A stretch of 64,000 bases of DNA. Origin: Achatina immaculata. Its lineage: Eukaryota; Mollusca; Gastropoda; Stylommatophora; Achatinidae. The stretch is taken from positions 33,340,645-33,404,644 of the forward strand of contig CM019707.1 of assembly GCA_009760885.1 (NCBI GenBank). The letters run 5' to 3'. A program made the position numbers and the translations under genes. Of this stretch, positions 1 through 64,000 are shown in pieces (position 1 is the first letter of the stretch; the number at the start of each line of letters is the position of its first letter). Below the pieces are notes generated by a model. That model worked only from the letters and a program-made list of their open reading frames with translations, was not told the DNA's origin and made no database searches.

Positions 1-345
1 CTGTTTGAGACGCACGCCATTGGAGTGGAGAGCGTATCCCCCACCCCACCTCCGGCTATAACAGTCCTTAAAACCAGAGAGGCAGTGAGATGAACAACGT
101 TCTGGAAAGAACACGTCACTTACAGAGATAAATGGGACATACACTTGGAAAGCCTAGCACTAACATAACAAGACAGGCTCTCACCTGGAAGTTCAAGAGT
201 AAGAGGAAGCAAGGAATACGCCAGGGGAAGGAGTCTTGACGCAGAGATCAGAAAGATGGACTACACCTGGAGACGGATAGAAGAAACAGCCAAGGACAGA
301 GATAAACGGAGAGCTTTTATTGATGGCCCATGCCCCAATTAGGGG
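1..345 (+). mobile_element. 3' end of a non-LTR retrotransposon, cut by the window edge
   Basis: Two plus-strand frames meet near 235 through a frameshift. The first reads QALTWKFKSKRKQGIRQG; the second reads MDYTWRRIEETAKDRDKRRAF and stops at about 343. This is the extreme C-terminus typical of endonuclease-reverse transcriptase LINEs of the Nimb/I-like kind (ALTW..QGKRKRGRP...TW..LE..A.DR..WR). The domain lies after the reverse transcriptase and has no known enzymatic role. The frameshift shows a dead copy. Its 5' part lies outside the window, and no clear 3' tail or target duplication is seen. Clade assignment is tentative. Confidence 0.65.
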
Positions 346-948
346 TAAAGAGACGTGGATGGGATTGGTGGTTGGAATATGTTTTTATTTTTTGACTGTG
401 CATTAATTATTTATTTAAACTTAGAACATAAAGACTTCTAATAAAAACAACAATGAAGAGAAACTATATACACTATAAACTCGGAAGTTCTTCCCAGTAA
501 ATTATATTTGATGAACATATTCACAAACAGGTGAAAACCCATATAAAACACAAATGCACAATGTTAATTTATAGCTCAGCTACGTTACAAACATCACAGG
601 CCGGCGTTTGTGAATTATTAGCCAAGGGACGACAGCGAGTTCTGATCCTGTATACGTTTAGAGCGACTTTAATCTGTTATCTTTGGTACAGTTCGGCAAA
701 TGGCCGCACAAAAGTGCCACGCCAGATAGGACAATGGAGATTTTACGCTGTGCTACACAGCTACTGTCTGGGAATTCCCATTGATATTTATACTTTTTGT
801 CGGTCGGATATGACTGTGGAAGTAGGTTTCTATTCTCTTCAGTTCAACTATCGCAGCTTTAGAATTGAAAACTGGTGCATGATTTCTGAGAAAAGTTTTA
901 CAGTGTTTAATATAATACATGACAATTCACTTTACTCAGTATACAGAC
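346..948. other. AT-rich stretch with no recognisable feature
   Basis: No RNA gene, retroelement motif or convincing exon was found. An open frame runs from about 531 to 1070 on the plus strand, but it begins without an ATG, has no recognisable motif and ends inside the tetranucleotide array. Confidence 0.5.
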
Positions 949-1071
949 ATCAAGACAGGCAGTCAAGCAGGCAGGCAGACAGACAGACAGACAGACAGGC
1001 AGACAGGCAGACAGACGGACGGACGGAAGAACGGAAGGACGGACGGACGGACGGACGGATGGATAGATAGA
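949..1071. repeat. GACA/GACG/GATA tetranucleotide microsatellite
   Basis: Tandem gaca, ggca, gacg and gata units with drifting sequence. It abuts the gattgatt tail of the retrotransposon that follows, so it may have grown from that tail. Confidence 0.9.
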
Positions 1072-1073
1072 TA

Positions 1074-2193
1074 GATTGATTGATTGATCTTTATTTCAAA
1101 AGGGTTAAGAATTGGGCACGCAGGCCCGTCTGACATTCTGCCCTTTATCATACATCTTTCACTCTATTCCAGATATTCTACAAATATGCTGTTCATGTAA
1201 CAAACATAATTAACATTGAAGCTGAGAGACATAAAATAAAATATAACATTTACATTTCGCTCTTAAACATTCACTCAGTACAGAAGTAACTACATACATT
1301 ATAAATGACTATAAACAAAATTGTCGGGACTGTTCAGAAAACAATTGTATTCGGTGTCTGTAAGAGCAGTTTAAGATAACTTTTAAATTTTATAATTCAT
1401 GGAGGCATGTAGTCATCAAATAGATATTGGGAAAGCTTGTAGTTGTAGGAAGGAGTATAATGTATATTTTTATACAGTATGGGAGGGTATTCCAAAGATG
1501 AGCAGCAGAATAACTAAAGCTTTTCTTGTAAAGATCAAGTCTATGTTTTGGAATACATATGTTGTTCAAGCGTTGGCTGCACTTTGGGCTAAATTTAAAC
1601 AGGTTCCATAGATAAGGCGGGGCATACCGTGAAAGAATTTGATGTACTAACTTGGCTTTGTTGAAGAGGAACCTGTTCTTAAGAGGTCGTATTTTGATAC
1701 GTTTGTGATGATTAGTTGTTTGTGCTTGATTTTTGTCACTAATAAGCTTTACTGCTAGCTTTTGGAGTGAGCAAAGCCTCTTTGTATTTGACACTGAGCA
1801 ACCATCCCAAACTGTTGAGCAATAGTCTAAATATGTTTGTATATGAAATATGTAGTATGTCTTCCTAGTGTCTTGATCGACGAAGTGCTTAATTTTGGCT
1901 AACTGGTATACTTTTTGTGCAATGAGTTTTGTTAGACATTGCACATGAGAGTTCCAGGTCAGATGTTGGTCAATAATAAGATCTAGTGTTTTATGCTCGC
2001 TAACGTTTTCTATCTGTGATGTTTCTGTACAGAGCCGAAGTGTTGTTTTTGTTGCGTTTTGTAGTTTCTGTCTTGTTGTTATGAGCATTGATTTTGTTTT
2101 ATCGGTGTTTATAATCATGCTATTATTTTTGCTCCATCTAATTAAATTGTATAGCTCGACCTGAGGAGTTGATTCTAGATTAACACAATCGTA
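1074..2193 (-). mobile_element. 5'-truncated CR1/L2-like LINE: RT C-terminal part and 3' UTR
   Basis: The minus strand is open from 2193 down to 1390. In reading order it shows the end of the RT palm (CVNLESTPQVELYNLI), KTKSMLITT, a LDLIIDQHLTWNSHV block (the canonical LG...D..L.W..H), YLDYCSTVW, a LQKLAVKLI motif and PLKNRFLFNKAKLV. This order is typical of the RT thumb/connection of CR1, L2 and Jockey-group LINEs. The 3' UTR follows (1390-1090) and ends in aataaa then gatcaatcaatc, the expected 3' microsatellite tail. The 5' end is truncated at the GATA array, so the YADD catalytic box is absent and the copy is inactive, though this frame is unbroken for about 268 codons. Related pieces lie at 9573-10290 and 16605-17285. 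The clade name is uncertain. Confidence 0.8.
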
Positions 2194-2194
2194 A

Positions 2195-2460
<266 letters not shown>

Positions 2461-2711
2461 GAGAATTAAGGCAGGAAGGACGAAAATGTTTAAAGATGCA
2501 CCCTCTGCTGAAACGACAACTGGAACGGGCGGTGGAGTAGGTATAGGAATGTTTTAATTGCGTGAAACCATTTCCGAACAACGTAAAGAAAGAATATTCT
2601 CTCAATTGATGGCTCAGTTTACAGCGTATAAAACAAGTTGTAAATGGAAAATATGACCACAGTGAGATGAGTAAGGGTAAGGTAATAAGTAGATCACTAA
2701 GGAAAGTCATG

Positions 2712-2916
2712 AATATAAGCTAATGTATAGATTACACGATAATTTACATGAAAGGAAGCTAAGATATAGATGTCACAGGAGAAAGCCATTAAAGGAAGCT
2801 AATATATAGATTACAGGAGAAAGCCATGAAATGAAGCTAATATATAGATTACATGACAAAGCCAAGAAAGCAAGGTAATATATAGATTATAGGACAAAGC
2901 CACGAAAGGAAGCTAT

Positions 2917-2981
<65 letters not shown>

Positions 2982-3131
2982 GGTGCCGTGCCGACTGGCG
3001 TTGGCTATTATGCTTCTCCAGAGTACCCGATCCTTCATGCAGGCCATCAGTTCAGTTGGTGATCTTCTCTCACACCATTCCGTCAGACTGTCCAGTATCA
3101 TTTCTCTTGGTCTTCCTCTTGATCTTCTTCC

Positions 3132-3177
<46 letters not shown>

Positions 3178-4034
3178 CATGAGAAAGCCATGAAAGGAAA
3201 CTAATATATTGATTACAGGAGACAGCCATGAATGGAAAATAATATATAGATTACAGGAGAAAGCCATTAAAGGAAACTAATATATAGATTACAGGGGAAA
3301 GCCATAAAAGAAGCTAATATATAGATTATAGGAGAAAGCCATGAATGGAAGCTAATATACAGATTGCAGGAAACAGTCCTGAAAGGAAGCCAATATATAA
3401 TTTACAGAAAAAAAAATCCTGAAAGGAAACCAATATATAGATTATAGGAGAAAGTCATGAAAGGAAGGTAATATATAGATTACAGGAGAAAGTTATGAAC
3501 GAAAGGTAATAAATAGATTACAGGAGAAAGTCATGAAAGATAGCTAATATATAGATTACAAAAGAAAACCATGAAATGAAGCTAATATATAGATTACGGG
3601 GGAAATCCATGAAAGGAAACTAATATATATTTCAGATTATAGGAGAAAGTCATAAAAGAAAGCTTATATATAGATTACAAGAAAAAAGCCATAAAAGCAA
3701 ACTTATATATAGATTACAGGGGAGAACTATTAAAGGAAGCTATTATATAGATTAAAGGAGAAAGCTATGAAAAGAAGTTAATAAACAGATTACAGGAGAA
3801 AGCCATGAAGGGAAACTAATATATAGATTAGAGGAGAAAGTCGTGAAAGAAAGGTAATATATAGATTACAGGAGAAAGTAATGAAAGGAAACTAGTATAT
3901 AGATTACAGGAAAACGCCATGATAGAAAGCTAATATATAGATTATTCGGGAAAGTCATGAAAGGAAGCTAATATACAGTATAGATTATCGGGGAAAACCA
4001 TGAAAGGATGCTAGTATACAGTATAGATTACATG
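2712..4034. repeat. 38-bp minisatellite array
   Basis: Monomers carry aggaagctaatatatagatt followed by acaggagaaagccatgaa and repeat about every 38 bp with substitutions and small indels, roughly 28 units in all. A retrotransposon tail with TA runs interrupts the array at about 2930-3175. The last two units gain extra bases (acagtatagatta). The period is not a multiple of three and there is no open frame, so it is a non-coding minisatellite. Confidence 0.9.
2930..3177 (-). mobile_element. RTE-like LINE 3' end with (GAT)n tail inside the 38-bp array
   Basis: On the minus strand (3137-2979) the reading is EGRRSRGRPREMILDSL, then WCERRSPTELM, then KDRVLWRSIIANASRHGT, followed directly by a (TGA)n run. 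This matches the extreme C-terminus of RTE-like or related endonuclease-RT LINEs (RGRP...W...SP.EL....DR..WR..VANA..HGT) with a trinucleotide tail. TA dinucleotide runs flank both sides, so the insertion site was probably a TA run inside a 38-bp monomer. Only the last ~50 codons remain. Shorter relatives are at 13603-13712 and 14705-14835. Confidence 0.75.
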
Positions 4035-4082
4035 GTGAAATCGTTAGTTTAAGCTACTAAATAAATCAAATCGGAGAAGAAT

Positions 4083-4329
4083 TCATTCATTCCTTTGCAT
4101 GTCCCTTGCGGAACTTTGCCTCCCAAACAACACTCCTGTAGGCCTCTCGGTTGTGAGCAAGATGGCCTGCTGCTGCTGCATCCATTTCCAGATCATCAAC
4201 GATGTCTTGCAGCCGTCTTCGTTTCGGTCTTCCTCTTTTTCTTTTTCCCATTATGTATCCTTCCAATACGGTCTTCTCTAAATTATCATGACGTTTAATG
4301 TGGCCAAAATATTTAAGTTTTCTCTCTTT
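4083..4329 (-). mobile_element. 5'-truncated LINE 3' end with 14-bp target duplication
   Basis: A direct repeat, aatcggagaagaat, lies at 4069-4082 and 4330-4343 and delimits a 247-bp minus-strand insertion. The insert encodes KERKLKYFGHIKRHDNLEKT, GKRKRGRPKRRRLQDIVDD, GHLAHNREAYRSVVWEAKF and ends RKGHAKE followed by a gaatgaat tail. The same family supplies the nested element at 20986-21965 and the pieces in the 42.5-47.8 and 58.7-64 kb blocks. Target-primed 5' truncation explains the structure. The target duplication makes the boundaries firm. Confidence 0.9.
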
Positions 4330-4479
4330 AATCGGAGAAGAATATAAAGGTAAAATCCTAGTTTCCATGGCATGAACGTATATTTGGGATAGGTTCCTGT
4401 CACTACATGAAAGTATGATGTGGTCAGCATCACACCTGCCCATATTTACCTTCCTAGATTTCCCTGGCACTCTTTTTTA

Positions 4480-4612
4480 TAGGCTAGGTGGACCCCGGGC
4501 CTTTGTTTTTGTTATGGTGGTACCAGAAAAGAAATCCCCACTGATGGAACCTAAACCTGGCACCTCTGGATTAGTAGACCAAGACCCTAACCAGTCGGCC
4601 AACCAAGGAAAA
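4480..4612 (-). mobile_element. tRNA-derived SINE-like fragment
   Basis: On the minus strand, 4603-4585 reads TTGGCCGACTGGTTAGGG, matching a tRNA A box (TGGCCGAGTGGTTAAGG type). 4557-4546 reads GGTTTAGGTTCC, a damaged B box (GGTTCGAATCC type) at normal tRNA spacing. Between them, TGGTCTACTAATCCAGAGG resembles the anticodon arm of Ser- or Leu-type tRNAs. Downstream, GGGGATTTCTTTTCTGGTAC resembles the central part of animal SINEs. The acceptor stem cannot be paired, so this is not a working tRNA gene. No target duplication was identified. Confidence 0.55.
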
Positions 4613-6457
4613 ATAAATACAGGGCATGGAAGGACAAGATAGTCAGGGCATGACGACCTAACGCAAGCTAAATCTAACACAAAAGTCCGTAGTAAGATAA
4701 CCGAGATGCAAGCTCAACGAACCACTTACAAAGCGACTTCCAGATAACGCAGAAAACTATGAAATAAGAAAAACTAAACTTAAAATAAACACCATCAAAG
4801 TCATCAAAAAGCGAATAATTCATAAATACTGCTTTACCCGGAAAAAGCTCTAACGAATGTATTTTCTCAAAGATGAACTTGTAAGCTTCAGTCATGCGTG
4901 TAAATGTAACATCTTGTGTGCTGTCTTGTGCACAGAGTGAAAGTTCTAGCTGCAGGCATACAGAAAGAATACAATAAGCTGCTAATTTAGTACTGTTTTT
5001 AATAGTTATATTCTAAAACCGTTACATACTGTTTGCTACAGTGCTCCTGATAACACAGACACTTAATAAGCGATTTCAGAGTTCTATAATGTGAAAAAAC
5101 GTTTTCTGATTTTTATGTCAAGTACCAAATCTTGACGTTTGTTAGTAAATTTCAGGGTTCTTCTTCTTACGTAATTGAGTAGAAGTAGAGATTTCCAATC
5201 TTCAAAACGTTTTGGTTCCTTGGCATTTAGTTTACAACTTCAAAGAACCAGGAAAAAATATTCAAGAAAATAACGTCCTCTTGTGCATTCTATTTCGTGG
5301 AAAATCTCACTATTCAGTCATGCTTGAAGCTTGCTGTCTGGTCTTCATTTTGCTGGATTACGCGAGAAAATTGACTAATTCGAAAAGTTAGATTCTGTAA
5401 GACAAAGAAGAAATTCAGCGAAAGGGAATTTTAATTTGCAGCAAAAAGCTGAAAAAAAGAGCACTTTATCTTTGTCTGTTTCATCCAAGAAGAAAGAAAA
5501 TAAAGATTTCGGCGATAATATTAAAATAGGAAAAAGTCATACACATACATGCGTGGACACACACATACATTCTCACACACACACACACACACACACTTGT
5601 ACACACGCACGCGCGCCCGCATACATAAATAAGTGAACAATAAATGTTTAGTTAACCTATTCCTACTTTTTGTATCTTCTCTCCAGACAGAAGGTTACTA
5701 GAGTGATCTGCCTTGTCGTTTTACAGAATTAGATGGCGCTGTTACTAGTCGGCAATTAAGATGGCGCCGGTGTAGAAAGGAAATGCTTGTTTCTGGGCGC
5801 TTAAGGGAAGCGGAACTATTAGTTTCTCCACCACAGCATGCTGGGAGTGGGCACTTCAGCTGTGGTTTCCCGTCTTGGTCTTCTATAAGAGGAGAAGTGA
5901 CCTAAAGTTAGAGTTCAAATTTGGCGGGAATGATCACTCCAAACTGGGGAAAAAATAAACTCTTGTTTTCTTGCTAGACAAGGGAGGACAACTTTTGGGA
6001 AGGTTTCTGGTAAGAAGGTTTGAATAGCTTGTCGTCTTGTATCTTGTTTAATATTCGACGAAGCAATATCGAAAGCTGGTCGAGAGATGGAAACTTCCGT
6101 CTACGCTGGGAGAGGGGGGGGGGTGAAAAGAAGAGCTGTCTTCGATTTGTGGAAACACAGCAAACTCAAAGACAGCTTCAGATGTTGTCCTTCATCAGCA
6201 AAGCCAGCCCTAAAGCAGAACTGTTCTTGACGAATATGGAACAGAAAACGGCAGACCACGGAAAAGGTTATGTTCACTGGCGGAGAAGAAATTGAAAAGT
6301 TGATTTATAGATTGGAAATGAGTGACAGAATTCAGAAGCAACCGAGAAGGAAAATTATTGTTTGAGGATTTGGTTCCGGGGACCCGATGGTGCATGAGAT
6401 TTGCCTATTGCCGCTCATAATAAATGGCTTGAAATTCTTTTTTTTTCATTATTTATA
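4613..6457. other. Unassigned DNA; (CA)n and two ATGGCGC sites only
   Basis: No coding or RNA gene recognised. It holds a CA/CG dinucleotide run (5566-5625) and, between 5700 and 5900, a locally GC-richer stretch with two ATGGCGC motifs (around 5731 and 5760). Open frames here are short and lack recognisable domains. Confidence 0.5.
5566..5625. repeat. (CA)n microsatellite
   Basis: Alternating ca runs with acgcacgcgcgcccgc at the distal end. Confidence 0.9.
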
Positions 6458-6861
6458 AAAGGTGTTTCATAATGATGGGACACATTGTTAATGCCACTTT
6501 CTAGAACTGGAACAAACACATTTAATATAGAATGTGTGTAATACATACCCAAGATATAGAAATTCACAAAAATGCTCAAGGTTTGAATATCACATCAATT
6601 AGAAGTTCACCACCTCGAAAAGAACACTCTTTGGGTCTTTTTATTATCTCCCTCATAGTGTGATGTAGCAGGTTGGCTGGAATGGCTGTTATCTCACTCT
6701 AGATACTTCGAGTTCCAGAGCATTATGAAGCACCTTTGAATGAACATTATTGTGAACTCATGTATCTTGGGTATGTATTGCTCACAATCTATATGAAATG
6801 TTTTTATTCCAGTCCTAGATAATTGAGTTTAAAACGCGCTCCATCATTATAAAACACCCTG
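6458..6861. mobile_element. MITE with long terminal inverted repeats and TA target duplication
   Basis: The left end starts aaaggtgtttcataatgatg. The reverse complement of the right end starts cagggtgttttataatgatg. The two remain alignable for about 110 bp, sharing for instance tagaactggaa/taggactggaa and aatacatacccaagata. TA dinucleotides lie immediately outside (6456-6457 and 6862-6863). The ~190-bp interior has no open frame for a transposase. Length, TIRs and TA duplication fit a non-autonomous Tc1/mariner-type element. The arms differ at many positions, so the insertion is old. Confidence 0.8.
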
Positions 6862-8133
6862 TACTTGAAAATATAAATAGCATGATCTTCACTGATACAT
6901 TTTTAATATTAACATATTAAAATTTCTCACGTGTTCCTGGAACATTTTCCGTTTATTTCAATTCGTTGTTTTCCTTGCGCGTCTGAAGAAGGGTTTTTGC
7001 TGAAATATTGCTTTTTTTTTACTTATCACTAAGTGAAGTTTACACCTGCATGTTTTACCTTCAGATTACTTTCCACAGATTGACAGTTGTCACTTCACTC
7101 GTGCTGTCTTATCATTGACAATAATTTCCCATCATGCTGTGCATCCTGGTGACTGCAGTTGTTGAATTTGTTGTGAAAACTCCGCCCGGATAAGAAAGTC
7201 GTGTGCATTCTACTTGTTTGTAATTTTCTGCATAAAACCCTTGCCAACTGAAAAATGGACGTAAGTACGTAAAAGATAAGGGAAAAAAGTTGAGTTTTGT
7301 TTTTTCTGCGGAAAGGGGGGTTGGGGGGGGGGGGGGAATACATCATCAGGAAGCATGTCTACATCACAGTAATAGCAACGATAACTTGTCATCTGTCCAC
7401 ATATCTGTCAGTTTTATGAAATAGGAGAGTTCCCATGACTCTGCCACAGTATCCCTGGCTCCTGCAGTGACACTGACCTAATTTTGCTGTTTAATCAATA
7501 ACAAGCATCAGTTAGACAATGTGTGGGCTTCACATTAACTTAAGACAAGTCATTTGCGTTAAATTATTAAAGGCTACAATCTTTAAATTATTTTAATTTA
7601 AAAACGTGGAAAGTCATGTTCCGTGGTTTCTGCTCTTGTTCGAAAGGAAATACTTGGAGCAAGCTGTTCAAGAAACACACGAACGAATTTAACTTCATGA
7701 AAATGTTCAGAAAATGAGACTGGTTTCTTGTATTTTAACCTTAAGAAGTTTTGAAAAAAAGGCAATGAAGATTTCAAAAGAAAAGAAATTAGGAGAAGAT
7801 TTTTAACATAGAAATTTTGACAGAGGCTAAAACATGGAGAGGAAAAGCAATGATAACAGATAAAAAAAAAAATCGAATGATGAGCGAAAGAGAAAGTAGA
7901 GGTTAAATATAAAGAATGTGTATAACAAAAGGAAAACAGAAATGAGGACAAAGAAAACATAGGGTGAGCAAAATACTATCATAAATATTGCCGCCGCCGC
8001 CGTCATCATCATGATCATTATCATAACCATTAATCCGACATAACGACGTACGGCGCCAAAGTTAGCACAAACAATAAAACACTTGACCTTCGGTTTTCTT
8101 CTACCACCCCTATTGCTGGTCCTGTCTCACGCC
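6862..8133. other. Unassigned intergenic DNA
   Basis: No gene recognised. Contains a T9 run near 7012, the poly-G tract listed separately, a degenerate hairpin-like motif at 6980-7010 (ctgaagaagg...tgctgaaa) recalling the Penelope-linked motif described below, and a short gcc/atc trinucleotide run near 7990-8020. Confidence 0.45.
7315..7336. repeat. Poly-G tract (possible G-quadruplex)
   Basis: Six Gs, two Ts, then fourteen Gs. It is able to form a G-quadruplex on the plus strand, but is equally explained as a mononucleotide slippage tract. Confidence 0.85.
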
Positions 8134-8264
8134 ATAGCTTGCTGTTTTTGGCTTGCTGTTTATAGCTTGCCGTTTATCACTTGCTCTTTATAGCTTCCTG
8201 TTTATGGCTTGCTGTTTACACCTTGTAGTTAATAACTTTCTGTTTATAACATGATATTTATAAC
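8134..8264. repeat. 14-bp tandem repeat, about nine units
   Basis: Units of the form atagcttgctgttt repeat every ~14 bp with substitutions (ggcttgctgttt, atagcttgccgttt, atcacttgctcttt, ataactttctgttt). Confidence 0.85.
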
Positions 8265-9572
8265 TGAACACGACTAAACTTTATTTTGAAACAGCTCGAC
8301 CAGTAACAGTCTGCGCGATAAGAGTTTATAAAATAAACCACGAATCAACGTAGTGGAGGCTTCTCAGAGGTGTGACAATATAGCGATTTTTTAAGGTATA
8401 AGTCAGGTAAGTCATCTTGGTATTTAAAAGTGCGGTAAATACACAGTTATGTGCCCTAGTTTAGTTAATTCTTGTTTACGTCCCTCTTAACTTAAGGCTT
8501 GCATGTCTCGCTTTGGCCATGGAGTCTATGCAAGTAGAGACTGGTCAGATGATCAGTTAGGAAAATGAGATTTTGGGCCAGTCTTAGTTTTGTGTTCGTT
8601 AGTGGTAGTCGGAATCTTGTACTTGCTAGAGTAGAATGTAACTTATTGTAGGGACTTAGTCTGTGTTTTAGTAGTCGTTAGTAAGTAGTTTGTAGTATAG
8701 GACAGTAAGTCTAGACTGTGGTTAGATTCTGGTGGCGTCGAAGTCTTTTGACGTTAGTAGACGCCGGGAATCATAATTCTTGTCTTGCTGCAGTAACTTA
8801 ATGTCATGTTTATTGGTTTTCTCACTGCCTTTGTTCCAACTCATCGTCATTGCAATTATATCATCCATTGCAGCAATAAAGCCATCTTGATCAATAAAGC
8901 TGCTACTTGTGTTTTGCCACTGAGTGAAAGCTGTTCCTGGGAGAGTTAGTCTGTCAGCGAATAGTAAACAGACATCAACAGATACCATCAAACAGCAAGA
9001 GACACCACCAGACTCCAAGCAGGCACTAAGCCGGCATCTACAACGACGAAAGAGACGGACCTCGACTGTTTAGAAAGAGTGATGTCTCGACTGTCTATCG
9101 TTGTAAGACTAAATAGTACTATGGAGTCGTATATTTAGCTGCAGGAAGTGGAAGCTCAAGTTTTGAAGCTCAGAAATACTAGTGAAAATGGTATGCCTAC
9201 AAGTATCGGGCATAAATAGCAGAAAAGCGAATATCTAATTCTACCAATACTCCCTGCCTGTATGAAAATGTATACCAAAATTCTATCTACTACCCTTAAC
9301 GGCCACCAACACTATTTTAGAGGCCAGGGTTCGTGTCTGCATTAGAAGGATCGTCCTTGATGGCTGTACGCCTAAGTTATCAACATCTGTTACGCCAGCA
9401 AACGTTTCCCTTGAATCATCTAAATTAGAAAATCATCCATCTTGCATATACCTGTTTTAGGATGACAGTTTCCTGTATTTCTTTTTTTCAATGCAGGTTT
9501 TGATAGGGTCATCAATATCTTATTTCTGCCATCCACTGGAACAGTGAAGAAGAATGAAAGGTTACAGAAGGA
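8265..9572. other. Unassigned DNA, no gene supported
   Basis: A minus-strand frame at 8722-9018 is open for ~98 codons but starts without ATG and shows no family motif. Two aataaag signals near 8872 and 8892 could belong to an LTR or transcript end, but no paired LTR, primer-binding site or polypurine tract is visible. Confidence 0.4.
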
Positions 9573-10290
9573 ACGAACGAACGAACGAACATACTAATTT
9601 TCAAAGGGTTAAAAATTGGGTACGCAGGCCTGTCTAACATTCTACCCTTCATTATACAGCTTTCACTCAGTCACAGTCATTCAGCATTTGTTAATGAGCA
9701 TTAATAATAATGAAGACATAATTAAATGATTACATAAATAAATAATAAACTTATCTCTTGTCTATACACTCCACACTCTGATTTATGCAACAGTATGAAA
9801 TAAACTTGCATTCTTACATTCATTCAAAACTAAAATTGATAGAAAAGCTGTTAAAAAATAGAACAATCAAGTCATACATTACTTTAGACTATGCTTAGGG
9901 AGGCATATAGTCCATATCAAACAGATGTTGACAAAGTTATATGAACGAATATTAGTTGTAAGTTTTACATAAGTTGGTAGGACATTCCAAAGATGGGCAG
10001 CTGAGTAATAAAAGCTTTTTTTAAAAGATGTCAAGACTTGGTTTTTGGAGAATACAATTGCTTAAGCGTTGACTGTGTTTTGGGTTGGATTTGAACAACG
10101 ATCACAGATTGGGTGGAACATTGTGCAATAGAATTTTATGAATAAACTTGACCTTATTGAAAAGAAATCTCTTCTTGAGGAGTAGAATATCAAGATGTTT
10201 GTCCTTATTTGTAATATGTACTGCATGTTTGTCATCTATAAGCCTTGCTGCTCGTTTTTGAAGTGAATAAAGGTCAGTATAGATTCATTT
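9573..10290 (-). mobile_element. Decayed CR1/L2-like LINE 3' part, second copy
   Basis: The segment after the gaacgaac run (9573-9592) matches the 3' UTR of the element at 1074-2193: tttcaaagggttaa.aattggg.acgcaggc.tgtct.acattct.ccctt is shared. The match continues through the RT connection region (aggacattccaaagatg, taaaagctttt, gcgttgact). Frames are broken throughout. The guttcgttc-type tail is a different tetranucleotide from the gatcaatc tail of the first copy. Inactive fragment. Confidence 0.75.
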
Positions 10291-10548
10291 CATTAGGGAG
10301 TCTCCAGTCACCAAATGACTTATGTTTTCTTTGATATGGAAGTTATGCTGGAGATTAGGGTGGTGCTGGTGGTGATTTCGATGTGGAGATTGCTGAGAGG
10401 AGCGCTTGTATACCATGCCTGATTTTAGTGATTCAGGCACCTGTTGACTGCCTGGTGCTGAGCTGTCCTACAGAACTTTAAACCTGTAGCTAATGTGTAC
10501 ACTGATTGGGCACAATGCAGGTCCTTTCAGCTCTTCTGATGATTCCTT

Positions 10549-10960
10549 ACTGCACTGTCTGGGTGTAAGCTCAAGCCTCTGTTCAGGTTTGTTTGATGTG
10601 CTGGGTGACGTTGTCTGGGTGTAAACTCAAGCTCCTGTCCAGGTTTGTTTGATGTGCTGGGTGACGTTGTCTGGGTGTAAACTCAAGCTCCTGTCCAGGT
10701 TTGTTTGATGAGCTGGGTGACGTTGTCTGGGTGTAAACTCAAGCTCCTGTCCAGGTTTGTTTGATGTGCTGGGTGACGTTGTCTGGGTGTAAGCTCAAGC
10801 CCCTGTCCAGGTTTGTTTGATGTGCTGGGTGACGTTGTCTGGGTGTAAACTCAAGCCCCTGTCCAGGTTTTTTGATGTGCTGGGTGACGTTGTCTGGGTG
10901 TAAACTTAAGCCCCTGTCCAGGTTTGTTTGATGAGCTGGGAGACGCTGGCTCAGCTTGTG
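10549..10960. repeat. 56-bp minisatellite, about seven units
   Basis: Units begin ctgggtgacgttgtctgggt, continue gtaaactcaagctcctgtcc and end aggtttgtttgatgtg. Spacing is 56 bp (10601, 10657 and onward). Because 56 is not a multiple of three, frames rotate between units and no long product is encoded. It abuts the 3' side of the minus-strand coiled-coil frame. Confidence 0.92.
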
Positions 10961-10974
10961 ACTTTGTCTCCTGA

Positions 10975-11775
10975 TTTGGGTCAATTTCATCTACAGAAAT
11001 TTTCTGCATCCTTTTTTCTTGATTGTTATTGTGGCCCAGAGTTTCTGACCGCATCAAATCGATAAGATATTTCATGCTTTTGTTTTCCTCTCTGAGAGTC
11101 ATGATTTCCCTCATGAGACTATAATTTTCACTTCTGAGAGACTGTTTTATTTCAGCAGTCATGTCTTTGATGAGGGTCTTTACCAACTCCTTGACAGCAT
11201 TTATTACGTCCTGGCTAAAAAGGAATTGACATTTCGCCTGAAGGTGAATTTTCCAGAGAACTTCTGTCGTCAAGTGACTCTGGACAACTGTGGTTTGTGA
11301 TACACGTGATAGTAGTAGGTGGACCAGGAGATTTGGTACCTTGTGATTCCAGCACAAGGGGAGTTACTCGCTGCCCTGTGTGGTCGTCGGTATGTGTAGG
11401 CGTCGACTCTGATACGACTGCTCCCGCATGTTCGGTGTCAGGATTGTTCTCAAGACAAGCTTCTGGTACGTCAAGCATGTTGTCCTGACAGTCACTTACT
11501 GTTAGAAGAATGTCTTGTGCATGACGCAAGTTAGATGTTATTTCTGTCCTGGTGGTTGACTCTTGTAAAAGACTGAACTCATCAGACAACCAGGATTCAA
11601 CAGCCTCAGCTGTACCCTGTACCAACACTTTGTTTCTTGTGTTGTATAAGTGAATGGTAAGGGCTGGCGCTTTTATTATGTTTTCTACATTTGTGCCATC
11701 TTTGTCTGTCCGTTTTTCATTTTGTGTGTGATACTTCTCATCCAGGGCCTCTTTTATACTCTCGTATTAAGAGTA
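10975..11775 (-). pseudogene. Frameshifted coiled-coil reading frame, unknown family
   Basis: On the minus strand the frame is open from about 11775 to 11215. It includes ALTIHLYNTRNKVLVQG, an acidic/polar middle (HTDDHTGQRVTPLVLES) and SPSGEMSIPF. It then stops at a TTTTT run, and the next frame continues at once with SQDVINAVKELVKTLI, EIKQSLRSENYSLMREI and LREENKSMKYLIDLM. The second half has the heptad-like charge and leucine pattern of a coiled coil. A one-base homopolymer change separates the halves, so this is either a pseudogene or a sequencing error. The layout (globular head, disordered middle, coiled coil) resembles first-ORF proteins of retroelements, but I recognise no family. It runs directly into the 56-bp minisatellite. 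Confidence 0.45.
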
Positions 11776-11911
11776 TTGTGAAACGAGACAGTAACACATT
11801 GTCCCTCGTTAAACTTCTTTATTGTGAAACGAGACAGTAACTCGTTGTCCCTCGTTATACTTCTCTATTGTGAAACGAGACAGTAACACATTGCCCCTCG
11901 TTAGACTTTTT
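11774..11911. repeat. 46-bp tandem repeat, three units, each with an inverted repeat
   Basis: tattgtgaaacgagacagta starts at 11774, 11820 and 11866. Each unit carries aacgag and, about 25 bp on, ctcgtt, so each can fold into a 6-bp stem. Confidence 0.9.
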
Positions 11912-11991
11912 TACTGTCACCCCAGGCTGGTTGCCGCACACTCGGAGTTAGCCTCGAGGGCCTTCTTTTTATTAAAAGTGTAGTTTTTAGC

Positions 11992-12018
11992 CGCCGTGGA
12001 CCGTAGTCCATCACGGCG
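11992..12018. other. GC-rich hairpin
   Basis: cgccgtggac then cgta then gtcca-tcacggcg: a near-perfect inverted repeat with a 4-base loop and one bulge. No promoter or terminator role can be read from it. Confidence 0.6.
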
Positions 12019-12328
12019 ACTACACGGGTTCGTAATCTCACATAGTTCCTCTTCCTCACACGTTATCATCTTACGTGTAGGTACTTACAACACGGGAACA
12101 ATAGTTTGCCGCGCCCATTGTCTGACCTTGGCTTTATTTAGTCAACGGATTAGCCAGGCCACGCTTCACTACGTGTGCAAAACAGGGAAAATAGGTGATT
12201 AATAAGTGATGAGTATAAACTACAATATTTCCGGAATTATCCAAGAAAAAACACACATTTTATATTTCTCGCATACTTCATCGTATTCACGATCACACAG
12301 ATGTAAGTTTCACTACACATTTCCTTAT

Positions 12329-12372
12329 AGAACCACATAGAACCACATACAACCACATACAACCACATAGAA
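12329..12372. repeat. 10-bp tandem repeat
   Basis: aaccacatag/aaccacatac repeated four times. Confidence 0.85.
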
Positions 12373-12819
12373 CATCCGAGAATCAGGGGCTGGGAAAAAC
12401 ACGTCCTCACAGCAGAACACGTTTTTCTGTCAGTGAGATTGAATGAGGAGATCAATAAAAAGGAATGATCAGAGTGAGAGAATGCAGATGGTTTCTCCAT
12501 CTTCAGCAGTCAAGTCCCAGGTCAGACGGAGTCGGAGAATACCACACCTGAGACCTAAGACTTGACTGATGGTCATGATTGTCTCAAAGGTTTGGACGTG
12601 GCTGGGTATCCTCCGCGCTAGATGCCGAGCCTGTGAGTAGACTTGGCTCGTGTACGTCTATCTACATTAGACAGTCATAGGGCGTACTTTCAGGGACGTG
12701 TGCCTCATCAGTGCTTCGATCTGAGTGAAAGTGGCAGGGAAAAAAGGATATCGGAGGATCTCAAATGCTGAGAAAAAAATTGAGACGATCAGGTATCATA
12801 GAGACCTGACTTGTAAACA

Positions 12820-13090
12820 CCATCAGAATCAGAAAGATTAGATACTTCGACCACATCAAGAGGCACGATGGTTTGGAGAGGTTCATGTTTAGAAGGCATC
12901 TTGCCTGGCGAAATTAAAAGGGACGACCTTGCCGCAGGTGGACTCTGGCGATCACGGAAAGTCTGAATATGTGAGATGCTGGTCAACTTGTGCAAGGCCC
13001 CATTGCATTCAGGGAGGCTGTGAGAGGAAGAGAGTTCTGGAAAGGACCCGTCACGTGACACATACCAAATCAAGTACCGCGGTGCCTCGT
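12820..13090 (+). mobile_element. Strongly decayed LINE C-terminal fragment
   Basis: One plus-strand frame reads RIRKIRYFDHIKRHDGLER, then KGRPCRRW and EEESSGKDPSRD, with stops between. This parallels the (K)LKYFGHIKRHDNLEK...GRPKRRW order of the LINE family at 4083 and 20986, so it is an older relative. No target duplication or tail found. Confidence 0.55.
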
Positions 13091-13303
13091 GGTTTAGTCT
13101 CTTTTGATAAAAGTCAAAGACTAGTGGAGAGAACCTCACGCAAACAGAACAGACAGCAAAGAAAAAAATTGCCAGCATACTTTCATTCCCTTGCTAGATG
13201 ATGATTCGAAAATGTACAGTGAAAAAGACATGAAATAACATAACCAAGAAAATCTGAGCAATTTTTTTACTCAAAATTACAGGAATTTTCACTGGTGGAA
13301 AAA
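13091..13303. other. No recognisable feature
   Basis: AT-rich sequence with no motif or gene seen. Confidence 0.4.
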
Positions 13304-13445
13304 TAAACTGCTTTCAAGATTTATCATTCTGCTGAATGATCAGTTACATCACAAGATTTATAACTTTAGTAGAAGAACAGTTACATCACAAGATTTATCA
13401 CTTTACTGGAAGATCAGTTCCATTTTAAGATTTATCACTTAGACG
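13304..13445. repeat. 37-bp tandem repeat, three to four units
   Basis: cagttacatcacaagattta recurs at 13341 and 13378, with decayed copies before and after. Confidence 0.85.
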
Positions 13446-13602
13446 GGGTCAAAGACAGGACAAAGAAACTACAGGATAGCATTTGACGAGACGGCAGCGA
13501 AGAAAAGATGACACATAATAAAAGAACAAATGATTGAGAGAGGCTTTACGATAGTCACGATTCCGTTCTCTCTCCTATTCACTCTTTTTCATTATCCTCT
13601 AT

Positions 13603-13712
13603 AATTCGTCATCATCATCATCATCATTATTATCATCATCATCATCACCATCATCACCATCATCATCATCATCATGTGCCGTGCCGACTGGCGTTGGTTA
13701 TTATGCTTCTGT
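13603..13712 (-). mobile_element. Short LINE 3' end with (ATC)n tail
   Basis: A (tca)n run followed by gtgccgtgccgactggcgtt and ggttattatgcttct. This is the same tail and last ~35 bp as the RTE-like fragment at 2930-3177, so it is a very short 5'-truncated insertion whose trinucleotide tail has expanded. Confidence 0.75.
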
Positions 13713-13912
13713 GAACGGTTACCCGGAATTTCCATGAGTGTACGATGTGGAAGTAAAGTGTCACTGCTCACGTGATCGGAAGTGCAAGGCTTATAAATAA
13801 GGTAGAATGTGTTGCGGAAAGACAGTCGAGCTAGAGGCATGGCAGGGGCTGAGTTCATCTAGTTGTGTTAGCCCTAGCCGACCTCACATCATGTTGTGAG
13901 ATATAATATGTG
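13713..13912. other. Short unassigned stretch with a TATA-like site
   Basis: cacgtgatc followed by cttataaataagg (near 13790) could be a core promoter or part of an LTR, but no product follows. Confidence 0.3.
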
Positions 13913-14275
13913 CTGTGGATTCATATCATTATTATCATATATGGAAATTTTGCTGATTCCTGTGGATTCGTATCATTGTTATCGTATGTGGAGATTTCGC
14001 TGATTCCTGTTGATATTCGGTGCATTGACAAGGGATGGAGCTAGGTCCTGATATGCAGTATGTTGCACAATGGGGGAAGATATATGACGGGATATTCAAT
14101 GCATTGGCAAAAGTGTGGAGTTATGTTTGATATGCAGTACATTTGCATAAAACGGAGAAAGGATATATAATGTGATATTCAGTGCATTGGCACAACTGCA
14201 GATATGTGATTGTGACCGCATGGCTGCAGGAAAGGAATATGATATTCAGTGCGCTGGCACCATTAAGGATGAAAG
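13913..14275. repeat. Two adjacent decayed minisatellites (47 bp x2, ~80 bp x4)
   Basis: gtggattc.tatcatt.ttatc repeats at 13915 and 13962. gatattc.gtgcattggca then starts successive, increasingly diverged units at about 14013, 14093, 14171 and 14242. Confidence 0.7.
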
Positions 14276-14704
14276 TATGTAGCTTATGAGGGCCCGAGAG
14301 AGCCCAGGCAACATGGCCCATATGATTTAGTTATGTATTAGAGTGGCATGCATTATATTTGATGACATAATTGTTTCTCTTTCATGATAATATATATTGA
14401 TGTCTTGTGTACGAAACTGTCTGGTGACGTGATATGTTGTATGTAATGTGTAAATAAACATGTATATGTTGAATTGCTTGCCATTGTAATGTGTAATGCA
14501 CGTTTGTTATTGATATGAATGTATAATTATTGCACGCACAACTGCATATAATGATACTTGGAGGGGAGTAACCTGGGTTGTGGGTTAGAAGTGGTTGAGC
14601 TTGACCACCTAGTAAGGTAGTACATGGCCATGGATTTGGGTTTGCAGTCGGGTTTTAGTCCTGTCCCTCCCCCAAATGTCCCCCAGTGTAGACTTAACAC
14701 CCTG
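14276..14704. other. No recognisable feature
   Basis: AT-rich stretch without motif, followed by a short C-rich run (near 14665). Confidence 0.4.
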
Positions 14705-14835
14705 ATAAGTTTACAATTCTCCAGAGTACACGGTCCTTCGTGCAGACTATTAGCTCAGTTGGTGATCTCCTCTCACACCATCTCGTCAGACTGTCCAGTA
14801 TCATTTCTCTTGGTCTTCCCCTGGCTCTTTCTCCC
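14705..14835 (-). mobile_element. RTE-like LINE C-terminal fragment
   Basis: The minus strand reads RARGRPREMILDSL, WCERRSPTELI and KDRVLWR, matching the fragment at 2979-3137 at most positions but lacking the tail. No boundary repeat found. Confidence 0.7.
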
Positions 14836-15669
14836 TCTAATTTTTCCTGTTGTTACAGTATTTTCACTGCCCCCACTTCTCATTGTGTGTCATATGAAAG
14901 TACATTTTCTCTCTCTTATTTTTGTGACAATATGTTTTGTCTCATCAGCTCTTATTATACATTTTCCATTAGTTATTTTTGCTGCCTAGGGAATTCGCAA
15001 CATTCTTCTAATAAACACATTTCTACTGCTTCCAATGATTGCAAAACCTCTAAATGACATACAATACGTACTTTGTTCAGGGAAATCTGTAAGTACGTGG
15101 GAAGATCTTTCAAGAATTCACTTGAACAAAAAGTTTCAGAGAGTTTATGTACAGAAAAAATGTATCTGTAGTAGGATAATATTTATATGTGTTACTGTCT
15201 CGGTCAATGTGAACTCGGTCAAGTGAAAGTATACAATATGTGAAAACGTGCTTTCGTTCATTAATACTTATTGTACAAAACATATTACTAGAGGCAGGTA
15301 AGATAAAGACAATTAAAGGTAAAGGTACATGAAGATCATGGCCGAAGCATCCCAAAATACCTCGTCAAGCAAGCGGGCGGTAACTTAGGCAGTTACTGAA
15401 GACGTGAATTGGCTGATGATTCAGAATGTACAACAAACAATAATCATCACGGACTTTCAGAGTCTATTAAAATCATCGTGGACTCAAAAAAGTTTATTAT
15501 TAAAACTGTCACGGACTCTTCCCCTGGGAACAACTGTGTTGAGAACACACCTATCTTAACATAGTCTTTGTGAGACAGGGAACACAGATCTGTTTGCTTA
15601 AAAACTCTGACCTACTTCTGTAGTCCAGAAATCTGTAGCAATCAACATTAGTTGTAATTGTTATTTTTG
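14836..15669. other. Unassigned; few ~31-bp repeat units
   Basis: No gene found. 15447-15530 contains two or three diverged units (atcatcacggactttcagag...) of the repeat that is clearer at 16134-16275. Confidence 0.45.
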
Positions 15670-16130
15670 TAAAATGTAATGTCAGGTTGGTAGACGGATG
15701 GGGACATGGAGACCGCCGGTGGGGAGGAGGAAAATCTGATGTGAAACCAATGAATCCAGGACGTGACAAGCCTATGGGTCTTTACAGCAATGGCTATCAG
15801 AATGATGTAAACAAAGCAGAGCCAGCAGACTATAGGTGGCGGGGAATGGATATCGTTGAAACACTCATCGGATTCCTTATCCCAAAATCTCTGTGAAATG
15901 TCTCAAATCCGTCTGACATGAAAAGAGGGCTTAATTACAGCCACAAGAGCCTGGAAAACAAAGTTTTGGCCAGGCCAGCCTACACCATTGTCTTCATGGC
16001 AGTCCCAGCAAGACCACAGTTTGCCCTAGCAAGGAAAGCTGCTGAAGTCGGAGGTACCCAGCCAAAGGGCACATCGCAAAATTCAGGATACCATGCGCCA
16101 TCGCCAATGTGCTTACGAAGAAGAAGAAGA
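15670..16130. other. Unassigned segment ending in a gaagaa run
   Basis: Two short plus-strand frames (15687-15896 and 15918-16187) are open, but neither shows a known domain. The terminal gaagaagaagaag run resembles the tail of the RNase-H-type LINE at 54900-55442, so this could be a retroelement 3' end. That is a guess. Confidence 0.3.
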
Positions 16131-16133
16131 GAA

Positions 16134-16275
16134 GATCATGGACTCTCAAAGTCTATTAAAATCATCACAGGCTCTGAAAGTCTATAAAATCATTATGGAT
16201 TCTCAAAGTCTATTAAATCATCATGGACTCTCAAAGTCTTATACAATCATCACGGGCTCTCAAAATTTATTAAGA
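16134..16275. repeat. ~31-bp tandem repeat, about five units
   Basis: atcatggactctcaaagtct followed by attaaa recurs every 28-34 bp with variants caggctctgaaag and cgggctctcaaaa. Confidence 0.8.
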
Positions 16276-16590
16276 AAGATGGGACACTGTACCCTCAGAG
16301 GAGAGTGGCTGGAGATATTATACAAAACACAAGACCAAAACATAACATGGATATACTGCCCGGGACACTCCAGCATTGGTATCAATGAAAACACTGATTG
16401 CAGCAAGGACTAACCCACTAAGAAACATCAGTTTGGACAAACAAGACATGTATCAATCTTTCAAGTAGCAAATCGAAGAATCTGCACCAAAAAACCTTCC
16501 TCAAAAGTGCATTCTACGCCCCTCTTGGTGAATTACATGTCCTCAGAGGCAGTGGAAGCAAATCCCAGTTGTGTGCTATAACATGAGCCA
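16276..16590 (+). mobile_element. Retrotransposon RNase H C-terminal fragment
   Basis: The plus strand at 16279-16413 encodes a lysine-rich lead-in followed by NITWIYCPGHSSIGINENTD. This is the diagnostic C-terminal block of the RNase H domain of non-LTR elements (W..GH.gi.GNE.AD). The GNE Asn/Gly positions have drifted to INE, and the frame breaks soon after. The next ~170 bp in another frame (NPLRNISLDKQDMYQSF) may be its continuation. RNase H removes RNA from the cDNA hybrid in such elements. This piece is dead. It ends next to the minus-strand LINE at 16605. Confidence 0.65.
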
Positions 16591-16604
16591 TTTACAGTCA
16601 GATT

Positions 16605-17285
16605 GTTGACCAGTGGTCTAAATGTGTTTGTACATGTGATGTGTAGTATGTTTTCCTTGTGTCTTGATCCATGAAGTCCTTAATTTTGGCTAACTGGTAT
16701 ACTTTTGAGCAATGAGTTTTGTTAGACTTTGCACATGAGAGTTCCACGTCAGATGTTGGTCAATATTAAGACCTAGTATTTTGTGTTCGCTAACGTTTTC
16801 TATCTGTGATGATTGGGTAGAGAGGTGTAGCGTTGCTTTTGTCACGGCGTGTTGTTATAAGCATTGATTTTGTTTTATTAGCTATTACAATCATGCCATT
16901 TTTGTTGCTCCATTTAATTAGATTGTTTAACTCGACTTGAAGAGTTGATTCTAGGTTAATACAGTCATAGTCACTTGTGTAGACTGTGCAATCGTCGGAA
17001 AAGGTCACAAGGAGAGTGTTTAAGATAAAGTGGAAGATCATTAATATAGATAGCAGAGAGCAGAGGGCCTAGATAGAAACTTATGGAACACCAGTGTTAA
17101 CTTCAGATGAATTTGATTGAAAACTGTGAAGAATATTTTCTGTTATCTCTTGAAATAAACAATACAATTAATTTTACTAGCTCAGGGTGCAGCCTATAAG
17201 TCTTTTCTTTTTACAAGATTATCATAGTCAGACATATCAAACACCTTTCGGAAACTGACAAAGGAGTACCACATAGACTGTCGTC
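16605..17285 (-). mobile_element. CR1/L2-like LINE: RT palm and start of thumb, third copy
   Basis: Read on the minus strand, frames broken by stops give FRKVFDMSDYDNL (palm motif A region), a VP.VSI..ALCS block corresponding to PQGSILGPLLF, FSDDCTVYTS (the YADD box with Tyr/Ala replaced by Phe/Ser) and INLESTLQVELNNLIKWSN, then NKTKSMLITT. The 3' part matches the element at 1074-2193 base for base over long runs (gcacatgagagttcca.gtcagatgttggtcaat). This copy therefore supplies the palm that the first copy lacks. It ends near a GA dinucleotide run just before the 51-bp megasatellite. Confidence 0.75.
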
Positions 17286-17302
17286 ATTTATGACTGCTTA
17301 CC

Positions 17303-17341
<39 letters not shown>
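17303..17341. repeat. (GA)n microsatellite at the megasatellite boundary
   Basis: Pure ga run of ~30 bp immediately left of the first 51-bp monomer. Confidence 0.95.
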
Positions 17342-17342
<1 letters not shown>

Positions 17343-17745
17343 TGTTTTCTTCTTCTCACACCAAACGATGAAGTGAGGTCTTATATGTATGACTCTGTTC
17401 TTCTGTCACAAAACCTTGCAGTGAGGCTATCTATATATGTTTGTCTTCTTTTTCTGTTCACACATAAAACCATGCAGTGAAACCATCTTTGAATGACTGT
17501 ATTCTACTTTTCACGAGAAAACCATGCAGTGAGGCCATCTATGTATGTTTGTGTTCTTCTTCTCAAACCAAACCTTGCAGTGAAATCATCAATGTATGTC
17601 TGTGTTCTTTTCACACCAAACCATGCAGTGAAATCATCAATGTATGTCTGTGTTCTTCTTCTCACACAAAACCATATATTGAGGTCTTCTTCTTCGCTCA
17701 TTCTTCTTCTTCTTCTTCGTTCGCTTCTACCACCAAAACCGCACT
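17342..17745. repeat. 51-bp megasatellite, segment 1
   Basis: First monomers of the family that dominates 17.3-54.9 kb. A typical monomer runs gtcatctatgtatgcctgt, cttcttcttctcacacc, aaaccatgcagtgag (51 bp). Because 51 = 3 x 17, frames persist across units: the consensus is open in two plus frames (17-residue units such as SSMYACLLLLTPNHAVR and EVIYVCLCSSSHTKPCS) and one minus frame (RRRTQTYIDDFTAWFGV). The remaining frames are closed by tga at the cagtgag/tgaag boundary. CTCAC and GTGAG within a monomer are complementary. The segment decays into a cttcttctt run at 17690-17720. No product is inferred. Confidence 0.95.
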
Positions 17746-17765
17746 GTGATCCTACTGAATTAACG

Positions 17766-17844
17766 CCTGTGGTCCTCGTTAGGTCCCGTGGTCTCCTGTG
17801 TGGTCCCCGAAAGGACCACACGAGATCAACGAGAGGACCACAGG
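17766..17844. other. Large imperfect hairpin
   Basis: cctgtggtcctc (17766) pairs with gaggaccacagg (ending 17844), and tgtgtggtcc pairs with ggaccacac around a short ccgaaa loop. Inner positions are imperfect. It marks the left edge of the GC-rich island inside the megasatellite. Confidence 0.7.
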
Positions 17845-17940
17845 GGGTTCAGAGTATCGCAGGGCTTTAGCCTGTATTCTTGGTGGGTCTCTGAAGCGGA
17901 TTGCGTGACACTGTGGTTTTCATAGCACCAGTTTAATCTA

Positions 17941-18207
17941 GAGTTGGACTTTCTCACCGGAAGACCTCGACGTGTTTAGGATATCAGTGCATCCCCGCTG
18001 GGTGAGAGGCGGTAGCCCACCCAGGCCAGAGTTGGACTTTCTCACCGGAAAACCTCGACGTGTTTTGAGATACCTGTGTATCACCGCCGGGTGAGAGGTG
18101 GTTGCCCATCCAGTCCAGAGTTGGACTTTCTCACCGGAAAACCTCAGCGTGATTAGGATACGCAAACATCCCCGCCGGGTGAGAGGTGGTTGCCTATCTA
18201 GACTGCC
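17941..18207. repeat. 89-bp tandem repeat, three units, each with a hairpin
   Basis: gagttggactttctcaccgg starts at 17941, 18029 and 18118. Within each unit ctcaccgg is complementary to ccgggtgag ~45 bp downstream. GC content is clearly higher than in the flanking monomers. Confidence 0.9.
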
Positions 18208-18319
18208 CTGGTCCAGTGTCTCCGACTTCAGCATTTCGCGGTCGTGGCCGCTACCCTTCCTAGTTGTGACCAGGATGGAGCTTTTGTCCAGGAGGACGAA
18301 TCCTCGCCACTAGTGACTT

Positions 18320-18640
18320 CCACCCCTGGGTTGAGCCGGTTTAGGCATATTATCCCAGTATGGGCGTGTTTGGGACGTGACCGACCTCTAGAGCAGAGGT
18401 ACTGTGACATGCATAGCCTTCAAGATTCACCCCTGGTGTGAGCCGGTTTAGGCATAATTCACCAGTATGGGTGTATATCAGGCGTTACCGACCTCTAGAG
18501 CGGAGGTGGCATGACATGTCTAGCCATCAAGTTCCACCCCTGGTGTGTGCCGGTTTAGGCGTATTCAACCAGTGTAGGTGTATTTCGGACGTGGCCGGCC
18601 TCTAGAGCAGAGGTGCCGTGGTATGTGTAACTCTCGCAGC
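18320..18640. repeat. 107-bp tandem repeat, three units plus a distant fourth
   Basis: cacccctgg starts at 18321, 18428 and 18535. Each unit has gccggtttaggca and acctctagagcagaggt, an exact 6-bp stem around agagc. A diverged fourth unit lies at about 18800-18893 (caagccggttcaggcatt ... gaccagaggt). Confidence 0.9.
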
Positions 18641-19030
18641 GATACTACTGGACATACCGATTAAACTTCACATTATCCTTTCCACCACCATTTTACGTCG
18701 GCGCCGCACAGCAACCTTTATTTCTTTTCCGCATTTTCTTCCTTGACCGGGAGGAGCTTCACTCCACGCGCGGCATTCGAAGAGTCTCGCCAGCAGTGTC
18801 TTAACCTCTGGGACAAGCCGGTTCAGGCATTTCACCCGATATGATTGCACTCACGACGTGGCCGACTTCCAGACCAGAGGTGCCGTGATTTGACTGTTTG
18901 CTTCGCTTTATCCTTTCTACCACCTTTTCCGCAGTGATGCTGCGCAGCAACCCCATTTGCACCTTTCTTCATTGGCCAGGAAGAGCACCGCTCCACGCAC
19001 GGCAGCTGAAGAATCTCGCCAACAGCTTTC
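18641..19030. repeat. ~235-bp direct duplication in the GC-rich island
   Basis: ttatcctttccaccaccatt at 18673 recurs as ttatcctttctaccaccttt at 18908. Both are followed by gc.gcacagcaacc or gcgcagcaacc, a cc.ggaagagc/gaccgggagg block, tccacgc.cggca and aatctcgccaacag/gagtctcgccagcag. The two copies have diverged. No open frame or known family recognised. Confidence 0.75.
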
Positions 19031-19363
19031 GCTCATTCAAAACATGCAGTAAAATCATCTTTGTATGTTTGTGTTCTTCTAAAAACCAAACATGCAGTAA
19101 AATAATCTTTGTATATTTGATTTCTAATAAAACCAAAAAATGCAGTGAAGCCATCTATGTATACCTGACATCATCTCTCATACAAAACCATACAATGAGA
19201 TCATCTATGTATGTCTGTGCTCTTCCTCTCTCACCAAACCATGCAGTGAGGTCATCTATGTATGTCTGTCATCTTCTTTTCACACCAAAGCATGCAGTGT
19301 GGACATCGATGTATGTTTGTCTTCTTCTTCCACATTAAAAAAATGCAGTAGAATCATCTTTGT
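19031..19363. repeat. 51-bp megasatellite, segment 2
   Basis: About six monomers in the same orientation as segment 1. The last is split by the LINE insertion, whose left target duplication is at 19364-19375. Confidence 0.92.
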
Positions 19364-19404
19364 ATATTTATGTTCAAGAATAGGACCACTGTACCCTACC
19401 ACGC

Positions 19405-20529
19405 ATGATCGAGAAAAGGCCAGCAACCCTATCTGGTAAAAAAAACTATCAGACTGCTACAGAAACGGAAGCAAGGGAAAAAATTAATGCAGGTGGAAGG
19501 AGAAATGCTTATCAGGAAACTGAGCCCATGACTGCAGACCTCCTGGAACCTAAACAAAAGATGCATATAGGCAGCTGGAATGTAAGAACACTTAACCAGA
19601 CTGGAAAACTAGCACAAACCATCAAGGAAATGCACAGATACAAACTAGACATACTAGGAATACAAGAAGCAAGATGGACAGGACAAGGCAGAAGGAAATT
19701 AACAACACAGCACACAGAAGATACAATAATATGGTCAGGTAAAGAAGATCTTCATGAAGGAGGAGTAGCATTGATTATAACAAAAGAAGCATCAAGAGCA
19801 TTGCTGAAATGGACCCCAATAAATGAGAGATTATTATATGCACGGTTCAACTCAAGATTCACGAAGCTGTCTATTATAGTTTGTTATGCACCAACAGAAG
19901 CAGCTGAAGAGGAATTAAAAGAAGATTTTTACAACAGCCTCCAAGCAACAGTAGAAACAATACCCAAGCATGATATGCTACTCATCTTGGGCGACTTTAA
20001 TGCAAAAGTAGGTGAAGGAAGTGAAGATAGAAGAAGAATCATGGGAAGAGAAGGAATCGGAGAAATAAATGAAAATGGAGAAAGACTGTGCAGTTTCTGT
20101 GAATAAAACATGATGACCATCGGAGGGACAATTTTCCAACACAAAAACATCCATAAGATGACTTGGAGGTCACCAGATAAAACCACAGAAAACCAAATCG
20201 ATCACATACTAATAAACAACAAGTGGAAACGGTCACTACAAGATGTGGGAGCAAGGAAAGGAGCAGATGTAGGAAGTGATCACAACCTTCTGGTAACTAA
20301 AATAAAACTAAAATTAAGGAAAGCCAAAATCGGAGAACACAGAAAGATACATTTTGATATAAGAAAACTGATAGACCAGCAAACAAGAAATGAATTCTCA
20401 ATAGTACTTAAGAACCGCTTCAGTGTCCTACAAGACGAAGCAGAAATGTTCATATTAGAGTTCAATAAAACAATACAGGAAACAGCAAAAGAGGTGCTGG
20501 GATATCGGAAAAGGAGAAAAGAGGAATGA
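19405..20529 (+). pseudogene. LINE endonuclease domain (AP-endonuclease type), one in-frame stop
   Basis: Visible in order: IGSWNVRTLNQTGKLAQ (N-terminal Asn motif), LDILGIQEARWTGQGRRK (catalytic Glu), GGVALIITKEAS, IIVCYAPTEAAEEEL, LLILGDFNAKVGEGSED (GDFNA catalytic motif), NENGERLCSFC then a stop (20104-20106), MMTIGGTIFQHKNIHK, TWRSPDKTTENQIDHILI (DH motif) and GADVGSDHNLLVTKIKL (SDH motif). All catalytic motifs of the family are present. The family nicks target DNA to prime reverse transcription. The stop after FCE and a second at 20527 break the frame. The RT domain follows on the same strand. Confidence 0.9.
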
Positions 20530-20652
20530 ATAAGCAAGACCACATGGGAAAAGATAGAGCAAAGAAAAGAAATCAAGAAAAAATTACTGAACACCAAATC
20601 ACAACGACTTAAAGAACGAGTTTTAAGTAATTATGCACAAAAAGACAAAGAA

Positions 20653-20985
20653 GTGAAGGAATCATGCCGTCAAGATAAACGTCAATATTATGACAACTTA
20701 GCAGAAACAGCAGAGAAAGCAGCATATACAAGTGACATGAAAACCATATATAAAATCACAAAGCAGATGACAGGTAACTTCAACACAAGATGTGAAAGTG
20801 CAGTAAGAACACAAAATGGACAACTGGTCAGTGGAGAAAGAGAAAAAATTGAAAGATGGAGGGAACACTTTAACACCCTACTAAACAGAACACAAGCAGC
20901 ACAAACAATAGACATACCTGAAGCAAAAATGGAACTAAACATCAATACAGGACCAATAACAATAAATGAAGTAAAGGAGGCGATA
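20653..20985 (+). pseudogene. LINE linker between endonuclease and RT, cut by nested insertion
   Basis: Reads YYDNLAETAEKAAYTSDMK, TIYKITKQMTG and REHFNTLLNR and ends INEVKEAI at the left target duplication. On the far side of the insert the same frame resumes KKLKSDRAPGEDEVTAEML, the usual RT start (AI..LK..KAPG.D.I..E.L). The fit shows that the insertion split a single frame. Confidence 0.85.
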
Positions 20986-21965
20986 TTCATTCATTTGCAT
21001 GTCCCTTGCGGAACTTTGCCTCCCAAACAGCACTCCTGTAGGCCTCTCGGTTGTGAGCAAGATGGCCTGCTGCTGTTGCATCCATTTGCAGATCGTCAAC
21101 GATGTCTTGCAGCCATCTTCGTCTTGGTCTTCCTCTTTTTCTTTTTCCCATTATGTATCCTTCCAATACGGTCTTCTCTAAATTATCATGACGCTTAATG
21201 TGTCCAAAATATTTCAGTTTTCTCTCTTTAATCCTCTTCACTAGCCAGCCTTCTTCAATATTAAGCTCTTGTAGTATAGATATATTTGTTCTTTTTTGTG
21301 TCCACGATATTTGGAGAACTCTTCTGTAGCATTTACATTCAAAGGCATTTATGTGTTTCTTAGCTGTTTTGTTAAGTGTCCAGGTCTCACAGGCATATGT
21401 TGCTATGGGAAAGATGCATGCCCTTAAAAATCTTATTTTTGTGGTTCTGTCTGCTCCTCTCCACAGATTCTTTATTTGTTTTACTTTCTGAAGAGCGATA
21501 GATGTCCTCCTTTTAATTTCCCTCATTGTATCTCCATTATTAGTTAGTAGCGATCCAAGATATTCAAAACTCTCCACTTCTTCCAGTTTTTCCTCATTGA
21601 TACATATTTCAGTTGCCTTGTTTGTTTTGTCAGTTGTCATCAATTTAGTTTTCTTTGCATTAAGATAGAGGTTCTGCTCTTCGCTGTTCTTGCGGACTGA
21701 CATAATTAGTTTTCCATTCCTTTTTATGTTGTGGACAGCAATACTGTGTCATCAGCATATCTAATCTCTGGTATTTCATAACCTCCAACTGTTATGGCAT
21801 CGTAATATTCTTTGTCTACATCTTCTCTAACATTCCTCATTATATTTTCAGTATACAAGTTAAATAAGTAGGGTGACAATATGCACCCCTGACGGACCCC
21901 TTGTTTTATGTCAAACCAACTTGTTGTTTCACCATTTATTCTTACTGCTGCTTGTTGGTCTAGAT
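20986..21965 (-). mobile_element. Nested second LINE, 5'-truncated, opposite strand, 12-bp target duplication
   Basis: aaggaggcgata at 20974-20985 and 21966-21977 delimits a 980-bp minus-strand insert. It encodes QGVRQGCILSPYLFNLYTEN (RT motif B), RYADDTVLLS (catalytic YADD), then after a frameshift near 21715 NAKKTKLMTT, YLGSLLTNNGDTMREIKRR, YACETWTLNKTAKKHI, CYRRVLQISW, KERKLKYFGHIKRHDNLEKT, GKRKRGRPRRRWLQDI and REAYRSAVWEAKFRKGHANE. It ends in a gaatgaa tail at the 20986 side. This is the longest copy of the family also seen at 4083-4329 and in both 5.3-kb blocks. It post-dates its host element. Confidence 0.93.
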
Positions 21966-21977
21966 AAGGAGGCGATA

Positions 21978-22987
21978 AAGAAGCTAAAATCAGACAGGGC
22001 ACCAGGTGAAGATGAAGTGACTGCTGAGATGTTGAACGCAGAAGAAACAGAAACACCAAAACAACTTTGCCAGATATTACAACAAATTTGGGATCTAGAA
22101 AAATAGCCCCAGAGGAGTGGAAAACTGGGGTTATAGTAAAACTACTAAAGAAGGGTGACCTCAGAGATTGCGGGAACTGGAGAGGCATTACCCTACTACC
22201 ACTCACCAGTAAAGTATTTTGCAGAATAATCATCAACAGAATTGTACCAACACTTCAGGAAAAACTTCGGAAAGAGCAGGCAGGATTTAGGAAAGGAAGA
22301 TCATGCATAGACCATATATTTGTACTTAGACAAATATTAGAACAGGCAAATGAGTGGCATAGCACAACATATGCATTATTCATAGATTTTGAGAAAGCCT
22401 TTGACAGTGTCAACAGAGATGCACTGTGGAAAATCCTAAGATGGCATGGCCTCCCCCATAAAATAGTGAATGTAATCAAAGCCCTATACGAGGGTTTTCA
22501 GTGCAAAGTTATCTGTGGAGAACATACCTCCAGCAGCTTTAGGGTACAAACAGGAGTGAAACAGGGATGTGTACTATCACCAACATTATTTATCTTGGCA
22601 CTAGACTGGTTAATGAAGGAGGCAACATCAGACAAACGCAGAGGATTACAATGGACCCTTGACACAGTGCTGGAGGACCTTGACTTTGCGGACGACATTT
22701 GTCTATTATCAAGCAGTCACAAAGATATGCAAGATAAAATAAACAAGCTAACTCAGAATGCAAACAACATAGGACTAAAGATCAACGTAGGAAAGACAAA
22801 GTTAATGAAGCAAAATGTGAACAACAGAAATGTACTCAGAGTAGATAACAAGTTAGTGGAGGAGGTCAACGAATTTGTATACCTTGGCAGCAGAGTAGTA
22901 GAAAATGGAGACAGCACAGAGGACATCAACAGCAGACTTACTAGAGCAAACCAGGCTTTTGCAATGCTACAGACTATATGGAAATAA
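21978..22987 (+). pseudogene. LINE reverse transcriptase domain (host element)
   Basis: After KKLKSDRAPG, one frame to ~22106 and the next from 22067 give APEEWKTGVIVKLLKKGD, NWRGITLLPLTSKVF, EQAGFRKGRSCIDHI, ALFIDFEKAFDSVNRDALW (motif A Asp), TGVKQGCVLSPTLFILALD (motif B), LEDLDFADDICLLSSSHKD (FADD, motif C with both Asp), GLKINVGKTKLM (motif D) and EFVYLGSRVVENGDSTEDI. Catalytic aspartates are intact. A frameshift near 22090 and a stop at 22985 break it. The 3' part from 22576 is duplicated at 24426. Confidence 0.93.
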
Positions 22988-23457
22988 AAAAACTAAGCAT
23001 AAATATGAAAATCAGGATATTTAAGAGTAATGTTCTAAGTGTACTACTCTATGGAAGTGAATGCTGGAAAATCACCAAAACCATAGAAAACAAGTTGAAT
23101 TCTTTCCAGACTAAATGTTTAAGAAGAATTAGAAAAATATTTTGGCCAAACACCATAAGAAATAACATCTTATTAGCAGAAATGCAGATGAAACCACTGA
23201 CAACAATTATTGAAGAAAGATGCTGGCGATGGTTGGGACATGTGCTCCGAATGACTGACAACTCACTACCAAAAATAGCACTAAGATGGACACCACAGGG
23301 GAGCAGAAGTAAGGGTAGACCAAAAAGGACATGGAGAAGAACAACAGAAAGGATGTTGAGCAATAGAGGGCTCACCTGGGCAAGAGCAGAAAAGAAGGCG
23401 AAGGACAGGCATTTGTGGAAAACCCTTGCGGAAGCCCCATGTGCCCTGAGCACTTAA
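22978..23457 (+). pseudogene. LINE C-terminal domain (host element)
   Basis: Follows the RT with a small overlap in another frame: NVLSVLLYGSECWKITKTI, KCLRRIRKIFWPNTIRNN, ERCWRWLGHVLRMTDNSL, GSRSKGRPKRTWRRTTERM and RAEKKAKDRHLWKTLAEAPC, ending ALST. This is the standard post-RT domain of this LINE type. An identical copy is at 24828-25307. Confidence 0.9.
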
Positions 23458-23486
23458 GGTTCAGAGAGAGAGAGATATTTATGTTC

Positions 23487-24048
23487 TTTTAACACCAAAC
23501 CATGCAATGAAGCGATAGGTGTATGTCTGAGTTCTACTAACACCAAAAAGTACAGTGAAGCCATCTATGTATGTTTGAGTTTTTCTAACACCAAACCATG
23601 CAGTGATGTCATCTATGTATGTCAGTGTTACTCTTCTCACACCAAACATGCACTGAAGTAATCTATGTATGCCTGTCATCATCTTCTCATACACAAGCAT
23701 GCAGTGAGATCATCTATGAATGACTGTCTTCTCCTTCTCTTACCAAACCATCAAGTGAGGTCATCTATGTATGCCTGTCTTCTTCTTCTCTCACCAAACC
23801 ATCCAGTGAGGTCATCTATGTATGCCTGTCTTCTTCTTCTCTCACCAAACCATCCAGTGAGGTCATCTATGTATGCCTGTCTTTTTCTTCTTCTCTCACC
23901 AAACCATCTAGTGAGGTCATCTATGTATGCCTGTCTTCTTCTTCTCTCACCAAACCATCTAGTGAGGTCATCTATGTATGCCTGTCTTCTTCTTCTCTCA
24001 CCAAACCATCTAGTGAGGTCATCTATGTATGCCTGTCTTCTTCTTCTG
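23487..24048. repeat. 51-bp megasatellite, segment 3
   Basis: About eleven monomers, the last six very homogeneous (aaaccatcnagtgaggtcat variants). Duplicated at 25335-25896. Confidence 0.95.
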
Positions 24049-24250
24049 CTGCAGCATTTCCGCTGCCTCTGCGTTGTGGTCGGATGTGTTTATTTTAGCT
24101 CCCACATCTGGATTTTTACCAGTGTCATTTTATAAGACTGTGACGTGAAATGGATATCATTGGATTTCACTTGTGTTTGTGCTTGTGGTTAAATATGTGA
24201 AATTTTAAAAAATACATGTAGTTTGTTAAATATTTATCAAAATGTTAGAA
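24049..24250. other. Unique-sequence spacer within the array
   Basis: ~200 bp unlike the monomer (begins gctgcagcatttccgctgcc), unrecognised. It occurs twice only because it lies within the 1.85-kb tandem duplication (second copy 25897-26098). Confidence 0.7.
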
Positions 24251-24425
24251 TAGTCACATCAAACCATGCATTGAAGTCATCTATGTATGCCTGTGTTCTT
24301 CTTCTCACATTAAACCATGCAATGAAGATATCTATGCATGCCTGTGTTCTTTTTCTCACTCCAAAATATACATTTAAGCTATCTATTTATGTTTGTGTTC
24401 TTCTCACACCAAATCATACAGTGGC
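24251..24425. repeat. 51-bp megasatellite, segment 4
   Basis: About three and a half monomers, ending at the duplication junction where a monomer is fused at atcac to LINE RT sequence. Confidence 0.9.
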
Positions 24426-25307
24426 ATCACCAACATTATTTATCTTGGCACTAGACTGGTTAATGAAGGAGGCAACATCAGACAAACGCAGAGGATTACA
24501 ATGGACCCTTGACACAGTGCTGGAGGACCTTGACTTTGCGGACGACATTTGTCTATTATCAAGCAGTCACAAAGATATGCAAGATAAAATAAACAAGCTA
24601 ACTCAGAATGCAAACAACATAGGACTAAAGATCAACGTAGGAAAGACAAAGTTAATGAAGCAAAATGTGAACAACAGAAATGTACTCAGAGTAGATAACA
24701 AGTTAGTGGAGGAGGTCAACGAATTTGTATACCTTGGCAGCAGAGTAGTAGAAAATGGAGACAGCACAGAGGACATCAACAGCAGACTTACTAGAGCAAA
24801 CCAGGCTTTTGCAATGCTGCAGACTATATGGAAATAAAAAAACTAAGCATAAATATGAAAATCAGGATATTTAAGAGTAATGTTCTAAGTGTACTACTCT
24901 ATGGAAGTGAATGCTGGAAAATCACCAAAACCATAGAAAACAAGTTGAATTCTTTCCAGACTAAATGTTTAAGAAGAATTAGAAAAATATTTTGGCCAAA
25001 CACCATAAGAAATAACATCTTATTAGCAGAAATGCAGATGAAACCACTGACAACAATTATTGAAGAAAGATGCTGGCGATGGTTGGGACATGTGCTCCGA
25101 ATGACTGACAACTCACTACCAAAAATAGCACTAAGATGGACACCACAGGGGAGCAGAAGTAAGGGTAGACCAAAAAGGACATGGAGAAGAACAACAGAAA
25201 GGATGTTGAGCAATAGAGGGCTCACCTGGGCAAGAGCAGAAAAGAAGGCGAAGGACAGGCATTTGTGGAAAACCCTTGCGGAAGCCCCATGTGCCCTGAG
25301 CACTTAA
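24426..25307 (+). pseudogene. Duplicated LINE RT tail and C-terminal domain
   Basis: Begins within motif B (SPTLFILALDWLM), keeps LEDLDFADDICLLSSSHKD and the whole C-terminal domain. Upstream, the frame is open into 51-bp monomers, which creates a meaningless satellite-RT fusion frame starting around 24223. No endonuclease and no RT fingers, so it is dead. Confidence 0.93.
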
Positions 25308-26273
25308 GGTTCAGAGAGAGAGATATTTATGTTCTTTTAACACCAAACCATGCAATGAAGCGATAGGTGTATGTCTGAGTTCTACTAACACCAAAAAGTA
25401 CAGTGAAGCCATCTATGTATGTTTGAGTTTTTCTAACACCAAACCATGCAGTGATGTCATCTATGTATGTCAGTGTTACTCTTCTCACACCAAACATGCA
25501 CTGAAGTAATCTATGTATGCCTGTCATCATCTTCTCATACACAAGCATGCAGTGAGATCATCTATGAATGACTGTCTTCTCCTTCTCTCACCAAACCATC
25601 AAGTGAGGTCATCTATGTATGCCTGTCTTCTTCTTCTCTCACCAAACCATCCAGTGAGGTCATCTATGTATGCCTGTCTTCTTCTTCTCTCACCAAACCA
25701 TCCAGTGAGGTCATCTATGTATGCCTGTCTTTTTCTTCTTCTCTCACCAAACCATCTAGTGAGGTCATCTATGTATGCCTGTCTTCTTCTTCTCTCACCA
25801 AACCATCTAGTGAGGTCATCTATGTATGCCTGTTTTGTTCTTCTCTCACCAAACCATCTAGTGAGGTCATCTATGTATGCCTGTCTTCTTCTTCTGCTGC
25901 AGCATTTCCGCTGCCTCTGCGTTGTGGTCGGATGTGTTTATTTTAGCTCCCACATCTGGATTTTTACCAGTGTCATTTTATAAGACTGTGACGTGAAATG
26001 GATATCATTGGATTTCACTTGTGTTTGTGCTTGTGGTTAAATATGTGAAATTTTAAAAAATACATGTAGTTTGTTAAATATTTATCAAAATGTTAGAATA
26101 GTCACATCAAACCATGCATTGAAGTCATCTATGTATGCCTGTGTTCTTCTTCTCACATTAAACCATGCAATGAAGATATCTATGCATGCCTGTGTTCTTT
26201 TTCTCACTCCAAAATATACATTTAAGCTATCTATTTATGTTTGTGTTCTTCTCACACCAAATCATACAGTGGC
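24426..26273 (+). repeat. Second copy of a 1.85-kb tandem duplication (first copy 22576-24425)
   Basis: Offset is 1850 bp, changing to 1848 after the GA run. The unit holds the 3' part of the LINE RT, the LINE C-terminal domain, 51-bp segment 3, the spacer and segment 4. Copies differ at only a few bases (for example ctacagac/ctgcagac, and gcctgtcttcttcttct versus gcctgttttgttcttct). The breakpoint joins RT sequence to a monomer with shared atca/atcac, so a short microhomology is likely. Confidence 0.95.
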
Positions 26274-27668
26274 ATCATCTATGTATGTTTCTTTTCTTCT
26301 TCTCACACCAAACCATGCAGGGATGCCATCTATGTATACCTGGCATCTTTTCACACCAAAACATACAGTAAAGTAATCTATATATGCCTGTATTCTTCTT
26401 CTCCCACTACACCGTGTGGTGAAGCTATCTATGAATGCCTTTCTTCTTCTTCTCAGACCACACGATGCAGTGAGTTCATCCATGCCTGTGTTCTTCTTCT
26501 CACATCAAACCATGCACTGAAGCCATCTATCTATGTCTGTGTTCTTTTTCCCAAATTAAACCATTTATTGAAGTCATCTATGTGCCTGTATTCCTCTTCT
26601 CAGACAAAACCATGCAGTGAAGTCATCTATGTATGACTGTGTTTTTCTTCTCGCATCAAACCATACATTGAAACCATCTATGAATGCCAGTCTTTTTCTT
26701 CTCACAACACATCATGCTGTGATGTCAACTGTATATGTCTGTGTTCTTCTTCTCACATAAAACCATGCAGTGACGCCATCTATGCATGCCTGTGTTCTTC
26801 TACTCACACCAAACCATCCAGTGAAGCCAACTATAAAAAGTCAAAATTCTTCTTCTCACACCACACCATACAGTGAAGTCATCTATGTATGCCTGTGTTC
26901 TTCTTTTCTCACCACACCATGCAGTGAAGTCATCTATGTATGCTTGTGTTATTCTTCTCTCACCACACCATACAGTGAAGTCATCTATGTATGCCTGTGT
27001 TCTTCTTTTCTCACCACACCATGCAGTGAAGTCATCTATGTATGCCTGTGTTATTCTTCTCTCACCACACCATGCATTGAAGTCATCTATGTATGCCTGA
27101 GTTCTTATTCTCTCACCACACCATGTAGTGAAGTCATCTATGTATGCCTGTGGTCTTCTCTCACCACACCATGCAGTGAAGTCATCTATATATGTCTATG
27201 TTCTTCTTCTCACACCCAACCATGGAGTGAGTCATAGATGTATGCCTGTGTTATTCTCACATCAAACAATGCAGTGAAGTCATCTTTGTAATTCTTCTTC
27301 TCATATCAAACCATGCAGTGAAGTCATCTATATAGGTCTATGTTCTTCTTCTCATACCAAACTATGCAGTGAAGTTATCTTTGTAAGTCTATGTTCTTCT
27401 TCTCTCACCAAACCATGCAGTGAGGTCATCTATGTTTCCTTGTCTTTATCTTCTCACACACACCCATGTAGTGAGTCATAGATGTATGCCTGTGTTATTC
27501 TCATACCAAACTATGCAGTGAAGTCATCTTTGTACACCTGTCTTCTTGTCACACAAAACCTGGCAGTTAAGTCATCTATGTATGACTGTGTTCTTCTTCT
27601 CACATCGAACCATTGAGTTAAGTCATCTATGTATGCCTGTCTTCGTCTTCTCATGTCAAACATGCAGT
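25335..27668. repeat. 51-bp megasatellite, segment 5 (with 202-bp spacer at 25897-26098)
   Basis: Array from the duplicated segment continuing beyond 26273 with new monomers. 26860-27220 holds a homogeneous run with ccacaccatgcagtgaag in place of ccaaaccatgcagtgagg, a local subfamily. Confidence 0.93.
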
Positions 27669-28400
27669 GAGGTCTAAAGCAGGATACTCCAGTGCAAATT
27701 CTTGTGTGATTCTTCTGTGTAAAGTGTAGAATGTAAACTTGTTGCTGATCTCTCTGTAAATTTCAACTATTGTTAACTGGAATAATGTTATTTTTGTTTA
27801 CGATAAGTGTTGACTTTATCTATTACTGTTAATATTTTATCTCATTTAATCTACGACTGTTCTACATGGTTTTGCATCTGTTTTGTTATTCTCTTCACAG
27901 ATTTACTTGCTCCCAGGTTCATTCTCTCTCATTGGAAATAATAATACAGAAGCAGCAACTTTACAGTTGAAATGACTTTAATGATGCACGGGGTGATGAT
28001 GAGTTGATGAGCGATATGAGAGAATGACAAAGGCATCAACAAAATCCATAGACAAAAGACTGGACATCTCCACGATATAATATATATTCCTGGCAGACTA
28101 CTGTCACCATCAGAACAACCTAATATACTCTATTCTACATCTATTTCACTAAACAACAACATTTCTAACAGACCTAATCTACGTCTATCTCAGACGATAC
28201 ACAAAACATAACTGTCCCTCAGTCATATGATTTCTCTCTAATCTGACCTTTTTCCTGTCATACCTTAACCGTGACTCTTGTGCAACATGAGACAAAGCAG
28301 ATGGACTCTATTAACAAACAGCTGATTACTTTAGAAGATAACTCAATTTATATTAATTTTTACAATTGAGTTATCTATCTTACATCCAACCATTCAATAT
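27669..28400. other. Unidentified spacer S, copy 1
   Basis: Non-satellite AT-rich DNA. From about 27800 it is closely matched at 52530-53145 (gactttatctatta.tgtta, tgacggg-like gatgcacgggg, cagacgatacacaaaacata). No open frame, tRNA or terminal repeat recognised. Copy 1 has an extra ~130 bp on its left (27669-27800). Confidence 0.75.
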
Positions 28401-29759
28401 ACTGCTATGGATGATATATGTATGCCTGTGTTCATCCTAAATCAAATGATGCAGTGAAAATATCTACGTGTGTCTCTGTTCTTCTTCTCACACCAAAGCA
28501 TGCAATCAGGTCATCTATGTATGCCTGTGTTCTTCTTATCACACCAGATCATCAGTGAGGTCATCTATTTAAGCATGTGATCTTACTTTCATGCCAAACG
28601 ATACAGTGAAGCCATTTATTGAATGTCTTTCTTCTTCTTCTCACACCACATAATACACTGAACCATATATCTATGGCTGTATTCTTCTTCTCACACAGAA
28701 TCATGCAGTGAAATCATCTATGTAAGTCTATGTCTATAAAGCCATCTGTGTATACCTGTCTTCTTCTCACACCACATCATGCAGTGAAGCTATCTATGTA
28801 TGCCTGTCTTTTTCTCACACCAAGCCATGGAGTGAAGCCATTAATCTATGTCTGTTTTCTTCTTCTCATACCAAACCATACAGTGAGGTCATCTATGTAT
28901 GTCTGCCTTCTTTTACTCACATCAAACCATGCAAGGAGGTCTTGTATGTTTGTTTGTGTTTTTTTTTTCTCACACAAAACCATGCATTGAAGTCATCTAT
29001 GTATGCATGTGTACTTCTTCCCACACCAAAACATACAGTGAAGCCATCTATATATGGCTCTATTCTTCTTCTCACACCAAACCATGCAGTGAGGTCATCT
29101 ATGTATTAATGTCTTCTTATTCTCACACCAAACCAGTTAGTGAAGCAATCAATGTATGCCTGGTTTCTTTTTCTCACACTAAACCATGCAGGGAGGTCAT
29201 TTGAGTTTACCTATTTCTTCTCATACCAAACCATACAATGAAGCAAACAATGTATGCCTGGTTTATTTTTCTCACATAAAACCATGCAATGAGGTCATCT
29301 ATGTATGCTTGTCTTCTTATTCCCACACCAGACTATGCAATGAAGCAATCAATCTATGTCTGGTTTCTTTTTATCACACCAAACCATGCAGTGAGGTCAT
29401 CTATGTATGCCTGTTTTATTCTTTTCATACCAAACCATGCAGTGAATTCATTTGTGTATGTCTATGTTCCTCTCACAACAAACAATTTAGTTAAGTCATC
29501 TTTGTATACCTGTCTGCTTCTTCTCAGATCAAACCATGAAGCTCTTCCTGCCTTCTTCTTCTCAGACAGAGCCATGCAGTGAGGCTATCAATGTATCTCT
29601 GTCTTCTTCATCTAACACTAAATCACACAGTGAAGCCATCTATATATGCCTGTCTTCTTCATCTAACACCAAACAATGCAGTGAAGCCATCTACATATGA
29701 ATGTCTTCTTTATCTAACACCAAATCATGCAGTGAAGCCATCTATATATGCCTGTCTTC
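28401..29759. repeat. 51-bp megasatellite, segment 6
   Basis: About 26 rather diverged monomers. The last four share the variant cttcatctaacaccaaa and form the target of the Penelope-like insertion. Confidence 0.93.
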
Positions 29760-29773
29760 TTCATCTAACACCA

Positions 29774-30841
29774 TAAGGTAGACAGAGATGTATGGTGCAG
29801 TTTTACACAGTGAGGGAGGGAGTGAGTAGGGTGAGAAAAAAATGAATAGAAAGTATGAGAATGTATAAATGAAAAACATACAACATCCCATATTTCGGCG
29901 TGAGCCTTATTCGAGGATACATACACAACGAAGCACAAACATGAAGAACTTATCTGAATGTGTCTTGCTCCAAGTACGAAACAGAAATGTGTGTGGTAGA
30001 AGGGAGAGGGAAAGACCACGTTGCCTCCAAACAAAAGATGCCTGATAGAGTCAATCATAAAGAAGAGGTGGAGAGAGAGGAGGAGAACAAGTGGGAGAAA
30101 GGGGTGGGGGAAGGCAATAGAAACATGATAGCCACTAGAGGTGTCGCGGGGGGGGGGGAGAGGGAGAGAGGGGAGGGAAAAGGGGACACGGAGAGATAAT
30201 GAATGAAGAACATAAACACCTGCAGGGAGAAAATGTGAAACTGGTGAATAGGACAAGACCAATATGTTGGCAGAGAAGAAAATAGATTGGTGGTAGGGAG
30301 GGGTGGCATAGAGAAAGAAAGTAGAGTTTAAAAAAGGCCAGTGGAAAAATTAAGAAGTTACAGAAAGCTGAAGACATTGTTAATTCCAGCTGGGTGGAGA
30401 CAGCCAGTCTGGAAAATAAGGCGCTGTTCTAGGACCCTCCGAGATCGTACATCAGCAGAACAAGAGCGGATCGCACTAACAGAAATGTCCTGTTTGCCCC
30501 TGTGGTTTCCAAGGCAAAAATGTTTCGCCACAGGTGTCCAGGCCCTCTTGGAAATATCACTGAGATGCTGGCGAAATCGATCTCCTAACCGTAAGCCAGT
30601 CTCACCTATGTACTTCAAACCGCAACGTTTGCACATGATAATATAAATGACATTTCGTGAAGTACAGGTGAAACCCTCCTGAACTGATAACGTGGACTTA
30701 AGGAAGGAGATCTGGCTAGCCTTGAGAACAAACGGACAAGTGTTACATCTACAGCGTCCGCAACGTCTGGTACCATAAAAAGTGTCATCTGTCTTAAGAT
30801 GACTACGAATTAAAAGGTCCCTGAAGTTCTTGTCCCGTCTG
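29774..30841 (-). mobile_element. Penelope-like element remnant, left arm of a head-to-head pair
   Basis: The minus strand encodes RRDKNFRDLLIRSHLKTDD, GTRRCGRCRCNTC (Cys linker), FTCTSRNVIYIIMCKRCG, KYIGETGLRLGDRFRQHL and VRSRRVLEQRLIFQTG, then a 3' UTR to 29774. RT thumb-end/linker plus a GIY-YIG nuclease with VIY, YIG, the Arg of RFRQH and the Glu of LEQRL is diagnostic of Penelope-like elements, which nick DNA with this domain. It is truncated just before the linker, so no RT core remains. It is the inverted partner of 31239-32308. The outer flank carries ttcatctaacacca at 29760-29773, repeated at 32343-32356. Confidence 0.9.
29892..29913 (-). ncRNA. Possible decayed hammerhead-ribozyme-like core in Penelope 3' UTR
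   Basis: The minus strand reads TCGAATAA, then GGC-TCAC-GCC, a 3-bp hairpin, then GAAA. This has the order of a hammerhead core (CUGAUGA, stem II, GAAA). Penelope-like elements are known to carry hammerhead motifs in their terminal regions. The CUGAUGA box is not intact, so activity is unlikely here. The right-arm counterpart is at 32166-32187 on the plus strand and is further mutated. Confidence 0.35.
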
Positions 30842-30844
30842 CTA

Positions 30845-32342
30845 CACATCTTCACATCCGCGACAGCTGCTTAGGGAAACCATCCTTTTATCTACTCCCT
30901 AAGATTCACAAACCAGGCAACCCAGGAAGGCCCATAGTGTCTGCTTGTTCCTGCCTTACAGAACAAATCTCTGACTTTCTTAACAGCATCTTTCAACCTC
31001 TGGTCACTAGTCTGCCCACTTATCATAAGGACACCAATCATGCTCTCATTACTTTTGAGACCCTTACACTCCTACCTGGTCACACCTACCGTATCTTCAC
31101 AATTGATGTGAAACTAGTACTCACGTACCACCCTCATAGCTTGGCAGTTAAAAACATACTGTTTCGCCATCTCCGTCTCCTCCAGACCGAGCCTGAGACA
31201 CGTGAACTTTTTGGGGAACCCCCATTGGTGGCCTACAGACGGGACAAGAACTTCAGGGACCTTTTAATTCGTAGTCATCTTAAGACAGATGACACTTTTT
31301 ATGGTACCAGACGTTGCGGACGCTGTAGATGTAACACTTGTCTGTTTGTTCTCGAGGCTAGCCAGATCTCCATCCCTAAGTCCAGGTTATCAGTTCATGA
31401 GGGTTTCACCTGTACTTCACGAAATGTCATTTATATTATCATGTGCAAACGTTGCGGTTTGAAGTACATAGGGGAAACTGGCTTACGATTAGGAGATCGA
31501 TTTCGCCAGCATCTCAATGATATTTCCAAGAGGGCCTGGACACCTCTGGCGAAACATTTTTGCCTTGGTAACCACAGGGGCAAACAGGACATTTCTGTTA
31601 GTGCGATCCGCTCTTGTTCTGCTGATGTACGATCTCGGAGGGTCCTAGAACAGCGCCTTATTTTCCAGACTGGCTGTCTCCACCCAGCTGGAATTAACAA
31701 TGTCTTCAGCTTTCTGTAACTTCTTAATTTTTCCACTGGCATTTTTTTAAACTCTATTTTCTTTCTCTATGCTACCCTTCCCTACCACCAATCTATTTTC
31801 TTCTCTGCCAACATATTGGTCTTGTCCTATTCACCAGTTTCACAGTTTCTCCCTGCAGGTGTTTATATTCTTCATTCATTATCTCTCCGTGTCCCCTTTT
31901 CCCTCCCCTCTCTCCCTCCCCCCCCCCCCCCGCGACACCTCTAGCGGCTATCATGTTTCTATTGCCTTTCCCCAACCCCTTTCTCCCACTTGTTCTCCTC
32001 CTCTCTCTCCACCTCTTCTTTATGATTGGCTCTATCGGGTATCTTTTGTTTGGAGGCAGCGTGGTCTTTCCCTCTCCCTTCTACCACACACATTTCTGTT
32101 TCGTACTTGGAGCAAGACACATTCAGATAAGTTCTTCATGTTTGTGCTTCGTTGTGTATGTATCCTCGAATATGGCTCATGCTGAAATATGGGATGTTGT
32201 ATGTTTTTCATTTATACATTCTCATACTTTCTATTCATTTTTTTCTCATCCTACTGACTCCCTCCATCACTGTGTAAAGCTGCACCATACATCTCTGTCT
32301 ACCTTATTTATTTAAACTAGTTTTACTGCAGTCGCCATCCCT
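30845..32342 (+). mobile_element. Penelope-like element remnant, right arm, RT internally deleted
   Basis: A plus-strand frame is open from about 30862 to 31719. It starts FYLLPKIHKPGNPGRPIVS (Penelope RT signature), then TEQISDFLNSIFQPLV, THALITFET-like DTNHALITFETLTLLP and YRIFTIDVK (start of palm motif A). It then jumps directly to LVLTYHPHSLAVKNILFRHL (RT thumb), losing the catalytic palm including the second aspartate pair. The linker and GIY-YIG nuclease follow (GTRRCGRCRCNTC, VIYIIMCKRCG, KYIGETGLRLGDRFRQHL, LEQRLIFQTG), then ~600 bp of C/T-rich 3' UTR. The frame is unbroken despite the deletion, but the element cannot reverse transcribe. 31239-32308 mirrors 29774-30841. Confidence 0.92.
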
Positions 32343-35300
32343 TTCATCTAACACCAAACAATGCAGTGAAGCCATCTATATATGCCTATCTTCTTCATCT
32401 AACACCAAACAATGCAGTGAAGCCATCTATATATGCCTGTCTTCTTCATCTAACACCAAATCATCCGGTGAAGCCATCTATATATGCCTGTCTTCTTCAT
32501 CTAACACCAAACAATGCAGTGAAGCCATCTATATATGCCTGTCTTCTTCATCTAACACCAAACAATGCAGTGAAGCCATCTATATATGCCTGTCTTCTTC
32601 ATCTAGCACCAAATCATGCAGTGAAGTCATCTATGAATGTCTGTGTTCTTCTTCTCACATCAAGTCATATAATGATGCCATGTATGTATTTCTGTGTTCT
32701 TCTTTTCATACTAAACAATGCACTGAAGCCATCTATGTATGTCTGTGTTCTTTTTCTAAAACCAAACATTTCACTGAAGTCATCTATGTGCCTTTGATTT
32801 TCTTCTCACACAAAACCAAACACTGAGGTCATCTATGTATGCCTGAGTTCTTCTTATCACATCGAACCATGCATTAAAGTCATCAATAGCTGCCTGTGTT
32901 CTTCTTCTCACATTAAACCATGCAATGAAGCCATCTATGTATGCCTGTTTTCTTCTTCTTCTCACATTAAATCATGCTTTAAAGCCATCTATATATGCCT
33001 GTCTTCTTCATCTAACACCAAACAATGCAGTGAAGCCATCTATATATGCCTGTCTTCTTCATCTAACACCAAATCATGCAGTGAAGTCATCTATGAATGT
33101 CTGTGTTCTTCTTCTCACATCAAGTCATATAATGATGCCATGTATGTATTTCTGTGTTCTTCTTTTCATACTAAACAATGCACTGAAGCCATCTATGTAT
33201 GTCTGTGTTCTTTTTCTAAAACCAAACATTTCACTGAAGTCATCTATGTGCCTTTGATTTTCTTCTCACACAAAACCAAACACTGAGGTCATCTATGTAT
33301 GCCTGAGTTCTTCTTATCACATCGAACCATGCATTAAAGTCATCAATAGCTGCCTGTGTTCTTCTTCTCACATTAAACCATGCAATGAAGCCATCTATGT
33401 ATGCCTGTTTTCTTCTTCTTCTCACATTAAATCATGCTTTAAAGTCATCTATGTATGCCTGTGTTCTTCTTCTCACATTAAACCATGCAATGAAGCCATC
33501 TATGGATGCCTGTGTTCTTCTTCTCACTCCAAAATATATACTGAAGCTATCTATTTATGTTTGTGTTCTTCTTCTCACACTACACCATGCAATTAAGTCA
33601 TGTATGTATGCTTATCTTTTTCTTCTCACAACAAACCATGCACTGAAGCAATCTATCTATGTCTGTGTTCTTTTTCTCAAATCAAAAAATTCATTGAAGT
33701 CAACTATGTGACTATGTTACTCTTCTCAGACAAAACCACTCTTCTCACACCAAGCCATGGATTGAAGCCATTAATCTATGTCTGCATTCTTCTTTTCACA
33801 CCAAACCAAACAGTAAGGTCATCTATGTATGCCTGCCTTCTTTTTTCTCACATCAAACCATACAATGATGCCATTTATGTTTTTCTGTGCTTTTTTTCTC
33901 ACAATAAACCATGCAGTGAGGTCATCTATGTATGCCTGTGTTCTTCTTCTCACACCAAACCATGCAATTAAGTGATATATGTATGTCTGTATTCTTTTTA
34001 TAACACCAAACCATGTACTGAAGCCATCTATGTATGTCTGTGTTCTTTTTCTCACAACAAAACATCCAGTGAAGTCATGTTTGTATTTATATGTTCTTCT
34101 TCTCACACCAAACCATGCAGTGAAGCCATCTATGAATTCCTGATTACTTCTTCTCACACCAAACAATTCAGTGAGGTCATATATGCATGCCTGTCTTCAT
34201 CTTATCACACCAAAACATGCAATGAAGCCATCTATGCATGCCTGTCTTCATCTTATCACACCAAACCATGCAGTGAGGTCATCAATGTATGTCTCCGTTC
34301 TTCTTCTCACACCACACCATGGAATGTGGTCATCTATATATGTCTGTGTTCTTTTTAATCACATGAAACAACGCATTGAAGTCATCTATATATGACTGTG
34401 TTCTTCTCACACCATACCGTGCAGTGAGACCATCTATGAATGCCTGTCTTCTTTTTCTCACAAAGAACCATGCAGTGAGGCCATCTATGCATGCCTGTCG
34501 TCTTCTTATCACACCAAACCATGCAGTGAGATCATCTATGTATGCCTGTCTTCTTCTTCTTCTCACACAGAGCCATGTAGTGAGGCCATCTATGTATGCC
34601 TGTGTTCTTCTTCTCACACCAAACCATGCAGTTAGATTATCTATGTATGCCTGTCTTCTTTTTCTTACACCAAACCATACAGTGAAGCTATCTATGTATG
34701 TTTGTTTTCTTCTTCTAAAATCAAAGCATGTACTGATGCCATCTATGTATGTTTGTGTTCTTCTTCTAACACCAAACCATGTACTGAAGCCATCTATGCA
34801 TGTCTGTGTTCTTTTTCTCACAACAAAACATCCAGTGAAGTCATGTTTGTATTTATATGTTCTTCTCACATCAAACCATGCAGTGAAGCCATCTATGAAT
34901 GCCTGTCTACTTCTTCTCACACCAAACCATGCAGTGAAGTCATCTATGTATGCCTTTCTTCTTGTTATCACACCAAACCATGTGATGAAGTTATCAATGT
35001 ATGCCTGTATTCATCTTGTCATACCAAACCATGCAGTGATTCATCTATGTATGTTTGTTTTTGTTCGCACACCAAACCATGGTTCAGATAATCTGTGAAT
35101 GCCTGTGTTCTTCTCACACCAAACCATGCTGTTAGGGATCTATGTATGCCTGTGTTCATCTCACACCAAACCATACTGTTAGGGATCTATGTATGCCTGT
35201 GTTCATCTCACACCAAACCATGCTCTCAGGTCATCTATGTATGCCTGTGTTCTTCTCACACTAAATCATGCAATGAATCCATCTATGTATGACTTTGTTT

Positions 35301-37825
35301 TCATCTCACTCTAAACCATGCAATGAGGTCATCAAAGTATGTCTTTGTTTCTTCTCACACCAAACCATGCAGTGAAGTCATCACTGTATGCCTCTGTTTT
35401 CCTCTCATACTAAACATACAGTAAATCCGTCTATGTATGAGTGTCTTCTTCTTCTCATACTAAATGATACAATGATGTCATCTATGAATGTCAGTGTTCC
35501 TCTTCTCTCACCACACCATGCAATGAGGTCTTCTATGTCTGTCTGTCTTCTTTTTCTCACACCAAACAATTCAGTGAGGTCATATATGCATGCCTGTCTT
35601 CTTCTTCTAACACCAAACTGTGGAGTCAAGCCATCTATGTATATCTGTCTTCTACTTCTCACACCAAACCATGCAATGAGACCATATATGTATGTCTGTG
35701 TTCTTCTTCTAACACCAAACCATGCAATGAAGTCATCTATGTATGTCTGTTTTCTTCTTCTCACAGAAAACCATCCAGTGAGGTCATGTATGTATTTCTG
35801 TTTTCTCCTTCTCATACCAAACCATGCAGAGAAGACATTTCTATGTGTCTGTGTTCTTTTTCTCAAACCAAACCATCCATTGAAATAATCTATTTATGCC
35901 TGTGTTCATCTTCTCACACTATACAATGCATTGAAGCCATCTATGTATGCCTGTCTTCTTCTTATCACAGCAAACCTTGCAGTGAGGTCATCTATGTATG
36001 TCTGTATTCTTTATATCACACCAAACCATGCAGCAAAGCCATCTATGTATGCATATCTGATTCTTCTCAAAACAAGCTATGCAGTGAGGTCATCTATATA
36101 TGTGTTTATTCTCTTCTCACACAAAACCATGCAGTGAGATCATCTATGTATGCCTATGTTTGTCTCCTCATACCAAACCATGCAGTGAGGTCTAAAGCAA
36201 CCATGCAGTGAAGTCATCTATATATGCCTGTATTTTTTCTTCTCACACAAAACCATGCATTGAAGTAATCTATGTATGTCTGTATTCTTCTTCTCACACC
36301 AAATCATGCAGTGAGGTCATCTATGTATGCCTGTCTTTTTTTCCTTTCATATAAAACCATACAGTGATGTCATATATATTGTATGGCTTTTTTCATCTGC
36401 TTACACCAAACTATGCAGTGAAGTCATTCTTCTTCTTCTCACACAGAGCCATGTAGTGAGGCCATCTATGCATGCCTGTGTTCTTCTTCTCACACCAAAC
36501 CATGCAGTTATGTTATCTATGTATGCCTGTCTTCTTTTTCTCACACCAAACCATACAGTGAAGCTATCTATGTATGTTTGTTTTCTTCTTCTAAAATCAA
36601 AGCATGTACTGATGCCATCTATGTATGTTTGTGTTCTTCTTCTAACACCAAACCATGTATTGAAGCCATCTATGTATGTCTGTCTTTGTTTTCTCACAAG
36701 AAACAACAAAGTGAAGTCATCTATGTATGTGTGTGTTCTTATTCTCACTTGACACAATACAGCTCAGCCATCTATGAATGTCTTTCTTCTTCTTATCACA
36801 CAACACCATTCGGTGAGGTCATCTATGTATGCTTGTCTTCTTCTCACACCAAACAAAGTAATGAGGTGCTCTATGTATGACTGTCTTATTCTTCTCACAC
36901 CAGACCACACATTGAGATAATCTACATCAATGCATGTGTTCTTCTTCTCACACCAAACCATTCAGTGAAGCCATCTATGAATGCATGTCTTCTTTTTCTC
37001 ATGCCACATCATGCAATGAAGTCTTCTATGTATGTCTGTCTTCTTTTTCTCACACCAAACAATGCAGTGAGTTCATATATCCATGCCTCTCTTTTTCTTC
37101 TCACACCAGACTGTGCTGTCATGCCATCTATGTATGTCTGTCTTCTACTTCTCACACCAAACCATGCAATGAGACCATATATGTATGTCTGTGTTCTTCT
37201 TCTCACAGAAAACCATCCAGTGAGGTCATTTATGTATTTCTGTTTTCTCCTTCTCGTAGCAAACAATGCAGAGAAGCCATTTTTATATGTCTGTGTTCTT
37301 TTTCTCAAACCAAACCATTCATTGAAATAATCTATTTATGTCTGTGTTCTTCTTCTCACACTATACCATGCATTGAAGCCATGTATGTATGCCTGTCTTC
37401 TTCTTATCATGCCAAACCATGCAGTGAGGTCATCTATGTATGTCTGTATTCTTCTTATCACACCAAACCATGCAGCAAAGCCATCTATGTATGCATGTCT
37501 GATTCTTCTCAAAACAAGCTATGAGGTCATCTATGTATGCCTATGTGTGTCTCCTCATACCAAACCATGCAGTGAGGTCTAAAGCAACCATGCAGTGAAG
37601 TCATCTATATATGCCTGTGTTCTTCTTCTCACAGGAAAACATGCACTGAGTTCATCTATGTACGCATGTCTTCTTCTTCTCCTCCCACCAAACCATGCAG
37701 TTAGGTCGTCTATGTATGCCTGTGTTCTTTTCTCACACCAAACCATGCAATTAAGTGATCTATGTATGTCTGTATTCTTTTTATCACACCAAACCATGCA
37801 TTGAAGTCATCTGTGTATGCCTGTT
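32343..37825. repeat. 51-bp megasatellite, segment 7, with 460-bp higher-order repeat
   Basis: Over 100 monomers. 32566-33020 and 33026-33480 are near-identical nine-monomer blocks offset by 460 bp. From about 35.55 kb it becomes the ~4.5-kb higher-order unit repeated at 40.69 and 47.83 kb. Monomer variants differ in the 3' junction (gtgaagtc, gtgaggtc, gtgaagcc) and in the number of cttctt units. Confidence 0.95.
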
Positions 37826-38311
37826 AAACTAGGAAAAATGTAGGAACAGCTTTATTACTTAACAACCACAAAGTTGTGACGTTTCGGCGTGAGGCTTAAT
37901 CATACAAAAACATACAGGACGAAGAAACAGAGAGAGAGTAAATAAAGTATAGATTCACAAGAATGCTATTAAAAAGAAAAAAGAAATTTTTTTAAAAGAG
38001 TATTTAGCTGAAGATTGTAAGATGTATCTTGTCCAGCTGTGTGTGTCAGAAATGGATTTAGTAGAAAGTGGAGACCGTTTAAACAGGGACCTGTGATATG
38101 TGGTCGGTGTGTTGTAACTGGGGGTGGTGGATGTGGAGCCTGAGAGAGGAGAGATAGTGATACAATGTTGACCTAGCCAGGAGAAATTGAAACAGATGAT
38201 TGGGTAAAATGGGTAGCAAAGTGATGCTGTGAGGAGGTGTGAAAAGTAAGAAGGGGTGGAGCATTACTGCAGTGCTTCGTGTATAGTTATATACTTATAC
38301 ACTAATTATTG
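37826..38311 (-). mobile_element. Penelope-like 3' region (no coding), copy 1
   Basis: Non-satellite segment. On the minus strand it contains GATTAAGCCTCACGCCGAAA then CGTCACAAC, close to the motif in the Penelope 3' UTRs, and a C/T-rich stretch (38079-38264) like those UTRs. No GIY-YIG coding sequence is present, so the family link rests on the motif. Near-identical copies are at 50096-50582 and, truncated, at 42281-42504. Confidence 0.5.
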
Positions 38312-41300
38312 TGTGTTACTATGTATTCCTGTGTTCTTCTTCTCACATCAAACCATGCAGTGAATCCATCTATGTATGCCTGCCTTCTTCTTCTCACACC
38401 AAAACATGCAATAAAGCCATCTATTTAAGTCTGTGTTCTACTTCTCACACAAAACCATGCATTGAAGTTATCTATGTATGCTTGTCTTCTTCATTTCACA
38501 CCACATCATGCAGTGATGTCAACTATCTATGCCTGTGATAATGTTCTCACACAAAACCATGCAGTGAGGTCATCTATGTATGCCTGTCTTCTTCTTCTTC
38601 TCACACCAAAACATGCAGTGATATAAACTATCAATGCCTGTGCTGTTTGTCTCACACAAAACCATGCAGTGATGCAATCTATGTAAAATTGTCATTTTCT
38701 TATCACACCAAACCATGCAGTGAGATCATCTATGTATGCCTGTCTTCTTCTTCTTCTTCTCACAGAGCCATGCAGTTAGATTATCTATGTATGCCTGTCT
38801 TCTTTTTCTTACACCAAACCATACAGTGAAGCTATCTATGTATGTTTGTTTTCTTCTTCTAAAATCAAAGCATGTACTGATGCCACCTATGTATGTTTGT
38901 GTTCTTCTTCTAACACCAAACCATGTACTGAAGCCATCTATGTATGTCTGTGTTCTTTTTCTCACAACAAAACATCCAGTGAAGTCATGTTTGTATTTAT
39001 ATGTTCTTCTTCTCACACCAAACCATGCAGTGAAGCCATCTATGAATTCCTGATTACTTCTTCTCACATGAAACCATACAGTGAAGTCATTCATGTATGA
39101 CTATGTTCATCTTATCATAGCGAATTATACAGTGAAGTCATCTATGAATGTCTGTGTCCATCTTTCGTATCAAACCAACTGTGAAGTCAGCTATGTATAT
39201 CTGTTTTCTTCCTCTCGTATCAAACCATGCTTATATATATATATGTCTGTGTACTTTTTAATCACATGAAACAACGCATTGAAGTCATCTATATATGACT
39301 GTGTTCTTCTCACACCATACCGTGCAGTGAGACCATCTATGAATGTCTGTCTTCTTTTCTCACAAAGAAAGCCATCTATGTATGTCTGTGTTCTTCTTCT
39401 CACACAAAACCATGCATTGAAGTTATCTATGTATGCCTGTCTTCTTCTTTTCACACCAAAACATGCAGTGATGTCAACTATCTATGCCTGTCTTCTTCTT
39501 TTCACACAAAACCATGCAGTGATGTCAACTATCTATGCCTGTCTTCTTCTTTTCACACCAAAACATGCAGTGATGTAAACTATCAATGCCTGTGCTGTTC
39601 GTCTCACACAAAACCATGCAGTGATGCAATCTATGTAAAATTGTCATTTTCTTATCACACCAAACCATGCAGTGAGATCATCTATGTATGCCTGTCTTCT
39701 TCTTCTTCTCACACAGAGCCATGCAGTTAGATTATCTATGTATGCCTGTCTTCTTTTTCTTACACCAAACCATACAGTGAAGCTATCTATGTATGTTTGT
39801 TTTCTTCTTCTAAAATCAAAGCATGTACTGATGCCATCTATGTATGTTTGTGTTCTTCTTCTAACACCAAACCATGTACTGAAGCCATCTATGCATGTCT
39901 GTGTTCTTTTTCTCACAACAAAACATCCAGTGAAGTCATGTTTGTATTTATATGTTCTTCTTCTCACACCAAACCATGCAGTGAAGCCATCTATGAATTC
40001 CTGATTACTTCTTCTCACATGAAACCATACAGTGAAGTCATTCATGTATGACTATGTTCATCTTATCATAGCGAATTATACAGTGAAGTCATCTATGAAT
40101 GTCTGTGTCCATCTTTCGTATCAAACCAACTGTGAAGTCAGCTATGTATATCTGTTTTCTTCCTCTCGTATCAAACCATGCTTATATATATATATGTCTG
40201 TGTACTTTTTAATCACATGAAACAACGCATTGAAGTCATCTATATATGACTGTGTTCTTCTCACACCATACCGTGCAGTGAGACCATCTATGAATGCCTG
40301 TCTTCTTTTCTCACAAAGAACCATGCAGTGAGGCCATCTATGCATGCCTGTCGTCTTCTTCTCACACCAAACTATGCAGTGAGATTATCTATGTATGCCT
40401 ATCTTCTTCTTGTCACACAAAACCATACAATGAAGCCATCTATTTATGCCTGTCTTCTTCTTGTCACACAAAACCATACAATGAAGCCATCTATTTATGC
40501 TTGTCTTCTTCTTGTCACACAAAACTATACACTGACGCCATCTATTTATGCCTGTCTTCTTCTTGTCACAGAAAACCATACAATGAAGCCATCTATGTAT
40601 GCCTGTCTTCTTCCTGTCACACAAAACCATACAGTGAAGCCATCTATTTATGCCTGTCTTCTTCTTGTTCTCCTCATACCAAACCATGCAGTGAGGTCTA
40701 AAGCAACCATGCAGTGAAGTCATCTATATATGCCTGTATTTTTTCTTCTCACACAAAACCATGCATTGAAGTAATCTATGTATGTCTGTATTCTTCTTCT
40801 CACACCAAATCATGCAGTGAGGTCATCTATGTATGCCTGTCTTTTTTTCCTTTCATATAAAACCATACAGTGATGTCATATATATTGTATGGCTTTTTTC
40901 ATCTGCTTACACCAAACTATGCAGTGAAGTCATTCTTCTTCTTCTCACACAGAGCCATGTAGTGAGGCCATCTATGCATGCCTGTGTTCTTCTTCTCACA
41001 CCAAACCATGCAGTTATGTTATCTATGTATGCCTGTCTTCTTTTTCTCACACCAAACCATACAGTGAAGCTATCTATGTATGTTTGTCTTCTTCTTCTAA
41101 AATCAAAGCATGTACTGATGCCATCTATGTATGTCTGTCTTTGTTTTCTCACAAGAAACAACAAAGTGAAGTCATCTATGTATGTGTGTGTTCTTATTCT
41201 CACTTGACACAATACAGCTCAGCCATCTATGAATGTCTTTCTTCTTCTTATCACACAACACCATTCGGTGAGGTCATCTATGTATGCTTGTCTTCTTCTC

Positions 41301-42280
41301 ACACCAAACAAAGTAATGAGGTGCTCTATGTATGACTGTCTTATTCTTCTCACACCAGACCACACATTGAGATAATCTACATCAATGCATGTGTTCTTCT
41401 TCTCACACCAAACCATTCAGTGAAGCCATCTATGAATGCATGTCTTCTTTTTCTCATGCCACATCATGCAATGAAGTCTTCTATGTATGTCTGTCTTCTT
41501 TTTCTCACACCAAACAATGCAGTGAGTTCATATATCCATGCCTCTCTTTTTCTTCTCACACCAGACTGTGCTGTCATGCCATCTATGTATGTCTGTCTTC
41601 TTTTTCTCACACCAAACCATGCAATGAGACCATATATGTATGTCTGTGTTCTTCTTCTCGCACAAAACCATCCAGTGAGGTCATTTATGTATTTCTGTTT
41701 TCTCCTTCTCGTAGCAAACAATGCAGAGAAGCCATTTTTATATGTCTGTGTTCTTTTTCTCAAACCAAACCATTCATTGAAATAATCTATTTATGTCTGT
41801 GTTCTTCTTCTCACACTATACCATGCATTGAAGCCATGTATGTATGCCTGTCTTCTTCTTATCATGCCAAACCATGCAGTGAGGTCATCTATGTATGTCT
41901 GTATTCTTCTTATCACACCAAACCATGCAGCAAAGCCATCTATGTATGCATGTCTGATTCTTCTCAAAACAAGCTATGAGGTCATCTATGTATGCCTATG
42001 TGTGTCTCCTCATACCAAACCATGCAGTGAGGTCTAAAGCAACCATGCAGTGAAGTCATCTATATATGCCTGTGTTTTTCTTCTCACAGGAAAACATGCA
42101 CTGAGTTCATCTATGTACGCATGTCTTCTTCTTCTCCTCCCACCAAACCATGCAGTTAGGTCGTCTATGTATGCCTGTGTTCTTTTCTCACACCAAACCA
42201 TGCAATTAAGTGATCTATGTATGTCTGTATTCTTTTTATCACACCAAACCATGCATTGAAGTCATCTGTGTATGCCTGTT
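38312..42280. repeat. 51-bp megasatellite, segment 8, with 951-bp duplication
   Basis: Contains an internal tandem copy: 38617-39367 matches 39568-40319 at an offset of 951 bp. 40400-40670 is a homogeneous sub-run with cttcttcttgtcacacaaaa. At 40697 the ~4.5-kb unit begins again (matching 36189 onward, offset 4506, then 4455 after loss of one monomer). Confidence 0.95.
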
Positions 42281-42504
42281 AAACTAGGAAAAATGTAGGA
42301 ACAGCTTTATTACTTAACAACCACAAAGTTGTGACGTTTCGGCGTGAGGCTTAATCATACAAAAACATACAGGACGAAGAAACAGAGAGAGAGTAAATAA
42401 AGTATAGATTCACAAGAATGCTATTAAAAAGAAAAAAGAAATTTTTTTAAAAGAGTATTTAGCTGAAGATTGTAAGATGTATCTTGTCCAGCTGTGTGTG
42501 TCAG
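42281..42504 (-). mobile_element. Penelope-like 3' region, copy 2, truncated at the block junction
   Basis: Identical to 37826-38049 up to gctgtgtgtgtcag, where it joins the decapeptide-repeat DNA of the 5.3-kb block without a recognisable target duplication. Confidence 0.55.
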
Positions 42505-43648
42505 AGATAAGACACACTCAGACATCGTGGTGAGAGATAAGACACACTCAGACTTCGTGGTGAGAGATAAGACACACTCAGAGTTCGTGGTGAGAGAAAA
42601 GACACACTCAGACATCGTGGTGAGAGATAAGACACACTCAGAGTTAGTGGTGAGAGATACGACACACTCAGACTTCGTGGTGAGAGATAAGACACACTCA
42701 GAGTTCGTGATTAGAGATAAGACACAGTCAGACTTCGTGGTGAGAGATAAGACACACTCAGAGTTCGTGATGAGAGATAAGACACACTCAGACTTCGTGG
42801 CGAGAGATATGACATATTTAAATTTCATGGTGAACAGCCCCTTACAGAAGACAGGAGATTTTGACTATTTACTTGATCGTGTGTATGGCGTGGTTTGTGC
42901 CAGGAGAATAACCAGTGTACGACACTACTTCGTTGAAGACCATGTAATGATGTGCCACGGCCTCTATATCGAATATGTGCTTGCATTTCACGTTCTGAGT
43001 GGCGATTATATGCTGCCTTGTCAGGTTCTCTCTATCGGTTATATGTTGGTGTGTCACACAGTTTGCAATACTTATTTGCGTTGTGAAGATTGTACACACA
43101 TCAAGAATAAAGAAACTTCAGGAAGTAAAGATCATGCTGAGACAAAAATGAACTTAAGACTCATCTCCAGTACAGGATGCTTCTGTGTAGATATGAAAAT
43201 AAACGACCTGGACAGTGTTGAAGATCTTACAAAGCTATCTATATCCAGGGAGCACAAAAGCTTTGGTATGACATGTCTTAGGCGAGAATGTTTTTTCCTA
43301 CCTGTGTTACATCAAACATACGATAAAGCCACTATTTGGGCTAAATCTTGGCGAAACAAAAGGCCAAGAGAAGGCCTGAAAGCAGGTGTACGAACACATG
43401 ACAGCAACGGCGTCTCTGACAGCTGCAAGACGAACGCCAACAACCCCAGGCGTGGTTGCTACGTCATAAACAGCGGCCGTATGAAGTGTAGAAATGCTGC
43501 AAGCGGAGACAGCTACTCGACTAAACCCGTCTCGAACTTGGAGACAAACAGCAAAGGAGATCAGAACCAAAGTCAAATCACAGACGCTAGGAAAGGTACG
43601 TTTAATTGTCTATTTCATCATCGTCATCACAGTTTGCCGTTTCCTTAA
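42505..43648 (+). pseudogene. Truncated copy of the decapeptide-repeat frame
   Basis: Starts inside the 30-bp array (about ten RDKTHSDFVV-type units) and continues through the unique C-terminal part to the same stop as the 57.1-59.8 kb frame. The N-terminal ~285 codons, including the 6- and 21-residue repeats, are missing and replaced by Penelope-like DNA. The frame has no stop, but it has lost its natural start, so I call it a partial copy. The candidate splice donor aaag/gtacgt at ~43595 is retained. Confidence 0.7.
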
Positions 43649-44014
43649 CCATCACAATCATTGTTTGAGAGCCATATTGCCATAGATATCTGTGCTAGAG
43701 TTGTTTGAGGGGGTTGGGAGTCTAATGGCTCTGGCCAAGACCCTATATGACCTATTCTTGGTTGTATCTTGTATCATACTGTTGCCCTCATAGAGCTTGG
43801 CACGTGGCTTCAAGTCGTCCCCATTTCTGCTTAGTCTTCCGTGAAGCATGTTTCAGAAGTCCACTCGGAAATATTAAATATAAACCAGCAGATATCAACT
43901 CCCCATCCGCTATGTGACATCGTGTCTCAAAATAATCACGCATCTGCCTCAGAAATCAAACTTTCAGAGTTCATAGTGATTAATAAGATGATAAGGACAC
44001 ACGCATTACCATCT

Positions 44015-44420
44015 CTTATGTGTAAATCTGTTCTCCAGTGTAAATCTGTTCTCAAGTGTAAATCTTTTCTCTAGTGTAAATCTGTTCTCCAGTGTAAATC
44101 TGTTCTCTAGTGTAAAACTGTTCTTTAGTGTAAATCTTTTCTTTAGTGCAAATCTGTTATCCAGTGTAAATCTGTTCTCTAGCGTAAATCTGTTGTTTAA
44201 TGTAAATTTGTTCCCTAGTATAAATCTGAGATGCCTACAGGAGAGCTGTTAGAGAGGAAAAGTTCCGCAAGGGACGTTCAAATGACTGACTGATTGACTG
44301 AGCAAAAATCTTTTCTGCAATGTAAATGTGTTCTCTAGCGTACAATTGTTCTCTAGATTACAACTGCCCTCTAGGGTAAATCTGTTCTCTAGCTTACAGC
44401 CGCCCTCTAGTGTCAGTCTT
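44015..44420. repeat. 18-bp tandem repeat (block copy 1)
   Basis: gtaaatctgttctctagt recurs about every 18 bp from 44023 to 44225. It becomes more diverged from 44310 to 44420, with a LINE tail inserted between. Confidence 0.9.
44226..44300 (+). mobile_element. Very short LINE 3' end (block copy 1)
   Basis: gcctacaggagagctgttag and gttccgcaagggacgttcaa match the last ~50 bp of the 4083/20986 family, followed by a tgactgactgattgactg tail. It is inserted into the 18-bp repeat. Confidence 0.75.
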
Positions 44421-45360
44421 TTCCTCAACTTTGCATGCATTTTGACATTTTCGACCAATGTTTATTTTACCTGTAGGTAGAATGGAGCGTGGGGAAAGCA
44501 GAAGGTGTCCAAATCTCACTAACAGGTTGTGGCACACATTTCCCCCACTATTAGTAACTGAACTGTCTCTCCCTTGACTGTGTATGATCATTCATGTGAA
44601 TGAAAGCCTTCTCTTCTTTACCGGCCTCTTCGTCCTGTATGTTATTAATACGGGTGATGCCTAAGCCACAATGGTACAGGTGTGTGTTCCGCCAGGGAAT
44701 AATGTTGTTCTTACTTTTAAAAAAAAAACTTTAAAAAAGTATGTTTGTCTGCTCTCACTTCAGCGGCTCTTTAAACAAATGTATTCATATGTTTAGTTTT
44801 AGATATTTATACACAAGAAATGTTCGTGTGTTCAGATAGTCTGATTGTAGGAGTTTTGATTTTGCGATCTAGAGCCACGCTTATTTTAAAGCACGGGATC
44901 AAAGTTAAAGGCATCTGATTGGATGAATGTTAGCCAGTCAACTTATCCGTAACATCTGTGTTCCTGTGAGTACATGTGCTGAAAGTGTGGATCAGATCTG
45001 ACAGAAGCCATGAGCAAGCTGATCACAGCCATGAAACTTCTGTCATCATCATCATCATCATCACAAATACACACATACACAGGCAGCTCGGTTGAAACCT
45101 TCTGCTCTAATTATCTGCAGGATTTTGAGTTTTCGGCTGTTCTTTCAAAATGACCGTTCTATAGAAAGGGCACCCAATAAATGCGTGTTCGGGGCAGATT
45201 ACGAAAGCAAAGAATATATCTACCTGCACAGGTAGGCAAACTAAAATGCATAGCCCTGCGTGGGGATGTTCTCTGTTTTCTTCTGACTGAAGAAAAGACC
45301 GACTCAATCTCATCATTAAATAGATTTCCACCTGTGTAAACAGTATGACAAAAATAAAAT
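44421..45360. other. Unassigned DNA in block copy 1
   Basis: No gene recognised. A short (atc)n run at 45041-45063 and a caca run follow. A minus-strand frame at 45107-45331 is open for ~74 codons without a motif. Confidence 0.45.
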
Positions 45361-45414
45361 GCCACCACCACCACCACCACCACCATCACCATCATCATCA
45401 TCATCATCATCATT
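45361..45414. repeat. (CAC)n(CAT)n microsatellite (block copy 1)
   Basis: Trinucleotide cac run passing into atc run. It translates as poly-His or poly-Met, which is an artefact. Confidence 0.95.
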
Positions 45415-45446
45415 TTAATGGCTGCTTGTGTACTCATATGGCACAG

Positions 45447-45586
45447 AGAGTGAAGGGAAACAGGACAATCTGTCAGATGAAAGTGAGACCGACGAGGAAG
45501 AAGAACTCCAAGAAAAAAGGGCACGGATTACTAAAAAAATTGAGTATCTAGATAATTTTCTTATTATCTGGCACGCCGCGTTTTTG
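45447..45586 (+). CDS. Candidate internal exon, acidic-then-basic, unknown gene
   Basis: 140-nt open segment between a cacag acceptor (45442-45446) and a tttttg/gtgagtag donor (45587). It encodes SEGKQDNLSDESETDEEEEL, then QEKRARITKKIEYLDNF and LIIWHAAFL: a strongly acidic run, a basic patch and a short hydrophobic end. The composition looks coding and the donor is near consensus, but the upstream tract is only partly pyrimidine, no neighbouring exon is visible and the family is unknown. Identical in the second block (61599-61738). Confidence 0.3.
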
Positions 45587-45711
45587 GTGAGTAGTTTATT
45601 GTTAAAGGTTTAGATTATGTATTATGTTGAATGTGTGATACATTTCTTGCATAGGAGGTGGGTCCAGCTTCTGTTTTCCATAGGAACTTCGTATAAACTA
45701 CACCACCACAG

Positions 45712-45712
<1 letters not shown>

Positions 45713-45810
<98 letters not shown>

Positions 45811-45830
45811 GCCTGCCTGCCTGCGTAATG
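45713..45830. repeat. (ATCT)n then (GCCT)n microsatellite (block copy 1)
   Basis: About 24 tetranucleotide units. The copy at 61865-61998 is longer, which accounts for the change in offset between the blocks. Confidence 0.97.
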
Positions 45831-46005
45831 CTTACCTACTGGCGTTGGCAATCATAACTCTCACAACTGTCTGTCTGTCTGTCTGTCTAATGCTATCATA
45901 ACTCTTCACAACTGTCTGTCTGTCTGTCTAATGCTATCATAACTCTCACAACTGTCTGTCTGTCTAATGCTATCATAACTCTCACAACTGTCTGTTCTGA
46001 GTTTC
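45831..46005. repeat. Decayed ~35-45-bp repeat with (TGTC)n (block copy 1)
   Basis: taatgctatcataactctca followed by caactgtctgtctg recurs four times with varying tgtc number. The first unit contains actggcgttggcaatcat, similar to the last bases of the RTE-like LINE tail (actggcgttggctattat), so the repeat may have grown from a LINE end. Confidence 0.7.
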
Positions 46006-46625
46006 CTCTATGAGATGTTCTGGTGTCCAGTTTCCATGCCGTCTTGCTAATTCACCCGGGATTTTCTCTCCCTGTTTATATCATCCTCCCCCGCCCCCTA
46101 AACTTTCCTTTTGTCCTGTTGCTCAAGTTTGCTTTTTTCTCATGACATATCCTTTAAATTTAGATTGTCTTTTCCCGACTGTATCTGTCTTCTCGAATCC
46201 ATCTCTCTCAACATTTCTTCTTTTGATTTTCTTGCCGTTCAGGGTATTCTTAAATTCTTGTAAGAAACCACATCCCCGTAGCTTCCAGACGTTGCTGTAT
46301 CTCTTTAGTAACCGTCCAGGCGCCACATCCGTCCGTAGATCAGAACTAGCTCTATGTACACTGGAGCACCATTTTCCTTACACTTAGTGACAGTGGTTTA
46401 TTGCACAAATTACTTTTCATTATTTGGAACGTTAGCTTCTGCTGTTAATCTCTGATAGGCGTCTTCCATCTGACATCAGCATTGTTTCTATAGATACTCG
46501 AACATGCGTCTGTGCCATTTTCTTTTATTTTGCATTGATGGATCTCTCTTTTCCTGAAGACGACCGTAACTTCAGTTTACTTATTATCCAAGATTAGTTC
46601 TTTTCTTTCCCTTGAAATATATATC
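46006..46625. other. Unassigned, C/T-rich (block copy 1)
   Basis: A 125-codon plus-strand frame (46010-46387) is open but starts near a microsatellite and reflects pyrimidine richness. No motif recognised. Confidence 0.4.
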
Positions 46626-46970
46626 AGTCAGTCAGTCAGTCAGTCATTTGCATGTCCCTTGCGGAACTGTGCCTGTCTAACAGCTCTCCTGTAGGCCTCC
46701 TGGTTGAAAGCAAGATGCCCTGCTGCTGATGCATCCAACTGCAGTTTATCAACGATGTCTTGCAGTCATCTTCACCTTTGTCTTCCTCTCTTTCTTTTTC
46801 CCGTTATGTACCCTTCCAAGACGGTCTTCTCTAAATAATCCTGACGTTTAATTTTGTGTGCAAAATATTTAAGTTTTCTTTGTTTAATCCTCTTTACTAG
46901 CCAGCCTTCTTTAATATTAAGTTCTTGTAGTATGGACATATTTGTCCATGATATTTGAATAACTCTTGAA
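46626..46970 (-). mobile_element. LINE 3' end, left arm of a head-to-head pair (block copy 1)
   Basis: The minus strand ends in a catgcaaatgactgactgac tail. Upstream are the KLKYF, GKRKRGR and AYRRAV counterparts of the 20986 family, with frameshifts. It meets the plus-strand copy at ~46970-46980 in an AT-rich junction. Confidence 0.8.
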
Positions 46971-46979
46971 ATATATAAA

Positions 46980-47445
46980 CGTTATAAATAAAGAATCTGT
47001 GGAGAGGAGCAGACAGAACTACACAAATAAGATTTTTAAGGGCATGCATTTTTCCCATCGCAACATATGCCTGAAGAAGAATGTAAGTGCTACAGAAGAG
47101 TTCTCCAAATATCGTGGACACAAAAAAGAACAAATATATCTATACTACAAGAGCTTAATATTGAAGAAGGCTGGCTAGTAAAGAGGATTAAAGAGAGAAA
47201 ACTTAAATATTTTGGATACATTAAACGTCATGATAATTTAGAGAAGACCGTATTGGAAGGATACATAATGGGAAAAAGAAAAAGAGGAAGACTAAAACGA
47301 AGATGGCTGCAAGACATCGTTGATGATCTGCAAATGGATGCATCAGCAGCAGGCCATCTTGCTCACAACTGAGAGGCCTACAGGAGTGCTATTAGGGAGG
47401 CAAAGTTCCACAAGGGACAAGCAAATGAATGAATGAATGAATATA
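46980..47445 (+). mobile_element. LINE C-terminal fragment, right arm (block copy 1)
   Basis: Begins at the NLWRGADRT region (aagaatctgtggagaggagc), lacks ~54 bp relative to the 20986 copy, then stays open 47067-47372: CYRRVLQISWTQKRTNISIL, KLKYFGYIKRHDNLEKT, GKRKRGRLKRRWLQDIVDD. It ends with a caagcaaatgaatgaatg tail. With the minus-strand copy to its left it forms an outward-tailed inverted pair. Confidence 0.85.
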
Positions 47446-47697
47446 AATAAAATAATATTTTGCTATATTGTTCCTGTATCCTTTCATCGCTAATTTAGTA
47501 GTGAAATATTTCTAAAATCTGCACCACGTAGTAGCAAAAATACACTAAATCTGCGGATGTTTTCTAGTGTTTTGATACGGCGATTTGAAATTAGAAGTCG
47601 TTTGATGACGAAAGACAAGAAAAATTGTATGAAAAGTGAAATAATACAATAAAAACCGACAAAAGCAACAATATTTCGCCAAAAAGTTCCCTTTTTT

Positions 47698-47815
47698 AAA
47701 ACCATCAGTTCAAGTGAGCTGTTCAATAAACCATCAGTTCAAGTGAGCTGTTCAGTAAACCATCAGTTCAAGTGAGCTGTTCAATAAACCATCAGTTCAA
47801 GTGAGCTGTTCAATT
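47698..47815. repeat. 29-bp tandem repeat, four units (block copy 1, right edge)
   Basis: aaaccatcagttcaagtgag followed by ctgttcaat recurs four times and ends at the junction with 51-bp DNA. The same four units end block copy 2 at the window edge. Confidence 0.95.
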
Positions 47816-50095
47816 TCTTGTTCTTTCTTTTTCTCACACCAAACAATTCAGTGAGGTCATATATGCATGCCTGTCTTCTTCTTCTAACACCAAACTGTGG
47901 AGTCAAGCCATCTATGTATATCTGTCTTCTACTTCTCACACCAAACCATGCAATGAGACCATATATGTATGTCTGTGTTCTTCTTCTAACACCAAACCAT
48001 GCAATGAAGTCATCTATGTATGTCTGTTTTCTTCTTCTCACAGAAAACCATCCAGTGAGGTCATGTATGTATTTCTGTTTTCTCCTTCTCATACCAAACC
48101 ATGCAGAGAAGACATTTCTATGTGTCTGTGTTCTTTTTCTCAAACCAAACCATCCATTGAAATAATCTATTTATGCCTGTGTTCATCTTCTCACACTATA
48201 CAATGCATTGAAGCCATCTATGTATGCCTGTCTTCTTCTTATCACAGCAAACCTTGCAGTGAGGTCATCTATGTATGTCTGTATTCTTTATATCACACCA
48301 AACCATGCAGCAAAGCCATCTATGTATGCATATCTGATTCTTCTCAAAACAAGCTATGCAGTGAGGTCATCTATATGTGTTTATTCTCTTCTCACACAAA
48401 ACCATGCAGTGAGATCATCTATGTATGCCTATGTTTGTCTCCTCATACCAAACCATGCAGTGAGGTCTAAAGCAACCATGCAGTGAAGTCATCTATATAT
48501 GCCTGTATTTTTTCTTCTCACACAAAACCATGCATTGAAGTAATCTATGTATGTCTGTATTCTTCTTCTCACACCAAATCATGCAGTGAGGTCATCTATG
48601 TATGCCTGTCTTTTTTTCCTTTCATATAAAACCATACAGTGATGTCATATATATTGTATGGCTTTTTTCATCTGCTTACACCAAACTATGCAGTGAAGTC
48701 ATTCTTCTTCTTCTCACACAGAGCCATGTAGTGAGGCCATCTATGCATGCCTGTGTTCTTCTTCTCACACCAAACCATGCAGTTATGTTATCTATGTATG
48801 CCTGTCTTTTTCTCACACCAAACCATACAGTGAAGCTATCTATGTATGTTTGTTTTCTTCTTCTAAAATCAAAGCATGTACTGATGCCATCTATGTATGT
48901 TTGTGTTCTTCTTCTAACACCAAACCATGTATTGAAGCCATCTATGTATGTCTGTCTTTGTTTTCTCACAAGAAACAACAAAGTGAAGTCATCTATGTAT
49001 GTGTGTGTTCTTATTCTCACTTGACACAATACAGCTCAGCCATCTATGAATGTCTTTCTTCTTCTTATCACACAACACCATTCGGTGAGGTCATCTATGT
49101 ATGCTTGTCTTCTTCTCACACCAAACAAAGTAATGAGGTGCTCTATGTATGACTGTCTTATTCTTCTCACACCAGACCACACATTGAGATAATCTACATC
49201 AATGCATGTGTTCTTCTTCTCACACCAAACCATTCAGTGAAGCCATCTATGAATGCATGTCTTCTTTTTCTCATGCCACATCATGCAATGAAGTCTTCTA
49301 TGTATGTCTGTCTTCTTTTTCTCACACCAAACAATGCAGTGAGTTCATATATCCATGCCTCTCTTTTTCTTCTCACACCAGACTGTGCTGTCATGCCATC
49401 TATGTATGTCTGTCTTCTACTTCTCACACCAAACCATGCAATGAGACCATATATGTATGTCTGTGTTCTTCTTCTCACAGAAAACCATCCAGTGAGGTCA
49501 TTTATGTATTTCTGTTTTCTCCTTCTCGTAGCAAACAATGCAGAGAAGCCATTTTTATATGTCTGTGTTCTTTTTCTCAAACCAAACCATTCATTGAAAT
49601 AATCTATTTATGTCTGTGTTCTTCTTCTCACACTATACCATGCATTGAAGCCATGTATGTATGCCTGTCTTCTTCTTATCATGCCAACCATGCAGTGAGG
49701 TCATCTATGTATGTCTGTATTCTTCTTATCACACCAAACCATGCAGCAAAGCCATCTATGTATGCATGTCTGATTCTTCTCAAAACAAGCTATGAGGTCA
49801 TCTATGTATGCCTATGTGTGTCTCCTCATACCAAACCATGCAGTGAGGTCTAAAGCAACCATGCAGTGAAGTCATCTATATATGCCTGTGTTCTTCTTCT
49901 CACAGGAAAACATGCACTGAGTTCATCTATGTACGCATGTCTTCTTCTTCTCCTCCCACCAAACCATGCAGTTAGGTCGTCTATGTATGCCTGTGTTCTT
50001 TTCTCACACCAAACCATGCAATTAAGTGATCTATGTATGTCTGTATTCTTTTTATCACACCAAACCATGCATTGAAGTCATCTGTGTATGCCTGT
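47816..50095. repeat. 51-bp megasatellite, segment 9 (third ~4.5-kb unit)
   Basis: Matches 35.55-37.82 kb at offsets near 12275 with a handful of small indels (for example a 3-bp loss in cttctttttctcac near 48808 and one lost base near 49685). Confidence 0.95.
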
Positions 50096-50582
50096 TAAAC
50101 TAGGAAAAATGTAGGAACAGCTTTATTACTTAACAACCACAAAGTTGTGACGTTTCGGCGTGAGGCTTAATCATACAAAAACATACAGGACGAAGAAACA
50201 GAGAGAGAGTAAATAAAGTATAGATTCACAAGAATGCTATTAAAAAGAAAAAAGAAATTTTTTTAAAAGAGTATTTAGCTGAAGATTGTAAGATGTATCT
50301 TGTCCAGCTGTGTGTGTCAGAAATGGATTTAGTAGAAAGTGGAGACCGTTTAAATAGGGACCTGTGATATGTGGTCGGTGTGTTGTAACTGGGGGTGGTG
50401 GATGTGGAGCCTGAGAGAGGAGAGATAGTGATACAATGTTGACCTAGCCAGGAGAAGTTGAAACAGATGATTGGGTAAAATGGGTAGCAAAGTGATGCTG
50501 TGAGGAGGTGTGAAAAGTAAGAAGGGGTGGAGCATTACTGCAGTGCTTCGTGTATAGTTATATACTTATACACTAATTATTG
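50096..50582 (-). mobile_element. Penelope-like 3' region, copy 3
   Basis: Same as 37826-38311 with isolated substitutions (taaacaggg/taaataggg, gagaaattg/gagaagttg). It carries the GATTAAGCCTCACGCCGAAA motif on the minus strand. Confidence 0.5.
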
Positions 50583-52504
50583 TGTGTTACTATGTATTCC
50601 TGTGTTCTTCTTCTCACATCAAACCATGCAGTGAATCCATCTATGTATGCCTGACTTCTTCTTCTCACACCAAAACATGCAATAAAGCCATCTATTTAAG
50701 TCTGTGTTCTACTTCTCACACAAATCCATGCATTGAAGTTATCTATGTATGCTTGTCTTCTTCATTTCACACCACATCATGCAGTGATGTCAACTATCTA
50801 TGCCTGTGATAATGTTCTCACACAAAACCATGCAGTGATGTCATCTATGTGTGCCTGCCTTCTTCTTTTCACACCAAAACATGCAGTGATATAAACTATC
50901 AATGCCTGTGCTGTTTGTCTCACACAAAACCATGCAGTGATGCAATCTATGTAAAATTGTCATTTTCTTATCACACCAAACCATGCAGTGAGATCATCTA
51001 TGTATGCCTGTCTTCTTCTTCTTCTTCTCACACAGAGCCATGCAGTTAGATTATCTATGTATGCCTGTCTTCTTTTTCTTACACCAAACCATACAGTGAA
51101 GCTATCTATGTATGTTTGTTTTCTTCTTCTAAAATCAAAGCATGTACTGATGCCACCTATGTATGTTTGTGTTCTTCTTCTAACACCAAACCATGTACTG
51201 AAGCCATCTATGTATGTCTGTGTTCTTTTTCTCACAACAAAACATCCAGTGAAGTCATGTTTGTATTTATATGTTCTTCTTCTCACACCAAACCATGCAG
51301 TGAAGCCATCTATGAATTCCTGATTACTTCTTCTCACATGAAACCATACAGTGAAGTCATTCATGTATGACTATGTTCATCTTATCATAGCGAATTATAC
51401 AGTGAAGTCATCTATGAATGTCTGTGTCCATCTTTCGTATCAAACCAACTGTGAAGTCAGCTATGTATATCTGTTTTCTTCCTCTCGTATCAAACCATGC
51501 TTATATATATATATGTCTGTGTACTTTTTAATCACATGAAACAACGCATTGAAGTCATCTATATATGACTGTGTTCTTCTCACACCATACCGTGCAGTGA
51601 GACCATCTATGAATGCCTGTCTTCTTTTCTCACAAAGAACCATGCAGTGAGGCCATCTATGCATGCCTGTCGTCTTCTTCTCACACCAAACTATGCAGTG
51701 AGATTATCTATGTATGCCTATCTTCTTCTTGTCACACAAAACCATACAATGAAGCCATCTATTTATGCCTGTCTTCTTCTTGTCACACAAAACCATACAA
51801 TGAAGCCATCTATTTATGCTTGTCTTCTTCTTGTCACACAAAACTATACACTGACGCCATCTATTTATGCCTGTCTTCTTCCTGTCACACAAAACCATAC
51901 AGTGAAGCCATCTATTTATGCCTGTCTTCTTCTTGTCACAGAAAACCATACAATGAAGCCATCTATGTATGCCTGTCTTCTTCTTGTCACACAAAACCAT
52001 ACAATGAAGCCATATGTTTATGCCTGTCTTCTTCTTGTCACACAAAACCATACAATGAAGCCATCTATTTATGCTTGTCTTCTTCTTGTCACACAAAACC
52101 GTACAATGATGCAATCTATTTATGCCTGTCTTCTTCTTGTCACACCACACCATGCAGTGAGGTCATCTATGCGTGCCTCTTCTTCTTCTTCTGACACCAA
52201 ATTATGCAGTGAGGCCATCTATGAATGAGTGTCTTCTTCTCACACCACACACTATTCAGTGTGGTCTTCTATGTATGCTTATGTTTTTCTTCTCACACCA
52301 AATGATACAGTGAAGTCATCTATGAATGTATTTTTTTTTCTTCTAGGACGACAACATGCAGTGAGGTCATCTATTTATGCCTGTTTTCTTCTTCTCACAA
52401 CAAACCATTATGTGAAATCATCTATGTTTGTCAATCTTCTTCTTCTCACACCAAAACATACAGTAAATCCATCTATGAATCCCGGTCTACTTCTTCTCAC
52501 ACCA
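50583..52504. repeat. 51-bp megasatellite, segment 10
   Basis: 50583-51340 matches 38312-39070. 51350-52000 matches 40030-40680 but with extra cttgtcacacaaaacc monomers (51840-52150). The 951-bp duplication seen at 38.6-40.3 kb is absent here. Confidence 0.95.
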
Positions 52505-53145
52505 AACTTTCTGTTTATTTCTGTTTACAACGACAAGTTTTGACTTTATCTATTAATGTTAATATTTTATCTCATTTAATCTACGACTGTTCTACATGGT
52601 TTTGCATCTGTTTTGTTATTCTCTTCACAGATTTACTTGCTCCCAGGTTCATTCTCTCTCAGTGGAGATAGTAATACAGAAGCAGCAACTTTACATTTGA
52701 AATGACTTTAATGATGCACGGGGTAACGATGAGTTGATGAGCGATATGAGAGAATGACAAAGGCATCAACAAAATCCATAGACACACGGCTGGACATCTC
52801 CACGATATAATATATATTCCTGGCAGACTACTGTCACCATCAGAACAACCTAATATACTCTATTCTACATCTATTTCACTAAACAACAACATTTCTAACA
52901 GACCTAATCTACGTCTATCTCAGACGATACACAAAACATAACTGTCCCTCAGTCATATGATTTCTCTCTAATCTGACCTTTTTCCTGTCATACCTTAACC
53001 GTGACTCTTGTGCAACATGAGACAAAGCAGATGGACTCTATTAACAAACAGCTGATTACTTTAGAAGATAACTCATTTTATATTAATTTTTACAATTCTC
53101 AGATGAGTTATCTATCTTACTTCCGACCGTTCAATATACTGCAAT
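52505..53145. other. Unidentified spacer S, copy 2
   Basis: Closely matches 27800-28400 with scattered substitutions (attggaaataat/agtggagatagt, ttacagttga/ttacatttga). No coding or RNA feature seen. Confidence 0.75.
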
Positions 53146-54890
53146 AGATAATCTATGTATGCCTGTGTTCTTCTCACATCAAACCATGCAGTGGAGATAT
53201 CTACGTGTGTCTCTATTCTTCTTCTCACACAGAGCCATGCTGTGAGGTCATCTATGTATGCATGTTTTCTTCTTTTCACACCAAACCATACAGTGAAGGC
53301 ATCTAAGCATGCCTGTTTTCTACTTCTTACACCAATATATACATTTAAACCATCTATTGAACGTATTTCTTCATCTTTTCACACCACATCATGCAGTGAG
53401 GCCATATATGTATGTTTGTGTTCTTCTTCTCACATCAAACCATGTAATCAGGCCATCTATGTATGTCTATCTTTTTCTCACACCAAAGCATGTAGTAAGG
53501 CCAACTAGGTATGCTTGATTTCTTCTTCTCATACAAAATAAATGCATTGAGGCCATCTATGTATGTCTGTCTTCTTCTTCTCTTACAAAAGCATGCAGGA
53601 AAGTTATCTAGGTATGTCTGTCCTCTTCTTCTCATATCAAAGCAAGCAGTAAGGCCAATTATGTATGCCTGTCTTTTTCTTCTCACGCTAAACCATGCAG
53701 TCAAGCCATCTTATTATATCTGTCTTATTCTGACACTAAACAATGCGATCAAGCCTTCTAGGTATGTCTGTCTTCTTCTCACACCAATGTATTCTTTCAA
53801 GTCTTGAATTTACATCTGTTTTATTCTGAAATCAAAACATGCAGTCAAGACATCTAGATTTTTCTGTCTTCTTCTCACACCAAACCATGCAGTGACGCTC
53901 TCTGCGTATGTCTTTCTGTTTCGCACACAAAACCATGCAGTAAGGCCATTTAAGTATGTCTGTCTGTCTTCTTCTCGCACCAAATCATGGAGTCAAGCCA
54001 TCTAGGTATATTTGTCTTCTTCTCCTCACACCAAACCATGGAGTCAGGCCATCTAGGTATGTCTGTCTTCTTCTTCTCACACCAATCCATGCAGTAAGGC
54101 CATATGTGTATGTCTGTCTTCTTCTTCTCACACCAAACCATGCAGTCAGGTAATTTAGGTATGTCTGTCTTCTTCTTCTTCTCACACAAAACTCTGCAGT
54201 CAGACCATCTAGTTATTTCTGTCTTTTTCTTCTTCTCACACAAAACTCTGCAGTCAGGTCATCTAGTTATTTCTGTCTTTTTCTTCTTCTCACACCAAAC
54301 TATTCAGTCAGTCTATCTAAGTATGCCTGTCTTCTACTCACACCAAACTATGCAGTCAGTCTATCTAAGTATGCCTGTCTTCTACTCACACCAAACTATG
54401 CAGTCAGTCTATCTAAGTATGCATGTCTTCTTCTCACACTAAACCATGCAGTCAGCCCATCTAGGTATGTCTTCTTCTTCTGACACCTGACCATGCTGTC
54501 AAGTCCACAACAATTGTCTGTCTTTTTCTTCTCATACCAAACCATGCAGTCAAACCATCTAGGTTTGTTTGTCTCTTTCTTCTCACAAGAAACATTTCAG
54601 TCAAACCACCTAGGTTTGTCTTGTCTTCTTCTCTCACCAAACCGTGCAGTCAAGTAATCTAGTTATATATGTCTTCTTCTCACACCAAACCATGCAGACA
54701 GGTTATCTAGGTATGTCTGTCTTCTTCTTCTCACACCAAACCATGTAGATAGGTTATCTAGGTATGTATGTCTTCTTCTTCTCAAACCAAACTTTGAAAT
54801 CATGCCATATAGGTACGTCTATCTTCTTCTTCTCACACCAAACTTTGGAATCATGCCATATAGGTACGTCTGTCTTCTTCTTCTTCTCCT
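53146..54890. repeat. 51-bp megasatellite, segment 11, diverged right end
   Basis: Monomers here shift to ccatctaggtatgtctgt and atgcagtcagg, and lengths vary by a few bases. Replacing gtgagg by gtcagg removes the tga that closes the third plus frame, so 54104-54442 is open there (17-residue units containing MPVFYSHQTMQSVYLS). Decay rises toward the right edge, ending in a cttcttcttcttct run. Confidence 0.92.
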
Positions 54891-54899
54891 TGGTGTTAA

Positions 54900-55317
54900 C
54901 CGAGAGACCAATCGTAAAATGTTAGTAGAAGATTTGGGCAAGAAAAATAAATAAAACTCAGGTACAAGAACAAATAGGCGAAAGAGGATCCAGACCACCA
55001 AAGGAAAGATGTCTACAACCAGCTAAACAGAGAAGAGCAGTTCATCATTATCCTGAGGTTGCGTACTTGGCACAACAGGCTAGGATACCATCTGTACAAC
55101 CATCTGTACAACAAATTCGAGATAGGATCAACTGACGAGTGTCCATATGCCACCAATAAGATGACAGCAGACAACTTACTGCAGAATTGTCCATTATGTA
55201 AGTAAGACAGAAGGCATATATGAGCCAGTGACCACATCAGTTCAAAACAAACTGTATGGGCATGTCCAATTCCTTCAGATGACCTTGAACTAAAGTATAT
55301 GAGTGGACGTCTGAAAC
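54900..55317 (+). mobile_element. Non-LTR element C-terminus downstream of RNase H
   Basis: Plus-strand reading, with frame changes: QLNREEQFIIILRLRTWHNR, LGYHLYNHLYNKFEIGSTDE, CPYATNKMTADNLLQNCPLC, and after a stop MSGRLKLDEEEE. The order LNR.EQ..I.RLRT.H.RL..HL...I....CP.....QT..H+LQ.CP is typical of the region after RNase H in I-, Jockey- and Nimb-group elements, containing a Cys/His cluster. It ends in a GAA tail. Inactive fragment. Confidence 0.7.
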
Positions 55318-55442
55318 TGGATGAAGAAGAAGAAGGAGAAGGAAGAGAAGAAGAAGAAGAAGAAGAAGAAGCAGAAGAAGAAGAAGAAGAGGAAGAAGAA
55401 GAGGAGGAGGAAGAAGAAGAGGAGGAGGAAGAAGAAGAAGAG
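55318..55442. repeat. (GAA)n/(GAG)n purine tract
   Basis: ~120 bp of gaa/gag triplets on the plus strand, positioned as the expanded tail of the preceding retroelement. It translates as poly-Glu or poly-Ser, which is an artefact. Confidence 0.95.
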
Positions 55443-57136
55443 GTTATCTTAGAAAAAAAAAACTTACAATATTTCAAATTTGTTTCTGAACTTTAGGTCT
55501 TTTTTTCCGTAAAACTCACACCACAAAAATACAGTGTGAAAGTACATCGGTAATTCCCTAATCTTCAGCGATGTCACACGGTGCAGAATCTCCACTGTCC
55601 GAGCTGCTGTGACCGTTTGGTGCGACCATTTGTCCAAGTATCTCAAACACACAAACTTTAGGACTTGTTTACTAAATCCGTCAGTTTGTTGGTTGTATAA
55701 ATTTATTATGAATGCCAGTGCGTGTAGTTTTAACAGAAAAGGCTCTTTCAGCAAAATAAATGTTCGCATAAACATCAAAAACAATTATTTTTCATAATCT
55801 AGTGTAATGTTATTCATTTTAAAAGTAAATATTCTCAGCATCAAGCTGACGTAGCGAGAATAATCATTATGAAGTTAAAACGTTTTTTTTAAAAATGTGT
55901 TTGTAGAACGTTCAAATATTTCAATTAACAGACGGTCGTAATCACACGAAGAGTCGTATATTCATGTCCCTAATCAAAGTTTACAATTAAGAACTTTGTA
56001 TAAAATAGTCATTGAAATAAATTGTAGATTTTGAAGTATTTTGAGAAAAATAAATAAGATAAGAGATGTGGTTTGTGTGTTCGGGCCATTGCTGATGAAC
56101 AGTAACGATTTCTGATGGTCATAAATTATCTTAAATGTTAACTAAATGTGTTATAAATAACAGTTTGATTGACAGCCTCGAAGACCTGAGATACCCTGGA
56201 ACACTGACAGCCAGGGCTGACACGGAATGATCCCACACGAGATCATCTTTGAAAGAATAAAACTCACACGAATGGACTTTGTCTAAAACTATAAAAGAAG
56301 TTTCAAAGAACGGCGAACAAACGATCAGCGGACAACTGCAATAAGTGAGGCTATGCCTGAAGTTAATACTGGAAGCTTTTACCAGCAGCAAGGTTTTGGG
56401 GTTCTACAGGTTTCATTTCTCACAGGTAAAAAGCTGTTCACCGATACGGCCCCATATTTATCTTATATCTTATATCTTTTATCTTATATCTTATATCCTT
56501 CCCTTGCTGTTAAATGTCACATAGTGCTCGCAAGGTAGTTCGCCAATTTTTCCTGTTTTCGGCGAGCTTTTCAACCTTGCCAAGGGATTTTATGCCTATT
56601 AAATTGACCTCTCTTAACAATGTCCTCTTTAGAGTTTCACGTGGTCGGCCTCATACAGTCTCATAATATTGGCTCAGCTATTATTCGGAAAAAGAAACAA
56701 GTTATTGTCAGTACGAAATCCTCCGTAGTTTTCAACGGTAAAAACGTAGGAATCTACAACATAGATACTGACTGTGTTTTCAGCAAGAGTTTATCTGCTC
56801 ACATATTGCGCGCAAGGGAACCAAGAGCTCAAATATAAGTGTTCAAATTGATACAAATTTCCTCAGGCTATCACGCGGAGTTTTTTGAGACCAAATTTTT
56901 CCCCAAGGCTATATTGTCCCCCTCAGGAGAGAACATTTTAGTCCCTCGGGGCATTAAAGTCATTCTTTTAGTCCAGGAACAATTCTGTGGGAAGGAAGGC
57001 AGCCTCAGGCGTACCACAGGCAAAATACTTGACACATAACATAATCCTGACTTGTCTGCCAAACTCATACCCTGTAATGACAACGACAATGAGCACAAAT
57101 CTGAAACAATGATTCTAGTAATAACTACATTTCCTG
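55443..57136. other. Unassigned DNA upstream of the repeat-protein frame
   Basis: No family recognised. A short ATG frame at 56353 (MPEVNTGSFYQQQGFGVLQV) reaches a tctcacag/gtaaaaag donor-like site at ~56426 and could be a first exon of the downstream gene; this is speculative. 56459-56502 is a tcttata-type repeat. Confidence 0.35.
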
Positions 57137-59800
57137 AAAGTCCATGTGCTAGAAATATCAGAAAAAAACTACTGTGCAGGTATACAGACAGGCACATGTC
57201 TTGAGAGTGTTTATAAAACCAATGATGAGATCCCAGTCAGTGATGAGATCCCAGTCAGTGATGAGATTCCAGGTCGAGAAACTGTACTACAAGCTACGAC
57301 TCTTCTTTTTGTTTGGGTAATTTCCAGTGTCTTTGAATTTGCCTCTTTTGGATCCAGAATGTTGGATACAACAAGTTACTCTTACCTTACCTTGAGAAAA
57401 ATAAAATCACATGTTTATTTATTTATTCTCTGTAGCAACAATGCAAACATGGAAAGTGTAAGGGAAAGCGAATGCATGGGAAAAGTCAATATCAGCGGTT
57501 TAATAGTAACACTAAAATCCAGAAGAGAAAATGTTGAAACAAACCCGATTACTTTCAGCAACATCACCTGTGATATAAGGAACACTAAAGACATAAACAG
57601 CCACGTCAAAGTGATGACCGGTGTGGAGAATATTGAATTTATTGCTGGTTTCCTGAACACAGGTGACTGTAGGAACTTGTATTTGTTTGTTAAGTGGAAC
57701 TTACCTGCGTCTGGTGGTCACCTGAAGATGGCATGCATCATGAAAGATGAAGAACTTTTTAGCTTACCTGTGTCTGGTAGTCACCTGAAGATTGCAGGTA
57801 TCAGGAAAGTTGAAGAATTCTTTAACTTGCCTGTGTCTGGTAGTCAAATGAATATTGCAGGTAGCAGGAAAGGTGAAGAACGTTTTAGCTTAACTGTGTC
57901 TGGTATTCACTTGAAGATTGCAGGTGTCAGAAAAGGTAAAGAGTTTTATAGCTCCTTGTGTTGGGGAAACAGAAAAATTCTAACGGACATTTTAAGAGCT
58001 GAGACACACTCAGACATCGTGGTGAGAGATAAGACACACTCAGACTTCGTGGTGAGAGATAAGACACACTCAGAGTTCGTGGTGAGAGATAAGACACACT
58101 CAGACTTCGTGGTGAGAGATAAGTCACACTCAGACTTCGTGGTGAGAGATAAGACACACTCAGACATCGTGGTGAGAGATAAGACACACTCAGACTTCGT
58201 GGTGAGATATAAGACACACTCAGACATCGTGGTGAGAGATAAGACGCACTCAGACTTCGTGGTGAGAGATAAGACACACTCAGAGTTCGTGGTGAGAGAT
58301 AAGGCACACTCAGAAATCGTGGTGAGAGATAAGACACACTCAGACTTCGTGGTGAGAGATAAGACACACTCAGAGTTCGTGATGAGAGATAAGACACAGT
58401 CAGACTTCGTGGTGAGAGATAAGACACACTCAGACATCGTGGTAAGAGATAAGACACACTCAGACTTCGTGGTGAGAGATAAGACACACTCAGAGTTCGT
58501 GGTGAGAGAAAAGACACACTCAGACATCGTGGTGAGAGATAAGACACACTCAGAGTTGGTGGTGAGAGATACGACACACTCAGACTTCGTGGTGAGAGAT
58601 AAGACACACTCAGAGTTCGTGATAGGAGATAAGACACAGTCAGACTTCGTGGTGAGAGATAAGACACACTCAGACATCGTGGTGAGAGATAAGACACACT
58701 CAGACTTCGTGGTGAGAGATAAGACACACTCAGAGTTCGTGGTGAGAGAAAAGACACACTCAGACATCGTGGTGAGAGATAAGACACACTCAGAGTTAGT
58801 GGTGAGAGATACGACACACTCAGACTTCGTGGTGAGAGATAAGACACACTCAGAGTTCGTGATTAGAGATAAGACACAGTCAGACTTCGTGGTGAGAGAT
58901 AAGACACACTCAGAGTTCGTGATGAGAGATAAGACACACTCAGACTTCGTGGCGAGAGATATGACATATTTAAATTTCATGGTGAACAGCCCCTTACAGA
59001 AGACAGGAGATTTTGACTATTTACTTGATCGTGTGTATGGCGTGGTTTGTGCCAGGAGAATAACCAGTGTACGACACTACTTCGTTGAAGACCATGTAAT
59101 GATGTGCCACGGCCTCTATATCGAATATGTGCTTGCATTTCACGTTCTGAGTGGCGATTATATGCTGCCTTGTCAGGTTCTCTCTATCGGTTATATGTTG
59201 GTGTGTCACACAGTTTGCAATACTTATTTGCGTTGTGAAGATTGTACACACATCAAGAATAAAGAAACTTCAGGAAGTAAAGATCATGCTGAGACAAAAA
59301 TGAACTTAAGACTCATCTCCAGTACAGGATGCTTCTGTGTAGATATGAAAATAAACGACCTGGACAGTGTTGAAGATCTTACAAAGCTATCTATATCCAG
59401 GGAGCACAAAAGCTTTGGTATGACATGTCTTAGGCGAGAATGTTTTTTCCTACCTGTGTTACATCAAACATACGATAAAGCCACTATTTGGGCTAAATCT
59501 TGGCGAAACAAAAGGCCAAGAGAAGGCCTGAAAGCAGGTGTACGAACACATGACAGCAACGGCGTCTCTGACAGCTGCAAGACGAACGCCAACAACCCCA
59601 GGCGTGGTTGCTACGTCATAAACAGCGGCCGTATGAAGTGTAGAAATGCTGCAAGCGGAGACAGCTACTCGACTAAACCCGTCTCGAACTTGGAGACAAA
59701 CAGCAAAGGAGATCAGAACCAAAGTCAAATCACAGACGCTAGGAAAGGTACGTTTAATTGTCTATTTCATCATCGTCATCACAGTTTACCGTTTCCTTAA
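57137..59800 (+). CDS. Large repeat-protein frame (6-, 21-, 10- and 11-residue repeats), unknown family
   Basis: Open without a stop from 57137 to 59800. The first in-frame ATG is 57359; the upstream part may be exon sequence entered by splicing. In order: three DEIPVS units (57224-57277); a hydrophobic stretch, TTLLFVWVISSVFEF; unique sequence (ITFSNITCDIRNTKDINSH); four 21-residue units of the LPVSGSHLKIAGIRKVEEFF type (57701-57952); about 32 decapeptides RDKTHSDFVV (58003-58964), alternating hydrophobic and charged; five 11-residue units such as HVLSGDYMLPC and QVLSIGYMLVC (59075-59239); then a Cys-rich, later basic tail. About 285 codons on either side of the decapeptide array are non-satellite and open only in this frame, which random DNA rarely gives. 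gctaggaaag/gtacgt at ~59747 is a good splice donor, so the printed C-terminus may be intronic. I recognise no homologue. A membrane or secreted role is conceivable but unproven. Confidence 0.45.
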   Translation, partial: KVHVLEISEKNYCAGIQTGTCLESVYKTNDEIPVSDEIPVSDEIPGRETVLQATTLLFVWVISSVFEFASFGSRMLDTTSYSYLTLRKIKSHVYLFILCSNNANMESVRESECMGKVNISGLIVTLKSRRENVETNPITFSNITCDIRNTKDINSHVKVMTGVENIEFIAGFLNTGDCRNLYLFVKWNLPASGGHLKMACIMKDEELFSLPVSGSHLKIAGIRKVEEFFNLPVSGSQMNIAGSRKGEERFSLTVSGIHLKIAGVRKGKEFYSSLCWGNRKILTDILRAETHSDIVVRDKTHSDFVVRDKTHSEFVVRDKTHSDFVVRDKSHSDFVVRDKTHSDIVVRDKTHSDFVVRYKTHSDIVVRDKTHSDFVVRDKTHSEFVVRDKAHSEIVVRDKTHSDFVVRDKTHSEFVMRDKTQSDFVVRDKTHSDIVVRDKTHSDFVVRDKTHSEFVVREKTHSDIVVRDKTHSELVVRDTTHSDFVVRDKTHSEFVIGDKTQSDFVVRDKTHSDIVVRDKTHSDFVVRDKTHSEFVVREKTHSDIVVRDKTHSELVVRDTTHSDFVVRDKTHSEFVIRDKTQSDFVVRDKTHSEFVMRDKTHSDFVARDMTYLNFMVNSPLQKTGDFDYLLDRVYGVVCARRITSVRHYFVEDHVMMCHGLYIEYVLAFHVLSGDYMLPCQVLSIGYMLVCHTVCNTYLRCEDCTHIKNKETSGSKDHAETKMNLRLISSTGCFCVDMKINDLDSVEDLTKLSISREHKSFGMTCLRRECFFLPVLHQTYDKATIWAKSWRNKRPREGLKAGVRTHDSNGVSDSCKTNANNPRRGCYVINSGRMKCRNAASGDSYSTKPVSNLETNSKGDQNQSQITDARKGTFNCLFHHRHHSLPFP
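57224..57277 (+). repeat. 18-bp repeat, three units, in frame
   Basis: gatgagatcccagtcagt x2 plus gatgagattccaggtcga; encodes DEIPVS, DEIPVS, DEIPGR. Confidence 0.95.
57701..57952 (+). repeat. 63-bp repeat, four units, in frame
   Basis: Units start at 57701, 57764, 57827 and 57890, exactly 63 bp apart, although base identity between units is only moderate. Length is better conserved than sequence. Confidence 0.92.
58003..58964 (+). repeat. 30-bp repeat array, about 32 units, in frame
   Basis: gagataagacacactcagac or cagag is followed by ttcgtggtga, atcgtggtga or gttagtggtga. Two alternating types (D-F/I-VV and E-F/L-VV) form a longer pattern, with a ~180-bp block repeated around 58500 and 58740. 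One minus frame (LSVSYLSPR units) and another (ECVLSLTTKS units) are also open because 30 is a multiple of three. No spacers, so not CRISPR. Confidence 0.97.
59075..59239 (+). repeat. 33-bp diverged repeat, five units, in frame
   Basis: Codon-aligned units at 59075, 59108, 59141, 59174 and 59207 begin His/Gln and mostly end Cys (HYFVEDHVMMC, HGLYIEYVLAF, HVLSGDYMLPC, QVLSIGYMLVC, HTVCNTYLRCE). DNA identity is low but spacing is exact. Duplicated at 42923-43087. Confidence 0.75.
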
Positions 59801-60166
59801 CCATCATAATCATTGTTTGAGAGCCATATTGCCATAGATATCTGTGCTAGAGTTGTTTGAGGGGGTTGGGAGTCTAATGGCTCTGGCCAAGACCCTATAT
59901 GACCTATTCTTGGTTGTATCTTGTATCATACTGTTGCCCTCATAGAGCTTGGCACGTGGCTTCAAGTCGTCCCCATTTCTGCTTAGTCTTCCGTGAAGCA
60001 TGTTTCAGAAGTCCACTCGGAAATATTAATATAAACCAGCAGATATCAACTCCCCATCCGCTATGTGACATCGTGTCTCAAAATAATCACGCATCTGCCT
60101 CAGAAATCAAACTTTCAGAGTTCATAGTGATTAATAAGATGATAAGGACACACGCATTACCATCTC

Positions 60167-60572
60167 TTATGTGTAAATCTGTTCTCCGGTGTAAATCTGT
60201 TCTCAAGTGTAAATCTGTTCTCTAGTGTAAATCTGTTCTCCAGTGTAAATCTGTTCTCTAGTGTAAAACTGTTCTTTAGTGTAAATCTTTTCTTTAGTGC
60301 AAATCTGTTATCCAGTGTAAATCTGTTCTCTAGCGTAAATCTGTTGTTTAATGTAAATTTGTTCCCTAGTATAAATCTGAGATGCCTACAGGAGAGCTGT
60401 TAGAGAGGAAAAGTTCCGCAAGGGACGTTCAAATGACTGACTGATTGACTGAGCAAAAATCTTTTCTGCAATGTAAATGTGTTCTCTAGCGTACAATTGT
60501 TCTCTAGATTACAACTGCCCTCTAGGGTAAATCTGTTCTCTAGCTTACAGCCGCCCTCTAGTGTCAGTCTTT
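60167..60572. repeat. 18-bp tandem repeat (block copy 2)
   Basis: Counterpart of 44015-44420 with single-base changes (ttctccagtg/ttctccggtg, aatcttttctc/aatctgttctc). Confidence 0.9.
60377..60452 (+). mobile_element. Very short LINE 3' end (block copy 2)
   Basis: Same fragment and tgactgactgattgactg tail as at 44226-44300. Confidence 0.75.
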
Positions 60573-61512
60573 TCCTCAACTTTGCATGCATTTTGACATT
60601 TTCGACCAATGTTTATTTTACCTGTAGGTAGAATGGAGCGTGGGGGAAAGCAGAAGGTGTCTAAATCTGACTAACAGGTTGTGGCACACATTTCCCCCAC
60701 TATTAGTAACTGAACTGTCTCTCCCTTGACTGTGTATGATCATTCATGTGAATGAAAGCCTTCTCTTCTTTACCGGCCTCTTCGTCCTGTATGTTATTAA
60801 TACGGGTGATGCCTAAGCCACAATGGTACAGGTGTGTGTTCCGCCAGGGAATAATGTTGTTCTTACTTTTAAAAAAAAAACTTTAAAAAAGTATGTTTGT
60901 CTGCTCTCACTTCAGCGGCTCTTTAAACAAATGTATTCATATGTTTAGTTTTAGATATTTATACACAAGAAATGTTCGTGTGTTCAGATAGTCTGATTGT
61001 AGGAGTTTTGATTTTGCGATCTAGAGCCACGCTTATTTTAAAGCACGGGATCAAAGTTAAAGGCATCTGATTGGATGAATGTTAGCCAGTCAACTTATCC
61101 GTAACATCTGTGTTCCTGTGAGTACATGTGCTGAAAGTGTGGATCAGATCTGACAGAAGCCATGAGCAAGCTGATCACAGCCATGAAACTTCTGTCATCA
61201 TCATCATCATCATCACAAATACACACATACACAGGCAGCTCGGTTGAAACCTTCTGCTCTAATTATCTGCAGGATTTTGAGTTTTCGGCTGTTCTTTCAA
61301 AATGACCGTTCTATAGAAAGGGCACCCAATAAATGCGTGTTCGGGGCAGATTACGAAAGCAAAGAATATATCTACCTGCACAGGTAGGCAAACTAAAATG
61401 CATAGCCCTGCGTGGGGATGTTCTCTGTTTTCTTCTGACTGAAGAAAAGACCGACTCAATCTCATCATTAAATAGATTTCCACCTGTGTAAACAGTATGA
61501 CAAAAATAAAAT
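60573..61512. other. Unassigned DNA in block copy 2
   Basis: Same content as 44421-45360. No gene recognised. Confidence 0.45.
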
Positions 61513-61566
61513 GCCACCACCACCACCACCACCACCATCACCATCATCATCATCATCATCATCATT
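61513..61566. repeat. (CAC)n(CAT)n microsatellite (block copy 2)
   Basis: Identical to 45361-45414. Confidence 0.95.
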
Positions 61567-61598
61567 TTAATGGCTGCTTGTGTACTCATATGGCACAG

Positions 61599-61738
61599 AG
61601 AGTGAAGGGAAACAGGACAATCTGTCAGATGAAAGTGAGACCGACGAGGAAGAAGAACTCCAAGAAAAAAGGGCACGGATTACTAAAAAAATTGAGTATC
61701 TAGATAATTTTCTTATTATCTGGCACGCCGCGTTTTTG
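61599..61738 (+). CDS. Candidate internal exon (block copy 2)
   Basis: Same 140-nt acidic/basic segment with cacag acceptor and tttttg/gtgagtag donor as at 45447-45586, with no difference between copies. It lies ~1.8 kb downstream of the repeat-protein frame on the same strand, so it could be a later exon of that gene, but phase and intermediate exons cannot be established from sequence alone. Confidence 0.3.
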
Positions 61739-61863
61739 GTGAGTAGTTTATTGTTAAAGGTTTAGATTATGTATTATGTTGAATGTGTGATACATTTCTT
61801 GCATAGGAGGTGGGTCCAGCTTCTGTTTTCCATAGGAACTTCGTATAAACTACACCACCACAG

Positions 61864-62006
<143 letters not shown>

Positions 62007-62190
62007 AATGCTTACCTACTGGCGTTGGCAATCATAACTCTCACAACTGTCTGTCTGTCTGTCTGTCTAATGCTATCATAACTCTTCACAACTGTCTGTC
62101 TGTCTGTCTGTCTAATGCTATCATAACTCTCACAACTGTCTGTCTGTCTAATGCTATCATAACTCTCACAACTGTCTGTTCTGAGTTTCC
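62007..62190. repeat. Decayed ~35-45-bp repeat with (TGTC)n (block copy 2)
   Basis: Counterpart of 45831-46005 with one more tgtc unit. Confidence 0.7.
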
Positions 62191-62809
62191 TCTATGAGAT
62201 GTTCTGGTGTCCAGTTTCCATGCCGTCTTGCTAATTCACTCGGGATTTTCTCTCCCTGTTTATATCATCCTCCCCCGCCCCCTAAACTTTCCTTTTGTCC
62301 TGTTGCTCAAGTTTGCTTTTTTCTCATGACATATCCTTTAAATTTAGATTGTCTTTTCCCGACTGTATCTGTCTTCTCGAATCCATCTCTCTCAACATTT
62401 CTTCTTTTGATTTTCTTGCCGTTCAGGGTATTCTTAAATTCTTGTAAGAAACCACATCCCCGTAGCTTCCAGACGTTGCTGTATCTCTTTAGTAACCGTC
62501 CAGGCGCCACATCCGTCCGTAGATCAGAACTAGCTCTATGTACACTGGAGCACCATTTTCCTTACACTTAGTGACAGTGGTTTATTGCACAAATTACTTT
62601 TCATTATTTGGAACGTTAGCTTCTGCTGTTAATCTCTGATAGGCGTCTTCCATCTGACATCAGCATTGTTTCTATAGATACTCGAACATGCGTCTGTGCC
62701 ATTTTCTTTTATTTTGCATTGATGGATCTCTCTTTTCCTGAAGACGACCGTAACTTCAGTTTACTTATTATCCAAGATTAGTTCTTTTCTTTCCCTTGAA
62801 ATATATATC
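62191..62809. other. Unassigned, C/T-rich (block copy 2)
   Basis: Same content as 46006-46625. No motif recognised. Confidence 0.4.
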
Positions 62810-63155
62810 AGTCAGTCAGTCAGTCAGTCATTTGCATGTCCCTTGCGGAACTGTGCCTGTCTAACAGCTCTCCTGTAGGCCTCCTGGTTGAAAGCAAGAT
62901 GCCCTGCTGCTGATGCATCCAACTGCAGTTTATCAACGATGTCTTGCAGTCATCTTCACCTTTGTCTTCCTCTCTTTCTTTTTCCCGTTATGTACCCTTC
63001 CAAGACGGTCTTCTCTAAATAATCCTGACGTTTAATTTTGTGTGCAAAATATTTAAGTTTTCTTTGTTTAATCCTCTTTACTAGCCAGCCTTCTTTAATA
63101 TTAAGTTCTTGTAGTATGGACATATTTGTCCATGATATTTGAATAACTCTTGAAA
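62810..63155 (-). mobile_element. LINE 3' end, left arm of head-to-head pair (block copy 2)
   Basis: Counterpart of 46626-46970 with the cagtcagtcag tail on its left. Confidence 0.8.
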
Positions 63156-63165
63156 TATATATAAA

Positions 63166-63631
63166 CGTTATAAATAAAGAATCTGTGGAGAGGAGCAGAC
63201 AGAACTACACAAATAAGATTTTTAAGGGCATGCATTTTTCCCATCGCAACATATGCCTGAAGAAGAATGTAAGTGCTACAGAAGAGTTCTCCAAATATCG
63301 TGGACACAAAAAAGAACAAATATATCTATACTACAAGAGCTTAATATTGAAGAAGGCTGGCTAGTAAAGAGGATTAAAGAGAGAAAACTTAAATATTTTG
63401 GATACATTAAACGTCATGATAATTTAGAGAAGACCGTATTGGAAGGATACATAATGGGAAAAAGAAAAAGAGGAAGACTAAAACGAAGATGGCTGCAAGA
63501 CATCGTTGATGATCTGCAAATGGATGCATCAGCAGCAGGCCATCTTGCTCACAACTGAGAGGCCTACAGGAGTGCTATTAGGGAGGCAAAGTTCCACAAG
63601 GGACAAGCAAATGAATGAATGAATGAATATA
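63166..63631 (+). mobile_element. LINE C-terminal fragment, right arm (block copy 2)
   Basis: Counterpart of 46980-47445, open 63253-63558. The atatata junction has two extra bases relative to copy 1. Confidence 0.85.
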
Positions 63632-63883
63632 AATAAAATAATATTTTGCTATATTGTTCCTGTATCCTTTCATCGCTAATTTAGTAGTGAAATATTTCTA
63701 AAATCTGCACCACGTAGTAGCAAAAATACACTAAATCTGCGGATGTTTTCTAGTGTTTTGATACGGCGATTTGAAATTAGAAGTCGTTTGATGACGAAAG
63801 ACAAGAAAAATTGTATGAAAAGTGAAATAATACAATAAAAACCGACAAAAGCAACAATATTTCGCCAAAAAGTTCCCTTTTTT

Positions 63884-64000
63884 AAAACCATCAGTTCAAG
63901 TGAGCTGTTCAATAAACCATCAGTTCAAGTGAGCTGTTCAGTAAACCATCAGTTCAAGTGAGCTGTTCAATAAACCATCAGTTCAAGTGAGCTGTTCAAT
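63884..64000. repeat. 29-bp tandem repeat, four units (block copy 2, window edge)
   Basis: Same four aaaccatcagttcaagtgag units as 47698-47815. Confidence 0.95.

Follow-up and report, generated by a model that had tools for sequence, protein, structure and literature searches.

A repeat-rich open frame as the probable N-terminal exon of a tetraspanin-like gene within a local paralogue cluster

The long repeat-rich frame near the 3' end of the window (the whole 64,000-nucleotide stretch analysed here, C24:33340645-33404644 within a 1.65-Gb genome) is best explained as E1, the large N-terminal repeat exon in a multi-exon tetraspanin-like membrane gene that would extend past the window end; from sequence comparison we give this reading a probability of roughly 0.6. 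A single uninterrupted frame had been predicted here, and the ORF listing agrees (plus strand, 57125-59800, 891 codons). The original prediction took it for a real, rapidly evolving repeat protein. The coding frame and its fast evolution stand, but the open frame is probably not a protein by itself and more likely supplies an N-terminal exon. E1 is placed at 57436..59747 on the plus strand, with a 5' limit that we infer and a conserved 3' limit, the near-consensus splice donor AAAG/GTACGT after 59747 (phase 1). This donor had been noticed at the frame end and is kept in five copies of the exon (W, the window copy, and its paralogues A, B, C and D).

When the two unique flanks of the frame were used as protein queries, 12 of 13 and 10 of 10 matches fell at C24 33.179-33.487 Mb, the lone outside match being a weak one on C5 (E 3.4e-4), and a further search has 21 of 21 matches inside C24:33.179-33.487 Mb. 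These searches score the best candidates only, and the match counts are lower bounds. The weak C5 match aside, the relatives of W, which lies on the plus strand and serves as the reference copy, are confined to one 310-kb cluster on C24. The paralogues are A (33179-33183 kb, plus strand, in two tandem pieces), B (33483-33487 kb, minus strand), C (33335-33339 kb, minus strand), D (33267 kb, minus strand, with a short E1 without arrays) and F (33440-33444 kb, minus strand), of which two downstream exons only are seen. No E1 homologue at E 0.01 or better was present among the best 7999 candidates, chosen by common words from a protein collection whose animal share is uncertain. On contig C77 of this genome, COX1 is open throughout under genetic code 5.

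Comparison of W, B and D reveals five further exons, E2-E6, with identical order and strand in all three; one of the exon comparisons excluded crowded query stretches, ORFs that were short or of low complexity, and whatever lay upstream of E1 in the subject. E2 (61599..61738, plus strand) has the acceptor CACAG/AG (phase 1) and the donor TTG/GTGAGT (phase 0). The others lie past the window end on the plus strand, in extended window coordinates at 64098-64259 (E3), 67984-68063 (E4), 70887-71085 (E5) and 75512-75604 (E6). The junctions examined are AG/GT, and at loci W, B and D the phases (1, 0, 0, 2, 0) match over five introns; B has in addition a second candidate E2 acceptor, which would give another phase. 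The DNA examined 3' of E6 (partly among the matches listed) yielded neither helix 4 nor the remainder of the large loop, where at least two further conserved cysteines of a tetraspanin would be expected. A candidate exon for the fourth membrane helix at about 78999-79133 (extended coordinates) proved to be a dispersed repeat with 149 listed matches genome-wide besides itself (best match of its peptide E 0.003, the best 150 of 557 candidates being scored), and a candidate loop exon near 77079 has splice phases that do not fit and was discarded.

E2-E6 encode an acidic linker, three membrane helices and then CCGIVDQYDF. The E2 product comprises the acidic linker and the beginning of the first membrane helix, and strong hydrophobic stretches (n = 3) are found in E2/E3, E4 and E5 of W and D. 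In helix 3, the only helix examined for this, a glutamate (E146) is invariant in W, B and D. The CCG motif that follows reads IHCCGIVDQYDF in W, AECCGIVDEYDF in B and GHCCGIVDQYDF in D. Animal tetraspanins such as CD53 and CD81 (PF00335) have the same succession of helix 1, small loop, helices 2 and 3 and a loop starting with CCG, and likewise carry a glutamate in helix 3. They differ from the proposed protein in that its CCG is followed by ..YDF, and in that a short tail takes the place of an N-terminal exon of some 584-766 codons. In most vertebrate tetraspanin loop types CCG is followed by [DN][WY], according to an excerpt of PMC2965184.

The top Pfam match for W is Tetraspanin (PF00335, E 3.7e-4, 20.7 bits), collinear over profile positions 4-152 of 225; the score, from a W model without the last exons, is under the curated cut-off of 32.1, and the protein is therefore classed as tetraspanin-like only. 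Two of three members of the full alignment match Tetraspanin; in an earlier alignment with partial D and A, one of four members matched Tetraspanin and two of four Pho88. NCBIfam, a collection built for prokaryotes, returned a lipoprotein signal peptidase match for one of four members (1.3e-4). CD53 is the top match in the PDB sequence set (E 0.0032 for W; 0.0075 or 0.02 with two profiles). Run genome-wide at E 0.001, PF00335 gives 30 matches elsewhere and none inside the C24 cluster, which makes the cluster a divergent group. No homologue of E2-E6 elsewhere was found at E 0.01 or better among the best 671 candidates of the protein collection (animal share uncertain). Of the suggestion that the product is secreted or membrane-linked, the second half is probable, the E1 donor phase fitting the helix-encoding exons, and the first is unsupported. 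In a search for a signal peptide ahead of the repeats, no 19-residue Kyte-Doolittle window within the 766 codons from 57449 reaches 1.5 (best 1.49), a result that covers E1 only, an upstream coding exon being possible.

Measured against W, the frame of E1 is broken at least once in each of the paralogues A, B, C and D. A carries a 28-bp deletion in the C-flank (the part of E1 that follows the 30-bp array), has no start region and is short of 126 bp (two units) in the 63-bp array. B and C each show a 1-bp difference at position 57499 as well as a 1-bp loss inside the 63-bp array, and C has off-length units in the 30-bp array. D has a +1 change in E1, with W-D gaps of 6, 1 and 9 over 59245-59747. 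The original prediction would have read frameshifts in relatives as evidence against it; those found concern paralogues instead of alleles or sister species, and tell against it in part.

Between A and W, E5 has 0 differences in 199 positions compared with 88 in 1237 in the flanks (Fisher 1.8e-6), and E4 has no added conservation (2/51 versus 18/406 in its flank). The E1 C-flank differs at 27 of 737 positions, not clearly less than the next intron at 22 of 396 (Fisher 0.17, one-sided binomial 0.012). For E5 of W and B, dN/dS is 1.06 (bootstrap 0.53-2.21). Judged on these sequences, the membrane region is partly guarded between close copies, and E1 is nearly free in sequence and held mainly in frame. 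Frame-only constraint of this kind is expected of a spacer-like or docking tail with needed exons behind it.

The same breaks and the near-neutral substitution of the E1 C-flank would also suit a dying family, in which the ancestor of W and B had a coding E1 and most or all copies, perhaps W included, are now pseudogenes or yield a message without E1, W being open because its decay is young. That no E2 or E3 was found for A, and that a further copy, W2, is truncated, agree with such decay. W shows 766 open codons from an in-frame ATG, and its E2-E6 are open; B still retains 909 open codons, and E5 of A is identical to that of W over 199 bp between flanks that are 7% different; given these features we regard a dying family as unlikely. 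Oddly, A retains an unchanged E5, although the DNA examined yielded no E2, E3 or E6 for this copy.

The 5' part of E1 is less well delimited than its 3' end. An acceptor-like site in W, tttatttatttattctctgtag/C, lies between 57435 and 57436 and has a counterpart at loci B and C (...ttctttgcag/C or ...ctctttgcag/C), which would imply at least one exon upstream of E1; reading from this acceptor into the exon gives another phase in B and C than in W. The in-frame ATG of W at 57449 (A at -3, G at +4) opens the 766 codons up to the donor, and a second, out-of-frame ATG lies 8 bases upstream of it. Copies W, A, B and C are unusually alike (divergence 3-9%, gap-free) over a 225-bp segment, the N-core (57512..57736, plus strand), a candidate coding segment with the same local frame open in 4 of 4. 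Further upstream, a block at 56957..57110 (plus strand) is common to W, B, C and D at about 76%. One pairwise locus comparison behind it used matches of at least 60 bp among the matches listed and excluded starts at 57900-58960, and a further comparison excluded crowded query stretches. No frame was found to be conserved across all of W, B, C and D in this block, which is possibly 5' untranslated or regulatory. The coding nature of E1 is well supported from the 30-bp array through to the donor, on comparison of the copies, and is tentative for the segment 5' of that array.

This tentative 5' end, the upstream exon implied at 57435 and the short, array-free E1 of D leave some room for two genes, with E1 ending a repeat-protein gene of its own, or serving as an alternative exon, and a different first exon normally leading into the tetraspanin-like ones. 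The E1-E2 junction speaks against such an arrangement. At none of the loci W, B and D does E2 contain a Met before its membrane stretch, and it so needs an upstream coding exon; the E1 donor fits, since E1 ends in phase 1, the phase in which E2 starts, in all three. This donor is conserved in the phase needed by E2, and exon order and strand are alike in the three loci. Two separate genes are, in our estimation, quite improbable.

Four tandem repeats, of 18, 63, 30 and 33 bp, had been reported within the frame, and TRF confirms the first three on the plus strand: an 18-bp array at 57223-57272 (2.8 copies), a 63-bp array of 21-residue units at 57700-57953 (4.0 copies) and a 30-bp array of 10-residue units (KTHSDFVVRD) at 57995-58966 (32.4 copies, 0% indels). 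The C-flank (58967..59747, plus strand), in which W, B and C are open in one frame, contains a degenerate 33-bp Cys-rich array. TRF makes no 33-bp call in W within the window, and the array is clear only at the corresponding place in B (9.8 copies) and C (6.8 copies), the Cys-rich 11-residue unit of B being CHILCSDYMLA. The 18-bp array is upstream of the acceptor-like site that W shares with B and C, in a stretch where the latter two have gaps of 18, 31 and 1 bp; it is for this reason probably non-coding and probably falls outside the coding exon. AlphaFold models of the 30-bp array and the C-flank (mean pLDDT 31.7 and 29.1) were not used.

That repeat units keep exact length while their sequence drifts, as had been claimed, is supported. 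All 32 spacings of the 30-bp array in W equal 30, and spacings are divisible by three in W (32/32), A (25/25, with 2/2 in the examined part of its first piece) and B (43/43, with units of 27 and 30), and in C at 85 of 89, the other 4 of 89 being off-length. These spacings are not independent events, because units spread by duplication. The argument from periods that are multiples of three is weaker than it was made out to be. The principal satellite in the window, whose 51-bp units form several arrays in the range 23.5-54.9 kb (TRF), also has a period divisible by three, and the statement that most other minisatellites do not was selective. In the 30-bp array two minus-strand frames are open too (311 and 356 codons), so that openness by itself is weak proof.

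It is the paralogue comparison that carries the case. Of the 745 sites aligned between W and B over the C-flank (58979-59747), 280 are different, and the homologous frame contains no stop in W (260 codons from 58967) or B (354 codons), compared with 15-33 stops in the remaining forward frames; in D only the last 152 codons of this frame are open. In neutral simulations with 38% of sites substituted, 0 of 5000 runs left the entire W or the entire B stretch open, and for the 3' part P is 0.008 for the last 149 codons of W and 0.014 for the 152 of D. The W-B gaps in the C-flank are 294, 6, 3, 3, 3 and 15, with adjoining gaps of 1 and 2. The W-C gaps are the same except for 198 in place of 294, and the B-C gap is 96. 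Two of eight W-B gaps 3' of the donor are divisible by three. (A1, W2 and D were left out of the gap and codon-position comparison.) Two coding-frame codon columns of the W-B DNA alignment contain a stop, which arises from a gap shifting the copies against each other; taken singly, W and B are each stop-free. On stop counts and gap lengths between paralogues, and not on repeat periods, the E1 frame is real beyond chance. The dN/dS check that had been proposed was run between paralogues and does not serve as proof of coding: C-flank pairs give 0.34-1.17 and 0.40-1.08 and control frames 0.28-1.36, and since the two overlap dN/dS was given no weight. Non-coding minisatellite DNA, open by compositional chance, is disfavoured and very improbable: three of the six frames are open in the 30-bp array, the window is rich in other minisatellites including the 51-bp unit, and change per codon position is flat (80, 90, 79), but W and B are stop-free across a 38% difference, their gaps are frame-neutral, and the donor and phases are conserved.

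If E1 is indeed the N-terminal exon of the tetraspanin-like gene, it would be spliced at phase 1 to E2, giving a long N-terminal domain before the membrane helices, in the order 63-bp, 30-bp and 33-bp repeat segments, acidic linker, helices. Both tetraspanin ends are on the cytoplasmic side, as stated in an excerpt of PMC2278132, and by this topology the repeat domain (about 584 to 766 residues) would be cytoplasmic. Its repeats would gain and lose whole units. We propose that E1 must stay open for the membrane exons to be reached, which would lead to selection against frame-breaking changes; selection would thus purge frame breaks in E1 and tolerate amino-acid change. The likeliest role of E1 would be that of a length-variable spacer or a multivalent binding or docking tail. 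The transcription of E1, its joining to E2, the cytoplasmic side and the spacer role are steps that we infer.

The broader picture, which we put forward tentatively, is of a lineage-specific tetraspanin-like cluster with a giant, presumably cytoplasmic N-terminal domain of three repeat kinds in one exon, under selection on frame and hardly on sequence, in which whole units of 9, 10, 11 and 21 residues vary between neighbouring genes. Tetraspanins are usually small and short-tailed, and a huge repeat exon before helix 1 would, if true, be an unusual architecture. Large tandem-repeat exons with whole-unit expansion and a frame kept under sequence drift are familiar from mucin and involucrin; E1 differs from these in not being rich in Ser/Thr/Pro or Gln, in preceding membrane exons and in being probably cytoplasmic. 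Long tails as such are known: fungal Tsp2 tetraspanins have an N-terminal tail of 83 to 200 aa before helix 1, again on the excerpted text of PMC2278132. The proposed protein resembles them, by description and not by sequence, in its unusually long tail ahead of helix 1, and departs from them, as they are described there, in a tail several-fold longer and largely of tandem repeats. Any novelty would consequently be one of size, repeats and cluster evolution, the kind being known already. Phrase searching of the literature found no molluscan lineage-specific expansion of tetraspanins, and it cannot establish that none is published. The open, short, truncated and broken copies may form a natural series on a minisatellite becoming or ceasing to be coding, and a repeat ORF without database relatives can here be interpreted through paralogues of its own genome.

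The window also contains a duplication that the original prediction missed. The stretch 58649-64000 recurs at 42496-47814 with 99.2% identity (top matches listed), the match extending to 64017/47831, and the resulting recent partial duplicate of 58649-64017, W2, occupies 42496..47831 on the plus strand. No convincing match to E3 was found for W2 within the window. W2 comprises 11 array units, an E1 C-flank at 42815-43596 that is identical over 782 bp, and an identical E2 at 45447-45586.

The window contains a recent segmental duplication: positions 42496-47831, which hold W2, a partial duplicate of W (the window's copy of the tetraspanin-like gene family), and positions 58649-64017 are at least 99% identical. 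The two duplicates are identical over 782 bp at the C-flank, the 3' part of the repeat exon E1, and over 144 bp at the downstream exon E2.

Identity is also seen between W and its paralogue A, where all 199 bp of exon E5 (L036 6887-7085 in W, C24:33200388-33200585 in A) are the same and the flanks of the exon differ at 7% of sites. Despite this identity, E2, E3 and E6 were searched for in locus A and not found. A sixth family member, with matches to E4 and E5, lies between W and B on the minus strand (C24:33440086-33444269).

A 51-bp minisatellite family (unit AAACCATGCAGTGAAGTCATCTATGTATGCCTGT...) is repeatedly present over 23483-54884 of the window, one of its arrays spanning 32343-42034 (~190 copies), and 51-bp satellite arrays flank the duplicate at 42496-47831. 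Downstream of E1 of paralogue D are 23- and 46-bp arrays around GACTGTAAGAGGGCG (L033 2386-4269), together with long open frames of 355 and 260 codons on the minus strand. Loci B and C are adjoined by simple (TCTG)n tracts and by frames that, judged by eye, resemble the reverse transcriptase or RNase H of non-LTR retroelements (L035 1-812, 3674-4142; L034 407-2203; L035 909-2786). Elsewhere in the assembly, on another contig, a COX1-like stretch with seven stops (C15:5088288-5088878) is probably mitochondrial DNA that has inserted into the nuclear genome.
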